Below, piece after piece: positions 1 to 37,831 of a DNA stretch of 37,831 nucleotides. The notes under the pieces are model-generated. The model saw only the letters and a list, made by a program, of their open reading frames with translations, had not been told where the DNA came from and ran no database searches. The stretch is from Cereibacter johrii (GTDB lineage Bacteria > Pseudomonadota > Alphaproteobacteria > Rhodobacterales > Rhodobacteraceae), in the NCBI RefSeq assembly GCF_001720585.1, contig NZ_MABH01000139.1:1-37831 (forward strand), given 5' to 3'. How positions within the stretch are numbered: the stretch's first letter is position 1; every line of letters starts with the position of its first letter. The position numbers were made by a program, and so were the translations under genes.

Positions 1-884
1 TCGGGCGTCGGCGGGTCCGAGAATCCGCCCATCCCGGCATAGACCGCCAGCCCCGCCAGCGCGAGAACGGCCCCCGCCGCGGCCGTCGCCGCCAGCTGGC
101 GCAGAAGCGTCCGCGCCGGGGCTGCGCCCTGCCCCACATGGCGGTAGAGGATCACCGAGGTATTGTCCTGCGACGGGTTCGCCTTGCGCTCGACCGCGGC
201 CAGCAGCGCCTCGGTCACGGCGCGCGGTCCGGCCCGCAACCGCTCGCCCACGATCTCGACCACTTCCGCCTCCGACAGCGCGTCCAGCCCGTCGGAGGCG
301 ATTAGCACCACGTCGCCCGGCTCCAGCGTCACCGAATTCAGGTCCACCAGCGTCAGCGGACCCCCCGTGAGCGCCGAGCGCAGCACGTTGCGGCGCGGGT
401 GGCTCGCCGCCTCGGCCCGGGTCATCCGACCCGCCTCGACGAGCGTCATCAGTTCGCCGAAGATCGAGTGGTCCGCATTGATGCGCCGGATCGTCCCCCG
501 CCGCAGCAGGTAGATCGCGCTGTCGCCGACGCTGACCCAGACCAGCCGGTCGGGCAGCTTGATCGCCGCGATCAGGGTGCAGCCCATGCCCCGCAGGCTC
601 GCGTCCCGCGCCAGCGCGCCGCGGATCGCCTCGTTGGCGGCCTCGAGCGCCTCCTGCAGCCGGTCGGCGGGGCGCGGGGCGCGCGCGACCTGCGTGAAGT
701 GGTGGGCGAAGGCGCGCAGCGCGAGGCCGCTAGCCACCTCGCCGCCGGCATGCCCACCCATACCGTCCGCCAGCAGCATCAGGACGTCCGAGCGCGGGTC
801 CGTCTCGCTCTGGAGGATGATGTCGAACGCATCCTCCTGCGTTTCCCTGCGCCCGAGGATCTGCTGGCCGTGGACCTGCGCCAT
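1..884 (-). CDS. PP2C-family Ser/Thr protein phosphatase, membrane-anchored (3' end outside window)
   Basis: Metal-dependent protein phosphatase that would remove phosphate from Ser/Thr residues in the cytoplasm. The frame opens at the ATG at 884 and runs off the left edge, giving 294 residues. All PP2C hallmarks are visible: RRETQED (12-18), ADGMGGH (39-45), VSVGDSA (117-123), SDG (197-199) and SQDN (238-241), so the metal-binding aspartates are intact. A hydrophobic stretch at about 266-285 looks like a single membrane segment, which would place the catalytic domain inside and a C-terminal tail outside. It starts 7 bases after the stop of the FHA gene and is surely co-transcribed with it. 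The pairing with FHA proteins predicts that it counteracts a Ser/Thr kinase; that kinase is not in the window and may lie to the left. Confidence 0.9.
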   Translation of the reverse strand, partial: MAQVHGQQILGRRETQEDAFDIILQSETDPRSDVLMLLADGMGGHAGGEVASGLALRAFAHHFTQVARAPRPADRLQEALEAANEAIRGALARDASLRGMGCTLIAAIKLPDRLVWVSVGDSAIYLLRRGTIRRINADHSIFGELMTLVEAGRMTRAEAASHPRRNVLRSALTGGPLTLVDLNSVTLEPGDVVLIASDGLDALSEAEVVEIVGERLRAGPRAVTEALLAAVERKANPSQDNTSVILYRHVGQGAAPARTLLRQLAATAAAGAVLALAGLAVYAGMGGFSDPPTP

Positions 885-891
885 CGTCGTC

Positions 892-1473
892 TCAGGCCTC
901 GGGCGGGGCGATGTCGCCCCAGTCGAAATCCTCGTTGCAGAAGGCGACGAAGCGGACGGTGGTCTTCTTGCTCAGCTCCAGCGTCGAATGGGTGGGCAGC
1001 GGCAGCGTCGCCGTGACCACCTGCCCGTTCAGCCGCGTGATGTTCTTGCCGCTGCCCGGCACGACCAGGAACGACCGGCTTACATCGTCATAGACGATGC
1101 GCAGGTGATCCTCGCCCGAGATGGTCATGTCGCCGTAGGGCAGGCTGACGCGGCAGCCGCTTTCGCGGCCGACGATGTTCATCCCGGCGCCGATGTTGAC
1201 CGAGCGTCCGAGCCCCGGCCCCTTGGTCACCACGAGCCAGCCCACCACCGGGTCGAGTTCCTCCTCGAACGGGATGGCCTCCACGATCTCGATCCGCGTG
1301 CGTTCGTCCGCGACCTGCACCATGCGCGTGGCATCGAGCGCCGTCGGCGCGACGCCGATCCCGGGCGCAGGCCCCAGAAGGCTGGTGTCGTCGGGGCCGA
1401 GGTCGGTGAAGTCGCGCCGGCGCGCCGGTCGGTCGTCGGATTCGAAGATCCACTTGGTCTTGTCGCTCGGCAT
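892..1473 (-). CDS. FHA-domain protein
   Basis: Cytoplasmic protein of 193 residues with an acidic, low-complexity N-terminal part (1-75) and one FHA domain (about 78-180) that should bind phosphothreonine peptides. Key FHA positions are present: Gly102-Arg103, Ser119 with His123 in ISGEDH, and Asn149-Gly150. No enzyme domain or membrane segment is seen. It lies between the VWA-FHA membrane protein (21-base gap) and the PP2C phosphatase (7-base gap) in the same direction. The arrangement suggests an adaptor that reads the phosphorylation state set by an unseen kinase and the neighbouring phosphatase. Comparable FHA/PP2C/kinase sets accompany some type VI secretion systems, but no T6SS structural gene is visible here. 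Confidence 0.85.
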   Translation of the reverse strand: MPSDKTKWIFESDDRPARRRDFTDLGPDDTSLLGPAPGIGVAPTALDATRMVQVADERTRIEIVEAIPFEEELDPVVGWLVVTKGPGLGRSVNIGAGMNIVGRESGCRVSLPYGDMTISGEDHLRIVYDDVSRSFLVVPGSGKNITRLNGQVVTATLPLPTHSTLELSKKTTVRFVAFCNEDFDWGDIAPPEA

Positions 1474-1494
1474 GTCAGTCTCTCCTGTATCTGC

Positions 1495-3006
1495 TCACGG
1501 CGCGACGAGCCGAAGGCGGATCTGGCCGAACCCGATCTGGTCGCCGTCCTTCACGCGCGTCCCCTCCTTGATGCGGCGGCCGTTGACGAAGGTGCCGTTC
1601 AGGCTGCCCATGTCGCTCAGCATCAGGCCGCTGCCCGACAGCTTCAGCTCGGCGTGAAGGCGCGACACGCTGTCGTCGGGAATGGGGACGGCGTTGGTTC
1701 CGGCCCGCCCGATGGTAGCCGCGGGCGCGGGCACCACCAGCCGCTCGCGCGTGTCCTCGCGCACCAGCGTCGCCATGGCGCGCACCGGGGCAGCGGGAGC
1801 CGCCATCATCGGCCGACCGGGCGCGCCGAGGTCCAGATCGTCGTCCTCGCCCAGCGGAAGCTCATCCTCTCCGCCGTCACCGCCGCGACGGACGAAGACG
1901 ACCAGCGCGCCAAGGGCGATCAGCAGCAAAAGCGCCCCGGCCCCGCCGCCCAGCACCCACATCCGCGGATAGCCGAAGATCAGACCCGGCTCGGGCGCGG
2001 GGTCCTCCGCCGGGGCGGCCTCGGCCTTGTGCGGCTCGAAGCGGACGCGGTGGGTGATGGTCTCGGTTCCGCCCGGCGCGCCGACCTTCGGCGCCGCCGT
2101 CTCCACCACCACATCGGCGGCCTCGGGCTTGCCCTCGGGGACGATCAGCCCCGACTGCTGCAGGGCCGAGGCGTAGCGCCCGGCGAATTCGTCCACCGCG
2201 GCCACCGCCTGCGTCCGGTTGCGCAGCATCACCGTCGTGGTCAGGCCGAAGCCCGGCGTGGTGATGCGGGTATCCAGATAGTCCTTCGCGCGCCCGATCT
2301 CGGCGCTGCCGGTCCCGCGCCAGAAGAAGCCGAGCGACGAGACGGCGATCCGCTCTTCCACCGCGCGGGCGTGGACGGTATCGTCGAACAGCCCCTCCTC
2401 CTCGCCGTCGGTCACGACGACGATGTTGCGGTAGAGAACGTCCTCGCGCTCGGACAGGATCTTGATCGCATCCAGCAGGTTCAGCGCGATATGCGTGTTG
2501 ACCCCGCCGGCGACGAAGCCCTCCATCCCCGCGATCGCGCGCTGGCGCAGGTCGGTAAAGGGCACGAGCGGCTGGAGCGTGCCGCCTTCGTCGAAGGTGT
2601 AGATCGCCACCAGTTCCTGCGGCGGCAGCGCGCCGATCAGCCGCTCGACCAGCTCCTTCTCGAACCGGATGAAGGGCTTGCGCGCCCCGCCCGGACCGGG
2701 CGTGCGGTCGATCAGCAGCATCGTCGCCGAGGGAAGGACCGCGGCCGGGAACCGGCTGTCCGAGGGCCGGATGAACGAGAATCCCGCGCCCGAGCCGCGC
2801 ATGTCGCCGCGCGAATGCAGCGGCGGGATGCGCAGGGTGCAGCTGTCCTGCGGCGCGGGGGCCGCCGGCTTGCAGTCCACCACCGCAAGACCCGTCGCGG
2901 GCGAGCGGGTCTCGGCCACGCCCTCCGCGCCGGCGCCGGTTGCGGCGAACGCCAGTGCCAGCCCGAGGACGACGCCCCGCCCGAGGCCGCCAATTGCCTG
3001 CATCAT
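1495..3006 (-). CDS. Membrane protein with extracytoplasmic VWA-like region and cytoplasmic FHA domain
   Basis: The 503-residue product has a signal peptide (about 1-27, ending GAGA), a von Willebrand A-like region (about 93-275), a linker, one membrane span (about 350-373) followed by Arg-Arg, an acidic linker, and a C-terminal FHA domain (421-500; Gly433-Arg434, Ser449 and His451 in SRLH, Asn475). This topology puts VWA in the periplasm and FHA in the cytoplasm, so it could carry a signal across the inner membrane. The VWA metal site looks incomplete: the first motif reads LLIDRTPGPGG instead of DxSxS, although Thr171 and Asp200 are in the expected later positions. It starts at the first of two tandem ATG codons, 13 bases after the upstream lipoprotein gene ends. 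Confidence 0.82.
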   Translation of the reverse strand: MMQAIGGLGRGVVLGLALAFAATGAGAEGVAETRSPATGLAVVDCKPAAPAPQDSCTLRIPPLHSRGDMRGSGAGFSFIRPSDSRFPAAVLPSATMLLIDRTPGPGGARKPFIRFEKELVERLIGALPPQELVAIYTFDEGGTLQPLVPFTDLRQRAIAGMEGFVAGGVNTHIALNLLDAIKILSEREDVLYRNIVVVTDGEEEGLFDDTVHARAVEERIAVSSLGFFWRGTGSAEIGRAKDYLDTRITTPGFGLTTTVMLRNRTQAVAAVDEFAGRYASALQQSGLIVPEGKPEAADVVVETAAPKVGAPGGTETITHRVRFEPHKAEAAPAEDPAPEPGLIFGYPRMWVLGGGAGALLLLIALGALVVFVRRGGDGGEDELPLGEDDDLDLGAPGRPMMAAPAAPVRAMATLVREDTRERLVVPAPAATIGRAGTNAVPIPDDSVSRLHAELKLSGSGLMLSDMGSLNGTFVNGRRIKEGTRVKDGDQIGFGQIRLRLVAP

Positions 3007-3019
3007 GCTGCTGCTCCGC

Positions 3020-3478
3020 TCAGTTGGCCAGGGCGCGGATCGAGGCGCGGATCCGCTGCACCTCGCCCTGCAGCACCGCCGGATCGCTGCCCGCCGAGGC
3101 TTCGCGCTCCACCGCCGCCAGCTGGCGCTCGTAGCCGTTCAACTGGCCGAGCCGGATGCTGTCGCTGCCGAGCCGGCTGCGGACAGACGCGGCCTCGGAC
3201 CGGGCCGAGGCGATCTGCTGGGTCAGCCCCGCGATTGTCCGGCGATTGACATTCGCCTGTCGCTGCATCGAGTCGATATTGCCCTGCATGCGCTGGTTGG
3301 AGCGGAGGATGGCCGCCGCCTCGGAGTCCTTCTGCGCAATCTGTCGGTCGTATTCGCCGGAATTCAGATTGGCGATATTGTCGAAGAGATGCGCCGTCGC
3401 GGGATCGGTCGATCCCGAACATCCGGCAAGCGCCGTGCCGATCAGAAGCGCGACGGCGAGCGAAGAATTGGAACGCAT
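3020..3478 (-). CDS. Small coiled-coil lipoprotein, unknown function
   Basis: A 152-residue protein with a lipoprotein signal: a hydrophobic stretch, then LAGC with the lipidated Cys at position 20. The residue after it is Ser, which usually means sorting to the outer membrane. The rest is rich in Gln, Arg, Ala and Glu with heptad-like spacing, consistent with a long helix or coiled coil. No enzymatic motif is visible. It precedes the VWA-FHA gene by 13 bases and follows another coiled-coil lipoprotein gene, so the two lipoproteins may act as outer parts of the same envelope assembly. The family is not recognised. Confidence 0.75.
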   Translation of the reverse strand: MRSNSSLAVALLIGTALAGCSGSTDPATAHLFDNIANLNSGEYDRQIAQKDSEAAAILRSNQRMQGNIDSMQRQANVNRRTIAGLTQQIASARSEAASVRSRLGSDSIRLGQLNGYERQLAAVEREASAGSDPAVLQGEVQRIRASIRALAN

Positions 3479-3537
3479 GCAGGCTTATCCTCTGCGGGCA
3501 AGGAATGGGCCGGCAATCCGCGCCGGCCCCGCTTTCT

Positions 3538-4269
3538 TCATTTCGTCGGAATGAGCGAGACGGTGCTGCGCAGGCTTGCCAGCCGCTTCTCGGTGCTCGA
3601 TGCCGCCGAGCGCAGCTTGGAAAGCGACCCGCCGCCCTGTTTCTCCAGCGAAACGAGTTCCATGCGCTCCTTGTTCACGTTGGCCTCCGCCGTCTGCAGT
3701 CCCTTCACGACCGCCGTCCGGTTGGAGTTGATCGCCCGCACCCGCTTGTCATAGGCGCTTTGCGTGATCTGGTTGGCACCGACCTGCCGCTGCAGCGAGG
3801 CGATCTCGGCATTCTGCGAGCGCAGGACATCGCGCAGGTTCGTCTGCACCGAGCCGAGCGAGGCGTTGATGCCCTTGAGCTTCGCCAGCACTTGATCGCG
3901 CTTCACCAGATCGCGGTTCTTCTGCGCCGCCTGCCGACCCACGGCATTCCCGCCGACGCCGCCGACTAATGCGCCAGCCGCCGCGGTCTTCACGCAATCA
4001 TCGCCATCGCCGCCTAACATGAGCGCCAGACCGCATCCGACCACTGCCCCGGCCATGGCGCCCTCGACCGTGTTGCGGACCACGATGTCGCGGGATTGCT
4101 GGTTGAGCGACTTGACCTGTTTCTCCAGCGAGATCTCTTTCGGAGTTTTGTTGCTGACCGAGAAACCGGAAGGGGCGGATTTGGTGGAGTGGCCGACCGT
4201 CTCAGTCGTGCATCCGCCGGCAAGTGCAAACATGCCGACAAACGCGGCTGTCAGGAGCTTACTGGTCAA
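3538..4269 (-). CDS. Glycine-zipper, coiled-coil lipoprotein
   Basis: Predicted lipoprotein of 243 residues from a TTG at 4269; a longer TTG start at 4284 would add five residues. I prefer 4269 because GGTGA lies a few bases upstream and the signal peptide then starts MTSKLL. The lipobox is LAGGC. After a polar segment come two glycine-zipper stretches (AMAGAVVGCGLALMLGG and AAGALVGGVGGNAVG), a pattern found in membrane-inserting or oligomerising envelope proteins. The second half is a long Gln/Lys/Glu-rich coiled coil. It is the first gene of the minus-strand group that continues with the second lipoprotein, VWA-FHA, FHA and PP2C genes, and its promoter must lie in the relatively A+T-rich gap 4270-4546. 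Confidence 0.75.
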   Translation of the reverse strand: MTSKLLTAAFVGMFALAGGCTTETVGHSTKSAPSGFSVSNKTPKEISLEKQVKSLNQQSRDIVVRNTVEGAMAGAVVGCGLALMLGGDGDDCVKTAAAGALVGGVGGNAVGRQAAQKNRDLVKRDQVLAKLKGINASLGSVQTNLRDVLRSQNAEIASLQRQVGANQITQSAYDKRVRAINSNRTAVVKGLQTAEANVNKERMELVSLEKQGGGSLSKLRSAASSTEKRLASLRSTVSLIPTK

Positions 4270-4546
4270 GGCATCACCATTCAATAATATACGATGGCAT
4301 TACCGGCAAACCGAAACCGATTCGCAAGGACGAAATGATCGCGCCTATCCGGTCCCGCAATCCGGGTTGCCATCTGCTTCAACAGGTCGCACCTCAGAAG
4401 CCGTAATGTTTCATTTCGATATTTAGCCGTGATTCTGCGCCGCTATAATCGTTACCTCAAAATTAGCGGATCCCGCGGCAATAGCCGGTTTACAGGTCTC
4501 GCGAGCCTTTCCTATTCTCGGCAGCGCAATCGTTCGAGGTGCCGCC

Positions 4547-5455
4547 TTGCGTAGCCGTACACCCCCGCCCGCCCCCCGTCGGCGCCGCCTGCCGTCGCTC
4601 CTGCTCGCGGCGGGCCTGCTGCCCGTCCCGGCCCCCGCCGTGGCCGAGAGCGGCATCGCAGGGCCCGCCGCCATCGCGATCCCGGACAGCCTGCCCCTTC
4701 CCCGGGCCCCCTGCCACAGTTACGCCGCGCGGATGACGCTGACAGGCACCATCGTCCGGCGGACATGGCACACCCCCGACCCGATGAGCGACGGCTACCG
4801 CACCGTCAGCGGCGAGGTGATGAAACTGCCCTCGCCGATCTGCATCTATCCCGACCCCGATCCCGACATGCCGCAACCGGCCATCGTCGACGTGACCGAA
4901 ATCACCGTCACCCACCTCGAGGGCGCGGTGGGCGATCGGGTGACGGTGACGGGCTCTCCCTACCATGCCCACACCGCCCACCACATGACCCGCCTGCTGC
5001 TGGATGGCGAAGTCACGGCCCGCCCGCCTGCCGCCCCCCGGCAGGCGCCCTCGATCACCGTCACGCCCGTCCCCTATCAGCTGCCCTTCCCGGACGCCCA
5101 GAGCGCGCGGCTCTTCCCGCAACTCGTCCTCTCCGCCCCGCCGGTCTGCCGGACGACCGAGGCCGACGGCACCACCTGTTTCGCCGGCGACAGCGAGAAC
5201 GTGATCGCGCTGCGCACGGCGGCCGGCCGCGACGCGATCGCCCTTGGCTGCCGGCTTACGCTCAACTCCGCCAGCCTCGAGGCGGGCATCCGAAGCTGCG
5301 CCAACGCAGCCGCGGCAGCGGGCGTCGCGCCCAACCTCCTGCTCGGCTGCGCGCGGCAGGGCGGCCTTTCGCGACCGGCGGGACAGGCGCGGATCGACTG
5401 CCGCTGGGGCGCCGACGCGCGGACGGCCGTGCTCGATCTGGTGATCAGGAAATGA
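4547..5455 (+). CDS. Secreted protein of unknown function
   Basis: A 302-residue protein starting at TTG 4547, supported by GAGGTG eight bases upstream. The N-terminus has a basic stretch (PRRRR) and a hydrophobic core ending in AVAES, so it is exported. The middle part (about 55-130) has alternating beta-like segments, starting with a Cys and the pattern LTGTIVRRTW, that faintly resemble the DUF4431 beta domain; I am not certain of this. The C-terminal half contains five or more cysteines (PPVCRTTEADGTTC, LGCRL, RSCAN, LGCARQ, DCRWG), compatible with disulfides in the periplasm. The stop codon overlaps the ATG of the next gene (ATGA), so the two are translationally coupled. Confidence 0.72.
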   Translation: MRSRTPPPAPRRRRLPSLLLAAGLLPVPAPAVAESGIAGPAAIAIPDSLPLPRAPCHSYAARMTLTGTIVRRTWHTPDPMSDGYRTVSGEVMKLPSPICIYPDPDPDMPQPAIVDVTEITVTHLEGAVGDRVTVTGSPYHAHTAHHMTRLLLDGEVTARPPAAPRQAPSITVTPVPYQLPFPDAQSARLFPQLVLSAPPVCRTTEADGTTCFAGDSENVIALRTAAGRDAIALGCRLTLNSASLEAGIRSCANAAAAAGVAPNLLLGCARQGGLSRPAGQARIDCRWGADARTAVLDLVIRK

Positions 5456-6399
5456 GACGCCTTGGCATGAGATCGCTGGCCGCCTGTCTGACGACGCTTC
5501 TCCTTGTCACTGCGGGGGCGCAGGCGGAGGACCGGCCCTTCGACCCCGCCCGCCTCTCGCGCGCCGAGATCCGCTTTCTTCAGGCCGCGCTCTCCTTCGC
5601 GGACGTCTATGACGGCATGCTCGACGGAGAGTGGGGCGGCATGAGCCGGCGCGCGCTCGAACAGGCGCTCGGCTGCGCCCCGCCCTGCCGCCTCACCGCC
5701 TCCGACGTCGAGAGCTTCCTGTCCGACGCGGGCCAACGGCTCGCGGCCTCGGGCTGGCAGGTCGCCTATCTTCCGGCGCTGGACGGCTCGCTGCTCGTGC
5801 CTGGAGATTCCGCCACCGGCGAAGCGATCGGGCCGAACTTCACGCAGACCCACGCTGCCCCCGAAGTGGCGATCTATGCCGCGCGCGGGCCGGTGGACGC
5901 GGCCGAGGCCGTCGGAGGCACCATCCGGCGCAACGCCCTGCCTAACAGGAACAGCTACTTCCCCGCGCCGAAGCCCCGCCTGCGGGTCTGGTCGGCCTAC
6001 GCCCCCTTCCACGCCATCTTCGGGGACGGAGATTTTCGGCTGGGCGTGTTCTACCTCCGCTCGGATCTCCGCGGCGGAGCGTGGTCGAGCGTGCTGGTGG
6101 CCGCACCGGCCGACCGGATCAACGTGCTCAGAACGGTGGCCAACAGCATCTCGGCCGGCCGGGGAGAGCCGCTTCTCTACCCCGTGCCGCCCGCCGCCGC
6201 GAGCGTGCAGCCCCCCCTGTTCCCCGAGACCGCAGGCGCCGATGATCCCCGCCTGAGCGATGCCGAGCGCGGCAATACCGACGATTACCCCCGTGTCGTG
6301 CCCTCCGACGTTCCGGATCCCGAGCCCGCCTCGGCCGGCGCGCCCCTGCTCGCCGAGTTCGAGCGCATCCTCACGCCCCTCTCCCTGCACGGCCCTTGA
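5452..6399 (+). CDS. Secreted protein with peptidoglycan-binding-like domain
   Basis: A 315-residue exported protein. The start ATG at 5452 overlaps the stop of the upstream gene; a second ATG five codons later is also possible. The signal peptide is about 1-25 (TAGAQA). Residues about 31-70 (LSRAEIRFLQAAL, then DGMLDGEWGGMSRRAL) match the pattern of peptidoglycan-binding-1 repeats, including the DG.wG..s..al core. The remainder contains a region with SAYAPFHAIFGDGDFRLGVF and a proline- and acid-rich tail, without catalytic motifs I can recognise. Coupling to the Cys-rich secreted protein suggests that the two work together at the cell wall or in the periplasm. Confidence 0.72.
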   Translation: MRRLGMRSLAACLTTLLLVTAGAQAEDRPFDPARLSRAEIRFLQAALSFADVYDGMLDGEWGGMSRRALEQALGCAPPCRLTASDVESFLSDAGQRLAASGWQVAYLPALDGSLLVPGDSATGEAIGPNFTQTHAAPEVAIYAARGPVDAAEAVGGTIRRNALPNRNSYFPAPKPRLRVWSAYAPFHAIFGDGDFRLGVFYLRSDLRGGAWSSVLVAAPADRINVLRTVANSISAGRGEPLLYPVPPAAASVQPPLFPETAGADDPRLSDAERGNTDDYPRVVPSDVPDPEPASAGAPLLAEFERILTPLSLHGP

Positions 6400-7077
6400 A
6401 GGCCCGAACCCGTCATTCTCCCATCCGTCCTGCTCCGCTCCAGCGGAGGGAACGGATGGGTCGGGCGAAGAAGGCCCGGGCCCAGCACGACACGCCTGCA
6501 CGAGGCCGCCGCACGACAGGCCCGGGGGGTAGCGCCCGCATTCCGCCAGAAGACCCGAGCGCCCCGGCGCGACCAACAGAGCCAGGTGCGGCGCGCGATC
6601 CGGACCGGCAACGCGCCCCACGCAGGCGACGCATCCCGGTTTCGGGTCGGGAGGCCCGGAAGGTATTCGTTGGGCCGTTGACGGGGCGCCGTCGGCATCG
6701 TCTCGGGAGGGATCGTGCTGCGAGCGAAGGCTATGCCCGCACGCATCCAGCTCCCTCGGCGGGATCTGCGCGCGGCCGGGGGCACATACTTGTCCGTCCC
6801 GCACCCCGAGACGCCGAGGAGGAACAGGAGTGGGCTCCACACCCGCGTGCCATTCCCTCTGGCCGCGACAGGACCCGTCCCGCGGCCTTGCCTCATCCGC
6901 GACTTGACCGAACGGCGGGGGTCCGCATAGCGTCCTCACATTGCGAGTTGGAGTGTTTTCCAGATGTGTCCCCTTCATGAGGCACTGTCCTCAATCCCGC
7001 CCCCGTCCCCGCCTGCCCCATCCACCGCCACCGGAACGTCCGCGAGGCCGAAGCCGCCGGAAGGCCCGCGCTGCCGA
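6400..7077. other. Intergenic stretch without a convincing gene
   Basis: The 678 bases between two plus-strand secreted-protein genes contain long open frames only because of the high G+C. The one element that resembles protein is on the minus strand from a GTG at 6842: a hydrophobic run followed by VSGCGTDKYVPP, which looks like a lipoprotein signal. The downstream frame becomes Arg/Pro/Ser-rich without clear family features, so this may be a decayed lipoprotein gene. No RNA gene or strong terminator was recognised. Confidence 0.4.
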
Positions 7078-7605
7078 ATGGCGCGCCCATCCCTTCTCCG
7101 GTTCCTGTCCCTCGTGTCCGCGCTGATCTGCGGGCTCGCGGTGCAGGTTCAGGCGGGCTCTCTCGACCGGTTCCTGAACAATGTGGAATTCTGCGAGGAG
7201 AGTCCGGGGCTCCGTGCGCTGCGCGCCGACCTGAACAATGCCTTTCCGATCCATCCCGACGACCCGATCATCAATTACCGCTTGGCGCCCAAGGTCTTGG
7301 CCCGCGTCGCGCGGCGTCTTCCGGTGCCCGTGCAGAACGCGACCATCCGCGAGGACAGTGGCCATATGCTCTTCCACTTCGAGATCTCAGGCAGCTACCG
7401 CGGCCTGCCGGTGCGCTCCCTCGACCTCTACAACGGTCGACCCGGCAGCCAGTTCTACGGCTTCGGGGTGGAGTTCGCGGCACCGCAGGCCACGGTCGAG
7501 GCCATGTTCGGCGACTCGATTGCCTGGACCCGGCAGAACCGGCCGGGCTTCGCGATGCTGGCCACATCGACCCCGGTGATCGTGTGCGACCCGCTCGACT
7601 ACTGA
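7078..7605 (+). CDS. Small secreted protein of unknown function
   Basis: A 175-residue protein. I chose the ATG at 7078 because it begins directly with a signal peptide (MARPSLLRFLS through AVQVQA, about 26 residues); the frame is open further upstream but the extra residues are Pro/Arg-rich and look untranslated. The mature protein has one Cys near its N-terminus (EFCEES) and one near its C-terminus (VIVCDP), which could pair. The sequence has ordinary mixed composition with an apparent beta-rich part (HMLFHFEISGSYRGLPVRSL). No family is recognised and it stands alone, followed by a degenerate region. Confidence 0.68.
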   Translation: MARPSLLRFLSLVSALICGLAVQVQAGSLDRFLNNVEFCEESPGLRALRADLNNAFPIHPDDPIINYRLAPKVLARVARRLPVPVQNATIREDSGHMLFHFEISGSYRGLPVRSLDLYNGRPGSQFYGFGVEFAAPQATVEAMFGDSIAWTRQNRPGFAMLATSTPVIVCDPLDY

Positions 7606-7754
7606 GCTGATTGAGACTCGGATGGTGAGACCGATCGATGTCCTGCGACGCAGCACCGACCGGCCGGCGGCGCTCTGCCGGCTCGCCGAGCCGTTGCGGA
7701 CGCTGAAGCACTCGCTACGGACCGCCGCGTGACGGCGGCGGCCGTGCCAAGAGG

Positions 7755-8305
7755 AGCTGGCGCGCGCTTCTCGACGAAGAGCTGACCCCCGCGCTCTGTG
7801 CAGGAGATGAGCTGCACGGCAAGATCCACTGGAGCGACGTGGCGGAGCCGGTCTCCGGCTCCCGGACCGGTTCCCCGATGTCGACCTGGCCTTCGTCCTC
7901 GCCTTCGCCATCCTGCACGACTGCCGGTGAATGGACGATGGCTGGGATCCGGACCATGGACAGCGGGAGACGGAGCTCGTCGGAGCCTCCCGCGTTCTCC
8001 GGATCCTGCCCGAAGCGGTGATCCCGAAGTATGCAGAAGCCTGCCTGCGCCACGAGAGCGGCCACCGCTGGCCCGAGGACGAGAGCATTGGCGCCTGCCG
8101 GGATGCCGATCGACCGAACCTCGTCCGTTTGGGACGGCCGCTCGATCCCGACAGGTTCGGCCTTCTCGATGTGCGGGATCTCGATCTCCTTGGGCCGGCC
8201 ATGACGATGATCGTTTGCGAGCCGCCGTCCCGGGAAGAGTTTGTCCGTCGCGTGGAACCTCAAGTCGTCCGTCCGACGCCGAAGCGCCAATGGTGCGGGA
8301 GATGA
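7755..8305 (+). pseudogene. Decayed gene for a small HD-like protein
   Basis: Coding sense can be followed across two frames. From 7755 the frame reads SWRALLDEELTPAL and HGKIHWSDVAE; a shift near 7840-7860 leads into RFPDVDLAFVLAFAILHDCR, which is stopped by TGA at 7928-7930. The same frame then continues for 124 codons (MDDGWDPDHGQR, RHESGHRW, DADRPNLVRLG) to a stop at 8303-8305. The ordered His/Asp pairs (LHDC, DPDHG, HESGH, DAD) resemble an HD-fold phosphohydrolase, an assignment I make by pattern only. One frameshift and one nonsense codon make it a probable pseudogene. A short functional product from the ATG at 7931 cannot be excluded. Confidence 0.55.
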
Positions 8306-8434
8306 TCATTCCGGGAGGTCCGCGCCGACCGGCAGAGGATTGAAAATACGGGATTTGGAAAAGGAATAGCCAACCTGATAGGTGTTAGCACACGTCGCAA
8401 GCGATCCCGTGCGGAGCGCGCCGCCGCCGCCCGG

Positions 8435-9838
8435 TCAAGCACTCGGGGGAGGCATGTCGAATATGCGGCCCGGGTTCAGGATCATGCGCGGGTCCAGCGC
8501 GGCCTTCAGCAGGCGCATGGTGGCGATCTGTCCGTGGCTGCGCGTCAGGTGCAGGAAGGGCTTCTTGTCGACCCCGATGCCATGTTCCGCCGAGATAGAG
8601 CCGCCATAGTCCGCCACCAGGGCCAGCAGCCGCGCCATGGCGGCCTCCTTCTGCGAGGTCTGGAAGACATAGTGAAGATTGCCGTCGCCGAGATGGCCGA
8701 AGACATGAAAGGCGGTCTCCGGGTCGATCGCCCGCAGCGCCGCCTGACTGTCCCGGAGGAAATCCGCGGTGCGGGCCGTCGGCACACTGATATCGCCGCT
8801 GGCCACATGATCGAGCGACCGCACATAGTCCGCACAGCCGTCGCGCATCTCCCACAGCGCCTGAAAGTCGCGGGGCGATTGCGACATCACCGCATCCAGC
8901 GCCAATCCCTCCTCCATCGCGGCGACCAGCGTCGCCATGAAGACCTCCTCGGCTTCGGCCGCACAGGCCTCGGCCTGGATCTCGGCCAGCACATAGGCCG
9001 GAGCGTGGATAACCAGGGGAGGGGTGATCCCCAGATGCGCCGTGACCCCGTGATAGGCGCCGGGCATCATGATCTCGAAGGCGGAGAGGCTGCTGCCGAC
9101 CGCGCTGCGTAGCCGCGCCAGCAGGTCCAGCGCCGCTTCGACCGAGGGCATGGCCAGAAAGGCATTCGCCTCCGTCGCCGGGCGCGGATGCAGGCGCAGC
9201 AGCGCACGGGTGACTATGCCGAGCGTGCCCTCGCTGCCGATGAACAGCTGGTTCAGGTCATAGCCGCTGTTGTCCTTGGCCACATCGGTGAGCCCGTTCA
9301 GGATCGTGCCGTCGGCCAGCACCGCCTCCAGCCCGGCCACCTGCGCGCGGAACATGCCGTAGCGCAGCACGCGGATCCCGCCTGCATTGGTGGCAATGTT
9401 GCCGCCGATGGTGGCGGTGCCCCGCGCGCCGATATCGACGCCGAAGATCTGGCCCGCCTCCTGCGCCGCTTCCTGCACACGCTGCAAGGGTGCCCCGGCT
9501 TCGGCCAGAACGGTGGACGCGCCCGGGCTCACGGAGGAGACCGTCGTCATCCGCTCCAGCGACAGGACAGCCTCGCCCGCGCGGATGCGATGGGCGCCGG
9601 ACAGGCCGGTGCGCCCGCCCTGCACCACCAGCGGCTGATGGAACTCGTGACAGACGGCCAGAGCCGCCGCCACCTCCGCAGTCGATCCCGGGCGCACCAC
9701 GAAGGCCGGGCGGGCCGAGGGACGGTTACGCCGGTCCTCCTGATAGCGCGGATCAACCGTATCGCCGACGAGCAGCGCGCGCGGCGGCAGAACCCCGGCC
9801 AAGCGGGCCAGCAACGTCTCGGTCGTCTTCGTGGTCAT
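8435..9838 (-). CDS. FAD-linked D-2-hydroxyacid dehydrogenase, GlcD/D-lactate dehydrogenase family
   Basis: A flavoprotein of 467 residues that should oxidise a D-2-hydroxyacid such as glycolate, D-lactate or a related acid to the 2-oxoacid. The ATG at 9838 starts MTTKTTETLL; the frame stays open far upstream but that part runs antisense to the regulator. The FAD-binding loops are VVQGGRTGLSGA (71-82) and the stretch ARGTATIGGNIATNAGG (138-154). The C-terminal FAD-oxidase domain has HVFGHLGDGNLH and the SAEHGIGVDKKP motif that holds the active-site His/Glu. Only the GlcD-like subunit is present; no GlcE or GlcF follow. It is divergent from a FadR-type regulator, a common arrangement for hydroxyacid oxidation genes. 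Confidence 0.88.
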   Translation of the reverse strand: MTTKTTETLLARLAGVLPPRALLVGDTVDPRYQEDRRNRPSARPAFVVRPGSTAEVAAALAVCHEFHQPLVVQGGRTGLSGAHRIRAGEAVLSLERMTTVSSVSPGASTVLAEAGAPLQRVQEAAQEAGQIFGVDIGARGTATIGGNIATNAGGIRVLRYGMFRAQVAGLEAVLADGTILNGLTDVAKDNSGYDLNQLFIGSEGTLGIVTRALLRLHPRPATEANAFLAMPSVEAALDLLARLRSAVGSSLSAFEIMMPGAYHGVTAHLGITPPLVIHAPAYVLAEIQAEACAAEAEEVFMATLVAAMEEGLALDAVMSQSPRDFQALWEMRDGCADYVRSLDHVASGDISVPTARTADFLRDSQAALRAIDPETAFHVFGHLGDGNLHYVFQTSQKEAAMARLLALVADYGGSISAEHGIGVDKKPFLHLTRSHGQIATMRLLKAALDPRMILNPGRIFDMPPPSA

Positions 9839-9882
9839 GCCGCCCCTCCCCGGATGGTTCGGGCAGGATGCGACAGACTCTC

Positions 9883-9925
9883 TATTTGTCAAACCTATTA
9901 TTGTTTTTCGATCTCTGTTATCGTT
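9883..9925. promoter_or_regulatory. Divergent promoter/operator region with a FadR-like half-conserved site
   Basis: The 117-base gap between the divergent dehydrogenase and regulator genes has an A+T-rich core. Within it TTGTCAAACCT (9886-9896) matches the FadR-subfamily consensus TNGTNNNACNA at all but the last base. It is a plausible autoregulatory operator for the FadR-type protein encoded at 9956. No clear sigma70 boxes could be fixed. Confidence 0.4.
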
Positions 9926-9955
9926 CTGACGACTCCACGGGCACAAGGAAGGACG

Positions 9956-10756
9956 ATGGCGCTGCGCTATGACGAGATCGTGCGCACGGGTCTGGCGCGG
10001 CAGGTGGCCGATCTGATCCGTGCCGCGATCATGGACGGCCGGCTCGCCATCGACGAGCGCCTTCCGAACGAGGAGGAACTGGCCCACCGCTTCGGCATCT
10101 CCCGCCCCACCGTGCGTGAGGCCCTGAAGGTGCTGGCGGCCCAGAACCTGATCCGGTCGCGGCGCGGGCCTGCGGGCGGCACGTTCGTCACCCGCCCCGA
10201 CCCTGAGGGAGTGGCGCAGGCGATCACCGATGCGGCCACCCTGCTGGTCGGAACCGGCAGCTTCGGCCGCGAGGAGATCCTCGTTGCCCGGATCGAGACC
10301 GAGACGCTCTGCTGCCGTCTGGCCGCGGCCAACCGCAGCGCCGCGGATCTGGAGCGCATGGCGGCCGAAATCGCGCTGCAACGGCAGGACGGCCTCTCTG
10401 ACGAGGACTTCTGCGCCTCCGATGTGCGGTTTCACCGCGCGATCGTCACCGCGACCGGCAACGGCGCGCTGCGCCTGATGATGCATGCGGTGATCGAGAG
10501 CTTCATTCCGGTGACCAACATGCTGATCCACCGCGACAACGAGCGCCACCGCGCTGCCGACAGCCACGAGCGCATCTTGCAGGCCATCGCCGAACGGGAC
10601 GGAGAAGGTGCGGCGCGGCTCATCCGGCGCCATCTGGAGGGGCTGCGCGGCGTTCTGGACAGCGCGCTGGAACGCCGCGCAGCCGCCCGCCCGCCACAGG
10701 TCTCCGAGGGAGAGGACAGGACAAGCTCAGACATTCCACGCCATGATGATCGTTGA
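9956..10756 (+). CDS. GntR-family regulator, FadR subfamily
   Basis: DNA-binding regulator of 266 residues. The ATG at 9956 follows AAGGAAGGA and yields a normal N-terminus. The winged helix-turn-helix spans about 11-80 (ERLPNEEELAHRFGISRP, then TVREALKVLAAQNLI). The C-terminal FCD domain (about 100-240) shows DVRFHRAIV and a later SHERILQAIAERD stretch, with the Asp/His residues that usually bind a metal and an organic-acid effector. It is divergent from the FAD-linked hydroxyacid dehydrogenase and probably controls that gene and itself. Whether it also influences the neighbouring ten-gene operon, whose end it faces, cannot be told. Confidence 0.88.
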   Translation: MALRYDEIVRTGLARQVADLIRAAIMDGRLAIDERLPNEEELAHRFGISRPTVREALKVLAAQNLIRSRRGPAGGTFVTRPDPEGVAQAITDAATLLVGTGSFGREEILVARIETETLCCRLAAANRSAADLERMAAEIALQRQDGLSDEDFCASDVRFHRAIVTATGNGALRLMMHAVIESFIPVTNMLIHRDNERHRAADSHERILQAIAERDGEGAARLIRRHLEGLRGVLDSALERRAAARPPQVSEGEDRTSSDIPRHDDR

Positions 10757-11238
10757 TCGGGACGGCAGGCCCGCGGCCGAACTCTGCGACCTCTCCCGGT
10801 CACGTTCCCGAACGCCATTGGCCCTTGTCGATATGGCCGTTCCTCGCCCCGTTGAAGCGAAACGTCATCTCGTCTGCGCTCCCCATCGGCCCGGCCCGAT
10901 GGAACGGGTCCGGTGATCCGGCAGCGCCGCCTCGACGGCGGCCGCGGTGCCAGTCAGATCGTCGGCGGCCACCGGCGCGCCATGATGCACGACGGCGGGG
11001 CGCCGGGCAGCATCCCCTGTCCTCCGCGGCGCTGAGGCAAGGCGACAGTCCTGCCGGAGCCGAGCCTCGAACGGGTGCAGCCCGTCACGGCTGACCGGAC
11101 GATCGGGACGGGCGTGCTGTCCGCCCGAGACGACAAAGCGGCATCAGCGGCCGGTGGCCCTCGGCGCGGTGCCCCGGACCATCCGCATGTCCGCTTTCCC
11201 CGTCCTGCCCGGGGCCGTGCCGATGGCAAGGGCGGGAC
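10757..11238. other. Gap between convergent genes, no clear gene
   Basis: These 482 bases separate the FadR-type regulator from the convergent end of the catabolic operon. All frames look like shuffled G+C-rich sequence. A short minus-strand run near 10807-10880 (MTFRFNGARNGHIDKGQW) has protein-like composition but no homologue that I recognise. Several short inverted repeats occur but none with a T-tract. Confidence 0.4.
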
Positions 11239-11631
11239 TCACCCGCCCCGGTTCACCTCAGCGACCGGCCTGCCCGCCTTCTTCCACTCGCCGAAACCCC
11301 CACGCAGGCTCCGCGCCTTGAGCCCCATCTCTTGCGCAACCCGGGCCGCCAGCAGCGACCGCCAGCCGCTGGCGCAGTAGAAGACAAAGGTCCGGTCCTC
11401 CGCGAAGCGCGGCTTGTGGTAGGGGCTCTCGGCATCGATCCAGAACTCCAGCATTCCGCGCGGAGCGTGGAAGGCACCGGGGATCATTCCCTCGCGCTCC
11501 AGCTCGCGCGGGTCGCGGATGTCGACCATGACGATATCCGCATCCCGATACCGGGCGGCCATGTCATCGCCCTCCACCGAAATGACGACCTCTTCGGCCT
11601 CGGCCAGCATCTCCTTGTATCCCCTGGCCAA
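11239..11631 (-). CDS. Rhodanese-domain protein (predicted sulfurtransferase)
   Basis: Single-domain rhodanese of 130 residues, starting at TTG 11631 two bases past the upstream stop; an ATG seven codons later is an alternative. The domain shows VMVDIRDPRELEREGMIPGA (35-54) and the active-site loop YCASGWRS with the catalytic Cys at 86. The WRS end of the loop is typical of single-domain sulfurtransferases. It could transfer sulfane sulfur or reduce thiosulfate-like compounds, but single-domain rhodaneses also serve as carriers. It is the last gene of the ten-gene minus-strand operon, directly behind an AhpD-like gene and the molybdopterin oxidoreductase, so it may support sulfur or redox chemistry there. 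Confidence 0.88.
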   Translation of the reverse strand: MARGYKEMLAEAEEVVISVEGDDMAARYRDADIVMVDIRDPRELEREGMIPGAFHAPRGMLEFWIDAESPYHKPRFAEDRTFVFYCASGWRSLLAARVAQEMGLKARSLRGGFGEWKKAGRPVAEVNRGG

Positions 11632-11633
11632 GA

Positions 11634-12203
11634 TCAGCGCCCCAGAGCGTAGAATTCGTCGTTCGGGCGCATGCTGGTGACATTGGCCAGCCGGTTCGAC
11701 ATGCCGAAGAAGGCCGAGATGGCAGCAATGTCCCAGATGTCATCCTCGCTGAAACCGTGAGATTTCAGCAGCGCCAAGTCCTCGTCTGCCACCTCGTGCG
11801 CGCGGACTGACACCTTGATCCCGAAATCGATCATCGCCTTCTGGCGCGGAGTGATGTCGGCCTTGCGATAGTTGATCGCCACCTGATCGGCGATCAGCGG
11901 ATCCTTGGCGCGGATCCGCAGGATCGCCCCATGCGCCACCACGCAATACTGGCACTGGTTCAGGTTCGAGGTCGCCACCACGATCATCTCGCGCTCGGCC
12001 TTGGTCAGGTTTCCGGGCTTGTCCATCAGCGCGTCGTGATAGGCGAAGAAGGCCCGGAACTCGTCAGGCCGATGCGCCAGCGTCAGGAAGACGTTGGGCA
12101 CGAAGCCCGATTTCTCCTGCACCGCCAGAATGCGATCGCGTAGATCCTCGGGCATGTCCTTGATCTCGGGGACGGGAAAGCGGCTGATGGCGGCTGCGGT
12201 CAT
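11634..12203 (-). CDS. AhpD-like / carboxymuconolactone decarboxylase-family protein (peroxidase-related)
   Basis: A 189-residue all-helical protein starting at ATG 12203. The central motif is Cys84-x-x-Cys87-x-x-x-His91 (QCQYCVVAHG), the redox pair of AhpD-like peroxidase-related enzymes; the following segment DITPRQKAMIDFGIKVS is also typical of that group. It would act as a cytoplasmic thiol peroxidase or disulfide reductase, though some family members have other roles. It lies 13 bases behind the molybdopterin oxidoreductase and 2 bases before the rhodanese gene. Its partner reductant is not encoded nearby. Confidence 0.85.
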   Translation of the reverse strand: MTAAAISRFPVPEIKDMPEDLRDRILAVQEKSGFVPNVFLTLAHRPDEFRAFFAYHDALMDKPGNLTKAEREMIVVATSNLNQCQYCVVAHGAILRIRAKDPLIADQVAINYRKADITPRQKAMIDFGIKVSVRAHEVADEDLALLKSHGFSEDDIWDIAAISAFFGMSNRLANVTSMRPNDEFYALGR

Positions 12204-12216
12204 GCGAATGTCCTTC

Positions 12217-14520
12217 TCAAGTGGGCAGGATGGCTGCCAGATGGGCGTCATAGATCCGGACCGCGTCACCCGCATCGCCCGCATGGGCTTCGATGCGGAC
12301 AAGGCAGGTATGGGCGGAGCAGCCCTGCCCGAAGGCAGAGCTGCCGATGTCGAGGGTCAGCACATTGGGATTGCCCGACAGCTCGGGCCCCTCGGCTTCG
12401 GCGGGCGTGAACCAGGCGCCGGTGGGCAGGATGGCCACGCCCGCAGCAACGCTGTCGGTGACCTGAGCGGTCGCGAGACAGGCCCCGCGTGCGTTCCAGA
12501 GCCTCACGGTCTGCCCGTCGGCGATCCCGCGCACGGAGGCGTCGCCTGGATGCAGCATCACCTGCTCGCGCCCTTCCCGCTTTCCGGCGAGGCTCGCTTC
12601 GGCGGTCTCCAGCTGGCTGTGCAACCGACCCTTCGGCTGATGCGAGATCAGATGCAGCTCCCCCGCCTGCGCCCTCCCCAGCCATTCCGCCGGTTCGATC
12701 CACGCCGGATGCGGCCCGCAGTCGGCATAGCCGAGCCGCGCCAGCGTCGCGCTGCCCAGCACGATCAGGCCGCTTTCGGTGTCGAGCGGATGCGCCTCGG
12801 GATCCTCCCGGAACGCGGCCAGATAGGTATGGTCGCGCTGCACCGGACAGGGCGCATGGCCCTGCGCCCAGAAGGTCTCGAAATCCGGCATCTCGAAATG
12901 GTGGTGTTGCTGCGCATGATTGCGGCTTTCCTCGTAGAGGTGGCGGATCCAGCCCATCTCGTCCCGACCCTCGTTGAAGGCCGCCGCCACCCCCAGCTTC
13001 CCGGACAGCGCGTTGAAGATGTCGAAATCCGACCGCGCCTCGCCTAAGGGAGCGATCGCCTGTCCCATGGCGAGGATGAAATCCGACCGCTTGTTGCCTG
13101 CCAGATCGTTGCGCTCGATCGAGGTCGAGGCGGGCAGCACGATATCGGCGCGCTTGGCCGTCGCGGTGAACATCGGATCCTGCACGATGATCGTCTCCGG
13201 CCGGGTCCAGGCCTCGGACAGGCGGTTGAGATCCTGATGGTGGTGAAAAGGGTTGCCGCCCGCCCAATAGACCAGCCGGATGTCGGGATAGCGGCGGTCC
13301 TCGCCCTCGTAGCTGTAGGGGCCGCCCGGGTTCAGCAGCATGTCGCTGATCCGCGCGACGGGGATGAAGCTGTTGATCGGCTTCGACAGTTGCGACATGG
13401 CGGGCGACTTGCCGATGGCGAAGGGCGCGCCGACCCCGCCCAGCGAGCCGTAGCCGTAGCCGACCCCGCCGCCCGGCCGGCCGATCTGGCCGATCACGGC
13501 GGCCAATCCCAGCGCGGCCCAGAAAGGCTGCTCGCCGTGATGGGCGCGCTGCAGGGACCAGCTCACCGTCAGCATGCTGCGGGTTCTAGGCAGATCGCGC
13601 GCGAGCGCCCGGATCGCCTCGGCTGGCAGGCCGGTGATGGTGGAGGCCCATTCCGCATCCTTGGGCCGGCCATCGCCCTCGCCGCGAAGATAGGCGAGAT
13701 ACAGCTCCGAGCCGCTGGTGCAGCGGGCGAGGAAGTCGGACTCCTGCTGCCCGGACCGCACGATCTCGCCCGCCAGCCCCAGCATCAGGGCCGTGTCCGT
13801 ATTGGGCCGGATCGGCCACCACTCGGCCGCCACCCAGTCCGGCAGGTCATCCTTCAGGGGCGAGACGAGGATCACCCTGACCCCGCGCTCGACGATCCGG
13901 CGCAGATAGGTTTCCAGATGATGCGCGCCGATGCCTCCGGCTTCGCTCTGTGCGGTGCGGGGCGACATCGCGCCGAAGACAACGAGCGTCTGGCTATGCT
14001 CGGCAATGCTGTCCAGCGTGTTCGCCTGCCCGCCGCAGGCACGATCGTCCCCCAGCGTGTGCCGCAGGATCACCGGCCCGGCGGCAATGGAATAGGTGTC
14101 CACATGGCCGGTGAAGCCGCCGACGAGATTGAGCGTCCGCTTCAGCAGGGTCGAGGCGTGGTGAAACCGGCCGCAGCTTGTCCAGCCATAGCTGCCCGCG
14201 AAGATCGCGGCATTGCCATGATCGGCCGAAACCCGGCGGATCTCGCCGGCGACGAGATCGAGGGCCGCGTCCCAGCTGACCGGCACGAAGCGCTCGCGGC
14301 CGCGTCCCCGCCTGTCGCTATGCTGGCGATCGGCGAGCCAGCCCTCGCGCACCATCGGGCGCATCACCCGGCGTTCCGGGCTGGCCCATGCGGGCACCGA
14401 ATGGATCAGCTCCGAGGGAGCCGGATCATGCGCGAAGGGCTCGACACCCACGATCCTTCCCTCATCGACCAGCAGGGTATAGGCGCCCCAATGGCTGCAA
14501 TGCGGAACCCGCGTAATCAT
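12217..14520 (-). CDS. Molybdopterin oxidoreductase, DMSO reductase/biotin sulfoxide reductase (BisC/TorA) type
   Basis: A 767-residue Mo-bis-MGD enzyme. The N-terminus MITRVPHCSHWGAY lacks both a twin-arginine signal and an N-terminal iron-sulfur Cys motif, so it should be cytoplasmic like BisC. The stretch GSYGWTSCGRFHHAS contains Ser115 in the position of the Mo ligand of DMSO/TMAO/biotin sulfoxide reductases. Further family features are YWAGGNPFHHHQDLNRL, FTATAKRADIVLPASTSIER and a C-terminal molybdopterin dinucleotide-binding domain (about 630-760). The usual reaction is reduction of an S-oxide or N-oxide, or the reverse hydroxylation. Its place inside a catabolic operon, 11 bases after the ThDP-enzyme gene, argues for a specific substrate rather than respiration. 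Confidence 0.9.
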   Translation of the reverse strand: MITRVPHCSHWGAYTLLVDEGRIVGVEPFAHDPAPSELIHSVPAWASPERRVMRPMVREGWLADRQHSDRRGRGRERFVPVSWDAALDLVAGEIRRVSADHGNAAIFAGSYGWTSCGRFHHASTLLKRTLNLVGGFTGHVDTYSIAAGPVILRHTLGDDRACGGQANTLDSIAEHSQTLVVFGAMSPRTAQSEAGGIGAHHLETYLRRIVERGVRVILVSPLKDDLPDWVAAEWWPIRPNTDTALMLGLAGEIVRSGQQESDFLARCTSGSELYLAYLRGEGDGRPKDAEWASTITGLPAEAIRALARDLPRTRSMLTVSWSLQRAHHGEQPFWAALGLAAVIGQIGRPGGGVGYGYGSLGGVGAPFAIGKSPAMSQLSKPINSFIPVARISDMLLNPGGPYSYEGEDRRYPDIRLVYWAGGNPFHHHQDLNRLSEAWTRPETIIVQDPMFTATAKRADIVLPASTSIERNDLAGNKRSDFILAMGQAIAPLGEARSDFDIFNALSGKLGVAAAFNEGRDEMGWIRHLYEESRNHAQQHHHFEMPDFETFWAQGHAPCPVQRDHTYLAAFREDPEAHPLDTESGLIVLGSATLARLGYADCGPHPAWIEPAEWLGRAQAGELHLISHQPKGRLHSQLETAEASLAGKREGREQVMLHPGDASVRGIADGQTVRLWNARGACLATAQVTDSVAAGVAILPTGAWFTPAEAEGPELSGNPNVLTLDIGSSAFGQGCSAHTCLVRIEAHAGDAGDAVRIYDAHLAAILPT

Positions 14521-14531
14521 CTCTCGCCCCT

Positions 14532-16082
14532 TCAGATTACGGCTTCGATCAGGAACGGCCCTCTGTGGCGGCAGGCCGCCTGCAAAAGGTCATGGAAGGT
14601 TCCCGCGGTGGTGGCACGAGCGGCCTCGACCCCCATGCCCCGGGCAAGGTTGACCCAATCCAGCGTCGGTCTGTCCAGATCGAGCATCCGCCGCGCGTTC
14701 TCGCCGGGATTCCCTGCGCCCACGTTCTTCAACTCGCCGTGCAGGATCTGATACCGCCGGTTTGCAAAGATGATGGTCACCACATCGAGGTTCTCGCGCG
14801 CCTGCGTCCAGAGGCCCTGCAGGGTATACATGCCGCTGCCATCGGCCTGCAGGCCGATCACCTTGCGGTCGGGGCAGGCAATGGCGGCGCCTGTGGCCAT
14901 CGGGATGCCGATGCCGATGGCGCCGCCGGTCAGCTGCAGGAAATCATGCGGCGCCGCCCCATAGGTCGAGCGGAAGAAATCCCTCCCCGAGGTAACGGAT
15001 TCGTCGCAGACGATGGCCTGGTCCGGCATGATCCGCGCGAGAGCGATGGCGATGGCATCCGGGGTGAGCGCACCGCCGGGCAGGTCAGGCATCTCCCGCC
15101 CCGCCAGCCGGGCAGGCGGGGCCTCGAAGGCTCCCACCGCCTCGGCCAGCGCCTCGACGGCGGCGGGCAGGTCTCCGTCGGGCCCGGCGATCTCGATCAC
15201 GGAGCAGCCTTCGGGCAACAGGCTGCCCGGCTTGCCCGGATAGGCGAAGAAGCCGACGGGTGCCTTGGCCCCGACAAGGATCACCTGCTCGGTCCCGGCG
15301 AAGGCGGCCAGCGCCTGATCGATGACATAGGGCACCCGGTCCAGTGCCACGCGTCCCGCGCCGCGCTGCATGCGACCGTTGGCCTGCTGCGCCATCACCC
15401 GCGCTCCGGTCTTCTGGGAGATGCGGTCCAGCACCTCGAGCGGCCCGGCCCGAAGAGCTGTGCCCGTGACAAGGATCGTCGTCGGCCGACCATTGCCGAG
15501 CGCGCGCGCCGCCGCGTCCACCCTCTGGCCATCGACAGGATCGGGCCGCGGCCGAAGGATGGCTTCCGGGGCGCCTCCGCTGGCGGCCGACCATGCAGCA
15601 TCGGCAGGAAGGATCAGCGTGGCGATGCCTCCGGCCCCGGTCAGCGCCGCGCGGATGGCCGCCTCGGTCCTGACCCGCAGATCGCCCACGCCCTCGATGC
15701 GGCCCACCCAGTGCGACATGGGTCGCGCGAGGCCGTCGATGTCCGAGGTCAGGGGCGCATCATGCTGAAGGTGGTAGCTGGCATGATCGCCCACCACATT
15801 CACCATCGGGCTGCGCGCGCGGCGGGCGTTGTGCATATTGGCGAGCCCGTTTGCCAGCCCCGGCCCCGTGTGCAGGAGCGTGACGGCGGGCTTCCCCGCC
15901 ATCCGCGCATACCCGTCCGCCGCGCCGGTGACCACGCCCTCGGAGAGGCCCAACACGCAACGCATCCCGGGCTGCCGGTCCAGCGCCGCCACAAAATGCA
16001 TCTCGGACGTGCCGGGATTGGCAAAGCAGGTGTCGATGCCATTGGCCAGCAGGGTTTCGCACAGGATATCCGCACCATTCAT
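14532..16082 (-). CDS. Thiamine-diphosphate-dependent enzyme, acetolactate synthase/benzoylformate decarboxylase-like
   Basis: A 516-residue three-domain ThDP enzyme. The N-terminal PYR domain has the cofactor-activating Glu48 in LGLSEGVVTGAADGYAR. The central domain starts near 185. The C-terminal PP domain has LQADGSGMYTLQGLW followed by the Asn of FANRRYQI, matching the (G)DG...N metal/pyrophosphate motif except that the first Gly is Ala. The size is nearer to benzoylformate decarboxylase than to the larger acetolactate synthase. No regulatory ilvH-like subunit is present, so a biosynthetic role is unlikely; it probably decarboxylates or ligates a 2-oxoacid made in this operon. Its ATG overlaps the kinase stop codon by four bases. 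Confidence 0.87.
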   Translation of the reverse strand: MNGADILCETLLANGIDTCFANPGTSEMHFVAALDRQPGMRCVLGLSEGVVTGAADGYARMAGKPAVTLLHTGPGLANGLANMHNARRARSPMVNVVGDHASYHLQHDAPLTSDIDGLARPMSHWVGRIEGVGDLRVRTEAAIRAALTGAGGIATLILPADAAWSAASGGAPEAILRPRPDPVDGQRVDAAARALGNGRPTTILVTGTALRAGPLEVLDRISQKTGARVMAQQANGRMQRGAGRVALDRVPYVIDQALAAFAGTEQVILVGAKAPVGFFAYPGKPGSLLPEGCSVIEIAGPDGDLPAAVEALAEAVGAFEAPPARLAGREMPDLPGGALTPDAIAIALARIMPDQAIVCDESVTSGRDFFRSTYGAAPHDFLQLTGGAIGIGIPMATGAAIACPDRKVIGLQADGSGMYTLQGLWTQARENLDVVTIIFANRRYQILHGELKNVGAGNPGENARRMLDLDRPTLDWVNLARGMGVEAARATTAGTFHDLLQAACRHRGPFLIEAVI

Positions 16083-17593
16083 GCCGGGTCTCGCTTTGTC
16101 AGAGTGTCGGCTTCGGCCCGCAGATCGGAGAGCGCCGCCCAGTAGGGCATCACCGCCTGCAGAAGACCGGTAAAGAGGCCGCGCTTGCGGGCAGCATAAT
16201 CCGCCACCGCGCCGGTCTGCGGCAGCAGGGTTTCATCCGGCGCAGCAACCCAGCGCGCCCCGATCTCGTCCGGCGTGGCCCCGAGAAGGCTACGCGCGCC
16301 GATCGCCGCAAGCCCACGCAGGCCCGCATGACCCGACGCGCTGCGCTGCACCGGGCCGCCCAGCGTCGTGGCGAGGAACTGCGCGAAATGACGATCCGCC
16401 GCCAGCCCGCCTCCCAGCGCCAGCTCTCCAGCCGCAGCCCCCAGAAGATCATGGCTGTGACAGGCGACGAAGACCAGCGCCTCGCGACCGGCCCAGGCAA
16501 TCTCGGCGGGGGTGGTGGCCGCGGTCAGCCCCAGAAGCGCGCCTCTGGCATTCGGCTCGGTCCAGGGCGCCCGTTCGCCACCCGGCTCGAGGAAGGGATG
16601 CAGGATCAGCCCCGAATAGGCGGGCGCGGCGGAGCCGGGCAGGTCCTGGAACTGCCGCGCCAGATGATGCAGCAGGGTGGCGCCATTGAAGCAGGGATGG
16701 AAGCTGATATAGCCCTCTCCCAGCGCAAAGCTTTGCACCATCGCCCCTGCCGGGGCCGCCCCCATCGCGGCGGGGTCGGAGTGCAGGCAGGCATGAATCG
16801 CACTGGTCCCGAAGATTGAGCCGGCCGTTACGCCGCGCCGGCTGCCCAGCCCCATGCCGATGAAGCTGGCCTGCACATCGCCGGGCCCCAGCAGCACCGG
16901 CAGGCCCACAGGCAGGCCAAGATCCCGCGCCACGGACGGCGCGAGCGGCGCGCGGCACTGGCCGACGGGCTCGAAGGGGGGCAGCAGGTCGAGGCCCCGG
17001 CCGAGGCCCAGAGCCTCCTGCACCTCGGGCCGCAACGCGCCATCCTGCCAACGGCCCCAGACCGGCAGGGCGGCGGTCAACTCGCCCGCGACCTGCCCGG
17101 TCAGGGCCAGCAGCAGCCATTCCTTCAGCCGCAGGGCGTGGGACATGGCCTCCAGCCGCGCGGGATCGTTTCGTTGCAGCCACATGAGCTGAAGGCTCGC
17201 CGAGGCTGCCGTCGGGCGAGACCCGGTGATCGCCTGCACCCTGTCCAGCTCCGGCGCGAGTTCGGCCATCATGTCGCGCGCGCGGCCGTCGAGCCAGGTC
17301 ATCGCCCGCCCCAGGGGTTCGCCGGCCGCATCGACCGGCCAGAGCCCGTCGCCCTGCCCGGTCAGCACCAGCCCCGCAACCTCTCCCGCCCCGGCGATCC
17401 GCGCCACACAATCGCGCAGCACGGCAAAGGCCTCGTCCCGCGTCACCGCCATGTCCTGCTCGACCCGGACGCCATCGCGCCGCAGAGCGCCATTCGCGCG
17501 CTCTGCCGTAGCGATCATCCGGCCATCGGCGGCGAAGGCTGCCGCCTTCACTGCCGTCGTGCCGGAATCGAGGGCGAGGAGGATCGGGCTCAT
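16079..17593 (-). CDS. FGGY-family carbohydrate kinase
   Basis: A 504-residue ATP-dependent sugar or sugar-acid kinase. I place the start at ATG 17593 (MSPILLALDSGTTAVKAAAF), which puts the DxGT phosphate-binding motif at the normal distance from the N-terminus; the open frame further upstream overlaps the aldolase gene. Other family features are LTGQGDGLWPVD, TWLDGRARD, the GPGDVQASFIGMG stretch and GGERAPWTEPNARG, then a second nucleotide-binding part with ELALGGGLAADRHFAQ. The FGGY kinase/2-hydroxyacid dehydrogenase pair recalls Bacillus yoaC/yoaD. Lying beside a class II aldolase, it probably phosphorylates the substrate before cleavage. Substrate unknown. Confidence 0.88.
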   Translation of the reverse strand: MSPILLALDSGTTAVKAAAFAADGRMIATAERANGALRRDGVRVEQDMAVTRDEAFAVLRDCVARIAGAGEVAGLVLTGQGDGLWPVDAAGEPLGRAMTWLDGRARDMMAELAPELDRVQAITGSRPTAASASLQLMWLQRNDPARLEAMSHALRLKEWLLLALTGQVAGELTAALPVWGRWQDGALRPEVQEALGLGRGLDLLPPFEPVGQCRAPLAPSVARDLGLPVGLPVLLGPGDVQASFIGMGLGSRRGVTAGSIFGTSAIHACLHSDPAAMGAAPAGAMVQSFALGEGYISFHPCFNGATLLHHLARQFQDLPGSAAPAYSGLILHPFLEPGGERAPWTEPNARGALLGLTAATTPAEIAWAGREALVFVACHSHDLLGAAAGELALGGGLAADRHFAQFLATTLGGPVQRSASGHAGLRGLAAIGARSLLGATPDEIGARWVAAPDETLLPQTGAVADYAARKRGLFTGLLQAVMPYWAALSDLRAEADTLTKRDPA

Positions 17594-17595
17594 GG

Positions 17596-18273
17596 TCACG
17601 ACGCCCGCCGCAGCCCTTGCTGAACCTCGGGGGTCTGCTGGCCGTAAGTCTTGAACTTCACCATCACATCGGCGATCTGCGCCTCGCTGAGGACGAGGGG
17701 CTCGCCCGCAGGCAGGCATTGCAGATAGAGCGTCGCGAGTTCCTCGACCGTTACCGCAAGGGCAAGGGCCCGTGCGATTGACACATGCGCGGCGATCACA
17801 CCGTGATGCGCCATCAGGCAGGCGCGGCGGCCTTCCAGCGTGCGCACCACCGCATCGGCCAGCTCCTGCGAACCGAAGATCTGGTAGGGCGCACAGGGGA
17901 TGGTGCCCCCCCCCGCCGCCGCGATGGAATAATGGATCGCCGGAATCTCTCGGCCGAGGATCGAGACGGCGGTGGCATTGGTCGAATGGGTATGGACCAC
18001 CGCATTCAGATCGGGCCGCGCCCGCAGGATATCACGGTGGAAACGCCATTCCGACGAAGGCAGCACATCGCCCGAGAAGGTCGCGTCCCAGTTCATCGCC
18101 ACCACATGTTCGGGCGTCAGCTTGTCGTAGGGGATGCCGGTGGGCGAGATCAGGAATCCGTCGCCATGGCGCAGGCTGATGTTGCCGGCGGTCCCCTTGT
18201 TGATGCCCAGCCGGTTCATGCTGCGGCAGGCCTCGATCAGTTCGCCGCGCAGCGCGCGTTCGTCTTCGGTCAT
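17596..18273 (-). CDS. Class II aldolase/adducin family protein
   Basis: A 225-residue zinc aldolase of the fuculose-phosphate aldolase/ribulose-5-phosphate epimerase family. The zinc ligands are His94 and His96 (VVHTHSTNA) and His157 (MAHHGVIAA), with Glu75 in SSEWRFHRD as catalytic acid/base. Gly-rich loops GTAGNISLRHGDGFLISPTG bind the phosphate in this family. It would perform retro-aldol cleavage of a phosphorylated keto sugar or sugar acid. The next gene, two bases away, is the kinase that could make the phosphorylated substrate, and the previous gene is a 2-hydroxyacid dehydrogenase that could make the keto form. Confidence 0.88.
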   Translation of the reverse strand: MTEDERALRGELIEACRSMNRLGINKGTAGNISLRHGDGFLISPTGIPYDKLTPEHVVAMNWDATFSGDVLPSSEWRFHRDILRARPDLNAVVHTHSTNATAVSILGREIPAIHYSIAAAGGGTIPCAPYQIFGSQELADAVVRTLEGRRACLMAHHGVIAAHVSIARALALAVTVEELATLYLQCLPAGEPLVLSEAQIADVMVKFKTYGQQTPEVQQGLRRAS

Positions 18274-18282
18274 CGGATCACC

Positions 18283-19332
18283 TCATTTGCAGGGATAGAG
18301 CGGCGGTTGGCCGTCCAGGATCAGGGCGATATCCTCGGCAATCATGCGCGCGCATTTCAGGGCCGAATGGCGCGATGCCCCCGCGATATGCGGCGACAGC
18401 GTGACGTTGCGCAGTTTCAGCAGCGGCCAGTCCACGGGCGGCGGTTCGAACTCGAACGTGTCCAGCGCGGCGCCCCTCAGATGGCCGCTGGCCAGCGCAT
18501 CGTAGAGCGCGGCATAATCCAGCACCTGCCCGCGCGTGGTATTCACGATATAGCCCCCGGGCTTCATCATGCCGATGCGGTCGCGGCTGATCATGCCCTT
18601 CGTCTCGGGGGTCACGCGCGGATGCAGCGTCACCACATCGCAGCGCCGCATCAGATCATCCAGATCGGCCTTCTCGAACCCGGCCGCCTTTTCGGCCTCC
18701 GTCAGGTCCTTGAACGGGTCGTAGATCACGATCCTGCAGCCGAAGGGCTGCAGAAGCCGCGCGACCCGGGTGCCGATGTCGCCATATCCCACGATCCCGA
18801 TGGTCAGTTCGGACAGCTCGGGGCCGACATGATCGTAGTGATAATAGCTCCGGCCCCAGGTGCCGTTCGCCACATCGTTATGCCCGCGGATCAGGTTGCG
18901 CGTTTCGGCCAACAGCGAGGCCACGGTGAATTCCGCCACCGCCGAGGCATTCCGCCCGGGCGCGTTGACCACCGGAATCCCCCGCGCGCGCGCCGCCGCC
19001 ATGTCGACATTGACTGGCCCGCCGCGCGAGACGGCGATCGCCTTCAGCTGCGGCGCCTGATCCATGCTGTCGGCGATGATCGGCGCCAGATGGGTCACGA
19101 GGACATCGAGGCCCCGGATGAAGTCGTAATATTCCTCGGGGCGCCCCACGAATTCGCTTACCGGCAACGTCTTGTCGACTTTCGTCGACTGTCGCTGCAA
19201 GGGCCAGGCGATTTCCATCTCGCGGAAGGTGACCTGCCGCCCGCCCAGCCGGGCCTTGAGGGCCTCGATGAACAGGCCGGGCTTCATGAACCCGTCTCCG
19301 ATGACGCCGATGGTCAGCTCTGTCCGGGTCAT
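18283..19332 (-). CDS. NAD(P)-dependent D-isomer-specific 2-hydroxyacid dehydrogenase
   Basis: A 349-residue dehydrogenase. The nucleotide-binding Gly motif is GIVGYGDIG with GxGxxG at 182-187. The catalytic Arg lies in NTTRGQVLD, the Glu in ALDTFEFEPPP and the His in LSPHIAGASRH, all at family positions. It is somewhat larger than phosphoglycerate dehydrogenase catalytic cores because of an extended N-terminal part (IAWPLQRQSTKVDKTLP). It interconverts a 2-hydroxyacid and a 2-oxoacid. Its ATG overlaps the stop of the CaiB-type gene by four bases and it ends nine bases before the aldolase gene. Resemblance to YoaD is suggested by the adjacent FGGY kinase. Confidence 0.88.
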   Translation of the reverse strand: MTRTELTIGVIGDGFMKPGLFIEALKARLGGRQVTFREMEIAWPLQRQSTKVDKTLPVSEFVGRPEEYYDFIRGLDVLVTHLAPIIADSMDQAPQLKAIAVSRGGPVNVDMAAARARGIPVVNAPGRNASAVAEFTVASLLAETRNLIRGHNDVANGTWGRSYYHYDHVGPELSELTIGIVGYGDIGTRVARLLQPFGCRIVIYDPFKDLTEAEKAAGFEKADLDDLMRRCDVVTLHPRVTPETKGMISRDRIGMMKPGGYIVNTTRGQVLDYAALYDALASGHLRGAALDTFEFEPPPVDWPLLKLRNVTLSPHIAGASRHSALKCARMIAEDIALILDGQPPLYPCK

Positions 19333-20522
19333 GTCGCATCCTTTTCGCGCGCGCCGATGCCGGGCAGGACGGCGCTGTAGTGTTCGGTATCCAGGTCATG
19401 CTCCCGCAAAACCTCGGCACTGTGTTCGGCAAATTGCGGGGGCGCACGGCGATAGCTGGCCGGGGTGCGTGACAGCTTGATCGGACTGCCGGTGCCCCGA
19501 TAGGACCCGATGTCCACGACCATCTGCCGGTGGACCGTGTGCGGATCGGCCATCACCGCATCAATGCTGCGCACCGCGCCGCAGGGCACTCCGGCCTTGA
19601 TCAGCCGATCCGACAGGCTGGCGCAGTCGAACCGGGCCAGAGCCGCCTCCAGTTCCACCTTCAGCGCGTCGCGGTTCATGTTGCGGTCGCCGTTGGTGGC
19701 AAAGCGGGGATCGTCGGGCAGGTCGGGACGCTCGATCTGACGGCAGAGGATGGCGAACTGCCGGTCGTTGCCCACGGCCAGAAAGATCGGAGCCGTGGCG
19801 GTGGCAAAGGTGTCATAGGGGCAGATGTTGGGATGCGCATTGCCCGAGGTGCCCGCGACCTTGCCCGACAGATAGTAGTTCGGCAGATGCGGATGCAGCA
19901 GCGATACCCCGCAATCGTAGAGGCTCGTCTCGACGAACTGGCCCTTGCCGCTCTGAGTGCGCTCGTTCAGCGCCATCAGGATGCCGATGGCGGCATTCAG
20001 CCCCGTCACCATGTCCACCACCGGCAGGCCGACCCGCAGGGGCTGCCCCCCGGCCTCTCCATTCACGCTCATGATCCCGCACAGGGCCTGAATGGCGGCA
20101 TCGTAGCCGGGCAGCCCCCCCATGGGGCCATCCGCGCCAAAGCCCGAGACACGGGCATGGATCAGCTGAGGAAACCGGGCCGAAAGCTCGTCGTGGCCGA
20201 GGCCCCAGCGCTCCAGCGTGCCGGTCTTGAAATTCTCGATGAAGACGTCGGCACCGGCCAGGAGCTCGAGAAGCAGCGCGCGTCCGGCCTCCTGCGCCAG
20301 ATCGACGGCGATGCCGCGCTTGTTTCGGTTCAGGCCCAGAAAATAGCTGGCCGCGCCGTCGAGGAAGGGGGGCCCCCAGCCCCGGGTCTCATCCCCGGAG
20401 GGCGGCTCCACCTTGATGACATCGGCGCCGTGATCGGCCAGGATCTGACCGGCATAGGGGCCGCCCAGCACGCGGCTGGCATCGATCACCTTGAGATTGG
20501 CCAAAGAGCCGGGGTGCAGCAT
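19329..20522 (-). CDS. Family III CoA-transferase (CaiB/BaiF/Frc type)
   Basis: A 397-residue enzyme that moves CoA between organic acids. It begins MLHPGSLANLKVIDASRVLGG at ATG 20522, giving the standard N-terminal fold (GPYAGQILADHGADVIKVEP, then GLNRNKRGIAVDL). The likely catalytic Asp is in GLPGYDAAIQALCG. Family III enzymes work through a ternary-like mechanism that differs from the two-subunit CoA-transferase encoded just upstream. Having both types in one operon implies that at least two acids are activated, or the same CoA is handed on twice. It sits 15 bases after the beta-subunit gene and overlaps the dehydrogenase gene by four bases. Confidence 0.88.
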   Translation of the reverse strand: MLHPGSLANLKVIDASRVLGGPYAGQILADHGADVIKVEPPSGDETRGWGPPFLDGAASYFLGLNRNKRGIAVDLAQEAGRALLLELLAGADVFIENFKTGTLERWGLGHDELSARFPQLIHARVSGFGADGPMGGLPGYDAAIQALCGIMSVNGEAGGQPLRVGLPVVDMVTGLNAAIGILMALNERTQSGKGQFVETSLYDCGVSLLHPHLPNYYLSGKVAGTSGNAHPNICPYDTFATATAPIFLAVGNDRQFAILCRQIERPDLPDDPRFATNGDRNMNRDALKVELEAALARFDCASLSDRLIKAGVPCGAVRSIDAVMADPHTVHRQMVVDIGSYRGTGSPIKLSRTPASYRRAPPQFAEHSAEVLREHDLDTEHYSAVLPGIGAREKDAT

Positions 20523-20537
20523 CGGGATGTCCTTCGG

Positions 20538-21299
20538 TCAGGCCGCAGGTTGCGCCGCCGCCAGATCGCGGCGCCAGTCTGCGGCAAAGGCGGGATAGGT
20601 TTCTTCGAGCTCGTCCAGCACGCGCCCGCGCAGCAGGGCCAGCGTCGCGCCATCGGGGGCCGGGGTCACGGGCGGGTCGTCGTCATGCTGGAAGGCGAAG
20701 CCCGTGGCGGCCAGCAGGTCCGCCAGCCCGCAACCGGGATGCAGGCTTTCGAGCGTGAAGCCGGGGCGGTCGCGGTCGAAGCGGAACAGCGCCTTGCTGG
20801 TCAGCAGCGCCGCCGGCCCGCCCGGCCGATGGACGCCCGCCGGGCTGGTCCCGGGGGCCGAGATGAAATCGACCTTCTCGACCATCACCCGCGGCGTGTG
20901 CTCCTCGCGGAACAGGATCACGCGGGGTACGGTGAAATAGAGATAGGCCGATCCGAAGGATCCGGGCCAGCGCACCCGGCTTTGCGGATAGCCGCCCACC
21001 CCCACCAGGTTGACATTGGCCTCGCCGTCGATCTGGCCGCCGCCCAGAAAGAACGCATCCAGCCGACCCTGCCCCGCGCAGTCGAACAGTTCGGTCGAGC
21101 CGTTGGTGAAAAAGTTATTCGCTACAGACCCCAGGATCGACAGCCGCAGCTCCGTCCGGCTTTCGTCAAGCGCGCGGCGCAGCATCGATCCCGCGGCGGG
21201 CATCGGCGAGGCCGCCCCGACCGCCACATGACGCACCCCTTCCAGAAGGCGGGCGATGGTCCAGATCAAGACTTCGCGCGGCAGCGGGGCGAGGATCAT
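20538..21299 (-). CDS. CoA-transferase, subunit B (family I, glutaconate/3-oxoadipate type)
   Basis: A 253-residue beta subunit starting MILAPLPREVLIWTIARLLE. Recognisable parts are HVAVGAASPMPAAGSMLRR, a segment LGGGQIDGEANVNLVGVGG (about 85-103) and RVILFREEHTPRVMVEKVDF, followed by RFDRDRPGFTLESLHPG, a pattern found near the C-terminus of these subunits. The size and the separate alpha gene fit the glutaconate CoA-transferase/CatJ group. The ATG overlaps the stop of the alpha-subunit gene (ATGA), so equal synthesis is likely. The acyl substrate cannot be predicted. Confidence 0.83.
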   Translation of the reverse strand: MILAPLPREVLIWTIARLLEGVRHVAVGAASPMPAAGSMLRRALDESRTELRLSILGSVANNFFTNGSTELFDCAGQGRLDAFFLGGGQIDGEANVNLVGVGGYPQSRVRWPGSFGSAYLYFTVPRVILFREEHTPRVMVEKVDFISAPGTSPAGVHRPGGPAALLTSKALFRFDRDRPGFTLESLHPGCGLADLLAATGFAFQHDDDPPVTPAPDGATLALLRGRVLDELEETYPAFAADWRRDLAAAQPAA

Positions 21300-22102
21300 G
21301 CCTGCACCCCGGCCCGGGCGGCCATGTAGCCCGCAAAGCCCTCGGCGCTGCGGGCGGCGCTGGCATAGCGCATGATTTCAGCGGTGTCGGTGGCATATTC
21401 GCCCCACAAGCCATAGGGCCAGGCCCCGCGCGGCGCCTCGGCGATTTCCGCCACATAGAGCGCGGGCAGCGTGCCGGCGGCCGTGGTCTCGTCCGAGAGC
21501 AGGTTCCGGCGGACTATCCGCTCCACCGTCACCAGCGTCAGGGCGGAGGCGTAGGCCATCGCCGCCAACTCACGCCGCCGCCCGATCCAGACATTCCCGA
21601 ACCGGTCCGCCAGGGGCGCATGGAAGATCGCAATGTCGGGCGTGATCGCCGGGATCAGCACGACCGGATCGCCGCCCGCGCCGAACGGGTTGTCGATCAC
21701 CCGCCAATCGTCGCGGTGGCGCAGCAGATCCGAGCCGATCAGCCCGCGGATCGACAGGAAGGGGCTGCCCTTCTGTGCCGCCATCAGACCGGCATGGATC
21801 GCGGGACAGGTGGCGTCGCGCAGGCGGATGGTGCCATCCTTGACCGCCTGGTTGAAGCGCGGCGCACCTCCCGCCTCGCCGAGGCTGACCGCGCTGGTCT
21901 CCACCATGGCCACGAGCCCGGCCCCGATCAGCTGATCGACCTGAAGGCCCCCGGTCGGCACGCAGACCAGATGCAGGTCGCCTGCGCCATTCTCGATAAG
22001 CGGGCGCGTCATGGCCATTGAAACGCCCGCATAATCGACCGGCAGCGCGATGCGCATGCCCGGCCTGACGCAGCTCGCCATCGCACGAAGATCGCCCGGC
22101 AT
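21296..22102 (-). CDS. CoA-transferase, subunit A (family I, glutaconate/3-oxoadipate type)
   Basis: A 268-residue alpha subunit and the first gene of the ten-gene operon. A very strong ribosome-binding sequence, GGGAGGGGGAGCGG, precedes the ATG at 22102. Family features include GDLHLVCVPTGGLQVDQLIG (about 40-59), the QAVKDGTIRLRDATCPAIH stretch, NPFGAGGDPVVLIPAITPD and HAPLADRFGNVWIG. The enzyme would activate an incoming acid as its CoA thioester using acetyl- or succinyl-CoA. Its promoter is at 22183-22212, with a palindromic operator between promoter and gene, so it should be controlled by the IclR regulator of the divergent operon. Confidence 0.85.
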   Translation of the reverse strand: MPGDLRAMASCVRPGMRIALPVDYAGVSMAMTRPLIENGAGDLHLVCVPTGGLQVDQLIGAGLVAMVETSAVSLGEAGGAPRFNQAVKDGTIRLRDATCPAIHAGLMAAQKGSPFLSIRGLIGSDLLRHRDDWRVIDNPFGAGGDPVVLIPAITPDIAIFHAPLADRFGNVWIGRRRELAAMAYASALTLVTVERIVRRNLLSDETTAAGTLPALYVAEIAEAPRGAWPYGLWGEYATDTAEIMRYASAARSAEGFAGYMAARAGVQA

Positions 22103-22150
22103 TCCGCTCCCCCTCCCGCACCGCTGCTCCGTCGGATCCGCGGCTTCTTA

Positions 22151-22169
22151 CGTTCCACATTGCAGAACG
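22151..22169. promoter_or_regulatory. Operator 1, imperfect palindrome, probable IclR-type site
   Basis: CGTTCCACATTGCAGAACG is a 19-base dyad with seven of nine arm positions paired. It shares the GTTCCAC-N3 half-site with the perfect palindrome at 22312-22328. Dyads of the form TTCC...GGAA with a 3-base centre are typical IclR-family operators. Position just below the minus-strand promoter predicts repression. Confidence 0.6.
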
Positions 22170-22182
22170 CCTTTCCGAATTA

Positions 22183-22212
22183 ATGATATGCAGAGCGAAA
22201 GCGACGTGTCAA
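22183..22212 (-). promoter_or_regulatory. Promoter of the ten-gene catabolic operon
   Basis: On the minus strand TTGACA (22212-22207) is followed after 18 bases by TATCAT (22188-22183), a near-consensus sigma70 promoter. Transcription would begin near 22176, about 75 bases ahead of the first gene. The operator at 22151-22169 lies immediately downstream of the start point. Confidence 0.65.
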
Positions 22213-22268
22213 TCTCCCAGCGGTGAGGATTATTTTCAGTCGGGCCGCGGCCGGCACTGCAGATTTTC

Positions 22269-22298
22269 TTGACAAGCAAGAATGTCACTCGAAAATGA
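22269..22298 (+). promoter_or_regulatory. Promoter of the ABC transporter operon (weak -10)
   Basis: TTGACA at 22269-22274 is a perfect -35 box. At 17-18 bases distance the sequence is AAAATGA, a poor -10 box, so activation or an alternative -10 may be involved. The palindrome at 22312-22328 falls at or just after the expected start. Confidence 0.45.
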
Positions 22299-22311
22299 AA
22301 TACAGAAAGAC

Positions 22312-22328
22312 GTTCCACGATGTGGAAC
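22312..22328. promoter_or_regulatory. Operator 2, perfect palindrome, probable IclR-type site
   Basis: GTTCCAC-GAT-GTGGAAC is a perfect 7-3-7 inverted repeat, 16 bases ahead of the ATP-binding protein gene and overlapping its untranslated leader. Together with the related site at 22151 it brackets the divergent promoters. The encoded IclR-family protein at 26493 is the obvious candidate ligand. Confidence 0.68.
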
Positions 22329-22343
22329 ACGAGGGAGGACGCA

Positions 22344-23486
22344 ATGGCAGAGACCTTGGCCTGGCGCAAACCGCGGCAGCGTATGGCACCCCCGGCCCCG
22401 AGACAGGCCAGTCGCGAGATGATCGGCTCCAGCATCTCGATGCGCAGCGTGGTCAAGACCTATGGCGCATTCTGCGCGGCAGACCGCATCAGCCTGGATG
22501 TCGAGCCGGGAGAGTTCATCACGCTGCTGGGCCCCTCGGGCAGCGGCAAGACCACGCTTCTGAACCTGCTGGCCGGGTTCCAGACCATCGACGGCGGTGA
22601 AATCCTGATCGATGGCAGGTCCATCGCCCATGTGCCCACCCATCGGCGCGGCTTTGGAATGGTTTTCCAGAGCTACGCGCTGTTTCCCAACATGACGGTG
22701 TCGCAGAACGTGGCCTTCCCGCTGCGGATGGCAGGGGTCGACCGTGCCACCAGCGACCGCCGCGTGGCCGAGACGCTCGAGATGATGCGGCTGTCGGACC
22801 ATGCCCGCAAGACCCCGTTCGAGATGTCCGGCGGCCAGCAGCAGCGCGTGGCCATTGCCCGGGCGATCGTGATGCGCCCCAAGGTCGTGCTGATGGACGA
22901 GCCGCTGTCGGCGCTGGACCGCAGGCTCCGCGAATCGATCCAGATCGAGATCCGCGCCCTGCACCAGACCATCGGCAGCACGATCCTGTTCGTCACCCAT
23001 GACCAGAGCGAGGCCCTGACCATGAGCGACCGCATCGCGGTCATGGACAAGGGCCATATCATCCAGGTCGGGCGCCCGGTGGATATCTACCGCCAGCCGC
23101 AGAGCCGGTTCGTGGCCTCTTTCGTGGGCGAAAGCAACCTCATCGAGGCCGAGATCCTGGAGAACCGGGGCGGCACGATGCGCCTGCGCAGCCGCTCGGG
23201 TCTGGTGTTCGACGCCCAGAGCCGCGATGCGTCCGCCAGCGGCACGGCCACGGTTCTGGTGCGCCCCGAGCGGATCGCCCTGCGCGAGACGGCAACCGCA
23301 GACAGCGTGGCTGCCACCGTCACCTCGGCCCTGTTCATGGGCGAGACCCTGCGGATCGAGGCCGAGATGGCCGGGGGCGAGACCCTCCTGATCCGTTGCC
23401 AGGACACGGCCGCCCGCAGCCTGCCGCAGATCGGCAGCCGGATCCATGTGAGTTGGGGCGCTCAGGATTGCTGGGTGCTGGCATGA
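22344..23486 (+). CDS. ABC transporter ATP-binding protein, polyamine/opine (PotA) type
   Basis: A 380-residue ATPase. The ATG at 22344 follows GAGGGAGGACGCA. Walker A is GPSGSGKTT (63-71), the signature MSGGQQQR (161-168), Walker B VVLMDEPLSALD (181-192) and the H-loop FVTHDQSEAL. The C-terminal TOBE-like domain (about 285-375, with VLVRPERIAL) is normal for importers of this type. The extra 30 N-terminal residues rich in Arg and Pro are unusual but the ribosome-binding site supports them. It energises the fused permease encoded by the next gene, whose ATG overlaps this stop codon. Confidence 0.92.
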   Translation: MAETLAWRKPRQRMAPPAPRQASREMIGSSISMRSVVKTYGAFCAADRISLDVEPGEFITLLGPSGSGKTTLLNLLAGFQTIDGGEILIDGRSIAHVPTHRRGFGMVFQSYALFPNMTVSQNVAFPLRMAGVDRATSDRRVAETLEMMRLSDHARKTPFEMSGGQQQRVAIARAIVMRPKVVLMDEPLSALDRRLRESIQIEIRALHQTIGSTILFVTHDQSEALTMSDRIAVMDKGHIIQVGRPVDIYRQPQSRFVASFVGESNLIEAEILENRGGTMRLRSRSGLVFDAQSRDASASGTATVLVRPERIALRETATADSVAATVTSALFMGETLRIEAEMAGGETLLIRCQDTAARSLPQIGSRIHVSWGAQDCWVLA

Positions 23487-25267
23487 CGGACATGCCGCTC
23501 TCCGATGCCGCCATCTCGCGCCGCAGACCCCTGCTGCGCAATCCGGCCCTGCTGCTGCTGCCCGCCACGTTATTCCTCGGGGTGATCTATGTCCTGCCGC
23601 TGATCGATCTGGCCCGCGTCAGCCTGTCGGGCGAGCCGTGGTGGGTCCATTTCGACCGCGTCTTCTCGGTGCCGCTCTATTGGGACTCGCTCGTGCGGAC
23701 CATGCAGATTGCACTGACCGTCGCCTGCCTGTGCGCCCTCTTCGGCTATCCGACCGCGCTTCTGATCCAGCGCAGCCGGGGCACACTGCAGGTGCTGATC
23801 GCGACGGCGGTGATCCTGCCCTATTTCATCGCCATCCTGATCCGGACCTATGCCTGGATGGTGCTGCTGGGACGCAACGGCCCGATCAACAAGTTCGCCA
23901 TCTGGCTCGGGCTCTATGACCAGCCGCTGGCCCTCCTGTTCAATCGCGGCACGGTGCTGCTGGGCATGACGGCGGTGCTGATGCCGCTGATGGTGCTCAG
24001 CATCTATTCCAGCCTGTCGCGGCTCGATCCCGGGCTGACGCGTGCGGCGCTGGCCAGCGGCGCAGGGCCTCTGGCCGTCTTCTGGCGCGTACTGCTGCCC
24101 CTGACGCTGCCCGGTATCGGCGCGGGCTTCCTGCTCGTCTTCGTCAGCGCGCTCGGCTTCTTCATCACGCCGACGCTGCTGGGCGGACCGGCCGACCAGA
24201 TGTTCGCCATGCACATCACCCAGCAGGCCGATTCGATCACCGGCGAGGGATTCCTTCAGGCACTGGCCGTCGTGCTCCTGCTGATCACGCTGGTCGTGGT
24301 GGGCATCGCGGGCCGTCTGATGGGATTCGAGTTCATCTGGGGCGGCGGCAAGCTGTCGGAACCGGCCGAAGCCGCCGTGAAGGGGCATTCCGGCAGCGCC
24401 CGCCCCCGCCGCCGCAGCCCGGCCACGGTGATCGCCGACATGATCGGCTGGCCGCTGCTGAGGATCATGGGCCGGATGCCGGCCTCCGCAGGAACATGGA
24501 CAGTCCGGGCGCTCGGCTTCCTGATCATCTGCACGCTGATCCTGCCCATCCTCGTCGTCATCATCATCTCGTTCAGCGAGGCCAGCTACCTCACCTTCCC
24601 GCCGCCGGGCTGGTCGCTGAAATGGTACGAGAAGTTCTTCTCGGACTCCAACTGGATGTCGGCCTTCTGGAACTCGCTGGGAATTGCGGCCCTCTCGGCG
24701 GTGATCGCGGTCACGCTGGGCGCCTCGGCGGCGATGGGCATCGTGCGTAGCGAGATCCGCTACAAGTCGGCGCTGATGCTGCTTCTGGTCAGCCCGATGA
24801 TCGTGCCTCCGGTCGTTCTCGGCCTGTCGCTCTACAGCCTGTTCCTGCAACTGGGGCTGGTCGGCACCTATTTCGGCCTGGCCGCTGCCCATGCCATCGG
24901 TGGCATCCCGATCGTGGTGGTCATCGTCGCGGCTTCGTTGCAGGCGGTGGACCGCAAGCTGGAGCAGAGCGCGGCCGTGCATGGGGCATCGCCCCTCACC
25001 GTGTTCCGCACCGTCACCCTGCCCGCCATCGCGCCGGGGCTGGCCGCGGCCGTGTTCTTCGCCTTCCTGCACTCGTTCGACGAGCTGGTTCTGTCGCTGT
25101 TTCTCTCCAGCCCGCGAATGAAGACCCTGCCGCTGATGCTGTGGGCGGACATCAACTACCAGCTCAACCCGGTTCTGGCCGTGGTCTCGACGCTCGAGGT
25201 GCTGCTGGTGGTGGGCGGGATCATTCTGGCGCGCCCTGTCCTGTCGCGGTCGGGCGGGGGCCATTGA
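23483..25267 (+). CDS. ABC transporter permease, fused PotB-PotC-like double permease
   Basis: A 594-residue membrane protein with two complete permease modules in one chain. Module 1 (about 20-285) has about six membrane spans and the EAA loop AALASGAGPLAVFWRVLLP (188-206). A polar, Arg/Pro-rich linker follows (about 288-330). Module 2 (about 340-590) has six spans and the EAA loop SAAVHGASPLTVFRTVTLP (496-514). Both loops keep the Gly that contacts the ATPase. PotB and PotC are normally separate genes, so this fusion fixes their 1:1 ratio. The gene overlaps the ATPase gene by four bases and precedes the binding protein gene by 35. Confidence 0.92.
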   Translation: MTDMPLSDAAISRRRPLLRNPALLLLPATLFLGVIYVLPLIDLARVSLSGEPWWVHFDRVFSVPLYWDSLVRTMQIALTVACLCALFGYPTALLIQRSRGTLQVLIATAVILPYFIAILIRTYAWMVLLGRNGPINKFAIWLGLYDQPLALLFNRGTVLLGMTAVLMPLMVLSIYSSLSRLDPGLTRAALASGAGPLAVFWRVLLPLTLPGIGAGFLLVFVSALGFFITPTLLGGPADQMFAMHITQQADSITGEGFLQALAVVLLLITLVVVGIAGRLMGFEFIWGGGKLSEPAEAAVKGHSGSARPRRRSPATVIADMIGWPLLRIMGRMPASAGTWTVRALGFLIICTLILPILVVIIISFSEASYLTFPPPGWSLKWYEKFFSDSNWMSAFWNSLGIAALSAVIAVTLGASAAMGIVRSEIRYKSALMLLLVSPMIVPPVVLGLSLYSLFLQLGLVGTYFGLAAAHAIGGIPIVVVIVAASLQAVDRKLEQSAAVHGASPLTVFRTVTLPAIAPGLAAAVFFAFLHSFDELVLSLFLSSPRMKTLPLMLWADINYQLNPVLAVVSTLEVLLVVGGIILARPVLSRSGGGH

Positions 25268-25302
25268 CCACAAGATCAAGACCAACAACGGAGGAGGATG
25301 CT

Positions 25303-26385
25303 ATGCTTGAACGGAACGACCTGAAGGGTCTGGTGTCGGCCCTGGCCGTCACCACACTGCTCGCGGGGCCGGTGGCTGCGCAAAGCAACGAAGTCATCAT
25401 GCAGGATCCCGGCGGCGGCTATGGCGATGCGCTGCGCAAGGTGATGTACGACCCCTTCACCGAAGAAACCGGCATCGAGGTGGTCACCGTGCAGGAAGCG
25501 CGGTCGGGCCCGCGGATCAAGGCACAGGTCGAGGCCGGCAAGACCGAATGGGACCTGACGTTCATCTTCGATCAGGAGACGAAGCTGCTCGGCGACTGCT
25601 GCCTGGCCGACATCGACTACAGCATGATGTCGGAGGAGGCGCAGAAGACGCTCGCCGTCATGCCCGAGAACCTGAAGCGGCCGAAGGGGGTGGCGCTGCA
25701 GGTGATCGGCGTGGGACTGGTCTACAACAAGGATGTCTACAGCGGCGGTGAGAAACCGGCCAGCTGGGCGGATTTCTGGGATCTCGAGAAGTTCCCGGGC
25801 CAGCGCTGCCTTCCCGCCTGGCCGCGCTTCGTGATGGAAGCCGCGCTCATGGCCGACGGCGTGCCAAAAGACCAGCTCTACCCGCTGGACATGGACCGCG
25901 CGCTCAAGAAGATCGCCGAGATCAAGCCGCACGTCTCGAAATGGTGGACGACCTCGGCCCAGCCGCCGCAGCTGCTTCTGGATGGCGAGGCCGACATGTG
26001 CATGGCCTATACCGGCTCCAGCTCGAAGCTGGCACTGGAAGGGGCCCCGATCGAGGTCGAATGGAATCAGGGCTTCGTCTATTACGACTTCTTCTCGATC
26101 CCCAAGGGGGCGCCGAACTACGAGAATGCGATGAAGCTGCTGTCCTGGCGGCTGGAGCCGCAGCGCGCGGCCGAACTGACCTCGAACTTCCCGGTGGCGC
26201 TGCCCTCGTCGGTGGTGTTCGAGGCGGCGGATCCCGCCATCAGCGTCTACTGGGCCAACACCCCCGCCAATGTGTCGCGCGCGATCGAATGGAGCCCGGA
26301 CTACTGGGGCGCCATGACCGAGGACGGCACCATGACCAACGAGGAACATGGTCAGGAACAGCTGAACGCCCTGCTGGCGCAATGA
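25303..26385 (+). CDS. Periplasmic solute-binding protein, PotD-like (ABC importer)
   Basis: A 360-residue binding protein starting at ATG 25303 with GGAGGAGGATG just upstream. The signal peptide is about 1-26 (GPVAA/QSNEV). The mature sequence starts with a beta strand and PGGGYGDALRKVMYDPFTEETGI, typical of the polyamine/opine/iron family, and includes WDLTFIFDQETKL, GVGLVYNKDVY, SWADFWDLEKFPGQR and AYTGSSSKLALEG. The ligand site cannot be read with confidence. Since the divergent operon contains CoA-transferases and 2-hydroxyacid enzymes, an organic acid or sugar acid is more likely than a polyamine. Confidence 0.9.
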   Translation: MLERNDLKGLVSALAVTTLLAGPVAAQSNEVIMQDPGGGYGDALRKVMYDPFTEETGIEVVTVQEARSGPRIKAQVEAGKTEWDLTFIFDQETKLLGDCCLADIDYSMMSEEAQKTLAVMPENLKRPKGVALQVIGVGLVYNKDVYSGGEKPASWADFWDLEKFPGQRCLPAWPRFVMEAALMADGVPKDQLYPLDMDRALKKIAEIKPHVSKWWTTSAQPPQLLLDGEADMCMAYTGSSSKLALEGAPIEVEWNQGFVYYDFFSIPKGAPNYENAMKLLSWRLEPQRAAELTSNFPVALPSSVVFEAADPAISVYWANTPANVSRAIEWSPDYWGAMTEDGTMTNEEHGQEQLNALLAQ

Positions 26386-26391
26386 CCCTCC

Positions 26392-26424
26392 GCGATGGCC
26401 GCTGCTTGCGGTGGCGGCCATCGC
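26392..26424. terminator. Strong hairpin after the binding-protein gene
   Basis: GCGATGGCCGC (26392-26402) pairs perfectly with GCGGCCATCGC (26414-26424) around an 11-base loop, starting seven bases after the binding-protein stop codon. No T-run follows, so it may be an RNA-stabilising or attenuating hairpin that raises binding-protein mRNA relative to the IclR gene behind it. Confidence 0.5.
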
Positions 26425-26492
26425 ATCCCGCCTTATAATGGCCGGGATCGCGCCCGTGCGCCGATCTGTGCCGAAAGGAATGACGAGTCGGA

Positions 26493-27248
26493 ATGGACAA
26501 GGCCTTCATCAAGGGATTGCGTCTCCTGGAATGTCTGGCCGTCAGCGAGAAGCCGCGCGGGGTCAGCGACCTTGCCGCAGAGCTGGCGATGACGAAAAGC
26601 AACGTTCACCGCCTGCTGCAGACCCTCCAGGCTCAGGGCTATGTCCGACAGGTGCCGCCGAACAGCACCTACGAGCTCACGACCAAGATCTGGGAACTGG
26701 GCAGCAACGTGATCCGCCGGATGGATCTGATCTCGATCGCGCGGCCGGCCATGCAGCGGCTGGCCGAGCAGACCGGCGAGACGGTGCATCTGTCGATCCT
26801 CGATGACATCGACGTGGTCTATGTCGACAAGATCGAGAGCGCGCATCACATTCGGGCTCACACGAGTGTGGGCTCGCGCGCGCCCGCCTTCACCGTGGCC
26901 ACGGGCAAGGCGATGCTCGCGCACATGCCCGACGATTATCTGGAGCGCTTCCGGCCGCATCTGCGCCGCTACACGGATTCCACGCGCGTCACGATCGAGG
27001 AGCTGCACGATGACATCCGGCTGGCGCGGGCGCAGGGCCATGCGGTCGTGTTGCAGGGCGAATGGCGCGAGGGCATCGCCGCCTGCGCCTGCGCCATCCT
27101 TGGCCGGACCGGCGATCTGGTCGGCGCCATCGGCATGTCCGGCCCCGACTCCCGCATCAAGCGCAAGCAACTGAAGCTGATCGCCCCTCAGGTGATGGAG
27201 GCGGCGCAATCCATTTCCGCGGCCCTGGGCTATCTGCCGCGCAGCTGA
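26493..27248 (+). CDS. IclR-family transcriptional regulator
   Basis: A 251-residue regulator. The winged helix-turn-helix is at about 5-65 (RLLECLAVSEKPRGVSDLAA, then AMTKSNVHRLLQTLQAQGYV). The effector-binding IclR domain (about 75-245) shows RPAMQRLAEQTGETVHLSIL, GSRAPAFTVATGKAMLAHMP and GEWREGIAACACAILGRTG, including a Cys in the position commonly near the effector. Its gene follows the transporter genes in the same direction, about 107 bases on, behind a hairpin. The two TTCC/GGAA dyads in the divergent promoter region are its probable targets, making it the regulator of both operons, most likely a repressor relieved by a pathway intermediate. Confidence 0.9.
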   Translation: MDKAFIKGLRLLECLAVSEKPRGVSDLAAELAMTKSNVHRLLQTLQAQGYVRQVPPNSTYELTTKIWELGSNVIRRMDLISIARPAMQRLAEQTGETVHLSILDDIDVVYVDKIESAHHIRAHTSVGSRAPAFTVATGKAMLAHMPDDYLERFRPHLRRYTDSTRVTIEELHDDIRLARAQGHAVVLQGEWREGIAACACAILGRTGDLVGAIGMSGPDSRIKRKQLKLIAPQVMEAAQSISAALGYLPRS

Positions 27249-27348
27249 CGCCGGACCCCCCTGCCCCGCCCGCCACGTCCGGATCGCGAAGGACACCCGA
27301 CGACCGCCGCCTACCCCGGCACATGGCACGCAGGCAGCGCAGGCCGGA

Positions 27349-28578
27349 CGGTCCCGGCACCTCGGAACGGATCGGCACCGTCGCCCATGCCGGGATTGCC
27401 GGTCTCGATGCGGCCCTCGGGCCGCCTCCCGCGGCTTTGCGGTCCGGGCCTCGACCGGCGTCTTCGAGCGCTGCCGCCTCATGCGTCGCGCGGCGGAACA
27501 GCTGCGCGAGCGGGCGCCCGGCATCGCCGTGAACCTGACGCGCGAACAGGGCAAGCCGCTTGCGGAAGCGCGTGGCGAAGTGCTGACGGCCGCCGACATC
27601 ATTGACCGGTTCGCCGAGGAAGGCCGCCGCGCCTATGGCCAGATGATCCCCGCGCGGGTACCGGGCATCCTGCTAACGACGATCAAGCTGCCGGTCGGCC
27701 CGGTTGCGGCCTTCACACCCTGAAACTTCCCCATCAATCAGGCGGTGCGGAAGGTTTCGGCTGCGCTGGCGGCAGGCTGTTCGATCATCGTGAAGGCGCC
27801 CAAGGAGACCCCGGCCGAACTGATCCGCGCCTTTGCCGATGCCGAGCTGCCTGCGGGTGTCGTCAATCTGGTCTATGGCGTGCCCGTCGAAATCTCAGCC
27901 TATCTGATGCCGCATCCCGTGATCTGCGAGATATCCTTCTGATCGAAACCGGTGGCAAGCATCTGGCCGCGCTAGCAGGCCTGCAAATGAAGTGCGCGAC
28001 AATGGAACTGGGCGGTCATGCCCCCGTCATCGTCTGAGCCGATCCCGATCTCGACAAGGCCGTGCGGCTGATGGCGGGCCGCAAGCTGCGCAATGCGGGC
28101 CAAGTCTCTGTCTCGCCCACGCGCTTTCTGGTGCAGGAGGAGGTCTTCGCCCTTTTCCTGTCGGGCTTTGCCGCGGCGATGCAGGCCGCCCTTCAGGGCA
28201 ACGGGCAGGAGGACGGCGTCCAGCTCGGTCCGTTGGCTAACGACCGACGTGTCGCAGCGCTCGAGACACTGGTGGCCGATGTTGTCGAGCAGGAGGCGAG
28301 GCTCGTGACCGGTGGCAAGCGGATCGGCAATGTCGGCAATTTCTTCCCGTCCACCGTGCTCGCCGAAGTACCATTGTCGGCGCGCATCATGCACGAAGTG
28401 CCCTTCGGCCCCCTAGCCATCGTGAACCGCTTCAGCATGCTGGAAGAGGCGATTGCCGAGGCCAACCGCCTGCCCTACGGGCTCGCCTCCTATGCCTTCA
28501 CCCGCTCGGTGCGGACGATGCAGCGGCTAGGGCTGGAAATCGACTCCGGCATGACGACGATTAACCATCTGGGCCTTG
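27349..28578 (+). pseudogene. Aldehyde dehydrogenase (succinate-semialdehyde dehydrogenase-like) pseudogene
   Basis: Coding sense of an ALDH is clear from ERIGTVAHAGIAGLDAALG through GFAVRASTGVFERCRLMRRA (frameshift near 27430), [73 protein letters not shown] and MTTINHLGLAL. Damage includes a TGA at 27721-27723 replacing the Trp of PWNFP, a stop at 27940-27942 with a frame change behind it, and a TGA at 28035-28037. The catalytic Cys expected in GQVCVSPTRF is Ser (codon 28107-28109). The 3' end is cut off after INHLGLAL at the junction with a recombinase fragment. The gene is certainly inactive. It belonged to the NAD(P)-dependent SSADH-like group. Confidence 0.85.
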
Positions 28579-29082
28579 CCCTGTTCGGCAGCACGCAACC
28601 GCGGAACCTGCTCGAACCGGAAGACGATCCCGCGGACGCTGGTCGAGGACCGGGTGCCGGGCAGCCAGTGCGACCGGCTGATGCGTCGCGGGCTAGTGGC
28701 CGAGTTCATCGCCGAGCACCAGCGGGCGACGCAGTCCGAGCGGCTGGAGGCGCTGGCGGCCCGCGGCGAGGGGCGAATGGAAACTGGGGAAGGTGCGGCG
28801 CGAGATCGACAGCATCGTCTTGGCCATCGCGAGCCGGCATGGTTCCTGCGGGCATGAAGGCAAAGATAGACGGGGCGGAGGCGGAGCAGGCCGATCCGGG
28901 AGCGCGGCTCGCGGAGATCCCGGACCCGGAGCCGGTGGCGAACCACCCGGGGCTGTCCGGGATTTATGCCCGAAGGGTCACGCACCTTGTGTCGGCGCTG
29001 AACGACACGAAGGCTGATCTTGAGGCTGCGGCGATCATGCGCGGGCTGATCGAGGAGTTTGTGCTGTCGCGGGATGCGTCGT
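28579..29082 (+). pseudogene. C-terminal fragment of a large serine recombinase
   Basis: From about 28579 the frame reads CSAARNRGTCSNRKTIPRTL, a zinc-ribbon and recombinase segment of resolvase/invertase-type large serine recombinases. It continues LVAEFIAEHQRATQSERLEA, shifts frame near 28770 to WKLGKVRREIDSIVLAIA, and shifts again near 28845 to AGMKAKIDGAEAEQ, LAEIPDPEPVANHPGLSGIY and DLEAAAIMRGLIEEFVLS. The coiled-coil and C-terminal region are therefore recognisable, but the catalytic domain is missing and there are two frameshifts. It is joined directly to the broken aldehyde dehydrogenase, which marks an old recombination or integration event. Confidence 0.75.
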
Positions 29083-29139
29083 GCTTGCCCGGGCATGCTC
29101 GGCACCGGGCCTTCACCGGCCAGACCGTCATCAAGGCGC

Positions 29140-29248
29140 GGCCGATGAGGCGCGGGTTGAGATGCGAGCGGTTGGCGTCGATGTGGCCGAGGTCGCCGCC
29201 CTTGCGGGTGCGGTGGGCCTCGTAGCGGGCGAGGTCGGCGGGGAACAT
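29140..29248 (-). pseudogene. N-terminal fragment of a mobile-element gene, possibly plasmid recombination/mobilisation protein
   Basis: From ATG 29248, behind GCGAGGGC, the minus strand reads MFPADLARYEAHRTRKGGD, then LGHIDANRSHLNPRLIG, and then loses sense. This conserved-looking 36-residue start recalls N-termini of plasmid recombination (Mob/Pre-like) proteins of Rhodobacteraceae from memory; I cannot verify that. The remainder of the gene is replaced by the end of the recombinase fragment. Confidence 0.35.
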
Positions 29249-29895
29249 GCCCTCGCAGCGGGCGACGATGGAACGGGGAGCGGACAAGAGGGGGCCTCCG
29301 GAACGGAGGCCGGGAGATTCCCCTGATGCTTCCGGCGCGGAAGCAAATCGGCGAAGATTCTGCGATGGTGATGCGGGGGACAGAACCGAAGGGTCGGCAC
29401 GCGAGGCTGCGGCGGTCAGTAAAGTACTCACTAACCAGCTCGCGGTCCGGGGCCTGCGGCCCCCCCCCACGCGCTGCCGTTCGCCGGGGCTCCGCCCCTG
29501 GACCCCGAAGACGCCCGCGGTCCCGGAGGTGCTGCTGGAAGCACCTCCGGGAGCAGCGGCCGGAGAAGGGGGAGATCGAACTGCCACTGGCACAGCGTTG
29601 CGCGCGGGGTCCTTTCTCGACTGCGCTCTACCAGCGAGCGTCGGCTGTGCGCAGAAGCGGCCCGTCACTGCGCTGGTCCCTGATGATCGCGATGCGCAGG
29701 AAGCGGCCCGTCGACGTAACAGCTAGTTCAGGGCAGAATTGCGCGGAACAACAAGAACCGGATTACTGGAAGGACAACGCCAAGCGGATGCTGGATAGAA
29801 GCGCCATCGGAACCACGTGTGCATTCTCGCATTCACTATAGCGGTCTCTGGGAGGACGGACAATCCATACCCCCGACAGAGATGGCTCTCAACTT
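29249..29895. other. Gene-free mobile-element debris with a long hairpin
   Basis: No frame here looks translated. The part 29455-29560 is extremely G+C-rich with C-runs and the string GGGGCTCCGCCCCTGGACCCC, a type of sequence seen in spacers of alphaproteobacterial plasmids and islands. After about 29740 the base composition changes to A+T-richer sequence that continues into the next gene. The hairpin is listed separately. Confidence 0.5.
29521..29552. repeat. Perfect 13-base inverted repeat (hairpin)
   Basis: TCCCGGAGGTGCT (29521-29533) and AGCACCTCCGGGA (29540-29552) are exact complements around the loop GCTGGA. No T-tract follows on either strand. It could be a terminator of a lost gene, a recombination site or a folded single-strand element. 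Confidence 0.6.
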
Positions 29896-31170
29896 TCATA
29901 TTGGCCGCAAGCTAGAACTGGATCTTATGAGGGCATTCTGAGCAACAAGCCGCATCAGGTCCGTATAGGGCCAAAGTTGCTCCTCTGCAGAAGAGAACGG
30001 AAGGAGCATTTCGGACCGAAATTCTCCCGCGTCATTTTTAGTGTGAACGATACGACAGCGGATGTCATACAACATCTCAGCAATATCGGGTCGATGGTCG
30101 TGATCCTTGCGCTTTAAGTTAATCGCCTTGTCTGTGATTAACTTATTCTTCCTTTCTAGCACCTCCGCAACCTCGCTGTTGTCAGCGAAGTACCGTTCGA
30201 CGTCATCCATCGTTAGAACCTCAAGTACCGTAGCCTTCATCTGCTCCCGTTCACTGCCGCCCACGCGGCCATTACCAGATATTGCAGAAATTAGGCCGGC
30301 AAGGTCGGATTCCCGATCCACCCGAAACGTAGGATTTTTTAGAATTTTCCCTGCGGTTCGAATGGCCTCTAGCTTTGCGAAGCTCGGAAAGTAGTATTCA
30401 GCTACCTGGTAGTATGCCAAAAACTGCAGCAGCGGCATGCCTCGCGCACTCTTGGCGTACCAGTATAAGGAAAAAGGCGCACTATCGTACTCAAATTCGG
30501 GGAACCTTATGTTAGAAACGGGATTGCCGTCATAGCGCCGAAGCTGATTCAGTGAATGCTTTTTGAGCGCCCTGCGAAGAGCAAGGGTGACTCCTCTTTC
30601 CAAATCTAAATAGAAGAATAGGGAGTTAGATACGACCTCCAATGCACTTAAGGCTGCATCATAGCCCCGCTCCTCCCCGAAGAATAGCTTTAGACTTAGC
30701 TGATTTGCCGCGCCCGGCCTAGATGTCAGCACCCGTAATTCCTTCGTCCCTCGTGATATTTCCAGCCTGATGCCATCCGCCCGATGAGACTTAATGGCAC
30801 GGTCCTCAACCTCCTCACTCTCAAGCTCCTCGCCCTCAGAGGGAGGCGCAGATAGTCCTAGTCTCCTCGCGACCGTCAAAGGGCCCACTGGGCCTATAGG
30901 CGAGATTGCCGCCTCCACCTCCCCCTTCTGGAGGTCTGCAATTGCATCATAACCGCCGAGAAACACAAATCTCTCAAACTCTATCGAATGCAGATCTTCA
31001 GCTTTGCTAGAAGATCCGACCATCACGCGCCTCTTATCCTTGCCATTTGGGAGGCAGATATAATTATAAAAAACGGAGCTGCCTTGAAACACAAACTCCC
31101 GGCGTTCCGTTTCGATGCCAGCATCTTTCGCGCGCTGAAGCAGCGCTTTCAGATCCGAGGATTCCTTCAT
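29896..31170 (-). CDS. HEPN-like domain protein, probable defence or toxin protein
   Basis: A 424-residue protein, A+T-richer than its surroundings. I start it at ATG 31170, which has GAGCGGA upstream; a TTG at 31224 would add 18 basic residues. Near the C-terminus the helix YDIRCRIVHTKND contains Arg371-x4-His376, the RxxxxH motif of HEPN RNases and nucleotidyl toxins. Before it lie a helical segment with MPLLQFLAYYQVAEYYFPSF (245-264) and a charged region. The N-terminal 190 residues look alpha/beta, with an acidic linker (112-125). No membrane segment is seen. It is flanked by recombinase debris and faces away from a pentapeptide-repeat gene, a context typical of anti-phage genes. The exact family is not recognised. 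Confidence 0.7.
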   Translation of the reverse strand: MKESSDLKALLQRAKDAGIETERREFVFQGSSVFYNYICLPNGKDKRRVMVGSSSKAEDLHSIEFERFVFLGGYDAIADLQKGEVEAAISPIGPVGPLTVARRLGLSAPPSEGEELESEEVEDRAIKSHRADGIRLEISRGTKELRVLTSRPGAANQLSLKLFFGEERGYDAALSALEVVSNSLFFYLDLERGVTLALRRALKKHSLNQLRRYDGNPVSNIRFPEFEYDSAPFSLYWYAKSARGMPLLQFLAYYQVAEYYFPSFAKLEAIRTAGKILKNPTFRVDRESDLAGLISAISGNGRVGGSEREQMKATVLEVLTMDDVERYFADNSEVAEVLERKNKLITDKAINLKRKDHDHRPDIAEMLYDIRCRIVHTKNDAGEFRSEMLLPFSSAEEQLWPYTDLMRLVAQNALIRSSSSLRPI

Positions 31171-32013
31171 CGTTCCGCTCTGAATGGTCCCTGACTTAGC
31201 TCTGGCTCTCTTGCGGTGCGGCAAGATTAGCCCGAGAATTATTCGGGTCAGCCCGCTTGGCAGCGAGCCAGATCCTATTTACTGCCGGACCTTGGCAGTT
31301 CATGGAATGGACGTCAACAGACTGCTGAAATTGTCGCAATTCGATAAACTCGGCCATCCAGAACCATGTTCTGGGCCTTCTCGCATATGGTGTTCAGGCC
31401 GTCGAGCTGCCGCACGAGGAAGCTACGGCAGATGCAGGCCGCCCCGCATCCCGCTTTGTACTGACCCCAGCGTAGTTACGGCTTTCGGGTGTGCCCGTGT
31501 GGTAGGCGTTCCCGGTAGCCGGCAGACAAACCTACAAGCAAAGGCCCATCATATCCTGCTGTTGGACCTTCCGGGCGCGGCAGAATGCTTGCGCATGTAG
31601 AAAGCTGCCGTTTAATGGTACCCCACCAAAGCCAACTTCACGCGCTCGCTCGTCATCGTTCCGGTTATAGTTCTGGACGACAAGAGCCTGCAAAGTTGGA
31701 AAGGGACGCAAGCGGTGCTTGCCACGCAAAAGATCTACTTGGCGTCGTTTTTAATGCCGCGCGTGGGGGAACGCGCCTGGCCGACTGCGATCTTTCGCCG
31801 CGCCGCGAGCAGATGGCGGCGATGTGCAGGAAACGGCCGTGGCACATGGGAAGACAAGGCTTGTGCGACCTGATGCACCCGGTCCGTTGCGGGCTTTCCA
31901 TCGGCGCGCCGCGGAGGTCCGGCTGGAACAAACGCTTCTCCTACCTCATACCTTCACAGAATTTTGTTTTCACGATAAGGCTGACGCTAAACGTAGTGGG
32001 TAGGGTCAAGTTC
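31171..32013. other. Long spacer between divergent accessory genes
   Basis: These 843 bases separate the divergent HEPN-like and pentapeptide genes. The plus-strand frame from 31585 is open into the pentapeptide gene, but its composition (many His, Arg, Cys and Met residues) does not look like a natural extension. Codon use and composition change several times, suggesting pasted fragments. A short dyad CCCGAGAATTATTCGGG lies at 31231-31247, close to the HEPN-like gene start, and might be a regulatory site. No RNA gene is recognised. Confidence 0.45.
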
Positions 32014-33108
32014 ATGGCGGATTCCGAAGACTTGGAGCTTCTGAGGTCAGGCGCGCTCGATTTGAGCAGATGCGATTTCAGAGAAGCAGATCTTCGAGGA
32101 ATGGACCTCAGGGGGCGTAATTTTTCGTACTGCCTCCTTGAGAAGGCGAAATGTGAGGGAGCCAATTTCGAGGGAAGTGACTTTCGGGGCGCGCAAGTGA
32201 ATTTTATGATTGCTAATAACGCGACTTTTGACTCATGCAATCTTAGCCATTTGCATTTTGGATACACAGACCTTTCGAGCGCGTCGCTGAAAGGTGCTAC
32301 GGCAAATGGGGCAGTGTTCCAGAATGTAAAACTGAAAGGAGCAAATCTAGAAGGCGCATCTTTGGCAGGTGGATCAATTAATGCTGATACAGATCTGGAA
32401 GATGTAAGATCCGATGAGAGGTCAAATTTCGATGGCTTGAAGGTATTGAGGGCAACCTCACGCAATACGTTATTTCAGGACTACGACTTCAATAATGGAA
32501 TTCTTCAACGGCGGACTGCTGCGATCGCTACTATGAGCGCAGATAAGCCAACGGTGGATAAGCCACTAGAAGAGTTGGTCAACACTGGACAACGGCAAGT
32601 CAGAGTCGCGAAAGTGCAGATTCAGCAGCTAATTCAAAATTCAGCTGTGACACGGCTCACCGCGCAACAGTTTGCTGGCCAAATCGAGGAGGCATTACGC
32701 GGCATCCCTGCCAATCAGGGAAACAGGCTTATAGAGCCACTGCAAACGATGCTCGAGTTTGCTGAAGTCTTGCGCAACATAGCACCGGACACTGCCCCTC
32801 CAGCTACCCGACTGGACAGCGAAGACTTAAAGGCGCGAATTATTGAGCTAGAGACGCTAGTCGAGCGACTAACGGAGCAACTATCCGATGCGACCAAAGC
32901 CCAAAAAGTTGCCGAGGAACTCGTCCAAAGCGATGGCTTCATCGCAAATTTCCGAAGGTCTGCAGGAAAAGCGGCGGGTATTGCGTCAGTCACCGCCCTC
33001 GCCTCAGTCGTCACTGTTGGAGTCCCGGCAGCAGCCGTGTATTTTCTTGGTGCTGAACATCCCTTAGTCGCAACGTTTATCAACAGCATTGGACGAATGC
33101 CAAAGTAA
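32014..33108 (+). CDS. Pentapeptide-repeat protein with coiled coil and C-terminal membrane segment
   Basis: A 364-residue protein from ATG 32014; the ribosome-binding sequence is weak. Residues about 15-122 form pentapeptide repeats of the A(D/N)LxG type: DLSRCDFREADLRGMDLRG, CEGANFEGSDFRGA, TDLSSASLKGA and KLKGANLEGASLAGG, which fold as a right-handed beta helix. A helical region follows (about 170-260), then a coiled coil (about 268-304, KARIIELETLVERLTEQLSD). The C-terminus has a hydrophobic stretch (about 320-347) ending VYFLGA. Such a sensor/repeat plus membrane-segment layout is found in some membrane-acting effectors, but function is not known. The base composition is low in G+C like the HEPN-like gene, supporting joint acquisition. 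Confidence 0.8.
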   Translation: MADSEDLELLRSGALDLSRCDFREADLRGMDLRGRNFSYCLLEKAKCEGANFEGSDFRGAQVNFMIANNATFDSCNLSHLHFGYTDLSSASLKGATANGAVFQNVKLKGANLEGASLAGGSINADTDLEDVRSDERSNFDGLKVLRATSRNTLFQDYDFNNGILQRRTAAIATMSADKPTVDKPLEELVNTGQRQVRVAKVQIQQLIQNSAVTRLTAQQFAGQIEEALRGIPANQGNRLIEPLQTMLEFAEVLRNIAPDTAPPATRLDSEDLKARIIELETLVERLTEQLSDATKAQKVAEELVQSDGFIANFRRSAGKAAGIASVTALASVVTVGVPAAAVYFLGAEHPLVATFINSIGRMPK

Positions 33109-33604
33109 GCTCATAAGCAGCCATCGCTTGTTCTAGGATTCGCTAGGTATCTCCACCGTACCGCAAAGCGGACCCTATAGCAGGCTGCAGCGGAGGTCAG
33201 CGTCCCGCCCGGGGCGTCGGTGCCGCCGGCAACGCCGCAGTGAGCTCGAAGGACTGAGAAGGGCTGCAAGCGTCTCCATCTGCGGCGCGCTCGAATGGCT
33301 GCTTCGTGGGGCGGCTCTTCCCTGCGACTCGGCCCGGCGCGGCGGTCTGCGGGCTCAGGAGCCGCTCAGCCAACTTTTCTGCCGGCTTTTTTGAGCAGAT
33401 GCGTCTCAGCACTTCCGGAAAAAGTGCGGGAAAAAGGCCCAGGGTGGTCGTCCGCTTTCTGAAGTCGCTTTGGCCGGGAAGCGGCCCTAGACAAGCAAGC
33501 TGCGTCAGTGTGCTGCGAAAACCCCCGCGGTTGCCGAGGGCGCGCAGGATACAGAGATGCGCCCCGGCAGTGCCCCTCATCACCCCAACGCGGAGGGAAT
33601 GACG

Positions 33605-33636
33605 GAGGACCGGGACCGAGACCGAGACCGAGACCG
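33605..33636. repeat. Short hexamer tandem repeat
   Basis: The unit GACCGA/GACCGG is repeated about five times in a row. It is a simple-sequence tract and likely varies in copy number between strains. No gene overlaps it. Confidence 0.65.
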
Positions 33637-33744
33637 GGTTCCCGATGTGCAGACGCCTGCTGAGGAAAAGGCTCGTGCTGCCATGGCAAGCTCAGCCGCG
33701 GGGACGTGTTGCCAGCACAGCACATCGGACGGCTGAGGCTACAA

Positions 33745-33798
33745 TGGCCAACTTATGCCGAACGAGAATGGCCATCTTCCCCGGAAAGTGGCCAACTT
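33745..33798. repeat. Three spaced copies of TGGCCAACTT, possible IS21-like end
   Basis: TGGCCAACTT occurs at 33745-33754 and 33789-33798 and with one mismatch (TGGCCATCTT) at 33769-33778. Spacing is 24 and 20 bases. Multiple short repeats near the terminus are typical of IS21-family transposase binding sites. No transposase gene is left beside it. Confidence 0.45.
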
Positions 33799-33840
33799 TT
33801 CCCGCATTCGGTATCGGGACAGCACCTCTCGAGGCGCTTC

Positions 33841-36108
33841 TTATCCGCACTTCGAAAAGCCGCAGCTGGCGCAGGTCATGCAGCCTTCCACCATGCGCAG
33901 GTCGTAGCTGCCGCAGGAGGAGCAGGCCTTGGCCTTCACGCCCAGTACCTGCACATCCGCATGAGGGTCCGTCTTCAGGCCCATGCCCTCGCCCTCGATG
34001 AAGCCGATCGCGATCAGATGGCGTTCGATCACGCCGCCGATGGCTGCGAGGATCGAGGGAATGTAGCGCCCCTCCATCCAGGCGCCGCCGCGGGGGTCGA
34101 AGACCGCCTTCAACTCCTCGACCACGAAGGAAATGTCGCCGCCGCGCCGGAAGACCGCCGAGATCATCCGCGTGAGCGCCACCGTCCAGGCGAAATGCTC
34201 CATGTTCTTCGAGTTGATGAAGACCTCGAACGGGCGGCGGTGGCCGGAGATGACGATGTCGTTCACCGTGATGTAGAGCGCGTGCTCGGAGCCCGGCCAT
34301 TTCACCTTGTAGGTCGCGCCCTCGAGCGCGGCGGGGCGGTCGAGCGGATCGGTGAGATAGACCACCTCGCCGCCCTTGGGTTCCGGCGCCTCGGCCGGAG
34401 CCGCCTGCCCCGCCTCGGAGACAGAGAGCACCGAGCCGGTCACCTCGTTCGGCCGATAGGTCGTGCAGCCCTTGCAGCCCTGATCCCAGGCCGCGAGGTA
34501 GACGTCGGCGAATTCCTCGAAACCGATATCTTCCGGGCAGTTGATCGTCTTGGAAATCGAGCTGTCGATCCATTTCTGCGCCGCCGCCTGCATCCGCACA
34601 TGTTCGAGCGGCGCCAGCGTCTGGGCATTCACGAAATAGTCCGGCAGCGGGGCATCGCCCTTCTGCTCGCGCCAGAGGCGGACGGCGTAATCGACGACCT
34701 CCTCTTCGGTGCGGCTGCCGTCCTTCTGCAGCACCTTGCGCTTGTAGGCATAGGCGAAGACCGGCTCGATCCCCGACGAGACGTTGCCCGCATAGAGGCT
34801 GATCGTGCCGGTGGGGGCGATCGAGGTCAGCAGCGCGTTGCGGATGCCGTGGCTGCGGATCGCCGCGCGCACATCCTCGTCCATATGGGTGAGCGAGCCC
34901 GACGCGAGGTATTTTTCGGCATCGAACAGCGGGAAGGCGCCCTTCTCGCGCGCGAGATCGGCGGAGGCGAGATAGGCCGAGCGCGCGATGGCCTTCATCC
35001 AGGCCTCGGTCCGGGCGGCGGCCTCTTCCGAACCGTACCGCAGCCCCACCATCAGCAGGGCATCCGCGAGGCCCGTCACGCCGAGGCCGATCCGGCGCTT
35101 CATCTGCGCTTCGCGCGCCTGCTCGGGCAGCGGGAAGCGCGAGGCATCCACCACATTGTCCATCATCCGGACGGCAAGGCGCACCAGCTCGTCCAGCTCG
35201 GCCAGATCGAGTTCCGCCTCGTCGGAAAACGGTTTCGCGACCAGCCGGGCGAGGTTCACCGAGCCGAGAAGACAGGCACCGTAGGGCGGCAGGGGCTGCT
35301 CGCCGCAGGGGTTGGTGGCCGCGATCGTCTCGCAATAGGCGAGATTGTTCATCTGGTTGATACGGTCGATGAAAATCACGCCCGGCTCGGCGAAGTCATA
35401 GGTGGACCGCATGATGCGGTTCCAGAGGTCGCGCGCCTGAAGCGTCTTGTAGACCTTGCCGCCGAAGGTGAGCTCCCACGGGCCGTCCGCCTTCACGGCT
35501 TCCATGAAGGCGTCGGTCACGAGGACCGAGAGGTTGAACATCCGCAGCCGGGCCGGGTCCTTCTTGGCCTCGATGAAGCTCTCGATGTCGGGGTGGTCGC
35601 AGCGCATCGTGGCCATCATGGCGCCCCGCCGCGAGCCCGCGGACATGATGGTCCGGCACATCGCATCCCAGACATCCATGAAGGAGAGCGGCCCCGAGGC
35701 GTCGGCGGCCACGCCCTTCACCTCGGCGCCGCGCGGGCGGATGGTCGAGAAGTCGTAGCCGATCCCGCCGCCCTGCTGCATCGTCAGCGCCGCTTCCTTC
35801 AGCGCGTCGAAGATGCCCGCCATGCTGTCGGGGACCGTGCCCATGACGAAGCAGTTGAAGAGCGTGACCGTGCGCCCGGTGCCCGCACCGGCGGTGATCC
35901 GGCCGGCCGGCAGGAAGCGGAAATCCTCGAGCGCGCTGTAGAACCGATCCTCCCAAACCGCGGGCTCGGCCTCGACTTCGGCCAGCGCCCGGGCGATCCG
36001 CCGCCAGGTATCCTCGACCGATCCATCCACCGGATGGCCCGCGCCATCCTTCAGACGATATTTCATATCCCAGATCTGCTCGGCGATGGGGGCATGGAAT
36101 CGGGACAT
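33841..36108 (-). CDS. nrdJ: Adenosylcobalamin-dependent ribonucleoside-diphosphate reductase (class II)
   Basis: A 755-residue class II ribonucleotide reductase that makes deoxynucleotides with or without oxygen, using vitamin B12 to generate the thiyl radical. Active-site residues are visible: Asn266-Pro-Cys268-Gly-Glu270 (TNPCGEQPL) holds the radical Cys, and Cys86 (TLFNCFVMG) with Cys279 (YGACLLGSVNLA) form the substrate-reducing pair. The sequence MQQGGGIGYDFSTIRPRG is a family hallmark. After about 600 a second domain follows, and the C-terminus has the Cys-rich tail CSSCGSYDL...CMTCASCGFSKCG, likely a zinc site and redox shuttle. The ATG at 36108 gives the normal N-terminus. No cobalamin riboswitch is visible upstream. 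Confidence 0.95.
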   Translation of the reverse strand: MSRFHAPIAEQIWDMKYRLKDGAGHPVDGSVEDTWRRIARALAEVEAEPAVWEDRFYSALEDFRFLPAGRITAGAGTGRTVTLFNCFVMGTVPDSMAGIFDALKEAALTMQQGGGIGYDFSTIRPRGAEVKGVAADASGPLSFMDVWDAMCRTIMSAGSRRGAMMATMRCDHPDIESFIEAKKDPARLRMFNLSVLVTDAFMEAVKADGPWELTFGGKVYKTLQARDLWNRIMRSTYDFAEPGVIFIDRINQMNNLAYCETIAATNPCGEQPLPPYGACLLGSVNLARLVAKPFSDEAELDLAELDELVRLAVRMMDNVVDASRFPLPEQAREAQMKRRIGLGVTGLADALLMVGLRYGSEEAAARTEAWMKAIARSAYLASADLAREKGAFPLFDAEKYLASGSLTHMDEDVRAAIRSHGIRNALLTSIAPTGTISLYAGNVSSGIEPVFAYAYKRKVLQKDGSRTEEEVVDYAVRLWREQKGDAPLPDYFVNAQTLAPLEHVRMQAAAQKWIDSSISKTINCPEDIGFEEFADVYLAAWDQGCKGCTTYRPNEVTGSVLSVSEAGQAAPAEAPEPKGGEVVYLTDPLDRPAALEGATYKVKWPGSEHALYITVNDIVISGHRRPFEVFINSKNMEHFAWTVALTRMISAVFRRGGDISFVVEELKAVFDPRGGAWMEGRYIPSILAAIGGVIERHLIAIGFIEGEGMGLKTDPHADVQVLGVKAKACSSCGSYDLRMVEGCMTCASCGFSKCG

Positions 36109-36211
36109 GGGAAGATCCTTGGGCTTGTGGTTCTCAGGGAGGAGTTGCCCAAGATATGCCCATGGGAGGGAGCGGTCAAACGCAAAGAGCCATGTCGGAG
36201 GCGACTTGGAG

Positions 36212-36225
36212 GCCGGGGCCCCGGC
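36212..36225. repeat. G+C-rich palindrome upstream of the DUF1489 gene
   Basis: GCCGGGGCCCCGGC is a perfect 14-base palindrome in the gap between the divergent nrdJ and DUF1489 genes. Its function is unknown, and such palindromes are expected at some frequency in DNA of this composition. Confidence 0.3.
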
Positions 36226-36259
36226 GTCTATATGAAGGCCTCTGCGGCGGAGAATCCCC

Positions 36260-36691
36260 TTGTCCGATCATGTGAACATTCTCAAGCTCTGCGTGGGCGC
36301 AGAGGCGGTCGAAGACCTTCTCGACTGGCAGAAGAGCCAGCGCGCCCGCTGGCCGGACGGTTTTCCGCGCCATGTCACGCGCATGTGGCCGAAGCGCGAG
36401 GCCGAGGTGCTGGCCGGGGGCTCGCTCTACTGGGTGTTCAAGGGGCTCGTGCTGGCGCGCCAGCCGATCGTCGGGCTCGAATCCGTGACCGGCGCCGACG
36501 GAATCGCGCGCTGCGCACTGGTGCTCGAGCCCGAGGTGATCCGCACCGTCCCCGCCCCGCGGCGGCCGTTCCAGGGCTGGCGCTATCTCTCGCCCGAAGA
36601 GGCCCCGGCCGACCTGCCCAAGGACCGCGCCCGCGAGGAGCCGCTGCCGCCGGAACTGGCCCAGGCCCTGGCCGACATAGGCCTCAGGTAA
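36260..36691 (+). CDS. DUF1489-family protein
   Basis: A small cytoplasmic protein of 143 residues, conserved in alphaproteobacteria and of unknown function. It starts at TTG 36260, supported by GGCGGAG eight or more bases upstream; a GTG five codons in is an alternative. The characteristic sequence HVNILKLCVGAEAVEDLLDW and the later RHVTRMWPKREAEVLAGGSL and YWVFKGLVLARQPI match what I remember of this family. Its last eight bases overlap the convergent hisG gene end, so the two transcripts are complementary at their 3' ends. Confidence 0.78.
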   Translation: MSDHVNILKLCVGAEAVEDLLDWQKSQRARWPDGFPRHVTRMWPKREAEVLAGGSLYWVFKGLVLARQPIVGLESVTGADGIARCALVLEPEVIRTVPAPRRPFQGWRYLSPEEAPADLPKDRAREEPLPPELAQALADIGLR

Positions 36692-37394
36692 TCATCCCAG
36701 GCACTGGCAGGCCCAGCCGCGCCCCCAGCGCCGCGAAGGGGGCCGCGGCCTCGGACCAGTCGGCCCGGCGCGAGGCGAAGAGCACAGCCTGCGAACTGTG
36801 CACCAGAGCGTCGGAAAGGATTTTCAGGTGGTTCGCCCGCAGCGTCTCGCCCGACGAGGTGATGTCGGCGATGGCCTCGGCGGTTCCGTTTTTCACCGTC
36901 CCCTCGGTCGCGCCCTGACTGTCCACCAGCTGATAATCCGCAACCCCGTTGGCCATCAGGAACTCGCGCACGAGCCGGTGGTATTTGGTGGCGATCCGGA
37001 GCCGGAAGCCGTGGGTCGCGCGGAAGGCCGCGGCGGCCGCGTCGAGATCGTCGAGCGTGTCCACATCGATCCAGAAGGCCGGCACCGCGATGATGAGATC
37101 GGCATGACCGAAGCCGAGCGGCGCCAGCTCGGCCACCTGCAGCGACCAGTCCGCGAGCTTCTCGCGCACGAGATCGGACCCCGTGACCCCGAGGTGGATC
37201 CGCCCGGCCCCAAGCTCGCGCGGGATCTCGCCCGCCGAGAGCAGCACGAGCTCTACCCCCTCCACCCCGTCGACGGCGCCGGAATATTCCCGCTCGGCCC
37301 CGGTCTGGCGCATGGTCACGCCGCGCGCGCCGAACCAGTCGAAGGTCTTTTCCATCAGCCGGCCCTTCGAGGGCACCCCGATCTTCAGCGTCAT
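36684..37394 (-). CDS. hisG: ATP phosphoribosyltransferase catalytic subunit, short form
   Basis: First enzyme of histidine biosynthesis, joining ATP and PRPP. At 236 residues it is the short HisG form, which lacks the regulatory C-terminal domain and depends on HisZ. Motifs visible are LKIGVPSKGRLMEKTFDWF at the N-terminus, HLGVTGSDLVREK, and the PRPP-binding stretch ATEGTVKNGTAEAIADITSS. The ATG at 37394 overlaps the hisZ stop codon (ATGA), so the partners are translated together. The usual feedback control by histidine would act through HisZ. Confidence 0.95.
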   Translation of the reverse strand: MTLKIGVPSKGRLMEKTFDWFGARGVTMRQTGAEREYSGAVDGVEGVELVLLSAGEIPRELGAGRIHLGVTGSDLVREKLADWSLQVAELAPLGFGHADLIIAVPAFWIDVDTLDDLDAAAAAFRATHGFRLRIATKYHRLVREFLMANGVADYQLVDSQGATEGTVKNGTAEAIADITSSGETLRANHLKILSDALVHSSQAVLFASRRADWSEAAAPFAALGARLGLPVPGMIT

Positions 37395-37831
37395 GCGAGC
37401 CCCTTCAGCCTGGCCACGAGGCCCGGGCGGATCACGCCCCCGATGGCCGGGATGGATCGCCCCTGCCCCAGCACCGCCGTCAGCGCATCGTAGCGCCCGC
37501 CGGTGGAAACCGGCGGCAGCCCGGCGTCGGCGGCATGGAAGCTGAAGACGAATCCGTCGTAATATTCGAGCGAGCTCTGGCCGTGGCTCGCGTAGAACGG
37601 CAGCCGCTCGACCTCGATCCCGCGGGTCGCCAGCGCGGTGAGACGGCGGCCGAACCGGGCAACCGAGGGCTCGAGCGCAGGCATCCGCCGCGCCAGCGCC
37701 TCGAGGCGGCCGAGCGCCGCCGCCGCCGGAGCCTCGAGCGACAGCAGATCGTCGAGCACCGCGGCCTCCTCGGCGCCGAGCGGCGCGGCCTCGGCATCCT
37801 CGATCAAGGCCGCGGCGCGGGCCTCGATCTC
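37391..37831 (-). CDS. hisZ: ATP phosphoribosyltransferase regulatory subunit (C-terminal part; start outside window)
   Basis: The C-terminal 146 residues of HisZ, a histidyl-tRNA synthetase paralogue without tRNA-charging activity that forms a hetero-octamer with short HisG. The class II synthetase-like motif stretch YYDGFVFSFHAADAGLPPVS and STGGRYDALTAVLGQGRSIP (the HisA-type GGRYD segment) with IGGVIRPGLVARL are visible. The gene runs off the right edge on the minus strand. Its stop overlaps the hisG start by four bases, confirming the hisZ-hisG pair. Confidence 0.92.
   Translation of the reverse strand, partial: EIEARAAALIEDAEAAPLGAEEAAVLDDLLSLEAPAAAALGRLEALARRMPALEPSVARFGRRLTALATRGIEVERLPFYASHGQSSLEYYDGFVFSFHAADAGLPPVSTGGRYDALTAVLGQGRSIPAIGGVIRPGLVARLKGLA

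Follow-up and report, generated by a model that had tools for sequence, protein, structure and literature searches.

Related systems

In the DHAP shunt and 5-deoxyribose disposal (MtnK-MtnA-Ald2 and DrdK-DrdI-DrdA), a kinase and a class II aldolase resembling L-fuculose-1-phosphate aldolase (FucA) lead to DHAP and an aldehyde, as described in the available parts of PMC10986504 and PMC6079011. L-Fucose catabolism likewise has an FGGY kinase (FucK) followed by FucA. The catabolism of 3-mercaptopropionate and dithiodipropionate (Mdo, Act, and Acd) shares with the locus described here a family III CoA-transferase, an AhpD-type protein, and a predicted propionyl-CoA outlet, to the extent that it is covered by the available parts of PMC6370202 and PMC5373536. 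AibAB, a 3-methylglutaconyl-CoA decarboxylase, and IpdAB, a steroid-ring hydrolase, have the CoA-transferase fold in alpha/beta form but not the catalytic Glu, and IpdAB does not transfer CoA, according to the available part of PMC5380842.

The block of genes analyzed here lies in a 37,831-nucleotide stretch of Cereibacter johrii DNA (the window) and differs from each of these systems. Unlike the DHAP shunt, it has an FGGY kinase (in relatives a PfkB kinase) and a dehydrogenase instead of MtnK and MtnA, and it adds CoA, ThDP, and Mo enzymes, although MtnK- and MtnA-type genes stand in front of one relative of the block (L081). Unlike 3-mercaptopropionate catabolism, it has sugar-phosphate and Mo enzymes, and neither the desulfinase Acd nor the dioxygenase Mdo was matched in the window; nor was any MtnK-, MtnA-, or MTAP-like protein. 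In several Betaproteobacteria, however, the CoA gene pair adjoins Acd- and Mdo-like genes. Compared with L-fucose catabolism, the operon has no isomerase gene, and its aldolase falls below the fucA equivalog cut-off. The initial annotation could name no characterized pathway with this gene set, and we also found none described in the open-access literature, although such an absence is weak evidence.

Organization and conservation of the 14-gene block

Positions 11239-22102 of the window are occupied by ten minus-strand genes. Counted from the rhodanese end, the intergenic gaps are 2, 7, 11, −4, 2, 9, −4, 15, and −4 bases, and these coordinates confirm the operon, with gaps of at most 15 bases, that had been recognized at first sight. 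The family names then given to the ten genes are borne out by Pfam and NCBIfam. Four 4-base overlaps had been counted; three are found with the kinase start at ATG 17593, and the fourth, between kinase and aldolase, requires a kinase start at GTG 17599. The operon is real, but the conserved unit is larger and comprises 14 genes, since the divergent ABC importer and an IclR gene (22320-27248, plus strand) belong to it. These encode an ABC transporter ATPase (22320..23486, its start at 22320 or 22419 being uncertain; Pfam ABC_tran and TOBE_2), an ABC permease in the form of a long single protein (23483..25267; named from its conserved place and orientation and from the KD131 annotation as a permease), a substrate-binding protein (25303..26385; SBP_bac_8), and an IclR-family regulator (26493..27248; Pfam IclR_C and HTH_IclR). 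The first reading of these genes as a single catabolic operon, served by a dedicated importer and regulator, is supported.

Counts of relatives refer to loci L017-L096, the best 80 of at least 385 confirmed relatives, and were made by tblastn with identity thresholds of our own choice; losses at contig ends were scored as gene absence. The 80 loci are not independent, because L079 and L086 are contigs of the same MAG and many of the loci come from organisms closely related to one another (Bradyrhizobium, Tardiphaga, and Phreatobacter); loci outside this set partly repeat those inside it (e.g., L010/L027 and L012/L024). The gene caller did not report a CoA beta gene for L043, L063, L081, L082, and L096, yielded almost no genes for L101 and L145, and overlooked single genes at other loci (for L016 and L018, for example, that of the CoA alpha subunit). 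L081, L082, and L096 were additionally read as long ORFs, L101 was dropped, and L145 is the L081 contig again. Where no family search is given, the names of neighboring genes are in many cases assignments by eye.

A search for the same ten-gene order in other genomes found all ten genes together at 13 of the best 80 loci, and all 14 in the same order at 12 of them, with protein identities to the window of roughly 55-94%. The same block is present on plasmid 1 of Paracoccus denitrificans PD1222, where it runs from PDEN_RS22930 to PDEN_RS22860, and plasmid pRSKD131A of Cereibacter sphaeroides KD131 carries a copy at 90-99% identity. Compared with this copy, dN/dS is 0.04-0.27 for all 14 genes, which are all under purifying selection. 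The gene order is kept in other soil and marine bacteria, and because it recurs in this way the ten-gene set is not a chance run. No match was found in viral contigs.

The CoA-transferase-fold pair and CaiB

The first two genes of the operon encode the alpha (21296..22102; Pfam PF01144, CoA_trans) and beta (20538..21299; Pfam CoA_trans and alignment) subunits of a protein with the CoA-transferase fold. The nearest structures of the alpha subunit are AibA, IpdA, and GctA. The model of the beta subunit (mean pLDDT 71.5) gave Z scores of 17.6 to AibB and 16.2 to GctB, and AibAB and IpdAB are its best structural matches, with 18-27% identity over the aligned part. The family I fold and the alpha/beta gene pair are present, but the family I catalytic Glu of the beta subunit is not. 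Its position, which was set by alignment to AibB C56 variants and which we take to be that of Glu54 in GctB, is occupied by Ile, Val, Leu, or Met in all 114 distinct sequences, including that of the window (120 rows; the loci missed by the gene caller are outside this check), whereas AibB has Cys and IpdB has Gly. Judged by this residue, the pair is not a competent CoA-transferase, and by its modeled fold it is closest to the decarboxylase AibAB and the hydrolase IpdAB. The earlier statement that the operon encodes two kinds of CoA-transferase therefore needs correcting, with only the family III enzyme being kept and left as the likely CoA-donor step. This enzyme, CaiB (19329..20522; Pfam PF02515, 411.3 bits), contains the motif PVVDMVTG at residues 167-174 with Asp where expected, presumably the catalytic Asp, and every substrate-specific NCBIfam model scored under its cut-off.

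The wider family of the alpha/beta pair neighbors ordinary acyl-CoA genes, and relatives of the pair occur in 70 of 385 sampled genomes of the class (E ≤ 1e-60). Loci L015 and L016 carry cobalamin genes, and in L016 a nucleoside hydrolase gene overlaps the CoA beta gene; a link of the pair to cobalamin or nucleosides was rejected, since both loci are relatives at 56-58% that lack the other operon genes.

Kinase, aldolase, and ThDP enzyme

The FGGY kinase (16079..17593, or to 17599 with the GTG start; Pfam FGGY_N and FGGY_C) has XylB as its best NCBIfam match, far below the cut-off. The class II aldolase (17596..18273), assigned by family and structure matches, is L-fuculose-1-phosphate-aldolase-like: it matches FucA structures with an E value of 3.5e-70 but misses the cut-off of the fucA equivalog TIGR01086 (246.8 versus 400.25 bits) and scores 263.0 versus 264 for the subfamily PRK08087. 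It also resembles ribulose-1-phosphate aldolase. Next to it is the gene of a D-2-hydroxyacid dehydrogenase (2HADH; 18283..19332; Pfam PF02826 and PF00389). Among the best 80 loci, the FucA-like aldolase is present at 39 of the 39 loci with either kinase, FGGY or PfkB, which supports the original proposal that the kinase acts in front of the aldolase.

This coupling, together with an aldolase closest to FucA, which yields DHAP and lactaldehyde, favors a sulfur-free sugar-acid pathway much as first proposed. Oxidation of an aldonate or polyol acid and its phosphorylation by the FGGY kinase would precede cleavage into DHAP and a 2-hydroxyaldehyde; an acid product would next be oxidized (aldehyde dehydrogenase, GlcD-like oxidase, or 2HADH), be decarboxylated by the ThDP enzyme, and enter CoA metabolism. 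The GlcD-like FAD-linked oxidase (8435..9838, minus strand; Pfam FAD_binding_4 and FAD-oxidase_C) is an occasional partner that adjoins the block in several loci (relatives at L011, L029, L049, L065, L137, and KD131). However, this pathway leaves the S/N-oxide reductase and the rhodanese unexplained, as well as the desulfinase and dioxygenase genes found elsewhere beside the same CoA pair, and we consider it rather unlikely. Downstream of L065 there are thiamine-biosynthesis genes, a set read by eye; a thiamine link on this basis was rejected and the set was treated as a mere neighbor.

The ThDP enzyme (14532..16082), named acetolactate synthase, scores 770.6 against PRK07586 ("acetolactate synthase large subunit"; cut-off 363) but only 123.9 against the biosynthetic-type acetolactate synthase model (538.35). 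Its nearest solved structures are benzoylformate decarboxylases, with which its Glu48 and His71 align, supporting a 2-oxoacid-decarboxylase type. Glyoxylate carboligase, which is not known to have this Glu, was ruled out by Glu48; there is no carboligase model among the 25 best family matches listed. An oxalate-type route using CaiB and the ThDP enzyme was set aside because the latter best matches benzoylformate-decarboxylase-like proteins. The same residue bears on a pentulose or pentitol pathway, in which the aldolase would release DHAP and glycolaldehyde; the latter would be oxidized to glyoxylate, which would give tartronate semialdehyde through ThDP carboligation and then glycerate through reduction by the 2HADH. 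The closeness of a GlcD-like oxidase and a 2-hydroxyacid dehydrogenase to the aldolase, and the aldolase's similarity to ribulose-1-phosphate aldolase, would suit such a pathway, but Glu48 and the matches of the ThDP enzyme speak against it and the CoA genes are left without a role; we regard it as very unlikely.

A Diaphorobacter plasmid has genes of an aminotransferase, the ThDP enzyme, and an aldehyde dehydrogenase in a row. In L082 and L088, an aminotransferase and an aldehyde dehydrogenase adjoin ectoine genes, and their link to the ThDP enzyme is therefore weak. Beside the IclR gene, an intact aldehyde dehydrogenase is present at 8 of the best 80 loci; in the window it is decayed (27353..28583, plus strand), being split between two frames, with 74-75% identity in the pieces and stop codons in frame.

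Exchange of modules among relatives

Behind the same transporter, the 2HADH/FGGY pair can be swapped for an SDR/PfkB pair; the two pairs never occur at one locus, and each kinase type comes with a dehydrogenase. The binding protein is present at 38 of the best 80 loci, 36 of them with one kinase set; of the remaining two, without a kinase set, one is on a short contig. The AhpD-like peroxidase-related protein (11634..12203; TIGR01926, 221.9 versus a cut-off of 81.8) accompanies the Mo enzyme at 40 of the 44 Mo-enzyme loci among the best 80, and seven of the best 80, some cut by contig ends, have the Mo enzyme without the aldolase. In L014 there is a five-gene subset without the sugar genes. 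The Bradyrhizobium type has neither CaiB nor a ThDP gene at the locus, and its genomes have ThDP copies elsewhere that are 48-58% identical. Other ThDP copies were also seen in genomes whose block has no ThDP gene (L117-L125). Scattered genes had been named as an argument against a single system; this holds only in part, because the subsets that occur are modules that recur, with non-orthologous replacement.

The block might instead hold two unrelated functions under one promoter, a sugar pathway (2HADH, FGGY kinase, and aldolase) and an acyl-CoA/sulfoxide pathway (the CoA pair, CaiB, ThDP enzyme, Mo enzyme, AhpD, and rhodanese). The pairing of the Mo enzyme with AhpD, the loci with the Mo enzyme but no aldolase, and the subset of L014 point in this direction. 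The kinase sets at 36 of the 38 binding-protein loci, and a single importer and a single regulator for all genes, argue against it, and we judge it distinctly improbable.

Possible signals of sulfur chemistry and propionyl-CoA

The Mo-bis-MGD S/N-oxide reductase (12217..14520) is above the cut-off of the BisC family (TIGR00509, 1120.7 versus 1017.55); the N-terminal extension is absent, as read from the N terminus. The model covers N-oxides as well as S-oxides. At the operon end, the rhodanese-like protein (130 aa, 11239..11631; Pfam PF00581) has relatives at 15 of the best 80 loci at ≥55% identity. The binding protein matches PDB 3rpw with 639.8 bits, followed by mannopine-, GABA-, and agropine-type binding proteins. 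A nitrogen compound, such as an opine or an amine N-oxide, could accordingly be considered as the substrate: the Mo enzyme would reduce the N-oxide, and the carbon skeleton would then be split in like manner. In L052, moreover, opine-oxidase-like genes (by eye) adjoin the operon. On the other hand, sulfur enzymes accompany the CoA pair in other loci and no amine-specific gene was seen at the whole-block loci, which makes a nitrogen substrate improbable.

The link to sulfur rests on the relatives of the block. Among the best 80 loci, relatives of 3-sulfinopropanoyl-CoA desulfinase are present at seven and a cysteine-dioxygenase-like protein at six; in L075, the desulfinase gene (model score 666.3 versus 600) is 33 bases upstream of the CoA pair. 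The acrylyl-CoA reductase AcuI occurs at 10 of the best 80: in L097 in one operon with the CoA pair, Mo enzyme, and AhpD, and in L096 adjoining ahpD outside the CoA operon. In G014 and G678, acrylyl-CoA reductases adjoining the block score under the model cut-off, and the window retains a 22-residue acuI remnant (10731..10796, plus strand; 64% identity, E 5e-6 in a two-region search). MtnK and MtnA are present at a single locus of the best 80, L081. There, the methylthioribose kinase (TIGR01767, 463.7 versus 275) is joined by an MtnA-like gene, and 2 bases separate the end of this gene from the CoA alpha gene downstream; CaiB, aldolase, ThDP, AhpD, AcuI, and CoA ligase genes follow. One MAG has MTA-phosphorylase-like and deaminase-like genes, both under the equivalog cut-offs. 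The C. johrii genome has one MtnA elsewhere. MtnA lies elsewhere in 6 of the 11 genomes tested (that of L081 included), with no visible relation to operon type. Apart from the Mo enzyme and the rhodanese, no sulfur-specific neighbor was seen at the 13 loci with all ten genes; L052, with 8 of the ten operon genes, comes nearest. Taken together, the sequences of the relatives point to sulfur chemistry and a propionyl-CoA outlet, both additions to the first reading of the operon.

Proposed pathway

We tentatively propose, at somewhat less than an even chance, that the 14-gene block is a self-contained catabolic regulon for an imported thioether or S-oxide that ends in propionyl-CoA. The substrate is probably a small molecule composed of a sugar portion and a sulfur-containing acid portion. 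The ABC importer would take up a small acid or an amino-acid conjugate; the likeliest is a thioether that bears a short polyol or sugar. The BisC-like Mo enzyme would first reduce its S-oxide (or N-oxide) to a usable form. On the model of fucose catabolism or the DHAP shunt, the dehydrogenase, FGGY kinase, and FucA-like aldolase would then convert the polyol or ketose end to DHAP and an aldehyde by ketose-1-phosphate cleavage. At the acid end, the 2-oxoacid would come from a 2-hydroxy acid (at other loci a 2-amino acid); the ThDP enzyme would decarboxylate it to an aldehyde, which an aldehyde dehydrogenase would oxidize to the acid; we infer that the 2HADH may act at either this or the preceding step. 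CaiB would load CoA onto the acid, and the alpha/beta pair would cleave the CoA ester by decarboxylation, hydrolysis, or beta-elimination. Propionyl-CoA might finally be reached via acrylyl-CoA reductase or, in Betaproteobacteria, 3-sulfinopropanoyl-CoA desulfinase. This scheme gives no step to the rhodanese or to AhpD.

In a more specific, and quite improbable, version, the substrates would be S-ribosyl-type conjugates of a C4 acid (S-ribosylhomocysteine, remnants of S-adenosylhomocysteine, or their 2-hydroxy analogues or sulfoxides), which a two-headed route would degrade. Their sugar end would yield DHAP, adding to 5-deoxyribose and methylthioribose a third member of the DHAP-shunt family, and the homocysteine end would pass via decarboxylation of the 2-oxoacid to 3-thiopropionyl-CoA, from which the non-transferase pair would release acrylyl-CoA and a thiol by beta-elimination. 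To our knowledge, this last reaction has not been described for the CoA-transferase fold.

Laboratory strains such as P. denitrificans PD1222 and C. sphaeroides KD131 carry a conserved gene set for a nutrient that we did not find named, with a binding protein that has a close relative of solved structure (3rpw). A large group of "CoA-transferases" should, on the residue evidence, not carry the transferase annotation. If the sulfur reading of the block is true, sugar-phosphate cleavage, S-oxide reduction, and CoA chemistry would be joined in one route of organosulfur turnover.

Gene organization and conservation

The ten minus-strand genes described in the initial annotation at 11239-22102 were borne out, with intergenic gaps of −4 to 15 bases, and the families named for them agree with Pfam and NCBIfam; of the four 4-base overlaps claimed, three are sure and the fourth depends on the choice of the kinase start. 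Gene calling and family search placed an ATPase, a permease, a binding protein, and an IclR regulator divergently from this operon (22320-27248), giving a block of 14 genes on contig C139, which is part of a 4.5 Mb draft genome. An aldehyde dehydrogenase gene (27353-28583, plus strand), intact relatives of which adjoin IclR elsewhere, is decayed by a frameshift and in-frame stops. The operon adjoins a GlcD-like FAD oxidase gene (8435-9838, minus strand), which forms a pair (8435-10756) with a FadR/GntR regulator gene (about 9956-10756, plus strand, by alignment with Cereibacter sphaeroides KD131) that is kept in KD131. The window also encodes, on the minus strand, an FHA-domain protein (1495-3006), the large chain of ribonucleotide reductase (33841-36108), and HisG, an ATP phosphoribosyltransferase (36684-37394; TIGR00070, 173.6 versus 75.75).

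Positions 11162-27273 are 95.5% identical in DNA (16,112 bases aligned) to plasmid pRSKD131A of KD131, whose annotation contains the same 14 genes, and dN/dS between the two ranges from 0.04 to 0.27 across these genes. CoA beta has a relative (E ≤ 1e-20) in 8 of 292 genomes of the order, that of the window included; of the other seven loci, three have all 14 genes, one has 11 up to the contig end, one has a five-gene subset (the CoA alpha/beta pair, the family III CoA-transferase CaiB, ThDP enzyme, and AhpD), and two have only a distant CoA pair. A scan of named genomes gave the best 80 of 385 relatives, from Alpha- and Betaproteobacteria, the base of all counts out of 80 below. The search for the ten-gene set in other genomes proposed earlier found it at 13 of these 80 loci, and the complete 14-gene set at 12. 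In Paracoccus denitrificans PD1222 the block lies on plasmid 1, Sagittula sp. P11 has a plasmid-borne block without the rhodanese, and relatives of CoA beta occur in 14 plasmid records. Therefore, the block is one unit, plasmid-borne in several strains.

The CoA pair and CaiB

Two kinds of CoA-transferase had been claimed. The family III enzyme CaiB stands, retaining the Asp of its motif, but the family I assignment of the pair does not hold. Residue 55 of CoA beta aligns with Cys56 of AibB, at the site of the catalytic Glu in glutaconate CoA-transferase, and all 114 distinct sequences have Ile, Val, Leu, or Met there. The predicted structure of CoA beta (mean pLDDT 71.5) was closest to AibB (Z 17.6), followed by IpdB (16.8) and GctB (16.2), with the next family I enzymes at Z ≤ 12.1. 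The catalytic Glu is likewise missing in IpdAB, which was found not to transfer CoA and was assigned as a hydrolase (PMC5380842). By these sequences, the CoA pair is no ordinary transferase. Because CoA beta lacks the Glu and has an AibB/IpdB-like predicted fold, because of the IpdAB precedent, and because CaiB keeps its Asp, we take CaiB to be the activating enzyme and the pair to be a lyase or hydrolase acting on the CoA ester.

At E ≤ 1e-60, 70 of the 385 genomes sampled from the class have relatives of the pair. Loci L098-L115 combine the pair and CaiB with acyl-CoA dehydrogenase, enoyl-CoA hydratase, or MaoC-like genes (named by eye), and this wider family is apparently a general acyl-CoA module. 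At L016:7938-9610, a nucleoside hydrolase gene overlaps the CoA beta gene by 4 bases, and cobalamin genes adjoin.

Exchange of modules and the proposed sugar side

Among the best 80 of 385 loci, the FGGY kinase occurs in 19, with the 2-hydroxyacid dehydrogenase alongside in 18 of them, and a PfkB kinase is paired with an SDR in 20 of 20. The 38 of these 80 loci with the same binding protein comprise 17 with FGGY, 19 with PfkB, none with both, and two with neither, one of which (L037) is a short contig; kinship of Bradyrhizobium-type loci inflates these counts. The FucA-like aldolase is present in all 39 loci of the 80 that carry either kinase. We read this pattern as a non-orthologous swap of the dehydrogenase-kinase pair before one aldolase step. 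In the same 80 loci, AhpD accompanies the Mo enzyme in 40 of its 44 loci, CaiB occurs in 44, and the ThDP enzyme in 28. The Bradyrhizobium-type loci lack CaiB and ThDP; four genomes of this type have ThDP copies away from the locus, at 48-58% identity. Three loci (L014, L039, and L050) have a ketol-acid-reductoisomerase-like gene and a TRAP-TAXI-type transporter with the CoA pair, CaiB, ThDP, and AhpD, suggesting that a different reductase type can occupy the place of the 2-hydroxyacid dehydrogenase. The reductoisomerase-like gene lies there outside branched-chain synthesis.

Locus L081 carries a divergent methylthioribose kinase gene (TIGR01767, 463.7 versus 275) and an MtnA-like gene that passed the subfamily cut-off (275.5 versus 271) and missed the TIGR00512 equivalog (207.8 versus 279); both precede the CoA pair, CaiB, aldolase, TRAP transporter, ThDP, AhpD, the acrylyl-CoA reductase AcuI, and a CoA ligase. 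In the known DHAP shunt, MtnK and MtnA act with a class II aldolase (PMC10986504, PMC6079011). Upstream of the CoA pair in L079/L086 (one MAG) are an MTA-phosphorylase-like gene (217.4 versus 274.85) and a deoxyadenosine-deaminase-like gene below its cut-offs. These single cases fit an aldolase that would split a terminally substituted pentulose 1-phosphate.

A proposed 2-oxoacid branch

The ThDP enzyme passes the model "acetolactate synthase large subunit," and its closest solved structures are benzoylformate decarboxylases, with whose catalytic Glu and His its Glu48 and His71 align. On a Diaphorobacter plasmid, an aminotransferase gene is followed by a 53% identical ThDP homologue and then by a succinate-semialdehyde-dehydrogenase-like enzyme and an M20 aminoacylase, the order expected if an amino acid were converted via a 2-oxoacid and an aldehyde to an acid. 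The 2-hydroxyacid dehydrogenase of the window could supply the same ThDP step. An aldehyde dehydrogenase adjoins IclR in 8 of the best 80 of 385 loci; since it is decayed in the window, this step would there require a different enzyme or a copy at another site in the genome.

Possible sulfur links and propionyl-CoA outlet

The Mo enzyme passed the BisC S/N-oxide-reductase cut-off. Clusters of the CoA pair contain 3-sulfinopropanoyl-CoA desulfinase above the model cut-off in L092, L082, and L075, in the last of which 33 bases separate its end from the CoA alpha gene. Among the best 80 of 385 loci, seven have desulfinase homologues and six cysteine-dioxygenase-like proteins (Pfam CDO_I barely over cut-off in the two tested). 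Both types belong to 3-mercaptopropionate breakdown (PMC5373536, PMC6370202), and a single cluster in Advenella joins them to a family III CoA-transferase and an AhpD protein (PMC5373536). A methionine gamma-lyase gene lies upstream of the pair in L080 and L089.

AcuI occurs in 10 of the best 80 of 385 loci. It shares a gene run with the CoA pair at three loci (L071, L081, and L097) and adjoins ahpD in L096. It also lies close downstream of the block in genomes G276, G014, and G678; the model cut-off was exceeded by L071 and barely by G276, with G014 and G678 below. The window retains a 22-residue AcuI remnant, and a single AcuI-like gene, below cut-off, lies elsewhere in its genome. The desulfinase and AcuI outlets would alike yield propionyl-CoA.

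Proposed route

No published pathway with this gene set was found in the open-access literature, in line with the initial annotation, whose interpretation, an imported acid converted to a 2-oxoacid or activated, phosphorylated, and cleaved, is partly supported and is corrected for the family I pair. In the model proposed here, the substrate would be imported via the ABC importer, its S-oxide reduced by the Mo enzyme, and a ketose-1-phosphate cleaved to DHAP; a branch would lead from a 2-oxoacid through an aldehyde, an acid, and a CoA ester to propionyl-CoA.

Against this model stand the ordinary acyl-CoA genes that accompany the CoA pair across its wider family, the absence of CaiB and ThDP from the Bradyrhizobium-type loci, and two Burkholderiaceae loci (L082 and L088) in which the ThDP gene and CoA pair are preceded by ectoine-type genes (in L088, over the cut-offs of the DoeA and DoeB models), with an aminotransferase and an aldehyde dehydrogenase near the ectoine-type genes. 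Against a sulfur substrate, further relatives of the binding protein bind opines, GABA, and polyamines, not known sulfur compounds, and at the 13 ten-gene loci among the best 80 of 385 no sulfur-specific neighbors were seen beyond the Mo enzyme and rhodanese. The nearest sulfur case is L052, with eight of the ten operon genes and an adjoining dioxygenase-like gene. Near that operon, three oxidase subunits (L052:2042-4828, minus strand; opine-oxidase-like by eye) adjoin a TRAP transporter and a RidA-like protein.

Under the proposed model, all operon genes but two, the rhodanese and AhpD, would have a role (eight of ten), and its boldest version would make S-ribosyl-type conjugates of homocysteine-like acids the substrates of the operon.
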